Source: a virus
Virus record (IMG/VR): IMGVR_UViG_3300044697_000087
Location: 1-39,765 of that record
DNA length: 39,765 bases
Reading direction: 5' to 3' (one strand)
Shown: one piece after another, positions 1 to 39,765 of the stretch
How the letters are laid out: every line of letters begins with the position of its first letter
Numbering within the stretch: the first letter of the stretch is position 1
Program-made: the position numbers and the translations under genes
The notes under the pieces: model-generated
Database searches by the model: none
Seen by the model: only the letters and a program-made list of their open reading frames with translations
What the model was told of the DNA's origin: nothing

Positions 1-154
1 TCCTTTGGCTCCTGCGCCCCCCGTAAACCCAGAATTAGTTCCAGCCGCTATGGTGCCACCTCCTCCCGAACCGTATCCGTTGGCAGCAGCTCCCGTTGAA
101 TTTACCGCCGTTCCTGCGCCTCCAGCCCCTAATTGAGTTGAAGCGCCAGTTCCT
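1..154. repeat. Terminal direct repeat (contig overlap), left copy
   Basis: Positions 1-154 match 39612-39765 with a single difference (C at 127, T at 39738). An open fibre gene runs through the joint in frame. This means the sequence is circular or circularly permuted, with a unit length of about 39,611 bases. The mismatch changes a Gly codon GGG to GGA on the coding (minus) strand, so it is silent. It could be a physical terminal repeat, but assembly overlap of a circular map is simpler. Confidence 0.9.
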
Positions 155-1509
155 CCAAACCCGTAAAGAAGACCCACTGAGAGGCCATTTCCTCCGACGG
201 AACCAGCTGTTCTATAATCGCCGCCGCTTCCACCGCTGCCACCTACACCCCCATAAGCACTCGATCCCGCGGAAGAAGCTGTACTTGAAGCGCCACCTGC
301 TCCTCCGTTCGCTGTTATTAAAGAACCTAAAGAGCTTGCTCCTCCTGTTCCCCCAGAAGCACCGGCTGTACCGCCGGTTCCGGCCGCGCCGATTGAAACC
401 GTTTGACTTGATCCTACTGTACTTGCCGAGAAAATCCCTACCGCATATTCGCCGCCTCCGCCGCCACCCGAAGGAGCAAATTGAGAACTTACAGAAGGCG
501 CTCCCCCTCCTCCTCCTCCAGCCCCTATGCAGGTCACTTGACATTCCACCATTCCTAGAGTAGGCGTATAGCTTCCACTTGAAGTAAATACCTGATTCTT
601 AGTGGAAAATCCAGGTCTCGTTGTAATAGGAATTTGAGTTGTTGTATTTATAACAGAAGAAGATCCCGTGAAACAGATCGATCCATATTCAAGGGTGCCG
701 AGTCCTGTGATGGCATTTGTACCGTCGCTAAAAACAGTCGCATTTGTTAAAACGAGTGTTGCACCTGTGCCCACTGAAATAGCCGAAGAAACTCCGGTAA
801 AATAGCTGGAATTGACAGAAAATTGTTCCGCTCCTGTTCCATTGCATGTGAGCATCACTAGATTTAGAGGAGTAGTAAATGCGGAATTAAAAACTTGGAT
901 GCTGCCCGTTCCCGATGTTTCAAAAGCTCCACTTATAGAGCAATTCTGAACGGCTACATCACCAGCTGAGTTTGTCGCAGCTGACAAAGAACTCCCGCTA
1001 TTCAAGGTGATTGTTTGAATGTAATTAATAGTTCCTGGGCTGCTCATTGTGTGATAAGCAATCCCTGTAGTTCCTGTATTTATAAGGCAGTTGATTAGGG
1101 AGATTGAGGAAGAAGAGCTTGATGAGGTGAATTGAATGGGGGTATTGTTAGTTCCTTCTAGAGAGCATTCGATTACTTCCACCGTCGTCGCGTTGGAACC
1201 CGTCACCGAAAGAGCATAACTGCCGTTGGTGGTAATCCCTAATCCCGCTATCGTACAACCACCAGAAAAAGAAGCAGATACCTCACCAACAATCAGAACG
1301 TTTCCAATATATTCGGAGGGAAAAGAGGTGAGATTAACGCTAGCCTTCAGCGTAACATTCTCGGTGTAAGTTCCTGTGCGTATAAAAATGGTGTCGCCCG
1401 CTGAAGCAGCTGTCATAGCGGCTCCAATAGTAGTATGAGTCCCGTATCCAGGAGTCGCGGAAACTATCCACTTGGCCGTGCTAAATCCGCTATTAGGAGG
1501 TATTGACAT
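1..1509 (-). CDS. Tail fibre/spike with beta-helix and Gly-rich C-terminus (5' 503 codons; continues across contig end)
   Basis: The frame opens at an ATG at 1509, ten bases after the preceding gene's stop, and is still open at base 1. It continues at 39611 on the other contig end and stops with TAG at 39579, giving 513 residues. The N-terminal 100 residues (AAMTAASAGDTIFIRTGTYT) are pectate-lyase/right-handed beta-helix-like, typical of receptor-binding spikes. A Ser/Thr/Asn-rich helix region follows. The last about 150 residues are Gly/Ala/Ser-rich and end in GAGAKGVIVIQEYILS, a C-terminus common on phage fibres. Likely virion surface protein that meets the host. The function is inferred from composition and position, not from a specific homologue. 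Confidence 0.8.
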   Translation of the reverse strand, partial: MSIPPNSGFSTAKWIVSATPGYGTHTTIGAAMTAASAGDTIFIRTGTYTENVTLKASVNLTSFPSEYIGNVLIVGEVSASFSGGCTIAGLGITTNGSYALSVTGSNATTVEVIECSLEGTNNTPIQFTSSSSSSSISLINCLINTGTTGIAYHTMSSPGTINYIQTITLNSGSSLSAATNSAGDVAVQNCSISGAFETSGTGSIQVFNSAFTTPLNLVMLTCNGTGAEQFSVNSSYFTGVSSAISVGTGATLVLTNATVFSDGTNAITGLGTLEYGSICFTGSSSVINTTTQIPITTRPGFSTKNQVFTSSGSYTPTLGMVECQVTCIGAGGGGGGAPSVSSQFAPSGGGGGGEYAVGIFSASTVGSSQTVSIGAAGTGGTAGASGGTGGASSLGSLITANGGAGGASSTASSAGSSAYGGVGGSGGSGGDYRTAGSVGGNGLSVGLLYGFGGTGASTQLGAGGAGTAVNSTGAAANGYGSGGGGTIAAGTNSGFTGGAGAKG

Positions 1510-1518
1510 ATTTCTTCC

Positions 1519-2955
1519 TTAAGTTTTGTTCCAAGCACCCACATAATTGATGCAGTTCCACTGGGTGTCGGTGGATCTGTAAACGAGGGTGCAAGCATCG
1601 CCCGAAGCTGTATTGCTCTGTGTTCCGGCGCTTGAAGACACATTCGTCGCAATCTTGATCGTTTGGCCTGTATTAGCCTGGATAGTTAAAGTGAAGGCCC
1701 CATCCACAAAAAATCTGATGGTATCGCCGTTATTGGGAGAAGCTGGCAGAGTTCCTGTGCAAGTGCCAGCTATGAAATAACCGTTGAAGGCAAGCGCATT
1801 GAAGGCCCCGCTTTCGTCGTGCCATGTGAAGAATTCAGTAGATGCAATCGTGATGGAGTTATTGCCATTAGTTATTGAGATGCCGTTACCGGCAGTTAGA
1901 GTTGCAGCCGCTGGAGTAGTTGTTCCTCCAATTAATAACTGACCTGAAGTCAGAGTTGCTGCTTGCAAAGCTCCTGTCGTCGTTGTGTTGGAGTAAACGG
2001 CGCCGTTGATGTTGAAGGAATTGCTCGAAGTTCCCCCGTGCGCTACATTCAACGTCCCTATAACTGTTTCTGTGGTTCCTGAACCACTGAAGGTAAGGCC
2101 CGTAGTCCCGCCAGTAAAAGTAAATGCGTCGCCTGTAAGAGCGCCTCCGCTATCTCCTGTGATCGAGATGGAACTTGTCGCAGCTGTTTGCCAAGTTGGG
2201 AGCGCCGACGCGCCATTCGAGGTAAGCAATTGGCCTGAAGTACCCACTCCCGAGACATTCTGGAGAGGGGAAGTCGACGTAGTTCCGCCTGTTACCAAAG
2301 AATAGGGAGTAAACGAAGTATCGCCAGTACCTCCGTGAGAAACGTTTAGAGTTCCTCCTAAGGTTTCTGTTGTTCCAGATCCGGCGAACGTCAGCCCAGA
2401 AGTCCCTCCAGTAAATGTAAAGGCATCTCCGGTTAACGGACCGCCTGTGTCCCCTGTGATAGAGATAGAACTTGAAGGAATCGCTTGCCACGTGGGATCA
2501 GCGCTAGCTCCGTTACTTGTGAGTACTTCGCCGCTGGTTCCTACTCCTGAGACATTCTGAAGGGCTCCTGTGGAGGTTGTACCTCCTAAAATGACCGAAT
2601 AAGGAGTAAAAGAAGTATCGCCGGTTCCTCCATGGGACACATTGAGTGTTCCCCCTAGGGTTTCAGTCATGCCGGCTCCGGCAAACGTCAACCCAGAAGT
2701 ACCACCTGTAAAGGTAAAAGAGTCTCCTGTTAGAGGGCCACCCGAATCGCCAGTGATAGAGATCGAACTTGCAGGCTCGATGTAAGTGATGGTGAGGGTG
2801 CTATCTCCAGGATCTCCTGTTACAGATAGATTACCACTTCCAAGAATCTGAATATTATTGCCCGATGGCCCTACGGGACCCCCTGTGTTCCCAGATAAAG
2901 TCTCAACAACACTGCCCCCTCCCCCACCTACATTAATGACGCCCGCTTGACTCAT
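1519..2955 (-). CDS. Tail fibre protein with 99-residue tandem repeats
   Basis: 478 residues, Gly/Thr/Ser-rich. Residues 63-161 and 162-260 are two near-copies of one 99-residue unit beginning SSISITGD and ending in TSNGAS..PTWQ. A third partial copy starts at 261. The last about 120 residues (WHDESGAFNALAFNGYF onward) form a distinct non-repetitive domain with a segment seen in many fibre and exosialidase-like tips. The start ATG overlaps the stop of the upstream gene by four bases, so the pair is probably translationally coupled. It belongs to the fibre operon reading leftward. Likely a trimeric fibre shaft; the receptor is unknown. Confidence 0.8.
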   Translation of the reverse strand: MSQAGVINVGGGGGSVVETLSGNTGGPVGPSGNNIQILGSGNLSVTGDPGDSTLTITYIEPASSISITGDSGGPLTGDSFTFTGGTSGLTFAGAGMTETLGGTLNVSHGGTGDTSFTPYSVILGGTTSTGALQNVSGVGTSGEVLTSNGASADPTWQAIPSSSISITGDTGGPLTGDAFTFTGGTSGLTFAGSGTTETLGGTLNVSHGGTGDTSFTPYSLVTGGTTSTSPLQNVSGVGTSGQLLTSNGASALPTWQTAATSSISITGDSGGALTGDAFTFTGGTTGLTFSGSGTTETVIGTLNVAHGGTSSNSFNINGAVYSNTTTTGALQAATLTSGQLLIGGTTTPAAATLTAGNGISITNGNNSITIASTEFFTWHDESGAFNALAFNGYFIAGTCTGTLPASPNNGDTIRFFVDGAFTLTIQANTGQTIKIATNVSSSAGTQSNTASGDACTLVYRSTDTQWNCINYVGAWNKT

Positions 2956-3287
2956 ACTTGCACCACATATTGTACCACTAAATAAACGAGTCCCGTGCCT
3001 GCGGCTCCCGAAACCAAGTATTGGGTTCCGGCAGGGATAAAGACAGCATCCGTTGAATTAGGACTGTCCGACGTGATGTCATAGAGGAAGAAGGAAGTGG
3101 GGGGAGCAACATCGACCGTCGTCGTTCCGTCCACCGAAACTGTGATTAGGGAAGTCGAGTTATTGACGAGCTTTACAATCGACGCCGCATTAACGAGAGG
3201 TGTCCCTAATTTCTGATAAGTGCCCGTGAAAGTGCTTGAATCGATACTGCGTATAGGCTCATACAGCATCCTTTTTGTGTATGCCAT
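2952..3287 (-). CDS. Small tail/fibre-associated structural protein
   Basis: 111 residues with no recognised family. It has a beta-rich pattern (ITVSVDGTTTVDVAPPTSFF and IPAGTQYLVSG), as in small phage tail or head decoration proteins that normalise boundary values. It lies between two fibre genes, eight bases after the 378-residue fibre, and overlaps the next start by four bases. This places it in the fibre assembly. It could be a fibre cap, an attachment protein or a decoration protein. There is no membrane segment or cysteine motif. Confidence 0.7.
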   Translation of the reverse strand: MAYTKRMLYEPIRSIDSSTFTGTYQKLGTPLVNAASIVKLVNNSTSLITVSVDGTTTVDVAPPTSFFLYDITSDSPNSTDAVFIPAGTQYLVSGAAGTGLVYLVVQYVVQV

Positions 3288-3295
3288 ATGGCTCC

Positions 3296-4432
3296 TTAGT
3301 TAATGATCATCCAACCAACTACTGAAACGTCACTCGTCTGAAGAGAAGTTGCCGTAGCTACCTCAACTGCGTTAATCACAAAGGAGGTGGCGGCTGTAAT
3401 AGTTCCTACACCAAGTTCTCCTAGCGCTGCTGCCCCAGTTGCCCCTATGGACTGTCTCCATAAAATGATTAAAGAAGAGGCTGTGACGGCCGTTGTAGCC
3501 ACCGTTGCTGTTCCTCCCACCAGAGTAACGCTCCCGATTGAGTTAGCGCCTGCCGCAGTTGTAGTTCCGACAGAAGTACTCACAAGCTTATTTCCCGCAG
3601 TTCCCAAAACCAAGTTTCCGTTCGTGGCTGTGATATTACCTAAAGTCGCTGTGAGAGTGGTGCTAGCCGTCAAAGAGCCTGTGACCGCCGTGTTTCCGGT
3701 GGCATTCCCAATATGAGTAGCGCCCGTTCCTCCCGTACCAATGCTCGTTACGGCAGACCCTGTGGTGTTGATATTTGTGGTTCCTGTGATAGATGCGCCA
3801 CCTACTGTCACCGTCAGACCGCCTGTGGTTGCTACAAGTCCTGTAGAAGCTGTCAATGAACCCGTGACAGCTGTGTTACCTGTGGCATTACCGATATTGA
3901 CAGCGCCTGTGCCTCCAGTGCCGATTGTAGTAACGGCTGATCCCGAGGCATTAATGCTGGCTGTGCCTACCTGCGTCAAAGCCGCTAGGGTGGACAAGCC
4001 ATCTGCTGTGAAGGTCGTGCCCGCTGTCAGAGATGTCGTGGTTGTGAGGCTGCCTGGCGTAACCACAGCGTTAACAAGGCCGATTGTGGCTGTAGAACCA
4101 GATCCTGTCGTTGTGAGTTCACTCGAGGCCCCAGAAATGTTAATGTTTCCTGCTGCCGGAGTGACGACAGTGGAATCTTGCGTCGTTAGAGTGTTTAAGG
4201 CACCCGAGGCACTTCCAATCAGAGACCAAGTAGGAACCACATTTCCGGATACAGAGGAAAAAGACGTCAGCACATATTCTGTGTTGGCTACTTCGTTTAT
4301 CCACCTTTTTCCGATGGGATAATTGGCATTTGCAGAAGTGGGGGACACCTGAGAAATAACGGGTACTTCTACCCCTTCTGGACGGCTTCCAAAGCCCTGC
4401 GTGTATAAATTGGCACCTGGTTGTATAGTCAT
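3296..4432 (-). CDS. Tail fibre protein, Thr/Gly/Ser-rich with internal repeats
   Basis: 378 residues. The N-terminal 70 residues contain YPIGKRWINEVANTEYVLTS, a module also present in modified form in the gene at 38281-39567 (YPVQKQWLNTVSNDFWFLKG). The two probably attach to the same virion site. The central part repeats a unit around SAVT(T/S)IGTGGTGA.(N/H)IGNATGNTAVTGSLTAST twice in tandem. The C-terminus is more hydrophobic and ordered, compatible with a trimerisation or tip domain. It is the first gene of the leftward fibre operon and starts 137 bases from the divergent plus-strand island. Confidence 0.8.
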   Translation of the reverse strand: MTIQPGANLYTQGFGSRPEGVEVPVISQVSPTSANANYPIGKRWINEVANTEYVLTSFSSVSGNVVPTWSLIGSASGALNTLTTQDSTVVTPAAGNINISGASSELTTTGSGSTATIGLVNAVVTPGSLTTTTSLTAGTTFTADGLSTLAALTQVGTASINASGSAVTTIGTGGTGAVNIGNATGNTAVTGSLTASTGLVATTGGLTVTVGGASITGTTNINTTGSAVTSIGTGGTGATHIGNATGNTAVTGSLTASTTLTATLGNITATNGNLVLGTAGNKLVSTSVGTTTAAGANSIGSVTLVGGTATVATTAVTASSLIILWRQSIGATGAAALGELGVGTITAATSFVINAVEVATATSLQTSDVSVVGWMIIN

Positions 4433-4569
4433 GTAAAATCTCCTTGAGGTATTAACCGGAGATTTAATGCATCCCTAAATAATGTTCTACGGATATAAAG
4501 AAATTATTTTAATCATTTAGGTGGTGATAAAATGTGGAAATCGACTATCGTTTAGGGAAAAGAGAAAGC
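4433..4569. promoter_or_regulatory. Divergent intergenic promoter region
   Basis: This gap separates the leftward fibre operon from the rightward membrane-protein island. Around 4496-4516 it holds a copy of the AT-rich motif found before other structural units (minus strand ATTAAAATAATTTCTTTATATCC). TATATC can serve as a -10 toward the fibre genes. A purine-rich stretch precedes the ATG at 4570. The promoter assignment is inference from recurrence and base composition. Confidence 0.5.
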
Positions 4570-4671
4570 ATGGACGCTTTTATTCTAACTTTTATCGCAG
4601 GATTACTAGGAGGAGCCATCGGAACAGTGGCGGGAAGTTTTATATACGAAATCTTAAGAGGGAAACGATGA
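4570..4671 (+). CDS. Small membrane protein (holin-like candidate)
   Basis: 33 residues: MDAFILTFIAGLLGGAIGTV then a short charged tail (EILRGKR). It is a single hydrophobic Gly-zipper-like segment with an external N-terminus. ATG at 4570 follows AGAGAAAGC. Its stop overlaps the next ATG (ATGA), so the pair is coupled. Size, single membrane span and position beside the tail genes suggest a lysis-related or superinfection protein. No homologue is recognised. Confidence 0.6.
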   Translation: MDAFILTFIAGLLGGAIGTVAGSFIYEILRGKR

Positions 4672-4766
4672 AATTCTGGTTAGCATTGTGGTTATTCGCA
4701 TTGATTTTCTTTGTGTTGGGTTACACCGCCAGGTCTCTTATCCAAAGAATTAAGGTTGATGATTAA
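4668..4766 (+). CDS. Small membrane protein
   Basis: 32 residues with one strong hydrophobic helix (FWLALWLFALIFFVLGY) followed by a basic tail. ATG at 4668 overlaps the previous stop, as in coupled pairs. A longer reading frame extends upstream from 4521, but that part is Arg-rich, has no ribosome site and lies over the previous gene. Likely sits in the host membrane with its neighbour; a holin/antiholin-like role is possible but unproven. Confidence 0.6.
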   Translation: MKFWLALWLFALIFFVLGYTARSLIQRIKVDD

Positions 4767-4950
4767 CGAATTTCTCTTCTCCTATATATTTCGAAAGATT
4801 TCCGATGACTACTTTTATGGGGAGCCCGATTTCCTGAAGGCCTTCATTAAATATTTAGATAAGAAGTTTCCTAATATAACGTCGCAAAAAGAATATAAAA
4901 AAAGGGCGTATGAGGAAATAATGTTTTTAATTAGAACTCACGAGGAATGA
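4759..4950 (+). CDS. Hypothetical protein
   Basis: 63 residues beginning MINEFLFSYIFRKISDDYFY. It is mixed aromatic and charged, predicted mostly helical, with no clear membrane span. The start at 4759 overlaps the end of the previous frame by eight bases; an in-frame ATG at 4711 would overlap it much more. It is part of the four-gene plus-strand island opposite the tail operon. No family is recognised. Confidence 0.6.
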   Translation: MINEFLFSYIFRKISDDYFYGEPDFLKAFIKYLDKKFPNITSQKEYKKRAYEEIMFLIRTHEE

Positions 4951-4957
4951 GGTGTTT

Positions 4958-5035
4958 ATGGAACCAAATTTGATGTGGATAGTTATAATATTCATCATAT
5001 ATGGACAATGGGAAGCAGCTAGAGCTAAAAAATAA
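4958..5035 (+). CDS. Very small membrane peptide
   Basis: 25 residues: a hydrophobic core (LMWIVIIFIIYG) and a basic C-terminus. GAGG stands six bases ahead of the ATG at 4958. It ends one base before the stop of the converging minus-strand gene at 5036. It is the fourth gene of the island and the third with a membrane segment. Function unknown. Confidence 0.5.
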   Translation: MEPNLMWIVIIFIIYGQWEAARAKK

Positions 5036-7423
5036 TTAAGATTTTTCTTCTTTTACTGATTTTAAATCTTTAGGTTTTAGTTTTTCTTTTGCCTTTTTAA
5101 TCCTTTGTAATTTTTCTGCATAAGTTCCTTCTGTTGAGGCAACCGCTTTCCTGTATTCCTCTTTTGCTATTTCTCTTTGAGCTTTATGAAGTCCGTGAGC
5201 AACTCCTCGGAATATGAGAGCAATATACCTAGCGGTTCCCTGCTGAGCTAAAACGGTGGAAATACTTCCTATAAAGTGAAATTTAGTTCCAGTTGTTTCT
5301 TCGAAAGCCATGAGGCCCGCATTAAGCATAATAGCTCTTCCGATAGGAGTATTAAAGAGAGCTTTTTGAGGAGAAACTAACATTCTTTTAACAAACCCTT
5401 TGAATTCTTTAATAAAAGTCTTTGCAGTTGGCGACTTAACATATTTTTCAATAAATTTTTTAGCTCCCGTCTTAGCCGCCTTTGTCGCTTCTTCCACTTT
5501 TTGAGCTGTTGCGGAAGGATCTCCCATAGAGCGAGCTCGTTCGGCCAACTTTTCTGCTGATCCCTTTTCTGGAGTCTTCAAATGTTTAAGTACGCGTTCG
5601 TTCATCTCTATGGCATTTTCCTTAGAAAGATTATGAACCTTTTGAACCTTCTCTTGTTGAGTAGTTGTTGGTCCACTTTTTAATTTTTTAAACGTTTTCT
5701 CAGCCTTTTGCCTAGCGCTTAAATTTTTTAAGTTCAATTGATGTTCGTGAAGTTTTATATCCGCATCAGCATGCTCAACGAGATCTTTAAGAGCTTTTTC
5801 TTCTCTCTGAAGGGCTCTCAGTTCATTCATAGCACTCATACTCTTTGTGTTTTTAAGGGCCACTAATTCGTCTCGGATTTCCGATAACCTTCTCAAATAA
5901 GCGTCCTTGTAAACCTTATGGGCTTGAAATAATTTGTCGTTTGGTTTCATTCGCGAAGGAAGCTTTACCTTGGATTTCTCAAGTCTTGCAGCAGCTTGAA
6001 TGCGTTCTGGATTATAGTCTCTCTTTGTAAAATTTGGTTCTTTTCCAGATTCAATTTCCGCAGTTAAATTCTTCACTTTTTCAAGAGCCTTTTTCTCTAG
6101 ATCGTGAACTGTCGGTCGAGCTTCTCCTGTACGCGCCATATTAAGAAGATCGTTTAAGTTTTCTTCCGCATACGCCAATTGTTTTTCGTGATACTTAAGG
6201 AGGTTCTCAGCTCTGGATCTTTGATCTTTTGGGAGTCTGGCCATTTCGTCTTCAAAGGCCCGAACTTGAGACGCTAAGCGTTCATAATCGTCTCTCGCTT
6301 TAGGAATCGCCTTTGAAGCCGCTTCCATACGTTGTTCATCCTTGGCGATCGTTTCAAGCCCTTTAACCTTGTTTCTTCGAGCCATTCTTTCAGCTTCATA
6401 CGTTTCTGCCTCTTTCTGATATTCGGGCCACATTTCCAATTCTTTTTCTCGCATCTTAGAAGCCTCTTTTGTTTTAAATAGAGGCCTCTTTTCTGTTACC
6501 TTCTTAATCCTTCCTGCTGGCTGTCCTGGATATTCTTTCCCAACTTTCGCAGTCATCTTAATCAACTTGTCAGCTTCTTGTGCGTCAGCAGCAGCCACCT
6601 TTTCTAAATCTATTCCCGATTTAGCTGCCGTCCGTGCCACCTTTTCCGCCATCGCTTCAGGGGCAATCCCTTTTGCTTTTGCTAATCGACCAAACATCTT
6701 TTCAAAGGATGCCAATTTTCCCAGTTTAGCCAGTCCCGCGAGTGCCTGTTCAAAAGGAATCAGAAGACCTATATTTTCTAATTGTCCGACAGTCTCTTGT
6801 TCGTCAGGATTGAGGCCTTGTCTTAATTGATCCGACAAAGTTGGTCTTCGATCTTTCGTAGGTTCTCTTCCCATCACACGTTGAGCAGCTTGTAAACCCA
6901 TCCTAATCGGTGCCGAAGGCTCAGTAAATCTACCCACCGCTTCTAAAGGAGATGCAATTCCTACGAAGGGAGCTGCTGCCGTTCGTACAGGATGTTGTTT
7001 GACAAACTCCTCTCCTTCTCTTTTTTCAGAGGTACCTCTTAAGAGATCCAGGAGACCTCCCTTCTTTTGTCCAGGGAAGAACTTAGTCCTCTTTTTCTCT
7101 CCCCCCATTCCCCCTTCTTGTTGCCCTTCCATTGCCATAATATAGGCTTCATCTGCCGATATATTTGGATTGTCTAACATCAACTCTTTGGCCTTATTGA
7201 CAATATTCAGTTGTTCTCTCGGAGAAAGATCTTCAACAGCTGTCTTATTGAAACGCTTAAGCCCTCCAATATCCATCCCTTTTAGTCGCTGAGATTGGGA
7301 TTTAGCTTGAGCTGCCTGTTGGTTCATCACCATGTCCGCAAATTCAGATCCTGCATCCTGAACTCCGTATCCGAGACGCTCCGCAAATCCTTGTTTTCTT
7401 TTTGCTGGTATAATCTGAATCAT
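5036..7423 (-). CDS. Large helical ejection/DNA-transfer-type virion protein
   Basis: 795 residues, lysine/glutamate-rich and almost wholly helical, with long coiled-coil stretches from about 320 to 660 and few hydrophobic segments (a weak one near 690-720). It begins immediately after the stop of the 220-residue gene. Proteins of this kind, placed between the tail hub and the fibres in podoviruses, are usually internal virion proteins ejected with the DNA (as P22 gp16/gp20 or T7 gp16). No lytic transglycosylase motif (Glu in a conserved ALI..ES context) is visible. Assignment is by position and composition. Confidence 0.65.
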   Translation of the reverse strand: MIQIIPAKRKQGFAERLGYGVQDAGSEFADMVMNQQAAQAKSQSQRLKGMDIGGLKRFNKTAVEDLSPREQLNIVNKAKELMLDNPNISADEAYIMAMEGQQEGGMGGEKKRTKFFPGQKKGGLLDLLRGTSEKREGEEFVKQHPVRTAAAPFVGIASPLEAVGRFTEPSAPIRMGLQAAQRVMGREPTKDRRPTLSDQLRQGLNPDEQETVGQLENIGLLIPFEQALAGLAKLGKLASFEKMFGRLAKAKGIAPEAMAEKVARTAAKSGIDLEKVAAADAQEADKLIKMTAKVGKEYPGQPAGRIKKVTEKRPLFKTKEASKMREKELEMWPEYQKEAETYEAERMARRNKVKGLETIAKDEQRMEAASKAIPKARDDYERLASQVRAFEDEMARLPKDQRSRAENLLKYHEKQLAYAEENLNDLLNMARTGEARPTVHDLEKKALEKVKNLTAEIESGKEPNFTKRDYNPERIQAAARLEKSKVKLPSRMKPNDKLFQAHKVYKDAYLRRLSEIRDELVALKNTKSMSAMNELRALQREEKALKDLVEHADADIKLHEHQLNLKNLSARQKAEKTFKKLKSGPTTTQQEKVQKVHNLSKENAIEMNERVLKHLKTPEKGSAEKLAERARSMGDPSATAQKVEEATKAAKTGAKKFIEKYVKSPTAKTFIKEFKGFVKRMLVSPQKALFNTPIGRAIMLNAGLMAFEETTGTKFHFIGSISTVLAQQGTARYIALIFRGVAHGLHKAQREIAKEEYRKAVASTEGTYAEKLQRIKKAKEKLKPKDLKSVKEEKS

Positions 7424-8086
7424 TTAGAACTCCATCATTCGGGAACCTTGAATCTTTCTGTTCATGGATTGCGGCATGAACGCCTGTCCAAATTGGCTTC
7501 CTATCTTCGCTCCCATAGCCGCGCCCGTCGGTCCTCCAAAATAGGCTCCAGCAGCTGTACCAACCACTGGCGCCCCAATTCCTATAGCTTTTTGCCACCA
7601 TGCTGGCTCTTCGGTTTCTTCCTCTAGGAAATTCTGGTAAGGCCTTTGTTGCATCAACATTTCGGAAAACTTCATCAGCTGTTGTAATTTTTCGCTCTGA
7701 AAGTCGTTTCTCTTGGAGTGCAGGTCCTGTAAGAAGTTCGATGTCATCGAGTTCATTGCGTTGCGAAACCCACTGCCGTGACGCCCACCCATACCTCGAT
7801 TGCTGAATCTGGTAGCTAGTTTCGACTGCTGTTCCCCCAATTGCCTCAACGCTGGCGCTTCCATCTGTTGGAAAGCATCCTGATCTCCTCCGGCCAATTT
7901 CGCCAAAAAGCTCTCCGGCATCACGTGCTTATAGAGGGACTGCAATATGTCCATCTGCTCAGGTTCGTAGTTTTGGAGACGCCCAAGTTGGTATCCCTGA
8001 GGGATTATGTTGCCTCCGGCCCTATTTGCACCTGAATTTCTACCCGCAGAACCGGGCATTCCAGAATTACCAACCATCGACGACAT
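7424..8086 (-). CDS. Ejection-type virion protein with Gly-zipper
   Basis: 220 residues. The N-terminal 40 residues are Gly/Asn-rich. The centre is helical and Gln/Met-rich. Residues about 165-205 form an Ala/Gly-rich amphipathic segment (GTAAGAYFGGPTGAAMGAK) as found in phage proteins that enter the cell envelope during DNA ejection. GAGG lies just before the ATG at 8086. It is cotranscribed with the 795-residue gene, which starts on the next base after its stop. Resembles P22 gp7-like DNA-transfer proteins in size and place; sequence identity is not claimed. Confidence 0.65.
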   Translation of the reverse strand: MSSMVGNSGMPGSAGRNSGANRAGGNIIPQGYQLGRLQNYEPEQMDILQSLYKHVMPESFLAKLAGGDQDAFQQMEAPALRQLGEQQSKLATRFSNRGMGGRHGSGFRNAMNSMTSNFLQDLHSKRNDFQSEKLQQLMKFSEMLMQQRPYQNFLEEETEEPAWWQKAIGIGAPVVGTAAGAYFGGPTGAAMGAKIGSQFGQAFMPQSMNRKIQGSRMMEF

Positions 8087-8145
8087 AAGGACCTCTTTTT
8101 TCTTTAAGATAGCAGTTTAAAATAATTTTTACTATCTCAAGAGCG
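8087..8145. promoter_or_regulatory. Divergent promoter with recurrent AT-rich motif
   Basis: On the minus strand TTGAGA is followed at 17 bases by AAACTG, across a spacer of TAGTAAAAATTATTTTA. On the plus strand the same DNA reads GTTTAAAATAATTTTTAC followed by TATCTC. GATAG and CTATC arms flank the core, making an interrupted palindrome. It serves the ejection genes (minus) and the 98-residue gene (plus). The motif recurs before portal, capsid and other units. Confidence 0.5.
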
Positions 8146-8442
8146 ATGGCCCTTAAAAACAAAAATCTGTTCACCCACCTCAATCAATTGAAGAAAGAGG
8201 CTGAAGCTCAATTTGAAAGAAGCCTTGACTCTAAGAATGTTGAACTCATCTATGATGCGATGGTACGCCTCAATAAGATCGACACAGACCTTTGTTTCCA
8301 AGAACACAAAGCCGCAGAGAAACAGATATTCTTCATTCCTGTAGATGAGGAATCGCCTGAATTCCTTTACATTGAGGAAAAGAGAAAGAGCGTCTTAAAA
8401 GCAATCGAATACATGCGGATCACCAAGAAGTGGGAATTTTAA
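8146..8442 (+). CDS. Hypothetical protein on plus-strand island
   Basis: 98 residues, charged and helical (FTHLNQLKKEAEAQFERSL), with no cysteines, membrane span or known motif. ATG at 8146 follows AAGAGCG. It is divergent from the ejection operon and its last four bases overlap the converging gene at 8439. An isolated plus-strand gene in a minus-strand structural block suggests separate timing or a late-acquired gene. No function can be assigned. Confidence 0.65.
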   Translation: MALKNKNLFTHLNQLKKEAEAQFERSLDSKNVELIYDAMVRLNKIDTDLCFQEHKAAEKQIFFIPVDEESPEFLYIEEKRKSVLKAIEYMRITKKWEF

Positions 8443-8906
8443 GAAGCACTCAACCACTCGAGCACAATGTTTCCGGAGGTAAATGCAGGAGCGCCAGCAT
8501 CCACTGTGATCACAATATTAGTGGTGGTCATGTAGAAGGTCACTTGACCCGCGATGCCCACCGAAGAAGTCCATAAAGCCCCATAAAAGTTAGCCCCGTC
8601 CGTATATTCTCCCCAGCACCTCGTGAAGATTCCTAGAGAAGCAGGATTGATTCCGTGCGCAATCGAACCAGCTCCTGTAAAAGGGTAGACCTGGCGAAGA
8701 GTCTGCTGGCGATTAGCTTCGCCTTTTAAGAACCACTGTTCTCCCGTGGCTGTGGAAAAGTTCGTGGAAAAAATCCCAATAATGCGAGCATTAACCTTCT
8801 GAGCAATATCGATGTAGGCTTGATCCACCTGCACCGCAAGTTCCTTCACGTCTTCGTAAGGAAATTGACGCTGAATGCGAAGATAAGGAGCCCGTTGAAT
8901 CGTCAT
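8439..8906 (-). CDS. Conserved virion structural protein
   Basis: 155 residues. The N-terminal half has a pattern I associate with a family of podovirus-like virion proteins (RQFPYEDVKELAVQVDQAY, then DIAQKVNARIIGIF and TGEQWFLKGEANRQQTLRQV). The C-terminal half is beta-rich. It starts with a four-base overlap on the end of the 1054-residue tail protein, so it is translated with it. Likely a tail-hub or connector component. The exact role is not known to me. Confidence 0.7.
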   Translation of the reverse strand: MTIQRAPYLRIQRQFPYEDVKELAVQVDQAYIDIAQKVNARIIGIFSTNFSTATGEQWFLKGEANRQQTLRQVYPFTGAGSIAHGINPASLGIFTRCWGEYTDGANFYGALWTSSVGIAGQVTFYMTTTNIVITVDAGAPAFTSGNIVLEWLSAS

Positions 8907-11900
8907 GCGAGTAAAGGCCCTGGTTGCATCGTTAGTTGGATGCCGTGCAACGTGATCTCCGCCGTGGCATAGGTTAGGTTTCGCATCTGCGCATCATTCA
9001 GCGTGATGCCGATCTGGAAAGTGTCGCCGATTAAAGAAGTATTGATGCGGTGCCAAATCTGATTCTGGCTGACAGCCGTAGGGCTCTGAATATTTACCAC
9101 AAAGTATTGGAAGCTAGTCGTCGTGACGACAGCCGTCGGCGCTACTGTAAAAGCAATCGTAACGAGACCTATTCCGTAGTCAATAGAAGATCCCAAAGAA
9201 GTTCCCGTTCCAGTTGCGGTAAACCCTCCGGTGCCATTATCGGTAAATGTAGCCACAGTGCCAACTTGAATAAAAACGCTCCCAGGCAGAAGAGGAGTAT
9301 TAATGCCAAAAAGATTAGCAAAATTAAAAATAAAACTTGTTTCAACTCCATTTCCAATAGTTCCTAGTGGTAAGTTTATGCAGTTTTGTAAGTAGTCCTC
9401 AGGAGCCGTGAATAAGGTTTGCGAGTAGATCAGAGTGTTGTTAATCGCCCCTTCTTCCGGTACAATTGGCCCCGCATTAAAAACAGAGTTCGGATCTTGA
9501 CTCAAATAGATGTTCAAGGTGACTTGGGCGCCGTCCGTTTTATCGAGCAAATATTTCTGGACCGCTAGGCGACTTTGACGGCCTCCTTCCCAATACACAT
9601 TGAACTGCTTTGTCTGTAACGTCGGTTGACACAGTTTCGAAAGTTTTCCAAGCCCCAAATATCCCGTTCCTGGATACAAAAGGTCCAAAACAAAGTTATT
9701 AGCATCTATCGTCTCTATAACTTTCCCTATGAGCCCATTTAATGTGGTGTTACCGATCATTCCGGTTACGTGGAGATAATCTCCCACTGCCACACAATGA
9801 TTCACTGAAGTGATCTGCGTGTTGGTACCAGAGGCAGTAATCGCCATAATCGACAACGAAGGATCTTCTCCCGTAGTTTCGTCCTTAATCAGAACATATC
9901 CCTGCGGTGTCCCTCCAATCACTTGAGAGAAGAGAGCGGCTGATGTTCCCGAGTTCCAAGGTTCTCGCCATTCGTTCCAGGTGTCGAAGGGCAGATTACC
10001 CCAATTTCTTCCCTGCTTCTCTCGGAAAAGACCATGGTGCGTGTAGTTCTCATAGAAAACTGCCCAAGTAACGTCCTTCCTATAGTTGTAGAGGAAAGAT
10101 TGTGTCGGAAAGACCCAATTGCTTCCGTCCACCGGATAGGCGAAATAGACCCATTCTCGAAAGAAGTCCCTGATCCCGTTTACACGCTCAGCTCCATTAT
10201 TCAGTCCCTGCACATTGAAAACGTTGTCGGGAATGTCCAGATCAATACGTTGACAGCTTTGTTGATCCGTTTGGACGAGCCCGTATTGTCCTAGAGAAAG
10301 ACCCCCTTTATCTAGGGTGATCCCTGAGAAAGTTGAGATTGTCCCAAGCTCCGAATTAATATTGAAGAAAGCAAAAGGATCAAAGTCGTCGCCGGTGGCA
10401 ATCAGGCGCACTTGCCGACCGTTCATTCCAAGGAGGAGAGCGCTTTCGTTGTTGGTGACGCTAAGGATCGATTGTTGAATACCTACCGCTTTATAACCTC
10501 CTCGTCCCGTCTGATCAACGTAATACGCCTCTATATTACTTCCGTCTGGTATTGGGGTGTCCGTAGGCACCAAAGTCGTGTAGTAAGGGGTGCCGTTCCA
10601 ACTCCAAAGAACCACATCGTACAGTTGGATTGGAGGTCCGCTACTCGTCTGGATCCAAGGAGAAAAGAAAAGCAGCCTGTCCTCAAAAGGCAATATCATG
10701 AGCGCCCCCACTAAGTAATAGAGCGCTGAAGTATAGTTTTCTATCTCGGTTTCGGTGGCCGTCAAAGGAGGGGCAAAGTTGACCCATCCAAGTCCACTTC
10801 CTGTAGGAATCCCGCTTCCGTTAGTAGGATCGCCATCGTACCACTTGATACCGTCTTGTCCAGGAATAGTGTTGGTTAGGAGTTGAGTTATCCCTGTGAT
10901 AGCGTCGGCTGCTGTCACATCTACAGTAAAAGTTACTACATAATCTCCACTCGCTGCGCCGCTCACCGATGTAACTTCTCCTGTCAATCCATTGAGGGTG
11001 CTTGGAGTAGGAAATTCGTTAAACCAGAGCATGTCTCCGACGACAAGTTTTGTAAAGTTGACGCCTCCCGACTTGAAGTTGAAAGTGATTTCCATGGTGC
11101 CGGTTCCAGAAATAACGGTCGCATTGACAAAGTTGAACCCAGGCACATTATTCGTTGCCCAGAGGGCGTTGGAGTAGCTCGTCGTCCAAAACTGCTGATA
11201 ATTAGCCCCACTCCAGAGAAACGGTACATTTGTTCCCTTGAAGTAGTTGACATTGTAGAAAAAGGGCTTTATCGGCTCCGTTACATTCTGGTTGATCTGA
11301 TAGCTGTATTCGGTGTCGAACGCCAGCAATAACGGATAAATATCTCCTGGGAAAGGGGAATTAAAGTCTTCGAGCCCCATCACAGGAAGAGCCGGATAGT
11401 AAGAGAAGGAGCCAGTCACTGAATCGGATCCCCCTCCCACAATCGTTATGATGGAAGTCGCGTAGTTTATCGTGCCAGAGCCCGCAGGAGTTCCTACAAG
11501 GACTCCATTTGGGGTGCCTGGTGGTTCTATGGCCTCAACATAGGTATTTGCGCCTACGGTCAAGGAAATCGATCCTGGAACGATTCCTCCATTAGGAGAT
11601 AGAATTGCTTCCCCTCCTGATATATACGCGCTAAAGCTCGTGGAATTGATGTTGACAGTCATCGAGGTAGCACTAACCGCCGTGATCACGCCCGATTGTC
11701 CATTGATCTGCGTCATTCCCACGACTCCCGAGAAAAGGACCGTTTCTCCCACACTAAAAACAGAACCCGTTATAGTGACAACTGCCATTGTGGCTTGCGT
11801 GATGCCGGTTATATAGGTTCCTAGAAGATTAGTGACGCCGCCTTCTAAGGTGAGAGCGGGAAATTGCCACGGCTCCGTGATGCTAGACGTAAGCACAACT

Positions 11901-12067
11901 TGAATTGCTAGTTGATTGACCAGAGTGGTGCCGCGTTTTTTCTTGGCGCGACCTCTCCAGATATAGAAGTTATAGAGGGTGGGAAATGCATCGTTATCGA
12001 TGTTGAAGGGAAGTCGATCTAACTTGAGGCCCTTCGCAAAGTTCCCGACGTAGATCTGTTGAGCCAT
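8903..12067 (-). CDS. Large tail hub/stabilisation protein with FCCH-like modules
   Basis: 1054 residues. The N-terminus (IYVGNFAKGLKLDRLPFNID and NFYIWRGRAKKKRG) matches the pattern of P22 gp10-like stabilisation/tail-hub proteins, which bind the connector and plug packaged DNA. Three modules, near residues 90-150, 320-370 and 725-785, share V..G..V.F......LNG..G.V..V, a fold annotated as the FCCH domain in phage structural proteins. The same module recurs in the genes at 14450 and 15077. It lies between the 194-residue tail protein and the 155-residue virion protein with overlapping ends. Structural virion protein; the detailed role is inferred. Confidence 0.75.
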   Translation of the reverse strand: MAQQIYVGNFAKGLKLDRLPFNIDNDAFPTLYNFYIWRGRAKKKRGTTLVNQLAIQVVLTSSITEPWQFPALTLEGGVTNLLGTYITGITQATMAVVTITGSVFSVGETVLFSGVVGMTQINGQSGVITAVSATSMTVNINSTSFSAYISGGEAILSPNGGIVPGSISLTVGANTYVEAIEPPGTPNGVLVGTPAGSGTINYATSIITIVGGGSDSVTGSFSYYPALPVMGLEDFNSPFPGDIYPLLLAFDTEYSYQINQNVTEPIKPFFYNVNYFKGTNVPFLWSGANYQQFWTTSYSNALWATNNVPGFNFVNATVISGTGTMEITFNFKSGGVNFTKLVVGDMLWFNEFPTPSTLNGLTGEVTSVSGAASGDYVVTFTVDVTAADAITGITQLLTNTIPGQDGIKWYDGDPTNGSGIPTGSGLGWVNFAPPLTATETEIENYTSALYYLVGALMILPFEDRLLFFSPWIQTSSGPPIQLYDVVLWSWNGTPYYTTLVPTDTPIPDGSNIEAYYVDQTGRGGYKAVGIQQSILSVTNNESALLLGMNGRQVRLIATGDDFDPFAFFNINSELGTISTFSGITLDKGGLSLGQYGLVQTDQQSCQRIDLDIPDNVFNVQGLNNGAERVNGIRDFFREWVYFAYPVDGSNWVFPTQSFLYNYRKDVTWAVFYENYTHHGLFREKQGRNWGNLPFDTWNEWREPWNSGTSAALFSQVIGGTPQGYVLIKDETTGEDPSLSIMAITASGTNTQITSVNHCVAVGDYLHVTGMIGNTTLNGLIGKVIETIDANNFVLDLLYPGTGYLGLGKLSKLCQPTLQTKQFNVYWEGGRQSRLAVQKYLLDKTDGAQVTLNIYLSQDPNSVFNAGPIVPEEGAINNTLIYSQTLFTAPEDYLQNCINLPLGTIGNGVETSFIFNFANLFGINTPLLPGSVFIQVGTVATFTDNGTGGFTATGTGTSLGSSIDYGIGLVTIAFTVAPTAVVTTTSFQYFVVNIQSPTAVSQNQIWHRINTSLIGDTFQIGITLNDAQMRNLTYATAEITLHGIQLTMQPGPLLA

Positions 12068-12651
12068 CAGTTACCTATGGCAATATATGAAATTAGGTTA
12101 CTTGAAGGAGTCATCCCCGAAGTATTTATAAAAAAACCAGAAGCAGTAATAGTCCCATACGTAAAAGTAGAAGTAGCTACTCCGAAAGAATAATTTTGAA
12201 TCATAGGAATAACTACAAAACAGGCATTCGGAAATGCAGCCGAAAAACCGATGAATTGATTCATGTTTGTAGGCTCGACAGTTCCCCATTTAAGGATGAT
12301 GCCCCCCAGTAAAAAGGTGCTGCCGGAAGAGGCCGTATTGTTGTACTGCGTAGAAGAAGCCGCTTCTGTCCCTGTATAGAAGAAAAGCTGAGGATACGTC
12401 ATACCTGCCGGAATGTTGGTAAAGAGCACAGGAAATGGCAATATCCCTGTCATTGGGAAGGTGGGAGGATTATTATTGAAGAAGGTCACTTGCTCATGAT
12501 ACCCGCTTCCGTTGGTGTTGAAGCCCACGTGGTCAGAAGTCACCAGGTTCGCAATCGACTGATTGTTGATCTGCATTAGAGGCTGATCGTTGGCAGGGGA
12601 GTCCATAGCAGCTGGGATCGATGGGTAAAAAGGGTAATTTGGAACCGACAT
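12067..12651 (-). CDS. Tail protein with gp53-like fibre tip
   Basis: 194 residues. Residues 40-60 hold FNTNGSGYHEQVTF, typical of a short virion-attachment segment. From about 115 to the end the pattern LLGGIILKWG then FIGFSAAFPNACFVV ... ITASGFFI ... SYIAIGN matches the gp53-like C-terminal domain that tips many phage fibres. One base is shared with the start of the 1054-residue gene. Likely a small tail fibre or spike component. Moderately sure of the domain, less of its place in the virion. Confidence 0.7.
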   Translation of the reverse strand: MSVPNYPFYPSIPAAMDSPANDQPLMQINNQSIANLVTSDHVGFNTNGSGYHEQVTFFNNNPPTFPMTGILPFPVLFTNIPAGMTYPQLFFYTGTEAASSTQYNNTASSGSTFLLGGIILKWGTVEPTNMNQFIGFSAAFPNACFVVIPMIQNYSFGVATSTFTYGTITASGFFINTSGMTPSSNLISYIAIGN

Positions 12652-12673
12652 GCTTGTTACTCTCCTTAAAAGG

Positions 12674-13834
12674 TTATTGGCCTTGGCCGATGTTGTTGTA
12701 GCCCGATTGACCCTGGAGTTCAGAGAAGATCGTGCCGGTTCTGGTCGCCGTAAATTGGCGCTGACTCCTCTTCCAAACTAGCGTCTCTTGCTCCTTGAAA
12801 AAGGGCTCGTAAAAATTAAATTGCTCAATATCTCCCGTGTCCGCTAATATCTTTCTCGTTGCCCCTCTTGATATGTATTCTGTCATGTAACCGAAGGGCA
12901 CAGCTTGGCCGCTCGCCAGAAAGGCAGCCGGTGTCAAATACGCAGTGAGTTGTATTAGGTACTGGATGTCAGGAGGAGGTCGAATTGTGATGCAGTTATT
13001 GTACATGAGGACAGCGCGCGGAAGACCCTGTTGATAGAAATAACATTGGGAGTTGATCTGATTCCCAGCAGGAATATTTACAGGAGCTCCGTCAGCGCCC
13101 GTAAAGGTGACATTGGCGACACCCGTCTGATAGTTGATGGTGTTTACGGTCGTGCTGTATCCCCCAGAGAGTGGGACGTAGCCGAACGGAGCGTTTCCAG
13201 GTCGAAATAATAAGCCGTAATTGATATCGGATTGTAAAAATTGACCTGAGTCCGCAGCTATGACGTTGGTGCCATCAGGGCCCGTAGTATTGAAATAAAC
13301 CGAAGAATAGATGGAGGTTTGAGGAACGCTTGTAAGCAGATTGGTTACATAGGGAGGGTCTTGATTTGTGCCTGTCGCAATGATGCCCGCAATATCGATG
13401 TGTCCAGGAATGGCCGGAAAGAAGGGAAGTATTAATTGATACGTGCTACCGCCGTCCCCGATCGCAGCAGGTGCTAACGACTGAAGGAAAGAGGGCCATA
13501 TATTCCAGAATGCGTCCTTTTGATTGTAAAATGGAATCTGAATGCCGTTGGCATAACAGGTATCCATGAAGCCCTGATAAACGGGAAAAGGCGCAATTGT
13601 CTGACCCCCTGGTTGGATTTGTTGGTCATAGAGAGGCATGTTGTATTGATCTACTCCAGGGACCGTTTGGAACTGATACGTAGTTTTTAAGTCAAAGAGC
13701 TGAATCCGAGCATCGATATCCATCAGCCAAAATCGGTTGATGTAATCTATGATTAGATTGTCCGTAATGCTCGAATTCGAAGGACTCTTCAGAAGTCTAC
13801 GTGTGTAGGTAATAATGTCCTGGAGAAGGTTCAT
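12674..13834 (-). CDS. Head-tail connector/adaptor-like protein
   Basis: 386 residues. The N-terminus reads as a helical adaptor: MNLLQDIITYTRRLLKSPSN, then ITDNLIIDYINRFWLMDI and FDLKTTYQF. This pattern is common in P22 gp4-like adaptor or tail-tube proteins of podoviruses. The rest is beta-rich. It starts one base inside the end of the 201-residue gene and sits between the head and tail genes, as expected for a connector. The C-terminus (SQRQFTATRTGTIFSELQGQ) is conserved-looking. The family is inferred from pattern and order. Confidence 0.65.
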   Translation of the reverse strand: MNLLQDIITYTRRLLKSPSNSSITDNLIIDYINRFWLMDIDARIQLFDLKTTYQFQTVPGVDQYNMPLYDQQIQPGGQTIAPFPVYQGFMDTCYANGIQIPFYNQKDAFWNIWPSFLQSLAPAAIGDGGSTYQLILPFFPAIPGHIDIAGIIATGTNQDPPYVTNLLTSVPQTSIYSSVYFNTTGPDGTNVIAADSGQFLQSDINYGLLFRPGNAPFGYVPLSGGYSTTVNTINYQTGVANVTFTGADGAPVNIPAGNQINSQCYFYQQGLPRAVLMYNNCITIRPPPDIQYLIQLTAYLTPAAFLASGQAVPFGYMTEYISRGATRKILADTGDIEQFNFYEPFFKEQETLVWKRSQRQFTATRTGTIFSELQGQSGYNNIGQGQ

Positions 13835-14439
13835 TAGAAGCTCCTAGCACCCATAGCAATCGTTTTTTGCATGCTAACGGGGAAAGCGTCAAGGCGTTGG
13901 ACTGTTTGTTGAACAGCCATCGCTCCATAGACGGTACCCATTCCATTACTTTCAACGGGTCTATTCTCCATGACAAATCGGTGATATTTCTTGCTCGATA
14001 TAGCTTCCGCTAAATAGCGAGGCCCCCAAACAGGCTTATTCACTGGAACTTCCCAGTATTCAGCTGGTATTCCTCCAAAAGGTCTAGTCCACTTCTCAAT
14101 GGATTCGCCAATAATCTCGTTATTTTGAGCGATAAATTGGACATATTCCTTTTGCCGATTCCATCGTTCTCGGAATCTCTCATTGAATTTGTCCGGCGCT
14201 CCAATTGACTTTTTCGGCTTAAGATAAATGTCTTCCGCCTTTCGAATCTGCTCGCTGGATAACTTGGCTTGTGGCTCCGTCTGTAACTTAGGCGCCTGAT
14301 TCATTTTATCGAGCGTCATATCTTTGATGGCTGAGTCGAATGCCTCAAACTGCGCTTGCACCTTATCCAATTCCTTGTCGCCTTGTGCACTTGTCGCCAT
14401 GGGCTTAGGTGTCACCTTAACAGGCTTTTGTGTTTCCAT
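13834..14439 (-). CDS. Conserved hypothetical head-tail protein
   Basis: 201 residues. The N-terminal 75 residues are low-complexity and charged (Pro/Lys/Gln). The C-terminal part is folded-looking, with FNERFRERWNRQKEYVQFI, GIPAEYWEVPVNKPVWGPRYLAE and an invariant-looking YHRFVME. I have the impression of this domain accompanying podovirus connectors, without a named function. The start is ten bases after the FCCH gene at 14450 and the stop overlaps the adaptor start. Confidence 0.65.
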   Translation of the reverse strand: METQKPVKVTPKPMATSAQGDKELDKVQAQFEAFDSAIKDMTLDKMNQAPKLQTEPQAKLSSEQIRKAEDIYLKPKKSIGAPDKFNERFRERWNRQKEYVQFIAQNNEIIGESIEKWTRPFGGIPAEYWEVPVNKPVWGPRYLAEAISSKKYHRFVMENRPVESNGMGTVYGAMAVQQTVQRLDAFPVSMQKTIAMGARSF

Positions 14440-14449
14440 ATTGTCCTCT

Positions 14450-14890
14450 TCAGCCGTGGGCTGGTGATATATTGATAAAACTTCCAGGGATGTCCGTTGC
14501 CGGAAGAGATCGTCCCGTGGAGCTGATCAGTCCAAAGTTGATATCGCCGATGGCAATGATTTGGGGAGGCGTAGGACCAAACGTCGGAGTCGGGATAAAG
14601 GGGTTGCCTCCCATCGAATTAATCGCAACTACCAAAGAGTTAGCACTTGGTATGGCAACCACATAACCTTGTTCGCCGTTCAACTCTTGAGCCCCGTACG
14701 GCTCTGGAATCAGCAACCGAACGTTTTGTCCTATCACATAATCGTGGGGTAAGGTCGTGACTACGCGCGTTAACGCCCCCAGGGTTATCGACATGATCTC
14801 GTAGACGCGAGGCTGATAATACTGCGGATTGATAGGAGGATTGTTCTCAGGGGCGATAGGCCCGACTGTGATGTTATGTTGACCGCTCAT
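14450..14890 (-). CDS. FCCH-domain virion protein
   Basis: 146 residues. Residues 30-95 carry VYEIMSITLGALTRVVTTL..HDY..GQNVRLLIP..YG..ELNGEQGYVV, an FCCH-type module. The following PPQIIAIGDINFG and PGSFINISP also occur in altered form in the C-terminus of the 360-residue gene upstream (PPQMVAVGDVNTG, AGAFVNN). The two are probably duplicates. It is first in its own transcription unit, behind two terminators and an AT-rich promoter motif. A virion structural role is inferred. Confidence 0.7.
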   Translation of the reverse strand: MSGQHNITVGPIAPENNPPINPQYYQPRVYEIMSITLGALTRVVTTLPHDYVIGQNVRLLIPEPYGAQELNGEQGYVVAIPSANSLVVAINSMGGNPFIPTPTFGPTPPQIIAIGDINFGLISSTGRSLPATDIPGSFINISPAHG

Positions 14891-14935
14891 GCTCTCTGGA
14901 CTGTTAAAATTTTTATTTAACGCATGAGGCCATTA
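14891..14935 (-). promoter_or_regulatory. Promoter-like motif ahead of connector/tail operon
   Basis: The minus strand reads GCGTTAAATAAAAATTTTAAC just upstream of the ATG at 14890. It is a near-palindrome (GTTAAA...TTTAAC) and a member of the recurrent GTTAAAATAATTTTTA family in this genome. It lies directly after tandem terminators, so a fresh start of transcription here makes sense. The exact -10/-35 cannot be fixed. Confidence 0.4.
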
Positions 14936-14973
14936 AGGGCTACAGTGACAAAAAATTTTTTGAATTAGAGGTA

Positions 14974-15007
14974 GAAAAAAGGGCCTTGGATTTTAACCCT
15001 CGGCCCT
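14974..15007 (-). terminator. Rho-independent terminator
   Basis: The minus strand forms AGGGCC...GGCCCT with an inner GGGTT/AATCC stem and is followed at once by TTTTTTC. It lies about 70 bases after the 360-residue gene's stop and ends the capsid transcript. This is the second of a tandem pair. Confidence 0.75.
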
Positions 15008-15021
15008 AAAGTGCAAAGAAA

Positions 15022-15062
15022 ACTAGGAGGAATCGAGAGCCGTGAAGCTCCCGATCCCCCTT
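15022..15062 (-). terminator. Rho-independent terminator (first of tandem pair)
   Basis: The minus strand hairpin has a stem of about 14 pairs (GGATCGGGAGC against GCTCTCGATTCC, loop TTCACG), followed by AGTTTTCTTT. It lies just downstream of the stop at 15077. Confidence 0.7.
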
Positions 15063-15076
15063 CTATATCAGAATCC

Positions 15077-16159
15077 TTAAATTTGGCCAATACTTGGGTA
15101 ACTATAATCGTGAAGAAGAGCGCGCCAGTAAATGACGTCCGCTGCCGCTCCTGCGATTGTAGGCCCAATAATAAAGCCTTGGCTAGTGTTGTTAACAAAT
15201 GCCCCTGCAATTGCCGGTCCGTTGATCGTTGGAATCCCATTGACCAAAGGAGGGTTATAGGCAAATTGGTGAGAACCCGTATTAACGTCCCCAACCGCCA
15301 CCATCTGCGGAGGCGCTAGCCCTGGAAGGGAAGCAACCGCTTGGTTGGTGTTGAAGGCCGTATAGCCCGTTGAGTTGATGTTTACAACAACTGTCGTTGA
15401 GTTCGTTACAGAGGTGACAAATCCGTAGATTGGCGACCCTGGAATCAGAACGTTCGGCAGCGAATTGAGCTGGATAGGACCCCACTGTGGTGGAATTCTA
15501 AAGGCCACTTCGCTCCCTAAACTCAGATTATGCGGCGCAGTCGTCACAACAGTTGTAGAACTGCTGAGAGTCAAAGCACTGATAAACGACACACCTGGCG
15601 CGTACAAGAACGGATAAAGAACTTGACGCACATAGGCACCCGCTGGCGATCCACTCAGAGCAGTGTAATTACTCTGGTTGGTGTTCCAAGGGATGGTGAA
15701 GGTTGTAGTTCCTGTCACAGTCACAACAAAAGGCATGTTACTCAATTGAGGCATCCCAGTTGTAGTCGTCTCGTAGAGACCCGTGAAAATCACGACGTCC
15801 CCAGTCACATAACCGTGAGCAGCCGCAGTAGTCACTACCGCAGGATTCGCCTTTGTGATGGACGCGATCTGTTCGGTCGGGCCATACTGTAAGGATAAAC
15901 CAGCTGCGAAAGTGGAAATACCACCCGTCAGTGTTGTCGCTGTTGTTAGGACCGGCGTAGCGTTAAACGTTTCGTAAACCGCTGCCCCTTGTCCCATGTT
16001 GTTGTCCCAAACAACGAAGGGAATACCTCCGCTAGTTGGCGTTGTCGCTTCCGTGAAGTTTGTAAGCTCCACGTAATCGGGTTGGAACGGCAAATTAACT
16101 GGGGTCATGCCGCCAGTTGAAGATACCACTCCCTTTGCTAATCGCGAATATTCTGCCAT
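15077..16159 (-). CDS. Virion protein with two FCCH-like domains
   Basis: 360 residues. The N-terminus is MAEYSRLAKGVVSSTG then beta-rich. An FCCH-type module is clear at about 97-150 (ITKANPAVVTTAAAHGYVTG then VVIFTGLYE) and a second at about 190-265. The C-terminal quarter resembles the separate 146-residue gene next door. It starts 12 bases after the capsid stop, so it shares the capsid transcript, and is followed by terminators. Abundant expression with the capsid protein suggests a head decoration or head-tail protein; this is inference. Confidence 0.7.
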   Translation of the reverse strand: MAEYSRLAKGVVSSTGGMTPVNLPFQPDYVELTNFTEATTPTSGGIPFVVWDNNMGQGAAVYETFNATPVLTTATTLTGGISTFAAGLSLQYGPTEQIASITKANPAVVTTAAAHGYVTGDVVIFTGLYETTTTGMPQLSNMPFVVTVTGTTTFTIPWNTNQSNYTALSGSPAGAYVRQVLYPFLYAPGVSFISALTLSSSTTVVTTAPHNLSLGSEVAFRIPPQWGPIQLNSLPNVLIPGSPIYGFVTSVTNSTTVVVNINSTGYTAFNTNQAVASLPGLAPPQMVAVGDVNTGSHQFAYNPPLVNGIPTINGPAIAGAFVNNTSQGFIIGPTIAGAAADVIYWRALLHDYSYPSIGQI

Positions 16160-16171
16160 ATAGACCTCCGT

Positions 16172-19100
16172 TTATACTGAGTAACTAGAGGTAGCTCTAG
16201 TACACAGAAGGTTTCTGATAGCAGTATCCTGCGTTATAGCTTGGGCCTGCGCAAATTTCACCGCGAGGGTGGCATTTTGCGCGAGCATGCCCGAATAGTA
16301 TGGGTCCCTGTATATCAGGTTCATCGAATCAATCTATTACTTTATGACCAGAATACCCATTAATAATAGGAATTCTGGCGGGAAAACCACTTCGGATTCT
16401 CCTCTCTATGTTTCCATAGAGATTAGACTATCACATCTCCTTTCGAAGCCTCTGGGGTTAGTCGTTCAGGCTGAATGCAAATTAAAGAAACTATAACTTT
16501 GTTAAAAATCCCTAAAATGAATAAAACTTCTACACATTCTTGCCCCTTATCACCACCGTCTTTACGCTGCGGCTTCTAAGTCAATTACCAAAGGTTTTAC
16601 GTGGGCCATCGTAAATCTTAACCCATCCTGGTTTATATGCGTGATCGCCTGTTTTCCAACGACCGCATTATAGTAAACGTCTCTTCCGTTCTCCGACGCA
16701 CCGAGTGCAATTGGAGCTTCCGAGCTCGTTAGGATTCGGATGTTATACACCGATCCATATTCCGATGGCAACGCACTGGCGTTGGTCGGATAATTCCACT
16801 GGTTAATAAATCCGCTACCAGTGAGAGCATCGAGGTCCGATTGTAGTTCCGTAGAGCTCAGCATAAAATATGCCGAACGTACAGGGCCTGTACCGAATCG
16901 GTCCATCCCTTCGATACCGCTTAAAAACTTGTACAAAATCTGTTACTTTTGTGACCAAAAAAGTGTGTCTATAAGACTATTTATAGACACAATTAGTTTG
17001 GCGAGGTCACCTCTTCGGGTTCCCTTCCGTGATTTTATATATTTTCACGGCTCAGACTATCACATACGTCCTTGCGAACGTCCTCTGGGTTTAGTCGTTC
17101 AGGCTGACATTTCCAATGTGTTGTAGTATATGCAATCAACAACAAAGAACCCTTTAAAGAGGGATTAGTTGGCTTCCATGTGTCAAAATTGTAGCCATCG
17201 TAATACGTTTTTCCAAACATATTGTGTCTACAATCTTTTACCAAATAAATACCTTCTTTATCAGGCCATTTATTTCGAATGCTTATCCAATCCATATCTT
17301 GCCCCTTATTATCGCCATTTACGCAGCGACTTCTAAGTCAATTACCAAAGGTTTTACAACGCCTATAAGTTTAGCGTTATTTGTATCTAGGGTCGTTGCC
17401 ACGAGAGAAAAATCTGATACACCCAAATTAGTCGGATTATCATTATTAGCCCCGCCGCCTGCAAATATTTCAGAAGCAGCAGAAACGATGTAGTCGCGGA
17501 GGATAAGCATTCTGTTACTTTTGTGACCTATTTCTAGGCGGGAATCCCTCTTCGGAGACTCCTCACGACCTTTCTTTCTATCCGTCGTGTTCAGACTTTC
17601 GCATCCCTTGCGGGCCGCCTCATTAAGTCGTTCAGGCTGCTTGTGCTTGCCCCTTGTCACCCTGTCGGGCTTCCAAGTCGATTAGAGTCGGTTTATCGAG
17701 GACATTATCTTCATCCTCGGCTTGGCGCATTGCTACGGCTAACCTTTCGGATACCCAAGCTAACACCATTTACGCCAAGCTAAGAGGGCGTGTTATGCGG
17801 CTAAAGCCGAACCCTCTTGATCTTGCAGTATCACCTGTTCATTGATGACACAGCCGGTTCCAAAGAACTTTCTGTTACTTTTGTGACACAAAAGTTATAG
17901 AAACTATAACGTTTGTGCGGGCCGACCTCTTCGGATCAACCTCTCATAGTCACCTATGAGTTCAGACTATAGCATGCGGTCTCACGCTGCGAGGCCGCCC
18001 TCTTGGTTTAGTCGTTGCAGGCGAATATTCGCTTATATCAATTCCATTAAGAACTTTCATTTCCAGAAACATATCCCAGCGCTTCTTAATAGTTTGATCG
18101 TCAAAAGGAATCCCGATCCTCACCCCTTCTGGTCTTGTACATTTATCCAGAAATTTTAAGGCTAAAATGGCTTGAGGCTTCTTGAGTCTCAAGAATGGCA
18201 AAAGACATTCTAGAACATACTTCACGCCACCTTGATCTCGACAATCCCATCGATGCATTGCCCTATATCCCTTGTAACTTTTCTCGGGATAATATTTTCC
18301 CACTCGAAAGAACTCATAAACGCTTTTTATTGATCGTTCATCATTCATTCCGATTCGCACATAAGGGGCATATCCTGGATCGGTTTGTCTCATTTTTCCT
18401 TGCCATTTTGGCGAGTATCTTGAGTTTATTCCTATTGTACCTTCGCCATCAAAAAGTCCGGCAAAGTAAGCTAATTCTTCCTTCTGATTGTCTTGCATAA
18501 TACACCTCATATGGCACCGTATTATACAAGATGTCCCAGTTATTTACAAGAGGTTTTTCATGGCCCTCTTTTACGAAGCCATCTGGGCATCAATGATGTC
18601 CCTTTGTGGCACCTGGGCCGGTGGGTCGATCCCACTATTACCTAACTGTCGAGTCTGTTACTTTAATGACCTATCAACTTGATTATCATACCGATATTCA
18701 CCTTGATAGGCGAGGAAGCCTATTGCACTTCCCTCACAACGTTACCGTCGTGTTCAGAGCACCGCATCTCCGTTGCCATTCATCAAAATTTAATGACGAT
18801 TGGCTTCCATATTCAGGAATATTATTTAAAACGGAGTCTTCTCGCTTGCTGCGTTCACGGCATACAGAACAAATCCCATTGTGATAGGCACTTTCAGTTC
18901 TCATCTTTTCGCAAGAACTGCAAGTAAAACGACAAATTTCTGATTTATTCATGTATTTCCGCCTTTTTGTCCTTCTATGCCGCCAGGAGTTCAAAGTCTA
19001 TTAGAGAAGATTTTACTACCACACAATCTATGGTAGGTGGGACTAAGGGTCTTGGCCTCATAAATCTGCAAGTTGTTCCGCCGTTCACTGGCATACTGAC

Positions 19101-19211
19101 TTTATCGCAGACCAAAATATAATTCATGGTTGGGGTTGGAACGTACAAAAGTGCAGGCGCTAAGCTCTGCAAAATCATCGGCCCAAGGTTCCCTGTTGTC
19201 GTTATTGACAT
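16172..19211 (-). CDS. Major capsid protein, seven exons (N4-gp56-like)
   Basis: Reconstructed from exons 19211-19030, 18649-18577, 17867-17811, 17766-17713, 17507-17373, 16933-16621 and 16329-16172, joined in frame: 972 bases, 323 residues. Each fragment alone runs into an early stop. Joined, they give the family pattern MSITTTGNLGP, RFMRP, QLGNSG..PP, FFGT..VINEQV, MRQAED, RDYI, GGANNDNPTN, IEG.DRFGTGPVR, INQDGY and IYRDPYYSG...KFA. The joints fall inside conserved blocks without gain or loss relative to the family as I know it. Five interruptions are group I introns and one is a 44-base core-less element. The protein builds the icosahedral head with the scaffold at 21147. Splice sites are predicted from P1/P10 pairing and frame, not measured. 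Confidence 0.88.
16330..16620 (-). ncRNA. Group I intron A in capsid gene (291 nt)
   Basis: The 5' site follows GATGGGT, with P1 UGGGU paired to GCCCA and U-G at the cut. The 3' end is AATAGATTG. The core carries CUGAACGACUAACCC and GUGAUAGUCUAAU (R and S/P7-like elements, about 16420-16475). It contains no ORF. Its first part shares 28 identical bases with intron B (16573-16600 versus 17330-17357). Its 3' part shares 42 identical bases with the portal intron (16341-16382 versus 25932-25973). Splicing makes a Tyr codon from T and AT (INQDG-Y-SMN). Confidence 0.85.
16934..17372 (-). ncRNA. Group I intron B in capsid gene (439 nt)
   Basis: The exon ends AACGCT, pairing with GGCGUU (U-G at the site). 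The 3' end is AACAGATTTTG before TAC. P10 has five of six pairs (CUUAUA with UACAAG). The R/S core lies at about 17052-17105 (TGAACGACTAAACCC and GTGATAGTCTGAG). It contains an 86-codon ORF that overlaps the core. The joint gives NNA-YKF, matching family spacing to the conserved IEG.DRFGT.PVR block. Confidence 0.85.
17035..17295 (-). CDS. Intron B-encoded DUF551-like protein
   Basis: 86 residues starting MDWISIRNKWPDKEGIYLV, with YYDGYNFDTWKP and a late TTHW. The order WISV..LP..G.YLV / YYDG..F / THW is that of the small DUF551-type proteins common in phages. It lies wholly inside intron B. Its last 20 or so codons are the intron's catalytic core sequence, read as PERLNPEDVRKDV. It has no endonuclease motif, so it is not an evident homing enzyme. 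It may be a passenger gene. ATG at 17295 follows AAGGGGCAAGAT. Confidence 0.55.
   Translation of the reverse strand: MDWISIRNKWPDKEGIYLVKDCRHNMFGKTYYDGYNFDTWKPTNPSLKGSLLLIAYTTTHWKCQPERLNPEDVRKDVCDSLSRENI
17508..17712 (-). ncRNA. Group I intron C in capsid gene (205 nt)
   Basis: The exon ends GCCGAGGAT, pairing with GUCCUCG (P1, U-G at the cut). The intron ends AACAGAATG before CTTATCC. P10 is UUAUC with GAUAA, offset by one base. The core CTGAACGACTTAATG and GCGAAAGTCTGAAC lies at about 17590-17640. It has no ORF and is the shortest full intron here. The joint gives MRQAED-LILRDYI. Confidence 0.85.
17767..17810 (-). other. 44-nt core-less group I intron remnant or trans-spliced mini-intron
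   Basis: The insertion between GAG GGT and GTG TTA GCT breaks the capsid frame (TAA follows within seven codons). It begins after U and ends in G like the other introns. P1 is perfect: AAGAGGGU (17818-17811) with GCCCUCUU (17789-17782), U-G at the splice site. P10 is perfect over six pairs: UAACAC (17795-17790) with the 3' exon GUGUUA (17766-17761). The ribozyme core (P3-P8) is absent; only 15 bases follow P1. GCGTAAATGG near its 3' end equals a 10-base piece of intron B. Removal restores exact family spacing (QDQEG-VLAWVSERL). Confidence 0.75.
17868..18576 (-). ncRNA. Group I intron D in capsid gene (709 nt) with LAGLIDADG ORF
   Basis: The exon ends ATGGCT, paired with GGCCAU (P1, U-G). The intron ends AACAGAAAG before TTCTTTGG. 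P10 gives six pairs (AAAGAG with UUCUUU, including a G-U pair). The R/S core lies at about 17961-18022 (AACGACTAAACC and GCTATAGTCTGAAC). It carries a LAGLIDADG endonuclease gene whose 3' end overlaps the core. The joint gives QMA-FFGTG. Confidence 0.85.
17962..18498 (-). CDS. LAGLIDADG homing endonuclease in intron D
   Basis: 178 residues from ATG 18498, four codons after an earlier ATG. This one has GAGGTG at good spacing. Residues 9-20 read LAYFAGLFDGEG, the single LAGLIDADG helix ending in the catalytic acid. Then TIGI and a basic DNA-binding half with YRAMHRWDCRDQGGV and LLPFLRLKKPQA. One motif suggests a homodimer. It should cut intron-less capsid alleles and drive intron homing. The C-terminal tail (TTKPRGRPRSVRP) is read from the intron core. 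It appears intact, with no frameshift. Confidence 0.85.
   Translation of the reverse strand: MQDNQKEELAYFAGLFDGEGTIGINSRYSPKWQGKMRQTDPGYAPYVRIGMNDERSIKSVYEFFRVGKYYPEKSYKGYRAMHRWDCRDQGGVKYVLECLLPFLRLKKPQAILALKFLDKCTRPEGVRIGIPFDDQTIKKRWDMFLEMKVLNGIDISEYSPATTKPRGRPRSVRPHAIV
18650..19029 (-). ncRNA. Group I intron E in capsid gene (380 nt)
   Basis: The exon ends CTACCAT, pairing with GUGGUAG (seven pairs, U-G at the cut). The intron ends AACAGACTCG. P10 ACAGUU with GAUUGU gives six pairs including wobbles. The post-P1 segment TAAAATCTTCTCTAATAGACTT parallels that of introns A and B. The 3' end TTAAAGTAACAG is shared with the others. The R/S elements are less obvious than in A-D (GATGCGGTGCTCTGAAC at about 18750-18768), so the core may be diverged. 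It contains a zinc-ribbon ORF. The joint gives VPPT-I-QLGNSG. Confidence 0.78.
18734..18952 (-). CDS. Intron E-encoded zinc-ribbon protein
   Basis: 72 residues from ATG 18952, with an in-frame ATG 14 codons upstream. Residues 11-31 read C-x2-C ... C-x2-C (CSSCEKMRTES then ICSVCRERS), a zinc-ribbon/treble-clef arrangement like the N-terminal finger of HNH endonucleases such as the one at 20210. No HNH catalytic part follows. The C-terminal third is read from intron structural sequence. It may be a decayed HNH endonuclease or a DNA-binding cofactor. Confidence 0.55.
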   Translation of the reverse strand: MNKSEICRFTCSSCEKMRTESAYHNGICSVCRERSKREDSVLNNIPEYGSQSSLNFDEWQRRCGALNTTVTL

Positions 19212-19379
19212 AACTAACTCATTTTTAGTTATTTACGACATAGAGCATGGCGATCAGTAGACGAACTTAACTACGTCGATTCTCTGCCATACCATTGAAC
19301 TGAGCGACAGTTCTATACGCTGCTCATGACCCTGAGCTAGGGAAAACCCTGATATATCAAATAATTATTTTAACGGCAA
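19212..19379 (-). promoter_or_regulatory. Capsid promoter and structured 5' leader
   Basis: The minus strand has TTGCCG (19379-19374), a 17-base AT spacer TTAAAATAATTATTTGA, and TATATC (19356-19351). Transcription would start near 19344, leaving a leader of about 130 bases. The leader holds AGGG-TTTT-CCCT (19350-19339), a perfect six-pair hairpin GAACTG/CAGTTC (19313-19297), GTAG/CTAC, and AACTAA/TTAGTT immediately before the ATG. Ribosome binding is poor (ATGAG at eight bases). Control by folding is possible. Confidence 0.55.
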
Positions 19380-19466
19380 TTACCCAAAGTTAAACTGCAC
19401 AAAGCGAACGCCTCGCTTTTCCTCAGAAGAAAAGGGAAAGAAGAACACATATTCTTCGTTCCCCAT
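19380..19466 (-). CDS. Possible 28-residue peptide
   Basis: MGNEEYVFFFPFSSEEKRGV with eight more residues fills part of the gap between the methyltransferase and the capsid promoter. The codon pattern looks protein-like and the stop sits at the capsid -35. There is no good ribosome site and no known family, so it may be chance. Confidence 0.25.
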   Translation of the reverse strand: MGNEEYVFFFPFSSEEKRGVRFVQFNFG

Positions 19467-19521
19467 GGCATGGAATTGAGGAGGTAGGATCGCCGAAAGA
19501 GATAGGCAGAGGTCACACACT

Positions 19522-21147
19522 TTACCCAAGCCTCATAGTAGACTTACGCTGCATCATTTTTTCGTAGGCGGCCTTTTTCAGTCGTTCTCTCGCTATTTCC
19601 GCATATTCCGATTCTTTTTCTATTCCAATTGAGCTAAATCCGAGGTTCTGAGCTGCAATGATAGTTGTGCCCGAGCCTGCAAAGGGGTCTAGAAGTAACC
19701 CATTTTCAGGTGGCATCACAAGCCGAATAAGATATTCCATGAGAAGAAGAGGTTTTACTGTAGGATGTTTATTCCCCTTCCCACGCTCTTTAGGAGATGT
19801 CTTTGAACAATAAAAAAAGCGTGAGCCACCTCCTTTAGAAGCTTCACATGTGTAAGTAGGATTGCGATAAGCATATTTTCCATAAATGGAATTTTTTTTA
19901 GGAGTAAAACAAGGAGAAACCTTTCCACTTTTTAATTCCCCAGTTTGTTCATCCAGATTCTTTGCCGATTCTTCGTCTAAGAGAAGTTTGGCAGGCCAGC
20001 GGCCTAAAGGTGATGTTTCATTTCCTCCGTTTCCTGTTGATCCCTGCTTAAAATTAACATTTCCGGTGCACGTTCCAGATCCCTTGGGGTTTTCTCCATT
20101 AGTCGGTATCCTACATCCATCAATGTTAATCCCCGCCTGTCCCCATTTCTCAGCATTCTGTTTGAAAGTGCCGTCGCACTTCTTCATAGCCATTATGATG
20201 GGTTGATAATCAGGGCTGAAATTTCCAGTGTCTTTTGAAATGGTCGGAGACAGACATGACTTCAAGATTTTCAGTTCGATTATCAAGTTTATCGCCGTTT
20301 TTATGGTGAACTTGTTCGCTCCTTGACAGAGACCTGCCAAGATGAGATTCCATAATAATCCGATGTTCAGCTCTGTAGTTACCATTGTGACGGAGATAGC
20401 GATATCCCGTATGCCGGCAAATATAACATCCTCCTCGCCACGAAGGATTCTTTTCTCCTTTGAATTTTCCGCTTTGCCATCGACCTTTGCACTTGTGCGA
20501 GCAAAAAACTCCTTCTCCCGATTTATCTTTTCTGACCATCCTTGCCAAGGGAATATAACATTCTTTATCGCAAGATTTGCATCGAAAAGTTTTTCCAGTT
20601 CGGAGGTTTTGACACTTTCTAGAGCAATATGTTTTAGCTCCCTGCTTAACCACACTTGGGAATCTCTCAAATTCTGATCCGCAGCGTTTACATCTAAGCT
20701 TAATTTTTGCCATTGGCATAATTCCTCTGTTAAATCGAGAAGAATTATACCTAAAATGTCATTAATTTCATAGGGTTTGGAACACATTATTATCGGTTCA
20801 TGCGCCGGTTTGAGAGCGGTTCCATATCCTTCTATGCCAAATTTGTTATGAGATTGGGGGAACCCACTGCCGTATATCCAGGCAATTGTATCCCGAATTT
20901 CCCACCCCGAATCTTCAATTGCCACTGCGAGTCGATGAGAGGTGCGTGTTCCCCCCATTGCAAGAAGATGACCACCTGGCTTGACGATTCTGAGGCACTC
21001 TCCCCAATATTCTTTTCCTGGAACAGCATGATCCCATCCTTTCCCCATAAAGGATAAACCATAAGGAGGATCTGTTACAATTGCCGAAAAATGGCAATCT
21101 TCAAATTTCTTCATCACTTCAAGAGAATCGCCGCACAATATTGTCAT
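19522..21147 (-). CDS. DNA methyltransferase (N4-cytosine/N6-adenine type) with inserted HNH gene
   Basis: 541 residues. TDPPYGL (25-31) is catalytic motif IV and LDPFAGSGTT (486-495) is the AdoMet-binding motif I; this order is the beta class. HPTVKP lies just before motif I. Residues about 122-318 are an insertion that is absent from usual relatives of about 350 residues. It lies where KPAHEPIIM should run into AMKKCDGTF, and PIIM appears on both sides. An HNH gene occupies the insertion in another frame, yet the methyltransferase frame has no stop through it. The start overlaps the scaffold stop by one base. Probably protects phage DNA from host restriction. Confidence 0.85.
   Translation of the reverse strand: MTILCGDSLEVMKKFEDCHFSAIVTDPPYGLSFMGKGWDHAVPGKEYWGECLRIVKPGGHLLAMGGTRTSHRLAVAIEDSGWEIRDTIAWIYGSGFPQSHNKFGIEGYGTALKPAHEPIIMCSKPYEINDILGIILLDLTEELCQWQKLSLDVNAADQNLRDSQVWLSRELKHIALESVKTSELEKLFDANLAIKNVIFPWQGWSEKINREKEFFARTSAKVDGKAENSKEKRILRGEEDVIFAGIRDIAISVTMVTTELNIGLLWNLILAGLCQGANKFTIKTAINLIIELKILKSCLSPTISKDTGNFSPDYQPIIMAMKKCDGTFKQNAEKWGQAGINIDGCRIPTNGENPKGSGTCTGNVNFKQGSTGNGGNETSPLGRWPAKLLLDEESAKNLDEQTGELKSGKVSPCFTPKKNSIYGKYAYRNPTYTCEASKGGGSRFFYCSKTSPKERGKGNKHPTVKPLLLMEYLIRLVMPPENGLLLDPFAGSGTTIIAAQNLGFSSIGIEKESEYAEIARERLKKAAYEKMMQRKSTMRLG
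20210..20719 (-). CDS. HNH homing endonuclease nested in methyltransferase gene
   Basis: 169 residues, out of frame with the surrounding methyltransferase. Two zinc-finger-like pairs come first (CKRCGSEFERF with CSRKC; CKSCDKECYI with CSHKC), then a linker with GYRYL. The HNH core is EHRIIMESHLGR with VHHKNGDKLDNRTENLEVMS, where HH, N and the following Asn/Glu are the metal-binding residues. GAGG precedes the ATG. This is the usual intron- or gene-borne endonuclease build. It likely cuts methyltransferase genes lacking the insert and spreads by repair. Intact. Confidence 0.88.
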   Translation of the reverse strand: MPMAKIKLRCKRCGSEFERFPSVVKQGAKTYCSRKCQNLRTGKTFRCKSCDKECYIPLARMVRKDKSGEGVFCSHKCKGRWQSGKFKGEKNPSWRGGCYICRHTGYRYLRHNGNYRAEHRIIMESHLGRSLSRSEQVHHKNGDKLDNRTENLEVMSVSDHFKRHWKFQP

Positions 21148-21806
21148 TATATTCTCAATGTACTTTTTAGCTGCTGCATCTTCTGGTAGGACGCTTTTTG
21201 TCCAGCTGCACTAAAGTCCCCTTGTGGTTGATAAGGGGGAGCGCCTACGCCGCTCGGCTGATATGCGGCACTCCGTCTGTTTCTATCAATCGTTTCCTGA
21301 ATAGATGTTTTCGGCTCTTCCTTCTTGTGGAGACCCAAAGCCTTGATGTTCTTATAAACGAGCTTTTGGCGCTCAAAATTGTCGGGCATCTCCAGGATCG
21401 ATTCCGCCAATTCCGGATCTTTGTCCGCAAACTTCTGCGCATGACCCATCACTTCGTGAAAGTCGGGATTGCTCTTCAACCAATTCTTCTGGCGCTCTTC
21501 ACTAAGAGCTCTCTGCACAGCCGCCTGGATGTCTGATTGAGTATCCTGACGCGTCTTCTTCTCAAATTTCGCGAACTTCTTCTCGAGAGTCCTGGGGTCA
21601 ACATAAGGCTCATCGCTGGACTCATCTTCTTCCACTGCGCTCCCGCGCTTGAGTTCTTCCATCTCCTGAAGCAGTTGTTCTTTCTCAGCCTTCGCCTGTT
21701 CTGCTAATTGGAGAGCGCGATCACGGTCTGCTTCCAATTTCCTAAAATTGTATTCCTTGTCATTTGGTTTCTGCGCTTCTGACGCTTTTTCTACTTCAAC
21801 AGTCAT
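21147..21806 (-). CDS. Scaffolding protein
   Basis: 219 residues, strongly acidic then basic, helical, with a coiled coil at about 20-60 (DRALQLAEQAKAEKEQLLQE) and a charged linker (AVEEDESSDEP). The C-terminus is Gln/Tyr/Ala-rich and ends in a basic helix (KASYQKMQQLKSTL), which in scaffolds binds the coat protein. It lies between portal and capsid genes, the canonical place. It assists prohead assembly and is then lost or digested. Assignment rests on order and composition; no protease gene was recognised. Confidence 0.75.
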   Translation of the reverse strand: MTVEVEKASEAQKPNDKEYNFRKLEADRDRALQLAEQAKAEKEQLLQEMEELKRGSAVEEDESSDEPYVDPRTLEKKFAKFEKKTRQDTQSDIQAAVQRALSEERQKNWLKSNPDFHEVMGHAQKFADKDPELAESILEMPDNFERQKLVYKNIKALGLHKKEEPKTSIQETIDRNRRSAAYQPSGVGAPPYQPQGDFSAAGQKASYQKMQQLKSTLRI

Positions 21807-21910
21807 CTTTTTTCCCCGTGGGTTCGTCTATAAGCGGGATTTATCAAGGAAAAATTTTAATTGCCAATGTAAAAGAAATATTTTAAAGGAGGGTTTTTAA
21901 GGACTTCCCC
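21807..21910. promoter_or_regulatory. Divergent promoter region with AT-rich motif
   Basis: Minus strand: TTGGCA, then ATTAAAATTTTTCCTTGA, then TAAATC (about 21868-21839), aligning with the capsid promoter TTGCCG-17-TATATC. Plus strand: AAAGGAGGGTTTTT precedes the ATG at 21911. It separates the scaffold from a plus-strand gene. Confidence 0.5.
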
Positions 21911-22468
21911 ATGAAAATAGACCGACTAGAAGCGCACGATCGCTATCAACATTTCACCCGTCAATCCTTTGATATTGGACAGACTTGCCAAAACGTCATC
22001 GACCAACGACCCTTTGGGAACGTCCCCTTCTACATATTTGCTCACAAGCGTGAAATCGGCCTAGATGAACGCCTCTCGATCTTTACACAAGATTTCTTTC
22101 TCCCAGATGATCAGCGTCAATTCAAGACGATGGCTGATGTTCCTACCACGCGCCTGATTTGGCAACCTCGACTTACAAAGCCCGAAGCGCAAACCAATTC
22201 GATGTTATTTAGAGCACATCCCCCCTCTGATGTTGTAAAAGTTATTTGGATGATTCCCGACCCCGAACTCTGGGATCAGTATAAAAAGGGAAATGTCACT
22301 CAGAATCAGACAGTGGTAGAAAGTATCTACAACTTCCAGAACCACAAAAGCAAGCTTGAAGCGCCAGAACCTGGCGACTTATCTGAAAAGAAAATCGACT
22401 CTATTTACCGAGAGATCTCAAGAAGTACGCGACGAAAGAAAGGACCAATAAAAATTCACTCATCCTAA
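21911..22468 (+). CDS. Conserved phage protein of unknown function
   Basis: 185 residues: MKIDRLEAHDRYQHFTRQSF then TTRLIWQPRLTKPEAQTN and SMLFRAHPPSDVVKVIWMIP, and a charged C-terminal helix (SIYREISRSTRRKKG). I recognise this as a protein recurring next to head genes of podovirus-like phages, without a known role. It is encoded against the structural operon, with a strong ribosome site. Its last nine bases overlap the converging gene at 22460. Confidence 0.7.
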   Translation: MKIDRLEAHDRYQHFTRQSFDIGQTCQNVIDQRPFGNVPFYIFAHKREIGLDERLSIFTQDFFLPDDQRQFKTMADVPTTRLIWQPRLTKPEAQTNSMLFRAHPPSDVVKVIWMIPDPELWDQYKKGNVTQNQTVVESIYNFQNHKSKLEAPEPGDLSEKKIDSIYREISRSTRRKKGPIKIHSS

Positions 22469-22663
22469 CTTTCCTGGCACCGAAGCAAGTTTCTTGTCCG
22501 GAACGGGATTTAGGCCCACCATCGTGCCGCGCAAACGGCCCAATTTCTGCTTGTAACCAAGGCCATAATTGAAGCCCGTACCCATCACCGTTGGCGCTGT
22601 GTGCGACTCAACTTTGCTCTTCTTGAGCTTGATCACCTTACCCTGGTAAATCCCGCTGACCAT
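22460..22663 (-). CDS. Small basic phage protein
   Basis: 67 residues, basic and Gly-rich. TGFNYGLGYKQKLGRLRGT parallels GDNYGVGFNQPIGRRGDP in the gene just upstream, so the two look like diverged duplicates. It starts three bases after that gene ends. No catalytic motif. May be a virion-associated or DNA-binding peptide in the portal-scaffold interval. Confidence 0.6.
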   Translation of the reverse strand: MVSGIYQGKVIKLKKSKVESHTAPTVMGTGFNYGLGYKQKLGRLRGTMVGLNPVPDKKLASVPGKLG

Positions 22664-22665
22664 CG

Positions 22666-22944
22666 TTACTCGTCCTTGTCTTCATTGGAACTTCCCCTCA
22701 TATTTAAGGGGGTTCTTCGAATGTTATCCGCTCTCATCGTTTTAGGGTGGCCATCCGGAAGAACAGCCACTTTCTTGAGAGGATCACCTCTCCTACCTAT
22801 AGGCTGATTAAAACCTACCCCGTAGTTGTCCCCAGCAGCAATGCGATTGCGTTCATCGTAATGAGGAGCCTCAAAATTCCAAGGAGACTTCACCTTCTTG
22901 GACTTAATGCGCGGCTCAATTGGATTTGGGAATCCCGTTTCCAT
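22666..22944 (-). CDS. Small basic phage protein, paralogue of neighbour
   Basis: 92 residues, Pro/Arg/Lys/Asn-rich and probably disordered, with a central NYGVGFNQPIGRRG matching the next gene. GGAGGCCCCC precedes the ATG. It is third in a short leftward unit that starts at 23178. Function unknown. Confidence 0.6.
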   Translation of the reverse strand: METGFPNPIEPRIKSKKVKSPWNFEAPHYDERNRIAAGDNYGVGFNQPIGRRGDPLKKVAVLPDGHPKTMRADNIRRTPLNMRGSSNEDKDE

Positions 22945-22953
22945 GGGGGCCTC

Positions 22954-23178
22954 CTAGTTTCGGTAGCCTGGCTTCATAGGACGCTCTTTGATCTTGCGAT
23001 CGCCCTTCATTTGGTCCTCTCGGATCTGTTCAGTAGTATCTGGATAAGCGCTCCCAAGGTACCCCGAGCCTTCTGCTGACATCTCTTCTTTCTCTTTGTG
23101 CGGTCCGTCTGGAAACACGCTATTTCGGCCCCTTTTTCCGGCCCAAAATGAATGATCGTCGATTTTTCTGCCTGACAT
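22954..23178 (-). CDS. Small charged hypothetical protein
   Basis: 74 residues, mostly charged and polar (KIDDHSFWAGKRGRNSVFPD; EQIREDQMKGDRKIKERPMK), probably disordered. GAGAGGACGT precedes the ATG at 23178. An overlapping alternative frame from 23213 lacks a ribosome site and was left out. First gene of the unit leading to the two Gly-rich paralogues. Confidence 0.55.
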   Translation of the reverse strand: MSGRKIDDHSFWAGKRGRNSVFPDGPHKEKEEMSAEGSGYLGSAYPDTTEQIREDQMKGDRKIKERPMKPGYRN

Positions 23179-23293
23179 ACGTCCTCTCCCTTTGGCGGGT
23201 TTGTTTTCCTCATAATATAGTAAAAATAATTTTAACGCTATTTTCTTTGGGGATATTGTCTATAGGCCTAAAATAGGCGAAAAGGAGCACTTT
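23179..23293. promoter_or_regulatory. Divergent promoter region with AT-rich motif and hairpin
   Basis: The minus strand reads ATAGCGTTAAAATTATTTTT then ACTATATTATGAGG; TATATT is a likely -10 with the usual AT spacer. On the plus strand GCCTA-AAA-TAGGC forms a small hairpin just before AAAAGGAGC and the ATG at 23294. Confidence 0.45.
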
Positions 23294-23518
23294 ATGAAGC
23301 ATACATCTCTATTTAGATGGGCGTGGCGCACTGTGCACTTGATCGCCTTTACGTCTCTTCTTCTCTACGTCATTTTAAGCAGTCTAAAGGCGGACGGTTT
23401 CTTCCCATTTCCTATCGAGGGACCCTTAGAAATTGAAGGACCAATCATCGAGAACGTGGAGCGTGTAGACGAAGGCCCCTGGGAGTGTCTTCACTCAGAC
23501 TCTTTCTTAAGATCTTGA
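23294..23518 (+). CDS. Single-span membrane protein
   Basis: 74 residues. A basic start (MKHTSLFRWAWRTV) is followed by a hydrophobic span (HLIAFTSLLLYVILSSL) and then a Pro/Glu-rich tail (FPFPIEGPLEIEGPII). AAAAGGAGC is at ideal distance. The topology (signal-anchor plus acidic proline-rich periplasmic tail) would fit an inner-membrane accessory such as a spanin-like or superinfection protein, but no motif proves it. It overlaps the converging gene by 28 bases. Confidence 0.6.
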   Translation: MKHTSLFRWAWRTVHLIAFTSLLLYVILSSLKADGFFPFPIEGPLEIEGPIIENVERVDEGPWECLHSDSFLRS

Positions 23519-23790
23519 TTCTCTTTGTAGAGATGTTGGTAACACTCAGGACAAAGCTGGACCCAATTTTCTTCTTCAATATCATAAAGCTGTCTCCATT
23601 GATAAGAAACGGACGTCTTTTGGGCACATTTTATGCACTCGTGGCCTTCTCCATCCAACGAAAATGCTTGCTGCCTTAAGGAACTAAGCATCATGATAAT
23701 GCCTACGAATTCTCGACTTTCATAGGAGAATTCGAGTGTTTCTATAATCTCTGGATGAAGAGGCTTCTCACCTTTTTTTTCTGGAGACAT
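23491..23790 (-). CDS. Zinc-binding hypothetical protein
   Basis: 99 residues. C-x2-C (HECIKCAQK) and C-x2-C (QLCPECYQH) are 29 residues apart, as in a treble-clef or HNH-like finger, but no catalytic His pair is seen. The N-terminus EKPLHPEI resembles EKPIHPEV of the preceding small gene. Overlaps that gene by 23 bases and the plus-strand membrane gene by 28. Confidence 0.6.
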   Translation of the reverse strand: MSPEKKGEKPLHPEIIETLEFSYESREFVGIIMMLSSLRQQAFSLDGEGHECIKCAQKTSVSYQWRQLYDIEEENWVQLCPECYQHLYKENQDLKKESE

Positions 23791-23917
23791 TCTTTTTCTT
23801 CCATTCTTGACTTACATTAGGGCCAGAATCTTGAGTATCTTTAACTTCAGGATGAATGGGCTTTTCACACTTTCTCTCCGTAGTGACTCCAGTTTCCGTA
23901 GCTCCTTTCTGACACAT
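23768..23917 (-). CDS. Small charged hypothetical protein
   Basis: 49 residues (MCQKGATETGVTTERKCEKP, then IHPEVKDTQDSGPNVSQEWK and a basic end). It carries the KPIHPEV motif seen as KPLHPEI in the overlapping next gene, which suggests local duplication. It starts 30 bases after the portal stop, behind an AT-rich promoter-like stretch (TAAAAATTTTAATGCGTAAA). Confidence 0.5.
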   Translation of the reverse strand: MCQKGATETGVTTERKCEKPIHPEVKDTQDSGPNVSQEWKKKNVSRKKR

Positions 23918-23946
23918 CCTTAATTTTTACGCATTAAAATTTTTAC

Positions 23947-26207
23947 TTATACGTTAGCCCCTTCTTCCATCTGAGCATGGGCGCCCATCGCGTTCCCCAT
24001 GATCTGAGCCAAGAAGTCGTTGCTCATAGCCGTGCGCTTAGCATCCGCCTTCTCAGCATCTTCTTTCCCTTCCTGCTGATAGTCGAATTGATCGAGCTCC
24101 CGCATCTTGCGCGCTTCCTCTACTTCTCCAATTTTAATGCCCACGTCAACCATTTTCTCCAATGCCTCCATTTTAGCTTTGGTAGACATAGCGCGGTTGT
24201 GGGAGATCTCCGAAAGACGCTCTTCAAAGAGACCAATGTCGGCTTCAGCCCTTCCGTGGCGTTCCCGTGCGGTAGCGATATAAGACGCAGATTTTGCATA
24301 TAACTCCTTCAGCTTCGCTTCTTCTAGAGCGTGCTGAACTTGCGTCGCATGTTCCTGATTAGCGCCTGCTTTTTGTTCTTGTTGTTGGAGGAACTCCATC
24401 GCTTCGGCTTTACCCGTGATATTCATATCCTTGATAATGAAGCTAGGAGGAAACACCTCGCGACCAAACGCTTGGTTGATGTCCAAGAGCTGCTGCGCGT
24501 GTAGATTCTTTTGCGTTGGCGTGAGGTTGCCCTCTTCAACGATCGTCTGGAACTTAGCAAATACCCTTGAATAGAAGTGCTCAGTCGGCTCTTCCCCGAT
24601 GATCATGCGCACTTTGTCCGCATTCCAGTTATTCAGTACAATCTGAAGGCACACATGCCCAAGCTGTTTCAGTGCTAAATCCCACTGATCAAAGTACTTT
24701 TGCAATACGGTCAGATTCGCAGCTTGCTTGATCATCGTCGTAAGGGCGCTAGCGTTCTTGTCGTTCTGTGCAGACCAATTCTCGAGATCCACCCCCGATA
24801 CCCCAAAGATTAGGGTTCTGAGGCGATCAGCCAAAGCAAAATCCGACTCCGGTACTACGTTGGGCTGAATTTTCTCGCAGTCGGTCATCTCATAGCCTTC
24901 GTTGATAATCACGTCCCAACCTTGCCCCGACTTCTTGACGTTATCCTCATTCGCAACAGCGCCAACCTTACGCTTCCATCCAGCGTTAATCGTCGCTTCT
25001 TTCTGATCGTGAGAAATTATGATTTGGCGATTCATCAAGTAATTACAATCACGCATGCAACGCGTTAAGCCTCTTACCCTTAAATCATAATAATTATTAT
25101 GAGGTTCGTAGTTCCAGAGCATCGGAATAAACGGGCAATCTCCCGTCACGCCGAGCGGGTTGTCTCCCTGGAACATCAGCTGATCGTTTAGAACGACTGC
25201 CAACTTCCAACAAGGAACCTCCATCGTGACCGGCTCCATATCGGGGACCTGATAAAGGATCTGTTCCAGATTCGCTTCTCCCCCAGCAAAGTCGAAGAAT
25301 TGGTTCCTAGACCTGCTGTACAGCCTCTTTTTCCTCGTTTTCCACTTGTACCATACGTATGAGAGCACCATTAGGTCGTTCCGGGCCATATTATAATTCT
25401 CTGGGAGGAAGTAAAAGCTGCCATATCTTTGGGGCGTACCGCTCATCGGAGCTATATTTTCGATCTTATCTGGAAATCTACTTTCAGCCTCTTTTTTTGA
25501 TATATACTCCTGACACCAAATGAATTGCGCATCAGCAAAGTTATAATCCCGGGCATATGGATCCACGAGAAACGAGTTGTACTCCCACAATTTAACTTTT
25601 AATTCACCCTGTGCAGGATCGTCGCCAGTGTAGTCTAAATAGGGCTGTAAGAGAACAAGGCCCGTGATGCAGGCTTGCTCAGCCCCTCTTGAGAATTGCT
25701 CGTGGATGCCTTCCTTGTTGGCCACATGCGTCATTAAACGCGTGTATTGGTCCGTCGTCCGAGGGTCTGCGCCATCCGCAGGTATGTAACTGAACGTCTT
25801 ACGATGTTGGCGTTGATAGCCCGTAACCATGTTGATAGGTTGTTGCAGCAGATTAAAATAAAACTGCTGAAACCCGAGAGACGGGGTGTAGTTGAAGTAC
25901 CGATTGACGAACGTTTGTGCAAACTGTTACTTTTATGACCAGAATACCCATTAATAATAGGAATTCTGGCGGGGAAACCTCTTCGGATCTCCCTCCGCAA
26001 TTTCTTGTATCTTTGCGGATCAGACTGTCGCTTGCCTTTCGGCCCCTCTCGCTCAGTCGTTCAGCGTGCTTTCGCTTCGCCCTTGTTAGCCCATCGGCCG
26101 TCCAAGAAATCAGAGAAGGTTTATAATGCTGACCCTGCTCTTAAGCCAGCATAAAAAAGTGTGTCGATGTTGGATTGGTTCCATCTAGCCTGTTCTATCT
26201 CAGGCAT
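23947..26207 (-). CDS. Portal protein, two exons (P22-like)
   Basis: Exon 1 is 26207-26144 (from ATG, MPEIEQARWNQSNIDTLFYA) and exon 2 is 25919-23947; joined 2037 bases, 678 residues. The joint makes a Ser codon and gives FYAG-S-QTF, in register with FYAGDQ..W of P22-type portals. Downstream PINMVTGYQRQHRK, GADPRTTDQYT, LWEYNSFLVDPYARD and the helical barrel-like C-terminus (EEARKMRELDQFDY) fit the family. It forms the dodecameric ring at one capsid vertex through which DNA is packaged and ejected. Without splicing exon 1 ends within a few codons. Confidence 0.88.
25920..26143 (-). ncRNA. Group I intron F in portal gene (224 nt)
   Basis: The exon ends ATGCTGGCT and pairs over nine positions with GGUCAGCAU (P1, U-G at the cut). 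The intron ends AAAAGTAACAGTTTG. The core has GAACGACTGAGCG and GCGACAGTCTGATC at about 26020-26065 (R/S-like). No ORF. 42 bases near the 3' end are identical to capsid intron A. No clear P10 is visible. It closely resembles the capsid introns, so the same element has entered two essential genes. Confidence 0.83.
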
Positions 26208-26337
26208 TTACACTTATTTTATCAGCCCATAGATCAGGCTGAAATTTCGAGTAGAGGTTGTCTAACCACTGTCGAACGTTCACTTGATTCGGTTCTAATG
26301 CATTGTTCCAAGGGGGATAATAGAATGTGATAAATAC
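26200..26337 (-). pseudogene. Start-less coding-like fragment upstream of portal
   Basis: A frame of about 46 codons reads EVFITFYYPPWNNALEPNQV, then RQWLDNLYSKFQPDLWADKI, ending in TGA that overlaps the portal ATG (AATGCCTGA). It looks like real protein but has no ATG, GTG or TTG at its beginning; the first in-frame option is GTG, giving 27 residues. It could be a decayed gene, a short GTG-started gene coupled to portal, or chance. Confidence 0.35.
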
Positions 26338-26348
26338 CTCGGGAGTAG

Positions 26349-26400
26349 AGTTTTAATCTAATCGGGTATTTATAAAATAATTTTTATTACTTCAAGGTGT
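26349..26400 (-). promoter_or_regulatory. Portal promoter
   Basis: Minus strand TTGAAG, 17-base spacer TAATAAAAATTATTTTA, then TAAATA (about 26395-26367). Closely similar to the sequence at 8105-8135. AATACC and GGTATT arms follow, a possible operator or leader hairpin. Also within this gap (26338-26466) is a T-rich stretch after the preceding minus-strand gene stop. Confidence 0.55.
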
Positions 26401-26466
26401 GCTTTTGGTTGAGCCTTCTTCAAAAAAAATAAGTACAAGCCTCTTTTCGAGTGGCCGGAATTCTAT

Positions 26467-26706
26467 TCACTCTTTGGGCTCAACCTGTCCCCACACGTGA
26501 TCTAAGTGGAGATGCATTTCTTCAATAGTGTATTTCAGCTTTTTCCCCGATAGACACGCAATCCCTAAACAGGAAAAAAGAGCCGCCATGCGTGAAACCT
26601 TCCTCTTTACCGTACACTTGCCGATTTCTTCCACTAAAGTGCGCACATTTTCGGCTAACTCCTCTGCTTGTTCGCGATTGAGTTTCCTTCGTTCATACTT
26701 TTCCAT
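26467..26706 (-). CDS. Small helical protein, paralogue family member
   Basis: 79 residues from ATG 26706, chosen because it overlaps the upstream stop; an earlier in-frame ATG is at 26742. All helical: ERRKLNREQAEELAENVRTL, then a hydrophobic helix (MAALFSCLGIACLSG) and YTIEEMHLHLDHVW. The pattern hydrophobic helix, (K/R)(E/K)(E/D), then ...W is shared with the genes at 26693, 26908, 27946, 28666 and 33594. Function unknown. Confidence 0.6.
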   Translation of the reverse strand: MEKYERRKLNREQAEELAENVRTLVEEIGKCTVKRKVSRMAALFSCLGIACLSGKKLKYTIEEMHLHLDHVWGQVEPKE

Positions 26707-26911
26707 TTTGTCCTTCCCCCTCCATCTGATCCCACGCCTCAAATGCTTGGCTCAGGAACTCTTTCTTCCGTAGTCCCATTTTAGAGGCGCAGTTCATTGC
26801 CAACGTAAGAGACAGGGCCATTCCTTGCCTAAAAGAGAGCCTCTCTCCTTCAAAAAAGGCAACAAGAGACTCGTAAATCGTTTCTAATTTTTCCGTTTCT
26901 TGCTCAGTCAT
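26693..26911 (-). CDS. Small helical protein, paralogue family member
   Basis: 72 residues from ATG 26911, which overlaps the previous stop (ATGA). MTEQETEKLETIYESLVAFF, then MALSLTLAMNCASKMGLRKK and EFLSQAFEAWDQME. It aligns best with the second half of the next upstream gene (TIYEKLIRFFAKEG..., LKKEDFIETATIAWERV). Part of a translationally coupled string. Confidence 0.6.
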   Translation of the reverse strand: MTEQETEKLETIYESLVAFFEGERLSFRQGMALSLTLAMNCASKMGLRKKEFLSQAFEAWDQMEGEGQNGKV

Positions 26912-27333
26912 AGGGGTCCCTTTTCCACTCGTTCCCAAGCGATCGTAGCTGTTTCGATAAAGTCCTCCTTCTTTAGATCCATGTCAATCGCCCCTTGAGC
27001 CGCCATAGTGAGAGTCACTGCTGTTATTTCCTTTACGGAGGTTCCCTCTTTCGCAAAAAATCGGATCAATTTCTCGTAAATCTCGGTCATTTTTTCTATG
27101 TTGTCCATCCCCCTCCTATGATCCCATCCATCGTCAATAAGTAAATGGATGTCTTCTCGAGATAAATCCGTGATTTTGGCACATCTAATTAGCACTCCAA
27201 TACACCCTAGGATCTTGGTTATCACCCTGGGATTTTTTTGACGGACAAATTCGTCAATATCTTCATGAAAAGAAGCTATCTCTTGAATCAAATCTTCTCT
27301 TTCTTTTTCTGTGAGCTCTTCTAATAATTTCAT
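26908..27333 (-). CDS. Helical protein with two family repeats
   Basis: 141 residues from ATG 27333, which overlaps the RNA-ligase stop. It contains two copies of the small-protein pattern: ILGCIGVLIRCAKITDLSRE with DIHLLIDDGWD, and TLTMAAQGAIDMDLKKED with FIETATIAWERV. It looks like a fusion or an internal duplication within the tandem paralogue cluster. No known domain. Confidence 0.6.
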   Translation of the reverse strand: MKLLEELTEKEREDLIQEIASFHEDIDEFVRQKNPRVITKILGCIGVLIRCAKITDLSREDIHLLIDDGWDHRRGMDNIEKMTEIYEKLIRFFAKEGTSVKEITAVTLTMAAQGAIDMDLKKEDFIETATIAWERVEKGPL

Positions 27334-27968
27334 GCAAAATCCTTGCACTTCAGCTTCCACATGATCGGATTTCCGTTTCTAAAGAGCATGAGGGGTTCGG
27401 ATCTGGCAACAATACCCTCCATCGTCTGCGACTCTGTGCTGCATTGACTAGGAGGATCTTGCGTAACGAACTCCACAATCTGCGATTCGCTCATGAATCC
27501 TAGGTCCGGCACCATAGGAACGCCTAATGACTCCGCAACCCCTTTCACGTCCTCTTGTTGAAGCCACCACTCACCCACACGTACATCAAATAGTATGAAG
27601 CCCGCTTCTTTGCGGTACTTACCTCCACAGGCCTGGATTTTGTGGCCGTACCCTTCGCCATAAAGGATGATGCGGGATTCCTTGTTTCCCTTAAAAACGC
27701 CCAGAAGTTTATCTGGAGGAAATAGTTCTTCTAGAGTTCTCAGCAAATGAGGCGGAATTTGAGCGTCATTCGTGCGTCCTGCAAACAGAACATCTTTCCC
27801 ACACCCAGGATCGCGGATTATCACCCTAATGTTGGTCCCATCCACCTTTTCCGATACGCGCCACCATCCAACGCTAGCGAACTCGGGCTGCGCATAATCG
27901 CCCATAATGAGCTCGCGTTTTGCGTCTATGCGTCGTTTCCACAGACTATGAATTTTTGGATATTCCAT
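27330..27968 (-). CDS. RNA ligase, Rnl2-like
   Basis: 212 residues. Nucleotidyltransferase motifs in order: motif I KVDGTN with the AMP-accepting Lys41, motif III ILYGEGYG (101-108), motif IIIa GFILFDV (123-129), motif IV MEGIVAR (183-189) and motif V WKLKCKDF (204-211). The N-terminus YPKIHSLWKRR is usual for small phage Rnl2-type ligases. It seals nicked RNA, as in repair of tRNAs cut by host anticodon nucleases. GGGAGG precedes the ATG. It is embedded among the helical paralogues. No kinase/phosphatase partner is seen. Confidence 0.85.
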   Translation of the reverse strand: MEYPKIHSLWKRRIDAKRELIMGDYAQPEFASVGWWRVSEKVDGTNIRVIIRDPGCGKDVLFAGRTNDAQIPPHLLRTLEELFPPDKLLGVFKGNKESRIILYGEGYGHKIQACGGKYRKEAGFILFDVRVGEWWLQQEDVKGVAESLGVPMVPDLGFMSESQIVEFVTQDPPSQCSTESQTMEGIVARSEPLMLFRNGNPIMWKLKCKDFA

Positions 27969-28167
27969 TCGTTTCCTCCCGAAGTTTTTCTTCTTCCATC
28001 ATGCTATCCCACACTTCCTCCACGCATTCGATGAACTCCCTCTTTGTAACGTTTCCTTTGATACATCGAAACACAACAAGCGATATCGAGGCCTCATTAA
28101 ACTCTTCGGGGCTGTGCTTGTAGTCCATAGATAGAAAAAATAATTTTTTGGCTACATCCTGGTTCAT
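27946..28167 (-). CDS. Small helical protein, paralogue family member
   Basis: 73 residues from ATG 28167 with GAGGGGTG upstream; a longer frame begins at 28200. The pattern FNEASISLVVFRCIKGNVTK then REFIECVEEVWDSM matches the family helix-KREF-W signature. Its end overlaps the RNA-ligase start by 23 bases. Confidence 0.6.
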   Translation of the reverse strand: MNQDVAKKLFFLSMDYKHSPEEFNEASISLVVFRCIKGNVTKREFIECVEEVWDSMMEEEKLREETNGISKNS

Positions 28168-28201
28168 TTCACCCCTCAAAAAAAATCTACGCAAAAGCAC
28201 A

Positions 28202-28459
28202 TTATAACATCCTTCTCCATAGACCCTTTAATCCCCTTTTAGAATAAACTATCGGGTGTTTCAATCTGAAGAAAGTTCTAGACCATCGAGTTCCTCCGAT
28301 TAGCCACCACTTATCAAGACTAACCCGTCTTTGTGCGAACTTGACACCAAGTGTCGCGGGCAAACACTGTTGCTTGCAATCTGCGGGAGGACGATACACA
28401 AAGCCACATCTCTCGTTCTTTTCGTCGAGAATGAATGTCACTCCGTTTTCTTCATTCAT
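28202..28459 (-). CDS. Hypothetical protein
   Basis: 85 residues: an N-terminal part with three Cys (NERCGFVYRPPADCKQQC) and a basic, Trp-rich C-terminus (VSLDKWWLIGGTRWSRTFFR; GLKGLWRRM). No family recognised. The start overlaps the stop of the 48-residue gene (ATGAATGA). It may bind nucleic acid, judging by charge. Confidence 0.5.
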   Translation of the reverse strand: MNEENGVTFILDEKNERCGFVYRPPADCKQQCLPATLGVKFAQRRVSLDKWWLIGGTRWSRTFFRLKHPIVYSKRGLKGLWRRML

Positions 28460-28598
28460 TTAAAAGCTCCTCATCGCTCTTTCCCTTGGGAGCCAAAGAC
28501 ACGTAAAGAGTCTTAGATGGATTGTTAATTGTAAGAGGAAGATCCTCTATATCAATCTCGATATATAACTCAGTGTCTGTTTCTTGAACTTTTCTCAT
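28452..28598 (-). CDS. Small acidic hypothetical protein
   Basis: 48 residues: MRKVQETDTELYIEIDIEDL, then PSKTLYVSLAPKGKSDEELL. Beta-leaning and acidic. ATG at 28598 directly follows the stop of the preceding reading frame, with GAGG at good distance. It overlaps the next start. Function unknown. Confidence 0.5.
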   Translation of the reverse strand: MRKVQETDTELYIEIDIEDLPLTINNPSKTLYVSLAPKGKSDEELLNE

Positions 28599-28697
28599 TT
28601 ATTCCTCGTATGGGTCGTATTGCACGTTCGTAGTCGCGGCCCCCTCTCGGATCGCCTTCTCATTATTATTTATCCGATCCTTCTTTCTTCTCTTCAA
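28599..28697 (-). CDS. Possible 32-residue protein with TTG start
   Basis: A TTG start gives KRRKKDRINNNEKAIREGAA then TTNVQYDPYEE, ending right against the next ATG. The C-terminal half looks protein-like and fills an otherwise empty gap. It overlaps the previous gene by 32 bases. The weak start keeps this uncertain. Confidence 0.35.
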   Translation of the reverse strand: MKRRKKDRINNNEKAIREGAATTNVQYDPYEE

Positions 28698-28917
28698 TAC
28701 ATGATCGCCAACATGCGCGGAAGATCATGATAACATCCTCCTCCGACATTGGAATGGTTTTGCTTATCATAATCAATAACTTAATAGTTGCTTCGAATCC
28801 TAATATACAGGAAGCATCTAAATCACCTAACAATTGCCACATCTTTTGTATTAGTATAGCTGATTGGGGCAACCCCCCTTTCTTTAAATCCTCTTCCATC
28901 CTAAATTTTTCCCCCAA
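28666..28917 (-). CDS. Small helical protein, paralogue family member
   Basis: 83 residues: FRMEEDLKKGGLPQSAILIQ, then GFEATIKLLIMISKTIPMSE and EDVIMIFRACWRSCIEEKKE. The second half fits the family pattern (hydrophobic helix, SEED, then ..W.S..EE). Its start lies within the last codons of the terminase gene (34-base overlap), so it is coupled to it. Confidence 0.6.
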   Translation of the reverse strand: MGEKFRMEEDLKKGGLPQSAILIQKMWQLLGDLDASCILGFEATIKLLIMISKTIPMSEEDVIMIFRACWRSCIEEKKEGSDK

Positions 28918-30146
28918 TCGTCTGCTGGTTCGTTATATGCCCTTACCTTGTGCGTCGCGATCACATACCTAAGGGCGTCCATCGCATGGTCGTCCTGCTT
29001 CAAGGGCTCGTCATAGCCTTTTTTGGCGCTCCTCGCATCCCACACATAGCTCTCGATTTCTCTAATGGTGTTCTTGCATTCCTCGCACACAGTGAGAAGG
29101 CCTTCCTTCATCTTGGAAGTCATCTCCTGGATGCCAAACTCCACCTCGTTATTCGCGTGCACGACATGCAATCCCGCTCTCTGGAGCTCTAACTGAAACG
29201 CCTGCGCGCTCGGGTCAATGTAGATCGCCCTAGGGGCATAAGGTTCAAGAAAATCTATCATATCTCTTTTAAAGTCGCTATTCGTTTTTTGGTATCCGTT
29301 TTTTTCCGGATTCCAGTAATATTCCTTCTGAACCCACATATGGAGACCTGTATGGGAGAAACGCCCAGTGTTGACCCCTATGATCAGGCAGCAGAAAGGA
29401 TTAACAGTGCCATAATCGATGCCTGCGACAAAGTACTCCGCATTCATCGGAGGGCGTTCTTTAGTATGAACGTGGCGGTCAAAGAAATCAAAGATTGCCC
29501 CTTCGGCGAGACACCAGAGTCCGAGATAATTTCTCTTATAGAAGAGACCGGAAGCGCTGTTTCGAATCCGCGCCTTGTATTCCTCATCAACGTATGGGTT
29601 ATCGTCAAGGGTAAACTTAAGAGCGTAGTAATTAGGGTCGCCTGCTGCGGCCTTATCGATCCACTGCTTTAGCTTGTGGTTGGGGTGCGAAGGGTTCATC
29701 GAACCAAAACCCCTCGAATAAGGCTCTGATAGGCGCGTGTCGATCATGTCGATGATGGATTCCGGATAGAGGGTCATCTCGTCACAATAGACCAACGACA
29801 TGGTTTTTCCTTGAAAGACACCCAAACACCCTTCATCTTTGGCCCCCAGGGCCGGAATCACCTTGTCCCGATACGACAACTGACGCTTCCCTTTCTCCCA
29901 ATTGATAAAAGGCCTAAAGAAGGCCAACTGCGGCGACTCAAGCAGCAACCTTATAACGTTGTCAAAGACCGTCTGGCTCGTGTGCCCGACCATCCAGATG
30001 CGCGAGTCCACGCATGTGTGCACAGCATGCATAAAAGCGAATAAAGTGCCGATCGTTTTACCGGAACGCACAGATCCATGAGCTAGGTTCCAGTGGCGCG
30101 TGCAATTGGCTAAGAACTCAAGTTGACGGGGGGCTAATAAACTCAC
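28884..30146 (-). CDS. terL: Terminase large subunit
   Basis: 420 residues from GTG 30146. ATPase: Walker A GSVRSGKT (24-31), Walker B SLVYCDE (117-123). Nuclease: GIDYGTVNP with Asp244, YIDPS (Asp312) and DDHAMDALRY (385-394). These are the motor and headful-cutting nuclease motifs of the PBSX/T4-type large terminases. It docks on the portal and pumps DNA into the prohead. The GTG overlaps the stop of a tiny upstream ORF. Length is normal for the shorter forms of the family. Confidence 0.92.
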   Translation of the reverse strand: MSLLAPRQLEFLANCTRHWNLAHGSVRSGKTIGTLFAFMHAVHTCVDSRIWMVGHTSQTVFDNVIRLLLESPQLAFFRPFINWEKGKRQLSYRDKVIPALGAKDEGCLGVFQGKTMSLVYCDEMTLYPESIIDMIDTRLSEPYSRGFGSMNPSHPNHKLKQWIDKAAAGDPNYYALKFTLDDNPYVDEEYKARIRNSASGLFYKRNYLGLWCLAEGAIFDFFDRHVHTKERPPMNAEYFVAGIDYGTVNPFCCLIIGVNTGRFSHTGLHMWVQKEYYWNPEKNGYQKTNSDFKRDMIDFLEPYAPRAIYIDPSAQAFQLELQRAGLHVVHANNEVEFGIQEMTSKMKEGLLTVCEECKNTIREIESYVWDARSAKKGYDEPLKQDDHAMDALRYVIATHKVRAYNEPADDWGKNLGWKRI

Positions 30147-30220
30147 GGGATTTCCTCAGAAAACCAATAAACACGCTTCACAGTCCCGTCGGAATTCTTC
30201 AACAGAGAGCCGTTTGTCAT
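30143..30220 (-). CDS. Possible 25-residue coupling peptide
   Basis: MTNGSLLKNSDGTVKRVYWF then SEEIP. Its ATG overlaps the previous stop (ATGA) and its stop overlaps the terminase GTG (GTGA). This end-to-end coupling suggests translation, perhaps mainly to feed ribosomes onto the terminase start. Confidence 0.45.
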   Translation of the reverse strand: MTNGSLLKNSDGTVKRVYWFSEEIP

Positions 30221-30381
30221 CCATTTTCCCTAAGTATTTTAATATAGTGGTTTAGAAAACCCACTATCTGAGTGCAAAGATCTTCACCATCGGGAGCGCG
30301 AGCCCCTTCTTCTCCCATCGTCCCCTTAATCCTCCATAAGAGGCTTTCCGCTTGGGAGAGAGCTTTTTCCTTATCCTCCAT
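30217..30381 (-). CDS. Small hypothetical protein
   Basis: 54 residues, helical: MEDKEKALSQAESLLWRIKG then GEDLCTQIVGFLNHYIKILR. GAGGGAGCGC precedes the ATG, which lies inside the end of the previous gene. It may be a small packaging accessory because of its place before the terminase; no motif supports that. Confidence 0.5.
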   Translation of the reverse strand: MEDKEKALSQAESLLWRIKGTMGEEGARAPDGEDLCTQIVGFLNHYIKILRENG

Positions 30382-30577
30382 CGCGCTCCCTCAATAGTTT
30401 GATGCTCTTTTCCAGGATATCAACCATGAGGCGCACATCTTCACAGTGGTCGCATGAGCATGTCCCCTCCACATTGAAACGGCTCTTTATCTTGCGAAGA
30501 ATCCTGCGCGCATAAGATAAATCTTCCCTCGTCTCCAGAAGCGATGGAGGCGTTTCACTAGGACCCCTTTCCTTCAT
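30371..30577 (-). CDS. Small Cys-containing hypothetical protein
   Basis: 68 residues. GTCSCDHCED carries C-x-C-x2-C, flanked by helices (REDLSYARRILRKIKSRF; RLMVDILEKSIKLLRE). A helical hairpin with a possible metal site. Overlaps its neighbours at both ends. Function unknown. Confidence 0.55.
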   Translation of the reverse strand: MKERGPSETPPSLLETREDLSYARRILRKIKSRFNVEGTCSCDHCEDVRLMVDILEKSIKLLRERDGG

Positions 30578-31028
30578 AGCATTCCTTGATGTCCGTGAGT
30601 ATGTCGTAAATAATCCCCCTAAAATAGGATTGGTAATTGGTCCAATCTTCTCTCAGACGGCTCAGTGCTTGACCGATCTTTAGAATGCGCCCATTTTGCT
30701 CATCCTGGACCTCTTTCTTCACGGAGCACGACGGACGGCCTCTACCCCTCTTCACTTCGCCCTTCTCTCGCCTAGTAAGAAGCCTCGAGTAATCGCGCAG
30801 AGGCCCATGTCCCTTCGCTCCGCTGATCGCACCAGGAGGGAGGTCCGTTCTTTCGTGGCCCCTCCCTATATAGCGATTAATCTCCGCTTCCAAAATGTAC
30901 CACTGGCCCCCTTCGTGCATTTTAAAAGCCTCTAGTTCCCCCCGATAGAGCTTATCGTAAAGAACACTGGGCAACATCTCTAGCAATTTGGCGGCCGCCG
31001 TAATGCGGTGAGCGATATATCCTCTCAT
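30558..31028 (-). CDS. HTH DNA-binding protein (possible packaging/regulatory)
   Basis: 156 residues. Residues 10-50 (RITAAAKLLEMLPSVLYDKL then GGQWYILEAEINRYI) look like an excisionase/MerR-type winged helix. A basic linker with RGRGRPS and a helical C-terminus follow. It could be a terminase small subunit, given its position two small genes upstream of the large subunit, or a regulator. The gene at 31494 is the other candidate for small terminase. Confidence 0.55.
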   Translation of the reverse strand: MRGYIAHRITAAAKLLEMLPSVLYDKLYRGELEAFKMHEGGQWYILEAEINRYIGRGHERTDLPPGAISGAKGHGPLRDYSRLLTRREKGEVKRGRGRPSCSVKKEVQDEQNGRILKIGQALSRLREDWTNYQSYFRGIIYDILTDIKECYEGKGS

Positions 31029-31117
31029 ATTACGAACTCCCTTTTAAAATTGAGTTGATTTCCTCCTTGTAATTGGGTTATTGTTTTTTTCCAAGAATAA
31101 TTTATAAGGAATGCAGT

Positions 31118-31540
31118 ATGCGAAACCGCGCTAAGTGTGCTAAATGCGACACCATCATCGAAAGCAAGCACCGACACGATTATGTCAGCTGTAAGTGCGG
31201 AGCCATCGCCGTGGATGGAGGTGACGCCTATTGGCGCATGATGGCTTCCGATCCCTCGGACTTTTTGCGCATGTACGACGATGACACCTTTAGATCGTAC
31301 AAGGATTTGCAAGAGGAAAGGCAGAAAGAAGCGGCGATGGCAGTTCCGGCTGCGCCTGCGCCCGAGTTTGAGGCTCCCTTGAACTTCGATCAGCTGATGT
31401 TCTTCTTAACGGAGAGGCTCCGCTTCTGGGACGAATTGCCTCCAGGCGCGAAGGCTAAAGCGGTGGACGGGTACGACCTGTATCATAACTTGTTTATTGT
31501 GAAGGATCTGCTGCTGGAGATTCAGAGGCGTCTGCGGTGA
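31118..31540 (+). CDS. Zinc-ribbon phage protein (DUF7695-like N-terminus)
   Basis: 140 residues from ATG 31118, chosen for ATAAGGA upstream; an in-frame ATG lies at 31073. RAKCAKCDTIIESKHRHDYV then SCKCGAIAVDGGDAYWRM gives C-x2-C and C-x-C knuckles with the conserved VDGG. This is a pattern of a small domain common in phages and bacteria. The C-terminus is helical (FDQLMFFLTERLRFWDELP). It is the fifth plus-strand island, with its 3' end overlapping the converging gene by 47 bases. Confidence 0.65.
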   Translation: MRNRAKCAKCDTIIESKHRHDYVSCKCGAIAVDGGDAYWRMMASDPSDFLRMYDDDTFRSYKDLQEERQKEAAMAVPAAPAPEFEAPLNFDQLMFFLTERLRFWDELPPGAKAKAVDGYDLYHNLFIVKDLLLEIQRRLR

Positions 31541-31940
31541 TCGTCTTTGCCTGCATCTGAGTGATCTGATCGATGAAAGCCTGCATGCGCCTAAAGTCGT
31601 CGAGGGTGACGGGGGGCTGTACCTGGTTTTCCGAGTAACCGCGCGACTTGCCCTTTGTTTTGAGAAGAAAGCAAATCGCACCTAAGTTCTTTTCTTCGTT
31701 TAGCTCGGCTAGATTCAGCTCTGCTATGTCGATGCGCTTTTGCACGCAATCATCTCGCACTTTGGTGAGATAAGGAGATCCAGATATTCGCTCGCTGAGA
31801 GTCGATTGACAGATCCCCAGAAATTCCGCGGATAAATATTGAAGCCCCTTGAACTTTTGAAGAACTTTAGCAATGTCGTCTTCCGAGTGCTGAATGTTCG
31901 GACCAGAGGTCTTAAAATTTTGCTTCTTCGGAATTTTCAT
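31494..31940 (-). CDS. Putative terminase small subunit (HTH)
   Basis: 148 residues. Residues 20-60 hold a helix-turn-helix (DDIAKVLQKFKGLQYLSAEF, LGICQSTLSERI). They are followed by IAELNLAELNEEKNLGAICF then LLKTKGKSRGYSE, the arrangement typical of small terminase-like DNA-binding proteins (an HTH, a helix, then FYLKTKGK.RGY). It would recognise phage DNA for packaging. It is separated from the large subunit by about 1.3 kb, including a plus-strand gene. Confidence 0.55.
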   Translation of the reverse strand: MKIPKKQNFKTSGPNIQHSEDDIAKVLQKFKGLQYLSAEFLGICQSTLSERISGSPYLTKVRDDCVQKRIDIAELNLAELNEEKNLGAICFLLKTKGKSRGYSENQVQPPVTLDDFRRMQAFIDQITQMQAKTITADASESPAADPSQ

Positions 31941-31952
31941 AGAGGAAATCAG

Positions 31953-32138
31953 CTAATCTTTTTTCTTGAAATGATCGGGAATGCGACCCTTAGCGCTCTT
32001 CCCAGCTTCTGAGAAAGCGATAGCTTGGGCTTGTTTAGGATTAGTGACAACTGGCCCTTTCTTAGAGCCACCGTGTAACTTGGATTCTCCAAACTCATGC
32101 ATCACCTTCTTAAATTTTTTCTCTAATTTCTTAGCCAT
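31953..32138 (-). CDS. DUF6496-like small basic protein
   Basis: 61 residues: KKVMHEFGESKLHGGSKKG then KQAQAIAFSEAGKSAKGRI. The order VMHEF..GKLH.GSK.G..V....QA.AIA.SEA is that of a small basic phage/bacterial domain (DUF6496). Probably nucleic-acid associated. One of five consecutive tiny Lys-rich genes. Confidence 0.7.
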   Translation of the reverse strand: MAKKLEKKFKKVMHEFGESKLHGGSKKGPVVTNPKQAQAIAFSEAGKSAKGRIPDHFKKKD

Positions 32139-32142
32139 AATA

Positions 32143-32322
32143 TCACTTGTGCAGTTTCTTCAGAGTCTCTGCTAAATGGGCCCTTTTTTTCAACAAAGGA
32201 TTTTTAGAGTGCTCAGCTTTCTTGAGCTTCTTTGCGGGGATCTTTTCGCCTTCTTTCACATTGATCTCTCGGTGCAAGGCGCCCTTCTTCATGTGCATCT
32301 TCTGTATCCACTTCTTAGCCAT
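32143..32322 (-). CDS. Small basic phage protein
   Basis: 59 residues: MAKKWIQKMHMKKGALHREI, then EGEKIPAKKLKKAEHSKNPL and a helical end (RAHLAETLKKLHK). The pattern WIQK...KPGALH..... .GEKIPA.KL is a frequent small phage protein of unknown role. GGAAGC precedes the ATG, which lies in the end of the previous gene. Confidence 0.65.
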   Translation of the reverse strand: MAKKWIQKMHMKKGALHREINVKEGEKIPAKKLKKAEHSKNPLLKKRAHLAETLKKLHK

Positions 32323-32509
32323 GCTTCCTCATCACCTTTTTGCATTTCTTAATCAAGGGGTCCCGCTCTTCTCGGTCGATCCGGACGAGCTTTTCGTTTC
32401 GCTTTTCGGCTTTTCGCAGCACCTTAGCCGCGGCTGCGGGGCGCTTTTCTCTAATATCTTTTGCCGCTGTCTCCATTCTTTTACTGATTTGATGCATTTT
32501 TTTATCCAT
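32315..32509 (-). CDS. Small Lys/Arg-rich protein
   Basis: 64 residues, helical and basic (MDKKMHQISKRMETAAKDIR; AAAAKVLRKAEKRNEKLVRI). Composition like the neighbours in this cluster. Overlaps the next gene start by eight bases. Function unknown; possibly nucleic-acid binding. Confidence 0.55.
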   Translation of the reverse strand: MDKKMHQISKRMETAAKDIREKRPAAAAKVLRKAEKRNEKLVRIDREERDPLIKKCKKVMRKHG

Positions 32510-32521
32510 GAGGGCATCCGC

Positions 32522-32674
32522 TTACCTGCATCCTTTCTCTTTCATCGCTTTGTGCATGCCGCGCGACTCGGCTTTGCGGTGCTTTTCTTCTTTATTCGCT
32601 TTGCGACCGCCTTCTTTCTCGTGCTCTTTTCTCTCGTGTTTGGGCTCTTTGTGGTCTTTCTTTTTGTCTTTCAT
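32522..32674 (-). CDS. Small Lys/His/Glu-rich protein
   Basis: 50 residues, almost entirely charged (MKDKKKDHKEPKHERKEHEK, then HRKAESRGMHKAMKEKGCR). The end SRGMHKAMKEKGC may be a conserved core. CAGGAGAGGAAC precedes the ATG at 32674. First gene after the promoter at 32712-32740. Function unknown. Confidence 0.55.
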   Translation of the reverse strand: MKDKKKDHKEPKHERKEHEKEGGRKANKEEKHRKAESRGMHKAMKEKGCR

Positions 32675-32711
32675 TGTTCCTCTCCTGAGGGTCGTATATT
32701 CAACTATTTTG

Positions 32712-32740
32712 TATATAATGGGGCCGTATTAAAGGGGCAA
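32712..32740 (-). promoter_or_regulatory. Sigma70-type promoter
   Basis: Minus strand TTGCCC (32740-32735), a 17-base spacer, and TATATA (32717-32712), placed 38 bases before the ATG at 32674. It should drive the run of small basic genes and the putative small terminase. Confidence 0.55.
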
Positions 32741-32753
32741 ATCTTTTGTGCAT

Positions 32754-32924
32754 TTATCCCGAAATAAGCCCCCACCTGCGCAGGATGCGTATGTCCCGCA
32801 TATTTGGGGGTACATGCAGGTGCGTGAATTTCTTGCGCTTTTTGCTGCAGAACGCCAGGAGCACCCATGCCTCTCTCTCAATGTATTCGATGGTGAAGCG
32901 CTCATCTAAGACAAACTCTGTCAT
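32754..32924 (-). CDS. Small hypothetical protein
   Basis: 56 residues: MTEFVLDERFTIEYIEREAW, then VLLAFCSKKRKKFTHLHVPP and DIRILRRWGLISG. The ATG overlaps the previous stop (ATGA), so the pair is coupled. A mixed fold with basic C-terminus; no family recognised. Confidence 0.55.
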   Translation of the reverse strand: MTEFVLDERFTIEYIEREAWVLLAFCSKKRKKFTHLHVPPNMRDIRILRRWGLISG

Positions 32925-33109
32925 TCGTCCCCTTCTTCCTCTTCCTCATAGCGCCTGTCCACTCTAATGAAGATGTTAAGATCGTTCTTATTTGTTTCCA
33001 GGAAGATGGCTCCGACCCCGCGCTCCTCTAGATTCTGATATTCGTCCGAACTGAGCACAATCTCTAGGTAGTCCACCCTTTCAATGTTCTTTTCAAACAA
33101 CATCTTCAA
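32921..33109 (-). CDS. Small acidic hypothetical protein
   Basis: 62 residues: EKNIERVDYLEIVLSSDEYQ then IFIRVDRRYEEEEEGDE. Beta-rich with an acidic tail. Overlaps the RusA-like gene by 17 bases and the next gene by four. It may modulate a neighbour, but this is a guess. Confidence 0.5.
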   Translation of the reverse strand: MKMLFEKNIERVDYLEIVLSSDEYQNLEERGVGAIFLETNKNDLNIFIRVDRRYEEEEEGDE

Positions 33110-33545
33110 TTCGAATACCTCTAAAAAAGCCCTTAGGAATCGGCGTTACAAGAATATAGGTATGGGGTTCTTCTCCATAAAATTTATAGACATGGCGCGA
33201 GCAAATGCGACTATCATCATCATAGACGATGCCTTTCAGTGCGTTTGTAATTAGGTAGGAGAGGTTATCGTCGTCGGGCCTTTGGGTAGGTAGCTCCTCC
33301 AGATTGATCATCGCCTCACGGCGCTTCTTAGAGGTCCCCTTAGGTATGGCGACATAAAAGACAAACGTTACCATCACGGGCCCCGTGAGCGGATCGAAAG
33401 GGGCGAAAGGCTTTATCTGATACTGAATGCGCTGGATATCGGGCTTAGAGGGATTATAACAGCGGCCTTTGCCGCATTCGCAGGTCCATGCCGGCTGCTT
33501 CTGAGGGACGGGATCGCCTGGGATCTTGAATTCGAACATGTGCAC
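33093..33545 (-). CDS. rusA: RusA-family Holliday junction resolvase
   Basis: 150 residues. The family pattern is clear: IPGDPVPQKQP at the start, then RPDDDNLSYLI (residues 89-99) and GIVYDDDSRI (105-114), which supply the acidic residues that bind catalytic metal. A Cys-rich loop (CECGKGRC, residues 22-29) after the first strand is less usual. It resolves branched DNA made by replication and recombination before packaging. It sits near the early/late border. Confidence 0.85.
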   Translation of the reverse strand: MHMFEFKIPGDPVPQKQPAWTCECGKGRCYNPSKPDIQRIQYQIKPFAPFDPLTGPVMVTFVFYVAIPKGTSKKRREAMINLEELPTQRPDDDNLSYLITNALKGIVYDDDSRICSRHVYKFYGEEPHTYILVTPIPKGFFRGIRIEDVV

Positions 33546-33593
33546 CTGCGTTTAATTTTGCAGTTACACATGCTCCCGATTTTTTGGAAGTGG

Positions 33594-33824
33594 TTATTTC
33601 TCCACGGTTCGTGGAGGATATAAATCTTTCATCCGTTCGACAGCTGCAGAAAACTCTTCAAAAAACTCTTCCTTGGACTTCCACAGAAGGTCAAAGGTCC
33701 CTGCCACCAAGATTGTTGCTCCTAGCATGGATTGCACGAGATCAGCCTTATTTTTACGACAAATAGCTATAAGTTTCGCAGCAATTTCCTGGGCTTTTAA
33801 TTCTTCCCAGTTTTCTTCTTCCAT
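33594..33824 (-). CDS. Small helical protein, paralogue family outlier
   Basis: 76 residues: QEIAAKLIAICRKNKADLVQ, then SMLGATILVAGTFDLLWKSK and EEFFEEFSAAVERM. It shows the family pattern of the 26.5-28.9 kb cluster (hydrophobic helix, K-S-K-E-E-F-F, then an end helix), though the usual Trp is replaced. Its stop lies in the hairpin CTCCACG/CGTGGAG (33601-33617). Confidence 0.55.
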   Translation of the reverse strand: MEEENWEELKAQEIAAKLIAICRKNKADLVQSMLGATILVAGTFDLLWKSKEEFFEEFSAAVERMKDLYPPRTVEK

Positions 33825-33920
33825 ATTTCATTCCTTAAGTGTGATTAAGATTTCTAAACAAACTAAAGTCTCTCTCCTCTACAAACCGAGCACAATTCAA
33901 TAAGTTGTCGTCGAATTAAT

Positions 33921-34163
33921 TTAGTTGTGGGTTTGTTCTTTTTGAAGGGACATGCGACTATCTTCTAAATGTTCTGCTACGACGAAGTACTCACACCCCA
34001 TTTTCGCATAATTAAATATTTTATTAAAAAGCGCGTGTGCCGCCTCCTTACTAGAACATTCTACATTTTCTTCCTACTCTACATCTATGTCGGGAGCAAA
34101 AAAAAAGCAGATCCGGTCGTCAGAGGTGCTAACCTGCTGAACGTTTTCTAATATAATAAACAT
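33921..34163 (-). pseudogene. 79-codon gene interrupted by one amber codon
   Basis: ATG 34163 opens MFIILENVQQVSTSDDRICF ... DIDVE, then TAG (34076-34074). The same frame then continues without a further stop to TAA at 33921: EENVECSSKEAAHALFNKIF, then KMGCEYFVVAEHLEDSRMSL. The second half is clearly protein-like, with no start codon of its own. Either an amber mutation, sequence error, or a suppressed/read-through stop. Lies just downstream of the Cro-like gene. Confidence 0.55.
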
Positions 34164-34166
34164 AAG

Positions 34167-34385
34167 TTACTCCTTCTTTGGTTTCTTGGGGGGCGTCGGT
34201 TTTCCCGCGAGCAGTTCTTCGGCCGAAACTTCCCCGTTTGTGATGCGCTCAAGCTTAAATGCGATCTTTTTTAAAGGTCTTTGTCCCTTAAGATACCGAT
34301 AAAGGGACGTAAGCCCAATGCGATTCTTCACGGCAAAGTCAATAGCAGCGATGCGATGCTTAAGCAAATAATCTGAAAGCTTCAT
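34167..34385 (-). CDS. Cro/CI-type HTH repressor
   Basis: 72 residues: MKLSDYLLKHRIAAIDFAVK then NRIGLTSLYRYLKGQRPLKK. This is a Cro-size helix-turn-helix (recognition helix around GLTSLYRYLKG) followed by FKLERITNGEVSAEELL and a basic Pro/Lys tail. AAGGAGG precedes the ATG. It faces the early operon across an 85-base divergent region with an operator-like palindrome on its own -10, so it probably controls both directions. No integrase is seen, so temperate life is not shown. Confidence 0.8.
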   Translation of the reverse strand: MKLSDYLLKHRIAAIDFAVKNRIGLTSLYRYLKGQRPLKKIAFKLERITNGEVSAEELLAGKPTPPKKPKKE

Positions 34386-34414
34386 TCTTTGGGACCTCCT
34401 TGTACAATTTTCCA

Positions 34415-34444
34415 GATTTTAAATCAGAGATGTGATAGAGTCAA
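34415..34444 (-). promoter_or_regulatory. Cro-like gene promoter with overlapping operator
   Basis: Minus strand TTGACT (34444-34439), a 17-base spacer, TAAAAT (34421-34416). The palindrome GATTTTAAATC (34415-34425) covers the -10, which fits autoregulation. The rightward early promoter must also lie in 34386-34470 but I cannot place it with confidence. Confidence 0.65.
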
Positions 34445-34470
34445 CTAAAATTCCTCAGGGGGGGTGCAAA

Positions 34471-35052
34471 ATGTTGGAAATTAATGGTAAAGTGTATGCA
34501 AGGGTTACAGAAGTCATCCAGTGGCATTTAAAAAAGGACGAGATTCCCGATTACATAAAGGAGCGCAGAGACAGGAAAGGACTCATAGGGACTGAAGTGC
34601 ACGCAGCCATCGCTGAATATATCCGAGGAGGTTTTCCTATAATGGGAGAAGAGAGCGAACCTTACTTCGAGTCCTTCTTAAAATGGGAAGAGGCGATAAA
34701 GCCGGAATTCCTAGAAACCGAACAGCGTTATACTTCGGACTTTCTTCGCCTCACGGGACAAATCGACGGGCTCATTAAAATGAGCACGCTGGCCGACCCT
34801 TATTTAATCGATTTTAAAACATCAGCCCAAGAAGGATCTGTCGCTTGGCCGATGCAAGGACATCTATATGGGGAGTTGATGAAAGAAAATGGGGTGCAGG
34901 TTGCATCCCGCTACCTTTTTGTGATGCTCGATAAAAAGGGGAAATTACCGGGGGTCTACAAATACGACTTTGATCCACAGATTTTAGAGGAGTCTCTCAT
35001 TGCAGTTGAATATTTTTGGGAAAATGAGAAAAAAAGAGATTGCCATAAATAA
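34471..35052 (+). CDS. PD-(D/E)XK exonuclease (RecB/Cas4-like)
   Basis: 193 residues from ATG 34471; CAGGGGGGGTG precedes it, while an ATG at 34432 lacks a site. Motifs: GTEVHAAIAEY (40-50), GQIDGLI (96-102), LIDFKTS (112-118) and W.MQGHLYG (126-134). These match the phage PD-(D/E)XK nuclease fold, with Asp99, Asp114 and Lys116 as catalytic residues. Likely processes DNA ends for recombination with the single-strand-binding protein downstream. First gene of the rightward early operon. Confidence 0.8.
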   Translation: MLEINGKVYARVTEVIQWHLKKDEIPDYIKERRDRKGLIGTEVHAAIAEYIRGGFPIMGEESEPYFESFLKWEEAIKPEFLETEQRYTSDFLRLTGQIDGLIKMSTLADPYLIDFKTSAQEGSVAWPMQGHLYGELMKENGVQVASRYLFVMLDKKGKLPGVYKYDFDPQILEESLIAVEYFWENEKKRDCHK

Positions 35053-35077
35053 TCGCTATCATAGATAATCATGGCAT

Positions 35078-35107
35078 AAAAAAACCCCGCTAGTCGCAAT
35101 AGCGGGG
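35078..35107 (-). terminator. Strong minus-strand terminator inside early operon
   Basis: CCCCGCTA (35085-35092), a seven-base loop, and TAGCGGGG (35100-35107) form a perfect eight-pair stem. On the minus strand it is followed by seven T. On the plus strand no T run follows. So it stops transcription coming from the right, antisense to the early genes. Confidence 0.8.
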
Positions 35108-35131
35108 AACGCACAACCCAACGGTGTACTT

Positions 35132-35293
35132 ATGCAATACGAATACAACATACAAAACCATTCTTCTTTAATTCAAGATTTTTTTGAAGATTTCTACTTC
35201 ATCGAGTCGCTAGATGCGCCCTTGAAAGCAGAGATCTTCTTGGCTGAATCGCTCTCCAAAGTATTGGATGCGATTAATTCAGAACAGTCTTAA
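35132..35293 (+). CDS. Small acidic hypothetical protein
   Basis: 53 residues: MQYEYNIQNHSSLIQDFFED then LDAPLKAEIFLAESLSKVLD. Acidic and helical. ATG at 35132 follows the terminator hairpin, with a weak ribosome site. Second gene of the early operon. Function unknown; small acidic early proteins often block host enzymes, but that is speculation. Confidence 0.55.
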   Translation: MQYEYNIQNHSSLIQDFFEDFYFIESLDAPLKAEIFLAESLSKVLDAINSEQS

Positions 35294-35305
35294 AAGGAGG
35301 AATGT

Positions 35306-35470
35306 ATGCGCTACTTTGAATTACCCCTTAATCCTCCCGAAGATCCCCCAGAACTAAAGATTCTGTGCCCTTCTTGCGATTGTGAAGCTTTCTTGACATA
35401 TCGTGGCTGGAATCGCATCTACAAATGTTCTGAATGTTTTGAACCCATCAACTTAGAAGAAGAGGTATAA
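35306..35470 (+). CDS. Small zinc-ribbon protein
   Basis: 54 residues: MRYFELPLNPPEDPPELKIL, then CPSCDCEAFLTYRGW and CSECFEPINLEE. Two C-x2-C knuckles 21 residues apart form a classic zinc ribbon. AAAGGAGG stands before the ATGs at 35302 and 35306; only the latter is in this frame. It ends one base before the next gene. Possibly DNA- or protein-binding. Confidence 0.65.
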   Translation: MRYFELPLNPPEDPPELKILCPSCDCEAFLTYRGWNRIYKCSECFEPINLEEEV

Positions 35471-35471
35471 A

Positions 35472-36056
35472 ATGAGCGTAGAGACCATCACAAAGAAACA
35501 ACTAAGCATTAAATGCTTGATCTCCAACATTCTGGAGGAAACGAAGGCGCTCGTTGTGGACGACGAGCAGAAATACAAGCACCTAAACTTCATCTACAGC
35601 AATGCAAGGCAATTGGAGAAGGAGCTAGAAAACGAGCGTAAGAAGCTCGTAGAGCCCTACCGCAAGCAAATCAATGCGATCAACGACAAGGCGAAGGAAC
35701 TATCCGCACCCATCGGTTGGATCATTGAAGTGACCAATACCAAAGCTGGCGAATGGAGGGCTCTCCTCCAGAGGCGCAAAGAGGAAGAAGAAAAGGAGCT
35801 TAACGAAGCTGCTTCTCTGTTCGGTGTAACCACGGCGGTACATATAGCGCCTGTCCCAAAAAGCGTCAGCACCGAAGATGCAAGTTGCATCCTCAAGAGA
35901 GAAACAAAATTTAAGGTTTCAGATATTTCAAAAGTTCCCATGAAGTATTTGAAGATAGATGAGGAACTCGTAAAACGGGACCTCAAGCTCGGGATCGCAG
36001 ATATCCCTGGCATTGAAATTTGGGAAGAAACAACTACGCAACTAAGAAGGAGATAA
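35472..36056 (+). CDS. Coiled-coil early protein, recombination-associated family
   Basis: 194 residues. Residues 35-75 and 95-115 are coiled coils (LNFIYSNARQLEKELENERK; RALLQRRKEEEEKELNE). The C-terminus follows a pattern common in early phage genes beside recombination and single-strand-binding genes: FKVSDISKVPMKYLKID.E.VK then GIADIPGIEIWEET. Starts one base after the zinc-ribbon stop and ends three bases before the next gene. Role unknown; probably acts with its neighbours in recombination. Confidence 0.65.
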   Translation: MSVETITKKQLSIKCLISNILEETKALVVDDEQKYKHLNFIYSNARQLEKELENERKKLVEPYRKQINAINDKAKELSAPIGWIIEVTNTKAGEWRALLQRRKEEEEKELNEAASLFGVTTAVHIAPVPKSVSTEDASCILKRETKFKVSDISKVPMKYLKIDEELVKRDLKLGIADIPGIEIWEETTTQLRRR

Positions 36057-36059
36057 CAC

Positions 36060-36812
36060 ATGAACTATTTACCAGACGGCGACGAAGAGTTAAAAGTCGA
36101 CAGACTTTATTGGAAAATGTCCCAAATGAAAGAAGGTGACAACAAATTTCGCATTGTAATGAGACCTATTGCAGGCTGGATCGATTGGAAGGACAATAAA
36201 CCTCTGCGCTTCCTGCCAGCGGATAAGCCCGCAAAGTCGCAAGACCCTGAGAAGCCGATGAAGCCTTTCTGGGCATGCTACGTATGGGATTATACAAGAG
36301 AGGGACTTTACATCCTTGAGATCACCCAGAACAGTATTCTAAAGACGTTGCGTTCTTTGACTAAGGACGACGACTGGGGCGACTTCACGCAGTATGACCT
36401 TAAGCTCAAGAAAGAGGGCGCCAATAAAGAGACAAAGTACACCTTGACGCCCTTACCACATAAGCCCTTGTCCGATAAGATCAAGGAAGCGCTGAAGAAA
36501 TATCCCGTAAGGCTCGAAGAGCTGTATGAGGGAGGAGATCCCTGGAATCCGGACCTCAATCGAGAGACAGGCGAAATCCTTCTTGAAGTGGGGAAAGTCC
36601 AAAATCCCCTCGAAGTGCTCAAAGAGAAGCTGGAAATGGAAAAAATCGCCACTGACAAACTCGAAGGTTTCCTGGAAAACCGCGCCCAGCAAGGAGAGAA
36701 GCCGATTGCGACGGTCATCTCTTCCGCGTTAAATGAGCGCGTCTATCCTAGGTTCAAGCAAATGTATCAGAACTTCATCAGTGGCGACGTTAGCGTCCTT
36801 CCTGCCACCTAA
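36060..36812 (+). CDS. Single-stranded DNA-binding-like protein
   Basis: 250 residues. An N-terminal domain with KEGDNKFRIVMRPIAGWIDW, KPFWACYVWDYTREGLYILE, then SILKTLRSLTKDDDWGDFTQ and YDLKLKKEG resembles the OB-like core of phage single-strand-binding proteins (pattern KF R.L...G......P......W..YVWDY). A charged C-terminal helix region follows. It should coat single-stranded DNA during replication and recombination. It is last in the early operon and is followed by a strong terminator. Confidence 0.7.
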   Translation: MNYLPDGDEELKVDRLYWKMSQMKEGDNKFRIVMRPIAGWIDWKDNKPLRFLPADKPAKSQDPEKPMKPFWACYVWDYTREGLYILEITQNSILKTLRSLTKDDDWGDFTQYDLKLKKEGANKETKYTLTPLPHKPLSDKIKEALKKYPVRLEELYEGGDPWNPDLNRETGEILLEVGKVQNPLEVLKEKLEMEKIATDKLEGFLENRAQQGEKPIATVISSALNERVYPRFKQMYQNFISGDVSVLPAT

Positions 36813-36821
36813 CTATCGTTT

Positions 36822-36873
36822 GGTCCAGGGATTAGGTTGTCGTATCCGACAAAGAGATCCTTGGGCCTTTTTT
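36822..36873 (+). terminator. Rho-independent terminator of early operon
   Basis: GGTCCAGGGAT pairs along eleven positions with ATCCTTGGGCC. Within the loop a second hairpin TTGTCG-TATC-CGACAA forms. TTTTTT follows at once (36868-36873). Ends the transcript just after the single-strand-binding gene. Confidence 0.85.
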
Positions 36874-36942
36874 CGTCAATGCGGAAATTCTTTCTTTGAA
36901 AATTTATCTGGAAATCTTTTTTTGGGATCTTTAGCCTGGAAG

Positions 36943-36974
36943 AAAAAAAAGAGGCCCCGAGTTGTCTCGGAGCC
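36943..36974 (-). terminator. Strong minus-strand terminator between early operon and initiator
   Basis: Minus strand GGCTCCGAG-ACAA-CTCGGGGCC (nine pairs, one G-T) followed by TCTTTTTTTT. No minus-strand gene ends nearby; the closest upstream one is the fibre gene stopping at 38281. It would halt antisense transcription before the early operon. The rest of 36875-37123 holds a possible plus-strand promoter (TTGGTT 36997, 16 bases, TAGAAT 37019) and a purine-only A-rich tract (37068-37095). Confidence 0.8.
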
Positions 36975-36996
36975 CCCCAACCTTGAGAAGTCTCTA

Positions 36997-37024
36997 TTGG
37001 TTATCCTACTCTCATATGTAGAAT
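36997..37024 (+). promoter_or_regulatory. Candidate promoter of replication initiator
   Basis: TTGGTT, 16-base spacer, TAGAAT, about 100 bases before the initiator ATG. It follows terminators on both strands, so the initiator needs its own start. The match is moderate. Confidence 0.4.
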
Positions 37025-37123
37025 AACGCCATCCATTCTATCTTTATTTTGTTAGAAAGCAACAAAAAAAAGAAAGAAAAAAAAGAAAGGGACTTCTGAG
37101 GTTGATAAACCCCAGGAGATCCA

Positions 37124-38188
37124 ATGAATCTTTGTACAAAACTGAGTGCCAGTTCTCGCCTTCTGTTAATAGAAATAAATAATCTTTGTAAAAAAGAAGG
37201 CCACTGCTGGGCTTCCAATCAATACCTTTCCGATTCTTTGCATATCAGCTTAGCTACCATTAAAAGATCCCTATCGAATTTACATCGCCACGGTCTGATT
37301 TCAATCGTTACAACAAAACTCTTTATCAAATGGGACAGGAAAATCTTCATTTCAGATGAAGTTAAAGAAATGTTTACGAAGGGTCATAAAATAATTTTTA
37401 CGAAGGCTCAAAATGCTCTGGTTCCGAAGGCTCAAAATGCTCTGGTTCCGAAGGCTCAAAATGCTCTGGTTCCGAAGGCTCAAAATGCTCTGGTTCCGAA
37501 GGCTCATTCAAATAATTTTTACGAAGGCTCAAAAGTGACCCTTCGCCGAAGGCTCAAAAGTGACCCACTACTATTAAGTACTAATTCTAATATTAAATTA
37601 AAATTAAGGGGGGACCCGCGCGCGCACACGACCCCCCCTGAAACTACCCAGCTTGAAGGGAAGGGCGGGGGCTCTGCCCCCTGCAACCCCTCCCCCTCCC
37701 TTTTTTTTGGAAATGTAGAACTTTCGGAAGAAGAGCACAGAAAACTCTTAGAAACCTACGGACAAGAAGTCACGGCTCAATTTATCGAGGAGCTAGATGA
37801 CTATTCACACCGAAGGCCCGACAAATTTTCCAAGGAAAGATCGCATTACCATGTTCTGAAAAAGTGGATAAAGAGGGAAAGAACTATGGAAAATAACCAA
37901 AAATTAGGACAAACTCCCCCTAAACCCAGACATCTTGAGGAAGTTTCTCTAGAAAAACACCGTGAACACGACCTAAAAAATCAACAGTTTGTCGAAAAGA
38001 TACGCCTACAATACGAAGGCCATGAGGAGTTGAACTTTTGGATCGACGGCATTCAATATTGGCCCAAAGGCAATAAGATTGGGATAACCGACAGATCTCT
38101 GGAAGCTAAGTGCACAGATGTTAATTTTAAAGAAAACGCCATTTTCATCTTGAGAAAATTGGAACTGTCGCCAATGGCCTTAACTTGA
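37124..38188 (+). CDS. Replication initiator with embedded origin
   Basis: 354 residues. Residues 8-65 are a winged helix (SSRLLLIEINNLCKKEGHCW, ASNQYLSDSLHIS, ATIKRSLSNLHRHGLI) as in lambda-O/DnaD-like initiators. Residues about 87-130 are four copies of KAQNALVP encoded by the iterons. A low-complexity linker follows. VELSEEEHRKLLETYGQE...FIEELDDY...HYHVLKKWIKRE is the C-terminal element usual in phage replication proteins. It should bind the iterons within its own gene and bring in the host helicase. CAGGAGATCC precedes the ATG. Confidence 0.8.
   Translation: MNLCTKLSASSRLLLIEINNLCKKEGHCWASNQYLSDSLHISLATIKRSLSNLHRHGLISIVTTKLFIKWDRKIFISDEVKEMFTKGHKIIFTKAQNALVPKAQNALVPKAQNALVPKAQNALVPKAHSNNFYEGSKVTLRRRLKSDPLLLSTNSNIKLKLRGDPRAHTTPPETTQLEGKGGGSAPCNPSPSLFFGNVELSEEEHRKLLETYGQEVTAQFIEELDDYSHRRPDKFSKERSHYHVLKKWIKRERTMENNQKLGQTPPKPRHLEEVSLEKHREHDLKNQQFVEKIRLQYEGHEELNFWIDGIQYWPKGNKIGITDRSLEAKCTDVNFKENAIFILRKLELSPMALT
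37378..37638 (+). other. Replication origin: eight iterons, AT-rich tract, GC-rich palindrome
   Basis: CGAAGGCTC recurs at 37401, 37425, 37449, 37473, 37497, 37522 and 37547, with the variant CGAAGGGTC at 37378, at steps of 23-25 bases. AATAATTTTTACGAAGG stands at both edges (about 37389 and 37511). Directly after is an AT-rich run (37567-37607), then GGGGGG (37608-37613), CGCGCGCGCACACG and CCCCCCC (37632-37638). Iterons inside the initiator gene followed by an unwinding region is the lambda ori plan. No experiment is available. Confidence 0.75.
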
Positions 38189-38255
38189 CCTACAATCAAC
38201 GATCTAAAAACAGGCTACATTGGTATTGGTGAGGTATCGATCGTTTTACTTAGGT

Positions 38256-38279
38256 CAAATAAAGGGCATTCTTGGCCCA
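38256..38279 (-). terminator. Weak terminator after fibre operon
   Basis: Minus strand GGGC-CAAGAAT-GCCC then TTTATTTG, immediately after the fibre stop at 38281. The stem is only four pairs, so read-through toward 36974 is likely. The gap 38189-38280 shows nothing else. Confidence 0.4.
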
Positions 38280-38280
38280 T

Positions 38281-39567
38281 TTAATTTGTGAAATAGAAAC
38301 CTTGAACCACAATCGAAGTGTTGTTGGCAAAGTTGGCATCCGTCATCTGTGCCGAACCCGCATTGACGCTGTAATACAGACCCATGGTTGTTTCTGTAGG
38401 AAGAACTTCTCCTAAAATCTGAAAAGTATTCGCTGGAAAACTTGTGACGCTCATGTTGCAGAAAAGATTGCTGCCAGTGGTGAGAGAAGCTCCTGCCGCT
38501 GAAGGAAGCGTCTGGATTGTGGCTGCGCCGGACGCACTTCCCTTGCTCGTAAGAACTATTCCTATCGCCACAAAAACGATATTTCCGAAAACAGTGTAGA
38601 TGGCGTTTTGCGATGAATAAGTTATGCCAGTGGATGAACCTCCAAAAGCAATTGTTGGCGTAAAATTGCCAGTTGTGTAGAATCCTGAGGCCAAGGAAAC
38701 AAATCCGTTGGCGTCAACCGCAAACTGATTGTCGTTAAAATGCGAGACACCGTTATCGGCAAGCGTCGAAGACGCCACTGCTTGGGAACGTTGGACCTGG
38801 ATTGTGAAAGTGTTAGCCGCTAAGGAATCTGTTCGGATAACATTGGCCGTGGTGCCTGCTGCAACTTGTCCCCCTGTGATGGTGACGAGGCCACCACTCG
38901 TTGGAAGAACAGGATTAGTTCCTGGCGGAGTATGGGCGTCCACACCAATCGAATTTATGGAGTTTCCCGCAGTCAAAGAGACAAACCCGTTGGAGTCAAC
39001 AGAAAATTCGGTGTCATTGAAGCTGGCGGTCCCTAGATTGGCCTTTGAGGAAGACGCTGCGGCAACTGTAGGTGTGCCTACCACTGTCAAGGTCGATCCC
39101 GACCCCGTAGTGAGTACCCCTTGGGTGCCTAGCACGTTGAGGTTGTTCGCAGATGAAATAGCTGTGCCGCTGTTAGCTGTGTAGGTGAGGGCGACTTCTG
39201 GCCCTGCGCTGATGGTGATGGTCGAGGTAGCAGGAGTTCCTGTCGTTAGGATGGAAGTAGTATCGCCAAGAAGAGATATCTCGTTTCCCGTTGGGAAGAC
39301 ATCTCCTCCAGTATTGGGAATAAGACTCTGGACCATGTTGGTGCCGGCGATCTTGATCCAATCTGCCAGAACTTGGCCCGACGTCGAGGTGAATCCTTTT
39401 AGGAACCAAAAATCATTGGAAACGGTGTTGAGCCATTGCTTCTGAACTGGATACAAAATGTCGTAGACAGTTGGATCACGCGCCTCAAATTGCACAATAA
39501 AGGCGTTGTTCGAATTGGTGCCGTTGGCTAAGACGTAGGTGTTATTTGGTATGGGTTGATTGGTCAT
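38281..39567 (-). CDS. Tail fibre protein
   Basis: 428 residues. The N-terminal module (PVQKQWLNTVSNDFWFLKGF, TSTSGQ) is shared with the fibre at 3296. Two copies of FND..F.VD.NGFVSL (about residues 185-200 and 280-295) mark repeated shaft units. The C-terminal about 150 residues (FTPTIAFGG, YTVFGNIVFVAIGI, LPSAAGA) form a tip domain met on many phage fibres. It is last in the leftward fibre operon, starting 11 bases after the spike stop. With four fibre-like genes the virion may carry more than one adhesin. Confidence 0.8.
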   Translation of the reverse strand: MTNQPIPNNTYVLANGTNSNNAFIVQFEARDPTVYDILYPVQKQWLNTVSNDFWFLKGFTSTSGQVLADWIKIAGTNMVQSLIPNTGGDVFPTGNEISLLGDTTSILTTGTPATSTITISAGPEVALTYTANSGTAISSANNLNVLGTQGVLTTGSGSTLTVVGTPTVAAASSSKANLGTASFNDTEFSVDSNGFVSLTAGNSINSIGVDAHTPPGTNPVLPTSGGLVTITGGQVAAGTTANVIRTDSLAANTFTIQVQRSQAVASSTLADNGVSHFNDNQFAVDANGFVSLASGFYTTGNFTPTIAFGGSSTGITYSSQNAIYTVFGNIVFVAIGIVLTSKGSASGAATIQTLPSAAGASLTTGSNLFCNMSVTSFPANTFQILGEVLPTETTMGLYYSVNAGSAQMTDANFANNTSIVVQGFYFTN

Positions 39568-39578
39568 TAATATTGTTC

Positions 39579-39765
39579 CTAGGATAAGATGTACTCTTGA
39601 ATTACAATGACTCCTTTGGCTCCTGCGCCCCCCGTAAACCCAGAATTAGTTCCAGCCGCTATGGTGCCACCTCCTCCCGAACCGTATCCGTTGGCAGCAG
39701 CTCCCGTTGAATTTACCGCCGTTCCTGCGCCTCCAGCTCCTAATTGAGTTGAAGCGCCAGTTCCT
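39579..39765 (-). CDS. C-terminal end of the beta-helix fibre/spike (continues at base 1509-1)
   Basis: Same gene as 1-1509. After base 1 the frame continues from 39611 with VIVIQEYILS and TAG at 39579. Bases 39612-39765 duplicate 1-154. Read on the circle, the protein is 513 residues. See the left entry. Confidence 0.85.
   Translation of the reverse strand, partial: GTGASTQLGAGGAGTAVNSTGAAANGYGSGGGGTIAAGTNSGFTGGAGAKGVIVIQEYILS
39612..39765. repeat. Terminal direct repeat, right copy
   Basis: Copy of 1-154 with one silent difference (39738). Marks the circular joint. Confidence 0.9.

What the first reader, a model, noticed from the sequence alone, without database searches (positions are those of the whole stretch)
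17767..17810. A 44-base group I intron without a catalytic core interrupts the capsid gene
Seen: the insertion carries TAA in frame and shifts the frame, so capsid protein cannot be made through it. It has an eight-pair P1 (AAGAGGGU/GCCCUCUU) with U-G exactly at the site, and a six-pair P10 (UAACAC with exon GUGUUA). It starts after U and ends in G, but has only 15 bases where the ribozyme core should be. Removing it gives exact family spacing. Known: group I ribozymes can act on P1 helices supplied in trans. Inference: one of the six related full introns may splice it in trans, or it is a newly arisen deletion. A dependent, non-autonomous mini-intron of this kind would be new to me.
Basis: partly seen in the sequence, partly recalled or inferred. 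Interest (0 to 1): 0.95.

Follow-up and report, generated by a model that had tools for sequence, protein, structure and literature searches.

The report
Coreless introns borrowing a neighbour's ribozyme
A phage capsid gene carries a 44-base intron with no ribozyme of its own that appears to be cut out by the self-splicing intron just downstream, and dozens of similar dependent mini-introns occur in related phages, which would be a new kind of intron.

Summary
The 44-nt insert (17810-17767, minus strand) lies in an N4-gp56 major capsid gene. It has an 8-bp P1 with U.G at the splice site, a 6-bp P10, starts after U, ends in G and has no catalytic core. The same coreless element sits at the same codon in 14 other IMG/VR contigs and one MAG contig. 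I catalogued 36 such 'guest' introns at six capsid sites, plus six in the portal gene, including a second one in this window (26235-26199). P10 covaries with the exon. The 'tail' after P1 forms a 7-13 bp helix with exon sequence ending 0-1 nt before P1 of the next, full group I intron (32 of 36). This tether covaries and moves when the neighbour's site moves. Every guest found is followed by a full intron. Best explanation: tether and neighbour P1 mimic P2/P2.1, placing the guest's P1 on the neighbour's core, which removes the guest first and itself second. Some guests carry a LAGLIDADG endonuclease in the P1 loop. Unspliced reading ends in ssrA-like '..AA*' in 29 of 36 guests. Splicing itself was not observed: no RNA data were available.

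The parts
17767..17810 (-). Focal coreless 'guest' intron (44 nt) in the capsid gene, site QDQEG|VLAW
17811..17818 (-). P1a 5' strand (exon AAGAGGGU)
17782..17789 (-). P1a 3' strand / internal guide (GCCCUCUU); U.G pair at the splice site
17790..17795 (-). P10 intron strand UAACAC
17761..17766 (-). P10 exon strand GUGUUA (first bases of 3' exon)
   Evidence: compensatory changes
17771..17780 (-). Tether 5' strand GCUUGGCGUA, in the guest's tail
17720..17729 (-). Tether 3' strand UGCGCCAAGC in the exon, abutting the host intron's P1
17713..17719 (-). Host P1b 5' strand CGAGGAU (pairs with GUCCUCG 17703-17697)
17508..17712 (-). Full group I 'host' intron (205 nt) at AED|LILRD whose core is proposed to splice both introns
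   Evidence: core model hit 17591-17696, 108 bits; covarying P3-P6
26199..26235 (-). Second guest intron in this window (37 nt), portal gene, site SKFQP|IEQAR; P1 UCAGCCU/GGGCUGA, P10 AUAGA/UCUAU, tether AAAA(U)AAGUGU/ACACUUUUUU (26162-26153)
25920..26143 (-). Host group I intron of the portal guest
   Evidence: core model hit 26020-26124, 90 bits
18650..19029 (-). Full capsid intron (PPT site; interrupted by an extra open region)
17868..18576 (-). Full capsid intron (QMA|FFG) with endonuclease ORF 17962-18510
16934..17372 (-). Full capsid intron (NNA|YKF)
16330..16620 (-). Full capsid intron (NQDG|Y site; 3' end approximate)

Best explanation
The 44-nt element is a non-autonomous, group I-derived 'guest' intron. 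It supplies its own splice-site helices (P1a, P10, terminal G) but no ribozyme. Its tail pairs with the exon immediately before the P1 of the next intron, so the intervening exon is folded out as a hairpin. P1a, the tether hairpin and the neighbour's P1b then line up directly 5' of the neighbour's P3. To the neighbour's core this resembles an ordinary group I intron with P1-P2-P2.1-P3: tether = P2, P1b = P2.1. The core first carries out guanosine attack and exon ligation on the guest, whose 3' splice site lies upstream of the core in the P2 loop. Loss of the guest removes one tether strand. P1b then docks and the neighbour splices itself out, leaving an intact capsid mRNA. Shown by sequence: absence of a core, P1, P10, tether, covariation, neighbour dependence, protein-level conservation of the exon. 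Inferred: the chemistry, the docking of P1a on the neighbour's core, and the order of the two steps.
For: (1) 36 distinct guests at six capsid sites. All follow U and end in G; all but one parsed automatically with a P1 of at least 6 bp and a P10 of at least 4 bp, the exception (L211) being a wrong P1 pick by the script that parses correctly. (2) P10 covaries: GUGUUA/UAACAC, GUAUUA/UAAUAC, GUACUU/GAGUAC. P1 covaries between relatives: UUCGGU/GCCGAA and UUUGGU/GCCAAA; CUGCAU/GUGCAG and CUGCGU/GCGCAG. (3) Tether: 7-13 bp, its exon strand ending 0-1 nt from P1b in 32 of 36. Native tail-exon energies beat swapped ones (all 36 p = 5e-5, the permutation floor; EG|VL alone 5e-5; YG|TY 0.008; FG|TG 0.002). 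Fully compensated variants: L173, L392, L402, L367, L182. (4) In L212, L438, L439 and L440 the host intron sits 6 nt upstream (QA|ED) and the tether moves with it. (5) A structure-only scan found guests before 29 of 227-228 host introns, against 1/684 shuffles, 0/1135 random positions and 0-1/227 when the anchor was slid by 4 nt or more; three of the new ones are in the portal gene. (6) Every guest found is followed by a full group I intron within 24-91 nt of exon; no core lies inside any guest, even those of 950-976 nt. (7) The exon between is conserved at protein level with almost only synonymous change. (8) Guests also occur in independently assembled MAG contigs. (9) Engineered group I ribozymes can excise a short RNA segment defined by P1/P9.0/P10 (PMC4094466).
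Against: No RNA or protein data; every sequence is metagenomic. Relatives share ancestry, so shuffle p-values overstate independence. The tether is weak or interrupted in a few (L157, L203, L210, L211; CI|IN swap p = 0.12). How the guest's terminal G reaches the G site without a visible P9.0 is unknown. In hosts interrupted by endonuclease genes the core model scores poorly or not at all (L191, L203, L157), so the core is inferred there from its conserved 5' motif.
Confidence: 0.82

Rival explanations
1. Guest introns are spliced in true trans by any free or excised group I intron RNA of the phage; the tether only exposes the splice sites or tunes folding.
For: The phage holds several related introns; engineered group I ribozymes excise introns in trans (PMC4094466).
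Against: The tether pairs next to one particular neighbour and shifts when that neighbour's position shifts; every guest found has a full intron directly downstream; the guide sequence is in the guest, not in the ribozyme.
Confidence: 0.09
2. Exon skipping: P1a uses the neighbour's core and the neighbour's 3' splice site, removing guest + short exon + host in one step to make a shorter product.
For: Exon skipping by two introns acting as a single ribozyme is known for Twort orf142 and for engineered Tetrahymena pairs (PMC10136302).
Against: P10 covaries with the guest's own 3' exon; the skipped exon is conserved at protein level and many such exons (26, 32, 50 nt) are not multiples of 3.
Confidence: 0.03
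3. Dead deletion remnant or assembly artefact of a formerly full intron.
For: Full introns occupy the equivalent site in more distant relatives, e.g. L100; single metagenome contigs can be misassembled.
Against: Recurs in many contigs and separate MAG assemblies with compensatory changes in P1, P10 and tether, and with intact endonuclease genes in some. A remnant would not keep three helices while the capsid frame stays under selection.
Confidence: 0.02
4. Programmed translational bypassing (T4 gene 60 type): ribosomes hop over the insert.
For: Short hairpin insert with an in-frame stop.
Against: Take-off GGU and the triplet before the landing frame (AUG, UUG, others) do not match in the focal set. 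Bypassing predicts neither P10 covariation nor a tether to the next intron, and inserts of 325-976 nt occur at the same site.
Confidence: 0.02

Closest known systems
Group I self-splicing introns of phages (T4 td, Twort orf142, mycobacteriophage LittleE capsid; PMC3706429)
   Same: Follows U, ends in G, P1 with U.G, P10, LAGLIDADG endonuclease in some, located in a capsid gene.
   Different: No P3-P9 core; cannot be self-splicing; both splice sites lie 5' of the ribozyme proposed to act on them.
Engineered trans-excision ribozymes / group I spliceozymes (PMC4094466)
   Same: A group I core excises a short segment defined by P1 and P10 and joins its flanks.
   Different: Man-made and in trans, with the guide in the ribozyme; here natural, in cis, with the guide in the guest and a tether to the neighbour.
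Group III introns of Euglena chloroplasts (PMC4424553)
   Same: Short introns stripped of the catalytic domain and thought to depend on a shared machinery.
   Different: Derived from group II; the helper is thought to be a general trans-acting machinery, here one specific adjacent intron.
Twort orf142 / tandem Tetrahymena introns forming one large ribozyme (PMC10136302)
   Same: Two neighbouring introns with a short exon act as one ribozyme.
   Different: There both introns have cores and the joint product skips the exon; here only one has a core and the exon is kept.
Split, trans-spliced group I introns of organelles (PMC3873408; also own knowledge)
   Same: A group I reaction not confined to one continuous intron.
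   Different: There the pieces together make one core; here one complete core is proposed to serve two introns.
T4 gene 60 / yeast mitochondrial byp elements (own knowledge)
   Same: About 50-nt hairpin inserts with stops in genes.
   Different: No matched take-off/landing codons; RNA-splicing helices covary here.

Membership tests
Group I intron | Catalytic core P3-P8/P7 with G site | tested here: not met
   No core-model hit inside any guest insert, including those of 325-976 nt; the insert leaves 15 nt after P1
Group I intron | U before the 5' site, U.G in P1, terminal G, P10 | tested here: met
Group I intron | Splicing by guanosine-initiated transesterification | not testable with these tools
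   No RNA data
Group I intron (the neighbouring 'host') | Core P3-P6 with covariation; U/G ends | tested here: met
   17 of 20 predicted pairs show compensatory change; 108 bits at 17591-17696; the last capsid intron matches RF00028 at 27.6 bits, below its cut-off of 50
Trans-excision ribozyme / spliceozyme substrate (works like) | Short segment delimited by P1 and P10 for another core | tested here: met
Trans-excision ribozyme / spliceozyme substrate (works like) | P9.0 or P9.2 contact at the 3' site | not tested
   No P9.0-like pairing was noticed, but it was not searched for systematically
Translational bypass element | Matched take-off and landing codons | tested here: not met
   GGU against AUG or UUG
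Split trans-spliced group I intron | Core assembled from two transcripts | tested here: not met
   The guest holds no core part; the neighbour's core is complete

The most novel reading that the evidence does not exclude
A natural class of coreless, partly mobile group I-type introns that use the ribozyme of the next intron through a P2-like tether, so one core removes two introns in sequence and the first 3' splice site lies upstream of the core: a group I counterpart of the step from self-splicing to dependent introns proposed for the spliceosome. In addition, guests and hosts encode an in-frame C-terminal ssrA-like tag that would destroy capsid fragments made from unspliced RNA.
Probability: 0.75. 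Interest if true: 0.96.

Novelty: categorically new. Interest (0 to 1): 0.93.

Why it matters
Introns that lost their ribozyme and depend on a catalytic RNA elsewhere are the key intermediate in models of how self-splicing introns gave rise to the spliceosome. Group III introns illustrate this for group II. I found no natural counterpart for group I introns in the papers searched (open-access PubMed Central only). Here it would be widespread, tiny (32-75 nt), covarying and directly testable in a tube with a few hundred nucleotides of RNA. It also means phage gene callers misread capsid and portal genes, and that short non-triplet insertions in phage genes may be introns. The intron-encoded '..LAA' tags suggest that phages quality-control the products of unspliced structural mRNAs.

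Tried and rejected
Translational bypass, assembly deletion and exon skipping were considered and rejected (see rivals). A hidden core in the large P1 loops was checked with a core model; none was found, and in L155 and L204 the loop encodes LAGLIDADG_1 proteins. Rfam at gathering scores found nothing in the window, so a specific model was built. Searching for guests with P1 variants by DNA pattern gave only chance hits, and the FG|TG pattern mostly did. A capsid structure prediction failed (pLDDT 29), so gene identity rests on TIGR04387 and PHROG 1357. No isolated phage with this capsid is in the INPHARED collection, so no laboratory system could be named. One early pair count used wrong columns and was redone. 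The MAFFT alignment of the tail misplaces bulges, so the tether was tested by energy swaps instead of column counts.

Full report
WHAT IS THERE. The window is an IMG/VR phage contig of 39,765 bases. Its capsid gene, on the minus strand between about 19211 and 16184, is cut into many exons. An uninterrupted relative's protein matches the N4-gp56 major capsid family (TIGR04387, 85.6 bits, cut-off 60) and PHROG 1357. Relatives with an uninterrupted gene are abundant, so exon boundaries can be set by comparison. The focal 44 nt (17810-17767) lie between QDQEG and VLAW. They begin after U, end in G, form an 8-bp P1 with U.G at the site and a 6-bp P10, carry an in-frame TAA and shift the frame.

IT RECURS. 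A pattern made of the internal guide and tail found 14 contigs, all at the same codon. Five are 'long' (950-976 nt) and one is 325 nt, the extra length lying wholly inside the P1 loop. In L155 and L204 that loop encodes a protein matching Pfam LAGLIDADG_1 above the curated cut-off; L212 encodes a similar protein of 288 aa with LAGLIDADG-like motifs. Mapping exons in all fetched capsid genes gave further short insertions at FG|TG (YG|TY in the more distant family), CI|IN, RLA|VA and one more site. Five more come from GTDB MAG contigs (L435, L437-L440). The table holds 36 distinct elements, 30 of them 32-75 nt long.

NO CORE INSIDE, A CORE NEXT DOOR. The full introns are real group I introns: an alignment of 24 gives P3, P4, P5 and P6 with compensatory change in 17 of 20 pairs. 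A covariance model of that core (R1) scores 108 bits on the intron directly downstream of the focal element (17591-17696) and finds no core within any guest, long ones included. Hosts split by endonuclease genes score weakly. All catalogued guests are followed by a full intron after 24-91 nt of exon. The other short gaps in the exon maps were 15-18-nt in-frame length differences.

THE TAIL IS A TETHER. After P1 the guest has a short tail. In the window its GCUUGGCGUA pairs with UGCGCCAAGC in the exon, which ends exactly where the host's P1 (CGAGGAU/GUCCUCG) begins. The unconstrained RNA fold of the region shows P1a, the 10-bp tether (centroid) and P1b side by side, with z = -4.25. Over 36 guests the helix has 7-13 bp; its exon strand ends 0-1 nt before P1b in 32. 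Examples of full compensation: L173 GCUUGUCUUA/UGAGACAAGC; L182 GCUUGUCUCA/UGAGACAAGC at another site; L367, L402 and L392 CUGAUUCUGUAA/UUACAGAAUCAG, CUGAUUUUGUAA/UUACAAAAUCAG and CUGGUUUUGUAA/UUACAAAACCAG. In L212, where the host sits 6 nt upstream of the usual site, the tether becomes GCAUAGCUA/UAGCUAUGC and again ends 1 nt from P1b. Swapping tails among guests destroys the pairing (sum -463.7 against a mean of -259.2 kcal/mol and a minimum of -343.1 in 20,000 permutations; within EG|VL p = 5e-5, FG|TG 0.002, YG|TY 0.008, CI|IN 0.12 with n = 4). P10 covaries independently.

BLIND TEST. A scan knowing only the geometry (host core motif, host P1, tether within 0-1 nt, P1a with U.G, terminal G, P10 of at least 4 bp) flagged 29 of 228 host introns, against 1 of 684 shuffled upstream regions, 0 of 1135 random positions and 0-1 of 227 when the anchor was slid by 4-48 nt; a 2-nt slide still gives 11, as expected when long helices are merely shortened. 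It rediscovered known guests and found about 16 new ones, three of them in the portal gene (L006, L181, L184). Checking portal genes by homology then showed that this window has its own portal guest (26235-26199, 37 nt, SKFQP|IEQAR) followed by a full intron (26143-25920), and added L117 and L193.

MECHANISM. Folding the tail onto the exon loops out that exon as a hairpin and brings P1a next to P1b, just 5' of P3. Many group I introns have P2 and P2.1 hairpins between P1 and P3 (own knowledge), so the composite mimics such an intron with tether = P2 and P1b = P2.1. The core can then use P1a and, through P10, the 3' splice site in the P2 loop. When the guest leaves, it takes one tether strand with it, and P1b can dock. 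The guest must go first, because the core leaves with the host. The chemistry has engineered precedents: trans-excision ribozymes and the group I spliceozyme remove short segments delimited by such helices (PMC4094466). Two neighbouring introns can form one ribozyme, though there the exon is skipped (PMC10136302). What is not shown: splicing itself, docking of P1a, how the terminal G is held, and the order of steps.

A SECOND PATTERN. Read from the exon into the insert, 29 of 36 guests end in Ala-Ala-stop; in a 29-guest subset 23 do so in frame and none in the other two frames. Among 239 full-length insertions 89 end AA* in frame, against 0 and 1 in the other frames. All four alanine codons are used, which points to selection on the peptide. 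Endings include YALAA, VLAA, LLAA and NYAIAA, close to the ssrA tag. The likely role is to mark capsid fragments made from unspliced RNA for ClpXP-type proteolysis (inference). It also argues that guests are not meant to be read through.

NOVELTY. In the open-access library I found no natural group I-type intron without a core and no report of such tags. The library lacks most subscription papers. By the membership test the guests fail the defining feature of group I introns while keeping its splice-site features, so I describe them as group I-derived, dependent introns rather than as group I introns.

Noticed in passing
window 17785-17810, 16562-17372, 17600-17712, 18970-19029; 239 introns in related loci: Introns encode an in-frame C-terminal '..AA' stop (ELLAA, YALAA, QAQAA, SALAA): 89/239 full-length insertions in frame against 0 and 1 in the other frames, and 29/36 guests. 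This looks like an ssrA-like degron for products of unspliced capsid mRNA.
   Followed up: partly
window 26199-26235 and 25920-26143: A second guest-host intron pair, in the portal gene, with P1, P10 and tether.
   Followed up: yes
L155, L204, L208, L210, L212 (EG|VL site): Coreless introns of 950-976 nt; in L155 and L204 the P1 loop encodes a LAGLIDADG_1 protein and in L212 a similar one, so these guests may be mobile on their own.
   Followed up: partly
L160, portal gene: A 51-nt insertion with a long GC-rich hairpin between CGG and CGA (both Arg), containing an in-frame TGA and with no intron following; possibly bypassing, an error or something else.
   Followed up: no
distant-family introns, e.g. 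L099, L123, L183: Where read-through does not end AA*, it often ends [IVF][SN]* (EVAIS, VVFN, AYGVS); this may be RNA structure or another tag.
   Followed up: no
L173:2268-2592: The 325-nt guest has a small ORF in its P1 loop (MEWIQFLILIITLG...) with no Pfam match.
   Followed up: no
window 27330-27968: An RNA ligase-like ORF (PHROG 548) between the terminase and portal genes.
   Followed up: no
capsid introns at AED|LILRD: In the close family every contig seen with this intron also has a guest upstream, at three different guest sites, which suggests co-mobility or mutual need; part of the set was selected by guest sequence.
   Followed up: partly

Follow-up and report, generated by a model that had tools for sequence, protein, structure and literature searches.

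The methyltransferase gene of the virus record IMGVR_UViG_3300044697_000087 (the window, meaning the whole stretch of 39,765 bases that was analysed) is interrupted by an insert which is very probably a ShiLan-type homing element, that is, an HNH homing-endonuclease gene which has invaded a conserved methylase motif without an intron or an intein. The ‘ShiLan domain’ has been described as an out-of-frame HNH in mycobacteriophage methylases with the host frame left open (Arsenault, Gosselin & Gogarten 2025, Genes 16:178, PMC11855218); the element was first noted in 2023 (PMC9957025) and the term is used in a 2025 genome announcement (PMC12613952). Its site carries an 11-residue copy of downstream residues, and it proved to be neither intein nor intron in those authors’ tests (PMC11855218). 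The hidden HNH phenomenon was already published in 2025 (PMC11855218), so it is not novel as such, and what is added here relative to the cited ShiLan papers are expression signals, host-frame selection on the left-edge copy (the mimic) and a wide phage range.

The host gene encodes an N4/N6 DNA methyltransferase of 541 amino acids with the insert counted (19522-21147, minus strand), as identified from the ORF list, Pfam (N6_N4_Mtase, E=3.7e-35), phrog_67 (2.1e-64) and an alignment with 50 relatives, and its catalytic motifs are intact (DPPY at residues 26-29 and FAGSGT at residues 489-494). Wholly inside it, starting at offset 428 and hence in the +2 frame, is an HNH endonuclease ORF of 169 amino acids (20210-20719, minus strand). 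Both ORFs had been reported in the initial annotation, which had the 169-codon HNH gene entirely inside a 541-codon methylase, and both were confirmed, as were the lack of any stop in the methylase frame across the insert and the presence of the string FTIKTAINLIIELKILKSCL, to which the HNH core corresponds in that frame; with the exception of the residue limits of the insert, its sequence details were correct wherever they were checked. The methylase gene belongs to the structural module (15077-30146), with a tail-protein gene on one side (15077-16159), the portal gene on the other (23947-25830) and the large terminase gene beyond the portal (28884-30146), and is not among the replication-side genes at 35-38 kb. 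A second homing-type gene of the window (17962-18510, minus strand), LAGLIDADG-like (AYFAGLFDGEGTIGI), stands outside any methylase; its Pfam LAGLIDADG-like match is below the cut-off (E 0.008) and it matches phrog_5046 at 1.3e-16.

Eighty related methylases were fetched, most of which lack an insert at the window’s site, the insert-free relatives of the window’s methylase being up to about 65% identical to it. The spacing from GYG/GWG to AGINID is 33 residues in insert-free relatives compared to 231 in the window (230 and 229 in relatives L002 and L003), and a MAFFT alignment opened the gap at the identical point in all relatives, giving an inserted element of 594 nt, or 198 codons, which is open in the methylase frame (20209-20802, minus strand) and makes up methylase residues 116-313; an insert had been placed at residues 122-318 before, and so its existence was borne out but its limits had to be moved. 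The N-terminal (left) part of the methylase, residues 1-115, ends ...GYGTALKPA (20803-21147, minus strand; alignment with insert-free relatives), and the C-terminal (right) part, residues 314-541 and the stop, starts YQPIIMAMKKCDGTFKQNAEKWGQAGINIDGCRI (19522-20208, minus strand; alignments), so that the insert is flanked by GYGTALKPA and YQPIIMAMKK (general form (Y)xPIIMAMK). The latter is the native motif copy (20179-20208, minus strand), and the left-edge mimic, HEPIIMCSKP (20773-20802, minus strand), is a copy of this downstream motif, defined by alignment of the elements at the window’s site (site A), nearly all 20 of which have a comparable 10-codon left-edge copy. The PIIM remarked upon earlier at both edges (HEPIIM and YQPIIM) is indeed there and extends beyond four letters, as it lies within a genuine imperfect repeat of about 10 codons, inside which the exact edges of the insert are ambiguous. 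In another uncultivated phage (L005) the methylase is uninterrupted at the window’s site, reading GYGTALKPAYEPIIMAMKKCDGTFKQNAEKWGQAGINIDGCRI, and has a different nested HNH farther on, just before HPTVKP.

The HNH ORF was assigned from Pfam HNH_3 (E=2.4e-12), phrog_20891 (4.1e-20) and a structure model (pLDDT 84.5), and its product has two N-terminal Cys-rich zinc-ribbon-like units followed by a C-terminal HNH (EHR...VHHKNGDKLDNRTENLE), with catalytic and Cys residues that are invariant across 32 sequences. In the PDB the model was structurally closest to the homing endonuclease I-HmuI (at a probability of 0.97, although E was 0.11), and a sequence search there with the HNH profile yielded a weak zinc-finger match only. 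I-HmuI, for which the same role is expected, is located in a self-splicing intron whereas the window’s insert has no detectable intron. Inteins resemble the insert in being in frame in a conserved motif and in homing, but the insert has no splicing domain and its endonuclease is in another frame. Much closer is ShiLan itself, which shares with the window the methylase family, the site after GTALKP[A/S] (before [Y/F]EPI), a third-frame HNH, a host frame without a stop, a left-edge copy of downstream residues, an HNH ORF that ends within the final bases of the insert and the lack of intron or intein signals. The two HNHs are only about 45% identical, however, the window’s start is ATG compared to GTG in ShiLan and has a TATAAT box, and the carrier is an uncultivated phage rather than a mycobacteriophage. 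The ShiLan HNH core has zinc fingers flanking it on both sides (PMC11855218), whereas in the alignment the window’s Cys-rich units are only N-terminal of the core and the C-terminal unit of L006-L010 is absent; we take this missing unit as a domain difference within the kind and not one of layout. On sequence comparison the window’s element is a distant new member of the published ShiLan-type hidden HNH elements. Pacc40 gp60 (PMC11855218) also has an out-of-frame HNH-like ORF in a phage methylase, but its methylase family and site are different and by its description it is set apart.

The open host frame of the window is not due to chance. Recoding the HNH protein with the codon usage of the window’s methylase produced a mean of 4.5 stops in the methylase frame (P(open)=0.003), while shuffling of the gene’s own synonymous codons gave P=0.29, a conservative control because the window’s gene already under-uses stop-making codons. 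Re-encoding the HNH of each of 24 nested cases with the codon usage of its host, in all of which (24/24) the methylase frame is open, gave 2-8 stops in the host frame (P(open) from <0.001 to 0.08). By comparison, the corresponding frame of 72 non-nested HNH relatives averages 9.25 stops and is open in only one, but as the nested set was chosen for open frames this is a contrast and not an independent test, and the re-encoding test is the fairer of the two. The single open frame among the non-nested relatives (L037, with an overlapping ORF of 231 amino acids which is not a methylase) is probably chance. Stops are more numerous in the alternative frame of HNH genes (17 versus 0 in the window and a mean of 13.7 versus 9.3 in non-nested relatives), and the shared +2 offset might have been forced by this; a silent replacement is always available for a T-ending codon, and three nested HNHs (in L018, L057 and L070) lie at +1, and so this was dropped as a full explanation. 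Shared ancestry and homing at one site are a simpler cause of the common offset at site A.

Selection was compared in both frames, as the initial annotation had envisaged, using codon-position differences in the HNH frame within the insert and in the methylase frame in the flanks and mimic. Inside the overlap the pattern indicates selection on the HNH frame: between the window and L002 the differences at HNH codon positions one, two and three were 0.21, 0.17 and 0.41, HNH third positions were the most divergent in nearly all pairs, and HNH identity exceeded host-frame identity throughout, remaining near 0.5 where the latter was down to about 0.2-0.3. The host-frame differences were 0.37/0.31/0.63 in the left flank, 0.41/0.37/0.65 in the right flank and 0.44/0.35/0.68 in the left-edge mimic. 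That host third positions vary most in all three suggests that the methylase is under protein-level selection on either side of the insert and that the mimic is kept as host protein, which argues that the through-translated methylase is used. Selection on the mimic, the open host frame and a moderate host-frame identity in some pairs would also be expected if the host-frame product of the insert were a selected domain (for extra DNA recognition or regulation) and the HNH frame secondary or a relic, but we consider this improbable, as the fastest sites are HNH third positions, changes at which are always non-synonymous in the host frame, the HNH catalytic and Cys residues are those that are invariant, and it is the host-frame identity which falls away. 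Nor was the earlier suggestion of a folded surface domain upheld, since AlphaFold2 confidence is low there and the host-frame residues of the overlap drift faster than the HNH residues. In the AlphaFold2 model both terminal parts of the methylase core were well predicted, the native motif copy (313-321) forming a strand, and the insert came out as low-confidence helices, the mimic (116-125) also being of low confidence; we take the low confidence of the insert as neither proof nor exclusion of its being tolerated.

The insert had been proposed to be either translated or removed, and translation with the host is favoured, removal being disfavoured by the lack of an intron family and of intein motifs and by the open frames. 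Group I introns commonly carry HNH genes, and a self-splicing intron which is cut from the mRNA together with an HNH ORF, its open frame being incidental, would fit that pattern. Similarity between the 5' end of the intron and the 3' exon is frequent in group I introns (PMC11855218) and is also seen at the left edge of the window’s insert. Against this, Rfam gave no intron for the window region even at E 10 (only an unrelated sRNA) and none at gathering cut-offs for 20 nested loci, and only 84 of the 594 nt lie outside the HNH ORF (510 nt), so that a ribozyme core would not fit without overlapping the ORF. An intron would also leave unexplained the open host frame in 24/24 nested cases compared to 1/72 non-nested ones, and the mimic evolves under host codon rules, and so we regard an intron as unlikely, to much the same degree as a selected host-frame domain. 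An unusual intein, removed post-translationally, is less likely still: the insert is in frame with the host, of exact codon length and at a conserved-motif site, and intein-like inserts are present in the related methylases L018 and L057 (CLSEDTEILT...VTGN followed by S), but it is without splicing blocks or the terminal Asn plus Cys/Ser/Thr (it begins with H and the next residue after it is Y), it has no Pfam intein domain, its host-frame residues are poorly conserved across the HNH overlap, and PMC11855218 was likewise negative.

With a homing element that is translated through as the preferred reading, the HNH would need to be expressed from within the methylase gene, and candidate signals for this are present inside the insert. 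A promoter-like site, ATGAAA-16-TATAAT (20744-20771, minus strand; 10/12 matches), which is the only one on the minus strand in 1.7 kb of the window, lies 24 nt before the HNH ORF, and a Shine-Dalgarno-like AGAGGA (20723-20728, minus strand) is separated by 3 nt from the first ATG (20719) and by 9 nt from the second (20713), with which the HNH start of relatives L002 and L003 aligns. In the window alone these signals are modest (promoter against dinucleotide shuffles, p 0.04; Shine-Dalgarno energy -5.8, rank p 0.13). L005 has TTGACT-17-TATGAT, the sole such site in 1.6 kb, directly before its nested HNH, and TTGACA-17-TATAAT, TTGACA-17-TATATT and TTGCCA-17-TACAAT were found in L086, L015 and L085 respectively. 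Scored against the sigma-70 consensus, which serves here as a proxy, the promoter stood out from other stretches of its own host gene at p<0.05 in 16/24 cases. The combined Fisher values (promoter against dinucleotide shuffles, 1.8e-8 for site A and 5e-6 for one element per cluster; Shine-Dalgarno enrichment at site A, 3e-9) overstate the independence of related elements. A good promoter was absent in the site-A elements L016, L053, L088 and L032 and in all four site-B elements tested, three of which were also without a Shine-Dalgarno sequence, and the promoter scores of mycobacteriophage members were weak under shuffles; ShiLan-type members have GGAGGACGAGTG, with a good Shine-Dalgarno sequence (GGAGG four bases before GTG). 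Among eight related leaders of equal length the pairwise difference was 0.17 in the -10 box and 0.24 in the Shine-Dalgarno sequence compared to 0.56-0.61 in the remainder, and the three host codon positions were about equal (0.48, 0.50 and 0.53), so that these boxes are conserved without a codon-position pattern, suggesting that the constraint on the leader acts at the level of the DNA and not of the protein. No ribosome-binding site was reported in PMC11855218, where leaderless translation was proposed and the HNH translation route left as an open question, to which a Shine-Dalgarno sequence of its own and, in many relatives, a promoter close to the consensus are a candidate answer. Production of the HNH by ribosomal frameshifting from the methylase instead of internal initiation is formally possible given the shifted-frame overlap, but the window’s HNH frame is open for only 39 nt before its start, confining any shift to that stretch, and the Shine-Dalgarno and promoter signals favour internal starts, so this route was rejected as very unlikely.

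Searching IMG/VR and GTDB contigs with an HNH profile, together with a frame scan and the phage records, yielded 24 distinct methylases with a nested +2 HNH and an open host frame (the window and 23 others), mostly from uncultivated phages, and the suggestion in the initial annotation of the same dual-coded insertion in long methylases of other organisms thus holds for other phages. The set includes close kin of Cylindrospermopsis phage Cr-LKS3 and Escherichia phage BUCT618, and one bacterial MAG contig (L093). At least three insertion sites are used, namely A (the window’s; 19/24), B (just after GFPKS; L011, L020, L028 and L030) and C (before HPTVKP; L005), and every convincing nested host found was a methylase, although the search was seeded with methylase-borne HNHs and this is no proof of restriction. 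A tblastn search with the window’s HNH gave matches inside the methylase genes of Mantra, OwlsT2W, Bipolar, MISSy, ShiLan and others, with frames and site as in the window. MISSy (occupied) and Bruin (empty), of one phage genus, are nearly identical over the 5' part of the gene, where every one of the six initial alignment blocks of 60 columns has 55-60 identities, after which there is a clean insertion; E. coli genomes and phages held no near-identical occupied/empty pair for phage BUCT618, for whose nested HNH (L011) a set of 50,697 phage records contained no relative at E<=1e-5. The window’s HNH has its nearest counterpart in L002 (78%) and its methylase flanks have theirs in L003 (69% v 56%), and across 20 elements HNH and methylase identities were weakly correlated (Spearman 0.25, a small sample). 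This discordance fits horizontal transfer of the element, as PMC11855218 argues for ShiLan, and together with nearest relatives that are insert-free it makes for a scattered distribution.

The element is an exact number of codons long and avoids stops in the host frame, so that the methylase can be translated straight through it with a loop of ~198 residues, and at its start it repeats the host residues found just downstream of the insertion. We propose that the HNH is made separately, from an internal start with a ribosome-binding sequence and, in many members, a sigma-70-type promoter of its own, and would cut insert-free methylase genes at the conserved motif, repair then copying the element across, while the looped methylase would stay functional enough for there to be little cost to the phage. 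More tentatively, and at slightly less than an even chance, this could be a third way of invading genes, which needs no splicing, unlike introns and inteins, and is common across phage methylases, and in which a complete small gene (promoter, ribosome site and HNH ORF) doubles as an open stretch of the host frame and the copy of the displaced motif keeps the host enzyme working, related loci even seeming to hide an HNH out of frame in a true intein. The range of a recently described and poorly understood mobile element is extended from mycobacteriophages to phages with other hosts, many of them uncultivated, with a testable answer offered to the question on HNH translation raised in the 2025 paper (PMC11855218), and the element is a clean natural case of overlapping genes, with selection acting on the protein in one frame and mainly on the absence of stops in the other.

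Several related loci have other arrangements. The methylases L018:498-2417 and L057:603-4058 have an intein-like insert (CLSEDTEILT...VTGN followed by SGFPKS) with an out-of-frame HNH inside it (+1, Pfam HNH_3; L018:949-2007 and L057:1324-2061), and seem to contain an intein whose endonuclease is encoded in another frame, the Pfam intein match of L018 being weak (E 0.0017, below the cut-off). In the methylase L070:108-2768 there are two nested HNH ORFs at different sites and offsets, 854-1336 (+2) and 1834-2538 (+1), the latter just before the DPFAGSGTT motif. The nested HNHs L005:3966-4379 and L011:1390-1992 are of families other than that of the window and lie at other methylase sites, again with the host frame open, and an abiF RNA match (Rfam RF03085) was found near a nested methylase at L063:4817-4853.

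Follow-up and report, generated by a model that had tools for sequence, protein, structure and literature searches.

The 42-base identity between the portal and capsid introns of this phage is best read as a short hairpin cassette that moved between two members of one group I intron family. The same family comprises capsid introns that would append Ala-Ala degron tails to the product of unspliced message, and is accompanied by mini-introns that would be served by the catalytic core of a neighbor. From the sequence comparisons set out below, we put this combined reading at a probability of roughly 0.7. A narrower proposal, that the capsid introns act as a protein quality-control device and are joined by core-less satellite introns (some with a homing endonuclease) spliced by a neighboring core, seems to us evenly poised between right and wrong.

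The window analyzed here is the whole 39,765-nt stretch of IMG/VR record IMGVR_UViG_3300044697_000087, and all material analyzed is metagenomic DNA. Self-comparison of the window revealed that its first 154 bases are repeated at the 3' end with one mismatch, which marks it as a phage genome that is complete or circularly permuted. The minus strand carries the structural genes, among them a portal gene identified by its match to PF16510 (E=3.7e-45) and a capsid gene matching phrog_1357, 'major head protein' (E=1.3e-17). No relatives of the major capsid protein (MCP) were found among annotated phages and no tmRNA gene was found in the window, while matches to metagenome-assembled genomes gave inconsistent host predictions (Nitrospiraceae, Bacteroidales, Chlamydiia and others). 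The portal gene begins with ATC; among 66 portal relatives the start codon, which follows a GGAGG-like site, is TTG in 18, ATG in 12, ATC in 11, ATT in 10, ACG in 8, GTG in 5 and CTG in 2, and such frequent near-cognate non-AUG starts perhaps serve to keep portal expression low. Between terminase and portal lies a series of small ORFs that resemble each other (26467-28917, minus strand), two of them 40% identical. Near the portal gene there is also an RNA ligase (27330-27968, minus strand; PF09414, E=6.7e-18), which the introns probably do not need, as only 5 of 80 relatives' loci have one. A DNA methylase ORF (19522-21147, minus strand) contains an open in-frame insertion that conceals an HNH endonuclease in another frame (20210-20719), and may be likened to the ShiLan element (PMC11855218). 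A 24-bp tandem repeat (CGAAGGCTCAAAATGCTCTGGTTC) occupies 37389-37566, within ORF 37124-38188.

Splice sites were placed by protein-to-DNA alignment against relatives with uninterrupted alleles of these genes (L016 and L061 for MCP, L001 for portal; L numbers denote loci). Five introns, ranging in length from 205 to 709 nt, and an insertion of 44 nt interrupt the MCP gene, and the portal gene has insertions of 224 and 37 nt (Table 1). At every one, U precedes the start, G stands at the end, and the 5' exon end is base-paired with sequence just inside the insertion. The sequence-only reading had counted six introns; six do carry a core (exactly those matched by our covariance model, R1: five in MCP and one in portal), but it overlooked the two core-less insertions. 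Intron D2 holds a weak LAGLIDADG ORF (17962-18510). Intron B has, where a homing endonuclease would sit, an ORF (17035-17295, minus strand) with weak likeness to DUF551 (E=0.02), a possible cargo gene.

Table 1. Coordinates of the repeats, genes, insertions and in-frame Ala-Ala tails in the window.
Feature	Coordinates	Strand	Description
42-mer copy 1	25932..25973	-	P9.2 terminal hairpin and 3' strand, intron P; 12 nt before 3' splice site
42-mer copy 2	16341..16382	-	P9.2 terminal hairpin, capsid intron A
28-mer in intron A	16573..16600	-	J1/3, P3 5' strand, J3/4, P4 5' strand, J4/5
28-mer in intron B	17330..17357	-	Same P3-P4 block as in intron A
MCP gene	16172..19211	-	Alignment to intron-less relatives and phrog_1357
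MCP exons	19211-19030, 18649-18577, 17867-17811, 17766-17713, 17507-17373, 16933-16621, 16329-16172	-	
Portal gene	23947..26331	-	Exons ~26331 (ATC start) to 26236, 26198-26144, 25919-23947
Portal intron P	25920..26143	-	224 nt, phase 1; GGCT^...TTTG^; R1 162 bits
Portal core-less mini-intron	26199..26235	-	37 nt; CAGCCT^...GAG^; 7-bp P1; frameshifting; internal stop
Capsid intron A	16330..16620	-	291 nt, phase 1; predicted read-through tail ...VKPLVIDLEAAA-stop; R1 130 bits
Intron A Ala-Ala-Ala-stop, in frame	16562..16573	-	Located in P5
Capsid intron B	16934..17372	-	439 nt, phase 0; DUF551-like ORF; tail ...LVIDLEVAA-stop
Intron B Val-Ala-Ala-stop, in frame	17319..17330	-	
Capsid intron C	17508..17712	-	205 nt, compact, complete core; R1 201 bits; tail AQAA-stop
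Capsid core-less mini-intron	17767..17810	-	44 nt; GAGGGT^...AAATG^; 8-bp P1; tail EG^SALAA-stop
Capsid mini-intron Ala-Ala-stop, in frame	17793..17801	-	
Capsid intron D2	17868..18576	-	709 nt; immediate stop (S-stop)
Capsid intron D1	18650..19029	-	380 nt, phase 2; tail ...LIDFELLAA-stop
Intron D1 Ala-Ala-stop, in frame	18975..18983	-	

The layout common to the family runs P1, J1/3, P3, J3/4, P4, P5, P6, J6/7, P7, P3', P8, P7', P9, P9.1 and P9.2, followed by GUAACAGnnnG, and P2 is absent. In the 33 compact introns on which R1 was built, 95.6% of cells are paired when P3 is written as a pseudoknot, P3 itself is 98.3% paired, both partners vary in 40 of 50 pairs, and the splice-site U.G is seen in all introns except one (32/33); the outer P7 pair past the bulge occurs as A-U, G-C and U-A variants. 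The covariation score of 0.678 compares with 0.196 for shuffled and at most 0.146 for slid structures. The six core-bearing insertions, having the P3-P7 pseudoknot, the P4-P9 core, guide-sequence pairing with U.G and a terminal G, are on these structural grounds group I introns whose splicing is predicted. The best RF00028 score, 27.6 bits for intron A (the sole intron scored), stays below the gathering score of 50, which is a family threshold and not a structural criterion. Group I introns of other phages (T4 td, nrdB and nrdD, SPO1 and Twort; RF00028) have in common with ours P1 with its guide sequence and U.G, the P3-P7 pseudoknot, P4-P6, P8, P9, the terminal G, homing endonuclease genes (HEGs) in loops and several introns per gene; the present family differs in lacking P2, in its sub-gathering Rfam score and in placing five introns in one capsid gene. 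Across 53 relatives' loci R1 matched only in MCP and portal genes, one weak match in L005 excepted, and the majority of loci retrieved by the 3' end motif have an MCP homologue. Members also occur in P22-type coat genes, other capsid families and ribonucleotide reductases, and in MCP alone the family occupies more than 40 insertion sites.

Both identities reported by the sequence-only reading hold exactly, 42/42 between the portal and capsid introns and 28/28 between introns A and B. The 28-mer, which had been offered as a further sign of recent spread, fails in that role because its P3-P4 block is conserved across the intron family. The repeated peptide KPLVIDLE, which this block would encode, was rejected as being primarily a protein domain; its codons are the P3 5' strand, J3/4, P4 and J4/5, and P3 covaries there on both sides. 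Setting aside the overlap of the contig ends and one tandem repeat, no other exact repeat in the window is as long as the 42-mer, whose chance expectation in 39.8 kb is about 4e-17 by arithmetic with uniform bases. Both copies stop 11-12 bases short of the 3' splice sites, and an exact 31-mer of the hairpin was found nowhere else in IMG/VR.

What the two introns have in common is nearly confined to this hairpin, where A and P are 0.94 identical, against 0.67-0.71 elsewhere. Over the last 62 nt their exact run is the longest among 4,348 different-site pairs, although in core similarity they stand at the 30th percentile of the same pairs. For P the nearest core belongs to the portal intron at the same site in L035, and A ranks only 69th of 95; the cores nearest to A are those of introns of other phages (L126, L021 and L023), with the same-site MCP intron of L387 sixth and P 64th of 95. 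The cores of A and P are thus not mutually closest, as those of an intron duplicated within one genome would be. If each intron were closer to same-site introns of other phages than to the other, ectopic copying would lose its footing; this relation holds strictly for P, while A is nearer to its same-site counterpart than to P, yet a same-site intron is not its closest. Since the hairpin is near-identical while the cores rank as distant, these comparisons point to a hairpin cassette having moved between A and P rather than an intron, and the earlier claim of a recent relation stands for the hairpin patch only. Recent copying of the whole intron between the two genes, whether through reverse splicing under an altered guide or through copying of DNA, would account for an exact 42 nt within one genome, and entire 3' ends are indeed common to different sites elsewhere in the family; but A and P differ in P3, P5, P6 and P8, their cores are no more alike than those of random family members, and their nearest cores lie in other phages. 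We rejected it on the core ranks and consider it very improbable. Reverse splicing in general remains unproven (PMC3984707).

The sequence-only reading was correct that these introns, with their different guides, occupy non-homologous exon sites, and that the family spreads to new ones. Its notion of spread within one genome fares less well: exact 3' runs of 42-67 nt within the last 110 nt are common between different sites in different phages, and within genomes there is only a small excess of sharing (2/83 pairs, compared with 33/11,528; permutation p=0.022). Because such runs repeatedly link different-site introns of different phages, ectopic spread is, on these comparisons, real but a habit of the whole family, exercised mostly between phages. 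We therefore favor a model in which the 42-mer, as the terminal P9.2 hairpin common to a pair of introns from one family, passed between them in the form of a short cassette. Recombination via the conserved flanks (CCGAAGNGGTTT..CCCGCC and GGTCAYAAAAGTAACAG) is the most likely route, which we infer, and each intron core follows a separate history.

Most group I introns present a stop codon directly past the 5' splice site (PMC3073962; PMC3984707), in contrast to many capsid introns of this family, in which an in-frame tail is predicted to read through P1, P3 and P4 and to end in P5 or P6a after Ala-Ala. In the combined filtered set of 157 insertions, Ala-Ala stands directly before the first stop 55 times in frame 0 and never in frames +1 and +2 (55, 0 and 0); the corresponding counts are 43, 0 and 0 for 101 insertions of close relatives, and 38, 0 and 1 of 139 in a distant, less well aligned set. 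These tails occur at 54 of 122 MCP insertions past residue 60, at 1 of 19 before it, and at 0 of 16 portal sites (residues 8-51), a difference between late MCP and early plus portal insertions (1/35) with Fisher p=1e-6; as such counts include related, non-independent introns, the better measure is by site, and 21 of 44 late MCP sites have an Ala-Ala tail. A length-fair test counted Ala-Ala-stop motifs anywhere within the first 160 nt; of the 39 GCNGCN-stop occurrences past residue 60 that lie outside the core P6 motif, all but one are in the exon frame (38/39; p=2e-17). Late sites keep the P3-P4 block in the reading frame of the exon in 96 of 118 instances (p=1e-26), early sites in 10 of 25; all three insertion phases occur, and therefore the lengths of P1 loops must compensate.

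The position of the tag varies. It lies in P5 in A, B and D1, in the P6a loop in L073 (..EQYALAA-stop), and between P1 and P3, not in P5, in the P22-type coat gene of MW202674 (..DAYFLLAA-stop). In mini-introns at MCP residue 104 (r104) it is internal (SALAA-stop, KLAA-stop or MAA-stop), and in several at residue 88 it is RLAA-stop or RLVA-stop, derived from the next exon read out of frame. A tag is present in 1 of 18 introns directly downstream of a mini-intron, and in 42 of the 81 that do not follow one (p=4e-4). Roughly half of the late introns have no Ala-Ala. Nor is the tag strictly confined to capsid genes, as an anaerobic ribonucleotide reductase-like gene in L330, identified by its likeness to a Desulfovibrio phage protein, has the tail SLAA-stop. 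In one MCP family (L370, L382 and others) introns near the C-terminus have the tail KPTLH-stop. A second class of tails, often constant within a phage, is found in distant MCP loci such as L131, L121, L125 and L201 (VVALS, VVAYS, EVVFN and YGVS), and may represent another, host-specific degron.

From the frame and position biases we conclude that the tail peptide is under selection. Since a terminal Ala-Ala is what chiefly determines targeting by ClpXP (PMC7652416), the tails are most simply read as an ssrA-like degron, and we propose that such a degron marks the product of unspliced capsid message, inferring degradation of that product from the analogy. Past about residue 60, read-through of the 5' splice site would append a short Ala-Ala tail (often LAA, once EQYALAA), and ClpXP-type proteases would remove the truncated capsid protein, sparing assembly from poisoning. 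Like the ssrA tag that tmRNA adds, and like other ClpXP degrons with Ala-Ala (PMC7652416), the tails would place ...LAA, in frame, at the C-terminus of incomplete proteins; they differ from the ssrA tag proper in being encoded by intron DNA and normally translated, and are known here from sequence. No precedent for intron-encoded degrons was found in a literature search that covered few subscription papers. A close comparison is the mycobacteriophage LittleE (JF937101; L399), whose major capsid gene likewise has a group I intron, shown to splice during infection (PMC3706429), with a read-through ending AAA-stop. LittleE differs in having a single intron and an HNH gene on the opposite strand, and its tail may be structural since the AAA-stop codons sit in a GUAA-capped RNA hairpin.

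We identified 30 short insertions with U before the start, G at the end and a P1 of at least 6 bp. In 29 of the 30 a core-bearing intron follows downstream at a distance of no more than 35 codons; the remaining insertion sits at the end of a contig. Neither mini-intron of the window has a catalytic core of its own, only P1 and the G end, and for this reason we do not class them as group I introns but as elements obeying the same splice-site rules. The r104 element is 44-56 nt long in three phages, including that of the window, and 950-974 nt in L020, L023, L025 and L080; in these four longer forms P1 is intact and its loop holds a double-LAGLIDADG ORF of 288-296 aa. Model R1 found no catalytic core inside the insertions of L020, L023 and L025, and in all four loci a core intron adjoins the element. 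Common splice rules and an obligate neighbor suggest that one core serves two introns, such that core-less mini-introns would be spliced by the intron immediately downstream.

Several other explanations deserve consideration. The Ala-Ala-stop codons could be a by-product of P5/P6 RNA structure without any protein signal, as the P6 strand GCAGCSUGA is conserved and does yield AA-stop, and LittleE provides a hairpin of the kind required. This core P6 motif, however, falls in random frame (6/12), unlike the motifs outside the core; accordingly we rejected counting every AA-stop as a tag, and excluded the tail of intron C from the tag evidence because it derives from that motif. Tags moreover use all four Ala codons and all three stops, vary in site among P5, the P6a loop, J1/3, the mini-intron P1 loop and the next exon, and are nearly absent at early sites, all of which makes an RNA by-product unlikely. 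We give slightly less credence to translational coupling, wherein ribosomes would stop and restart on the intron ORF without degradation of the product: a Shine-Dalgarno-like AAGGGG and an ATG do follow the stop in A and B, but tags also end compact, ORF-less introns (L073, and L379 with ..ALLAA-stop), and coupling does not require Ala-Ala.

Essential genes interrupted by short inserts that contain stops or frameshifts are known from the T4 gene 60 bypass and the mitochondrial byps, and the mini-introns are alike in this respect. Programmed bypassing by the ribosome would suit their short length (29-65 nt), internal stops and a hairpin past the take-off point, but not the occurrence, at several unrelated sites, of a P1 with its U.G on the 5' boundary together with a G on the 3' boundary, nor homologous r104 insertions too long to be skipped; nor would it need the neighboring intron that 29 of 30 have. 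These features point to splicing, and we disfavor bypassing, to which we assign the same low standing as to coupling. Least probable of all is that mini-introns are dead remnants in broken gene copies, which the missing core would allow; P1 pairing is kept at all sites, exon frames are intact, many phages with otherwise intact genes have such insertions, and every carrier would lose its MCP or portal protein. A different set of insertions, 47-51 nt long at portal residues 36-37 in L019, L047, L050, L055, L065 and L076, folds into an almost perfect hairpin (about 17 bp) flanked by CGG on the 5' side and CGN on the 3' side; most have a stop two codons in, and they have no U, P1 or nearby intron. 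These are candidate ribosome bypass elements, or another excised element, and may resemble the T4 gene 60 bypass more closely than the mini-introns do.

The hairpin comparison implies that the parts of an intron move independently, and that brief identities must not be counted as jumps of whole introns. Mini-introns dependent on a neighbor would form a new intermediate between ribozymes that act on their own and splicing that is shared. Protection of the host gene by an intron is usually ascribed only to splicing out and to the stopping of ribosomes; the introns described here seem, in addition, to mark the product of failure for destruction, chiefly where that product would be large. The tag idea thereby offers an explanation, open to test, of how a gene that is highly expressed and critical to assembly may tolerate five or more introns.

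Follow-up and report, generated by a model that had tools for sequence, protein, structure and literature searches.

The window analyzed here spans an entire virus record (39,765 bases) and very probably carries a theta-replication origin, located in the part of the phage's own HTH_36 initiator gene that encodes the linker. We infer that the initiator binds here, that the DNA melts, that helicase is recruited, and that replication starts from this place. The lambda-style in-gene origin put forward in the original prediction was supported by iterons that occur in all three codon phases, an adjoining AT-rich tract, the HTH_36 domain of the encoded protein, recurrence of the layout in related phages, and the precedent of lambda itself. 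In-gene origins have been documented in a handful of model phages and in staphylococcal plasmids, and the present case would extend them to a group of uncultivated phages.

Repeat array within the initiator gene

Seven exact copies of CGAAGGCTC and one variant, CGAAGGGTC, which is the first of the series, form an array of eight iterons spanning 37377-37555 (Table 1); the copies had been predicted and their positions were confirmed in the sequence. The steps between them were 24, 24, 24, 24, 24, 25, and 25 bp, a narrower range than the 23 to 25 bases first given. All eight lie inside the ORF at 37124-38188, where we had taken at least three repeats of ~20 bp within an initiator coding sequence as the mark of an in-gene array. 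Across the window, 23 matches to CGAAGGCTC with at most one mismatch were detected, versus 9.5 ± 3.2 in dinucleotide shuffles, 0/100 of which reached 23. A scan of the whole record for short-period repeats gave the iteron array a score of 177 and the runner-up a score of 15, more than a tenfold difference, and revealed no second comparable array. Copies 2-5 and the start of copy 6 make up a perfect 24-bp tandem array of 4.4 units, which looks like a recent amplification of half-sites, and AAATAATTTTTACGAAGGCTCAAAA recurs 121 bp apart in the flanks of the array.

Alignment of the iterons gave the consensus T--TTNCGAAGG(C/G)TCA(A/T)AA. Iteron 7 forms a nearly perfect palindrome of 24 bp, CGAAGGCTCA-AAAG-TGACCCTTCG, with a 4-nt center and 9/10 arm pairs, which about 1 in 10,000 positions of the record attain. 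Iteron 8 is partly palindromic (5/10 arm pairs; genome mean, 2.5), and iterons 1-6 are single half-sites with palindrome scores of 1-3 of 10. Only two of the eight iterons therefore have an inverted second half, and both adjoin the AT tract, an unusual combination of iteron types; this coincidence of the palindromic iterons with the AT-proximal pair is notable and may be a functional arrangement. Each iteron of a strict lambda-type array is an inverted repeat that forms a dimer site. Because the inverted half was found in only two iterons here, we do not file the origin as a strict lambda-type array; in its working it would resemble ori-lambda.

Table 1 Coordinates of the putative origin and the initiator gene in the window
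Feature	Coordinates	Strand	Basis
Initiator gene, 354 aa	37124..38188	+	ORF, PF13730, PHROGs, AlphaFold2 model
Winged-helix domain coding region, proposed iteron-binding part	37124..37378	+	Pfam, model
Iteron 1, variant CGAAGGGTC, codon phase 1 (KGH)	37377..37385	+	
Iteron 2, codon phase 1 (KAQ)	37401..37409	+	
Iteron 3, codon phase 1 (KAQ)	37425..37433	+	
Iteron 4, codon phase 1 (KAQ)	37449..37457	+	
Iteron 5, codon phase 1 (KAQ)	37473..37481	+	
Iteron 6, codon phase 1 (KAH)	37497..37505	+	
Iteron 7, codon phase 2 (YEGS), 24-bp palindrome with inverted second half-site	37522..37545	+	
Iteron 8, codon phase 0 (RRLKS), partial inverted second half TGACCC	37547..37570	+	
AT-rich tract, proposed unwinding element, 87.5% AT	37569..37608	.	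composition
G6/C7 inverted repeat around alternating CGCGCGCGCACACG	37608..37638	.	
Second hairpin GGGGGCTCTGCCCCC and C-rich tract	~37667..37699	.	

Constraint on the DNA word

A single 9-mer, CGAAGGCTC, is read in all three frames: phase 1 in copies 1-6, of which copy 1 is the variant, phase 2 in copy 7, and phase 0 in copy 8, with the corresponding peptides given in Table 1. Since the 9-mer was kept across all codon phases, selection acted on the DNA and not on a peptide repeat. KAQNALVP does occur four times in the initiator protein, and the predicted forcing of this peptide by the repeats held for the in-phase copies; it did not extend to copies 7 and 8, which encode unrelated peptides. 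When synonymous codons were shuffled with the protein fixed, seven copies were obtained in 0/300 shuffles (maximum, 4), and both out-of-frame copies survived in 0.04% of 5,000 synonymous shuffles. Lambda O, used as a yardstick, behaved in the same manner: four iterons are annotated within the gene, in line with the original prediction, its 9-mer is read in phases 0, 2, and 1, and the shuffle null was 0/300. Codon-phase use is the best evidence for DNA-level constraint on the iterons of the window, and the repeats are constrained as DNA, not as peptide.

AT-rich tract and hairpins

The predicted 40-base AT-rich run lies directly 3' of the last iteron (Table 1), and 40-mers as AT-rich as this one were found at only two places in the record. 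The predicted G6/C7 palindrome is likewise present, with G6 at 37608 and C7 at 37632 folding as an inverted repeat around CCCGCGCGCGCACACGA and the alternating CG/CA sequence between the arms. In two related phages (L036 and L039), a GC hairpin or C-tract occupies a place resembling that of the second hairpin of the window. Four different initiator genes of phages also have alternating CG (GCGCACRCGACCCC or CGCGCGCG) 3' of their iterons and AT tract, at 37617-37630 in the window, 1193-1206 in L038 (minus strand), CDS 417 in L073, and CDS 408 in L113.

Initiator protein

The product of the gene matched PF13730 (HTH_36) over residues 6-59 (E = 3.5e-9; 36.8 bits against a Pfam cut-off of 25). It also matched 12 PHROG families, the best at E = 9.8e-9, that are annotated as replication initiation, O-like, replisome organizer, or helicase loader. 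Weak O-like matches were phrog_678 (E = 4.9e-5) and, by fold in BFVD, one putative O protein at E = 3e-4. Neither a lambda-O family nor RepA_N (PF06970) was among the Pfam matches of the initiator at E ≤ 0.1. Searching the PDB by sequence gave no credible relative, a search of plasmid proteins returned weak HTH matches only, and Foldseek against the PDB gave nothing below E 0.001, its matches being generic winged helices.

An AlphaFold2 model, built on an alignment of 17 sequences, predicted a winged helix at approximately residues 1-85 (pLDDT ~75-97, with the Pfam part at about 95), a disordered linker at residues 93-188 (pLDDT < 50), and a C-terminal helical domain at ~192-260 (pLDDT mostly 76-93), followed by a weakly predicted tail. 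In VIA-align comparisons, the winged helix matched chains of 4pql and 4pt7, titled DNA-binding protein N-terminal domain or initiator, at Z 9.2-9.6, and LexA or MarR-type proteins scored level with them. Because many winged helices match equally well, the fold supports DNA binding and points to no specific family. In DNA coordinates the predicted linker covers ~37400-37687 and nearly coincides with the iterons, AT tract, and hairpins. A disordered linker would leave the DNA that encodes it free to evolve as an origin and to shift codon phase.

Genome context

The ends of the record (1-154 and 39612-39765) overlap by 154 bases with one mismatch, which indicates one genome unit of ~39.6 kb; from these sequences, the genome is probably complete and terminally redundant or circularised. 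A GC-skew switch, proposed as a check on the origin, was absent at the iteron site, where only a small dip near 38 kb was seen. The cumulative GC-skew minimum fell at 34.4 kb, where gene orientation changes, and tracks that orientation. The skew check thus lends the origin no support, although GC skew in a 40-kb phage is weak evidence for or against an origin. Matches to DnaB_C or IstB/DnaC were not found in the record, which is unusual, and by these families the gene set differs from an SPP1-type module, in which helicase and loader accompany the initiator.

Upstream of the initiator gene, the minus strand has a terminator-like stem-loop with a T-run (36949-36978). Elsewhere in the window, an RNA-ligase-like gene (27330-27968) and a large N6/N4 DNA methyltransferase gene (19522-21147) were noted. 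Portal-gene relatives (61-72% identity; L029-L035) came from contigs of ≤40 kb binned into MAGs whose labels differ widely, namely Simkania, Patescibacteria, Bacteroidales, and Nitrospiraceae.

Related phage initiators

Phages that have an SSB-like gene, terminase, or portal in common with the window were gathered from viral and genome collections, and their HTH_36-type initiators were located. A direct search of viral contigs for close relatives of the initiator found none; the exact iteron unit was likewise not found in viral contigs, and none of the initiators that were located has iterons related in sequence to those of the window. The initiator types, aligned all together, were too divergent for searching. 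Because an exact 9-mer statistic missed the degenerate iterons of the relatives, repeats were scored as 10-of-12 matches and compared with synonymous shuffles.

Nine of the 11 initiators from terminase-, portal-, or SSB-sharing phages passed this test (p < 0.05), with repeats that lay mostly directly after the winged helix and were unrelated in sequence to those of the window. The iteron of L036, GGCCCGAAAACGGGCC, is found in all three codon phases, and past it lie a tract of 85% AT and a CCCCCTAAAGGGGG hairpin; that of L039, TGACAAAAATGTC, is followed by GGGGCTAAAGCCCC and a C-tract; the iterons of L038, L045, and L058 are TGGTTCAAAAAATGAACCA, GATTCA-N5-TGAATC, and TGCCCAAAAGGGCA, respectively. 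Several of the relatives' iterons are, like those of lambda, short palindromes centered on an A-tract. Two relatives have DnaB near their initiator gene.

Within the window-type family in viral contigs, 38 of 42 non-redundant initiators carried in-gene repeats beyond the level forced by the protein, and 7/84 neighboring ORFs passed the same synonymous-shuffle test. These repeats have periods of 22, 23, 24, and 45 bp and center near residue 112, and 45% of repeat pairs stand at offsets not divisible by three. The position of the AT maximum relative to the repeat cluster was uninformative, since the cluster definition took in AT-rich codon repeats; it was replaced by the AT profile after the last exact iteron, for which 15 genes with exact 9-mer families remained. 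In these genes AT content was 0.78-0.80 over the 40 bp past the last iteron, versus ~0.6 on either side and ~0.62 elsewhere. The layout provides a simple sequence test for candidate origins, namely an AT-rich tract preceded by in-gene repeats with shifting codon phase, which needs no experiments and whose repeat part was passed by the great majority of these same-type initiators.

A second HTH_36 initiator type (L147-L226, aligned as A3) has in-frame repeats of 15 and 30 bp that encode pentapeptides in a linker near residue 127. Among A3 initiators, 38/59 were above the synonymous-shuffle expectation, with an AT-rich stretch past the last repeat where exact families exist; the 15-bp step is odd for helical phasing. 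In L003, two copies of TTGACACGNTATTGTGTCA stand 27 bp apart (9601-9650) upstream of the related phage's putative initiator and look like operator sites.

Alternative explanations

If KAQNALVP were simply a linker repeat of the protein, propagated by slippage and with no function as DNA, this would account for the repeated octapeptide and for the perfect in-frame 24-bp tandem, and slippage probably did amplify the tandem copies within a linker that is predicted to be disordered. However, the last two copies keep the 9-mer in other codon phases, where it encodes unrelated peptides, and shuffles that preserve the protein fail to reproduce the array. The reuse of AAATAATTTTTACGAAGGCTCAAAA in both flanks and the similar layout, with different sequences, of most window-type relatives also argue against a purely protein-level repeat, which is left very improbable; codon phase was the ground for rejecting it. 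The iterons could instead serve the initiator, or a repressor, as operators for repression of the initiator gene, with the true origin elsewhere. Iteron-binding initiators often autoregulate, sites within the gene could block transcription, and the missing skew switch at the iterons fits an origin elsewhere. Yet the array lies 250-430 bp into the gene and is followed immediately by an AT-rich tract, as in proven origins; the record has no second array like it, and relatives keep the layout but not the sequence. A scan for promoter-type sequences over 36700-38300 gave nothing above chance level. We regard the operator explanation as unlikely, if slightly less so than the protein linker repeat.

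The least probable of the alternatives, to which we give hardly any weight, is that the array serves packaging initiation, recombination, or partition. Repeat arrays do act as packaging or centromere-like sites in other systems, but this one is at least 7 kb from the terminase gene (28884-30146) and sits inside a replication-initiation gene, and its order of iterons and then AT tract matches ori-lambda and related initiators.

Proposed mechanism

Under the in-gene origin that we favor, the winged helix would bind the iterons, as its domain assignment and precedent suggest. The initiator would occupy the two AT-proximal palindromes probably as dimers or larger assemblies, and the other half-sites as single heads. 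By the precedent of lambda, SPP1 oriL, and pSK41, the resulting nucleoprotein complex would bend and strain the DNA, and the adjacent 40-bp AT tract would melt. The C-terminal domain may then help to recruit the replicative helicase and primase, which is the least certain step. Neither a DnaB nor a DnaC-type gene was found in the phage, so that helicase and primase presumably come from the host; this gap in downstream recruitment weighs against the in-gene origin, as does the lack of an inverted second half in six of the eight iterons. The GC hairpins may, as a guess, bound the opened region or serve as landing sites. A disordered and, by the precedent of pSK41, dispensable linker would explain how the DNA drifted through the reading frames, and the layout predicts that the linker is an expendable segment of the protein.

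A more speculative extension, which we hold to be rather doubtful, is that the array is a hybrid of two iteron designs. In such a hybrid, the AT-proximal dimer-type palindromes would carry out unwinding, as in lambda, and the six distal half-sites would mainly concentrate or titrate the initiator, as in plasmids. The linkers of HTH_36 phage initiators would then act generally as an "origin cassette," with DNA that evolves unconstrained by the reading frame.

Comparison with known systems

A close parallel in layout is the lambda origin in gene O, which shares with the window iterons in mid-gene past an N-terminal DNA-binding domain, a spacing of ~20-25 bp, an A-tract at the iteron center, use of three codon phases, and a 40-bp AT-rich tract adjoining the last iteron. 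Every lambda iteron is an inverted repeat that an O dimer binds, and replication in vitro needs only the two that adjoin the AT tract (PMC5043065, PMC7466680). In contrast, two of the eight iterons of the window have an inverted half. Lambda and lambdoid phages have 4-6 iterons (six in Stx phages) and the window has eight; the window also differs from lambda in having no Pfam lambda-O match and no adjacent DnaC-type loader or helicase gene found. A lambda-like origin has also been proposed, as a prediction only, in the replication gene fhv_0043 of Francisella phage KIRK, outside the enteric lambdoids (PMC7924643).

Bacillus phage SPP1 carries oriL in gene 38, where direct repeats and an AT-rich unwinding element are bound by the initiator (PMC6316719), and gp38/oriL thus resembles the window in its in-gene direct repeats and AT-rich element. 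SPP1 has its own loader (gp39), helicase (gp40), and second origin (oriR); in the window, neither a DnaB_C or IstB/DnaC match nor another repeat array was found. The Rep_3 iteron plasmids (P1, F, RK2, pSC101, and R6K) likewise have direct-repeat iterons beside an AT-rich tract (PMC5043065), and the mostly half-site iterons of the window resemble these direct repeats. Their initiators belong to another family, and in the staphylococcal plasmid pSK639 the repeats lie upstream of rep (PMC5703833).

The rep gene of the staphylococcal RepA_N plasmid pSK41 combines a winged-helix N terminus, central repeats, an origin-coded linker, and a separate C-terminal domain, as does the window initiator, and the pSK41 initiator still works in trans without its ori-coded central domain (PMC5703833). 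RepA_N plasmids differ in that PF06970 is not among the Pfam matches of the window initiator, and the window is a phage genome. The N terminus of pPR9 rep is PF13730 and phage-like (reviewed in PMC5703833), so that this hybrid initiator and that of the window share the same N-terminal Pfam family; by analogy, pPR9 is the nearest tested relative in kind. The best reading of these likenesses is that the origin would function like ori-lambda, SPP1 oriL, or the pSK41 rep origin. The in-gene arrangement is already known, and the window is a clear fresh example of it, not new in kind.
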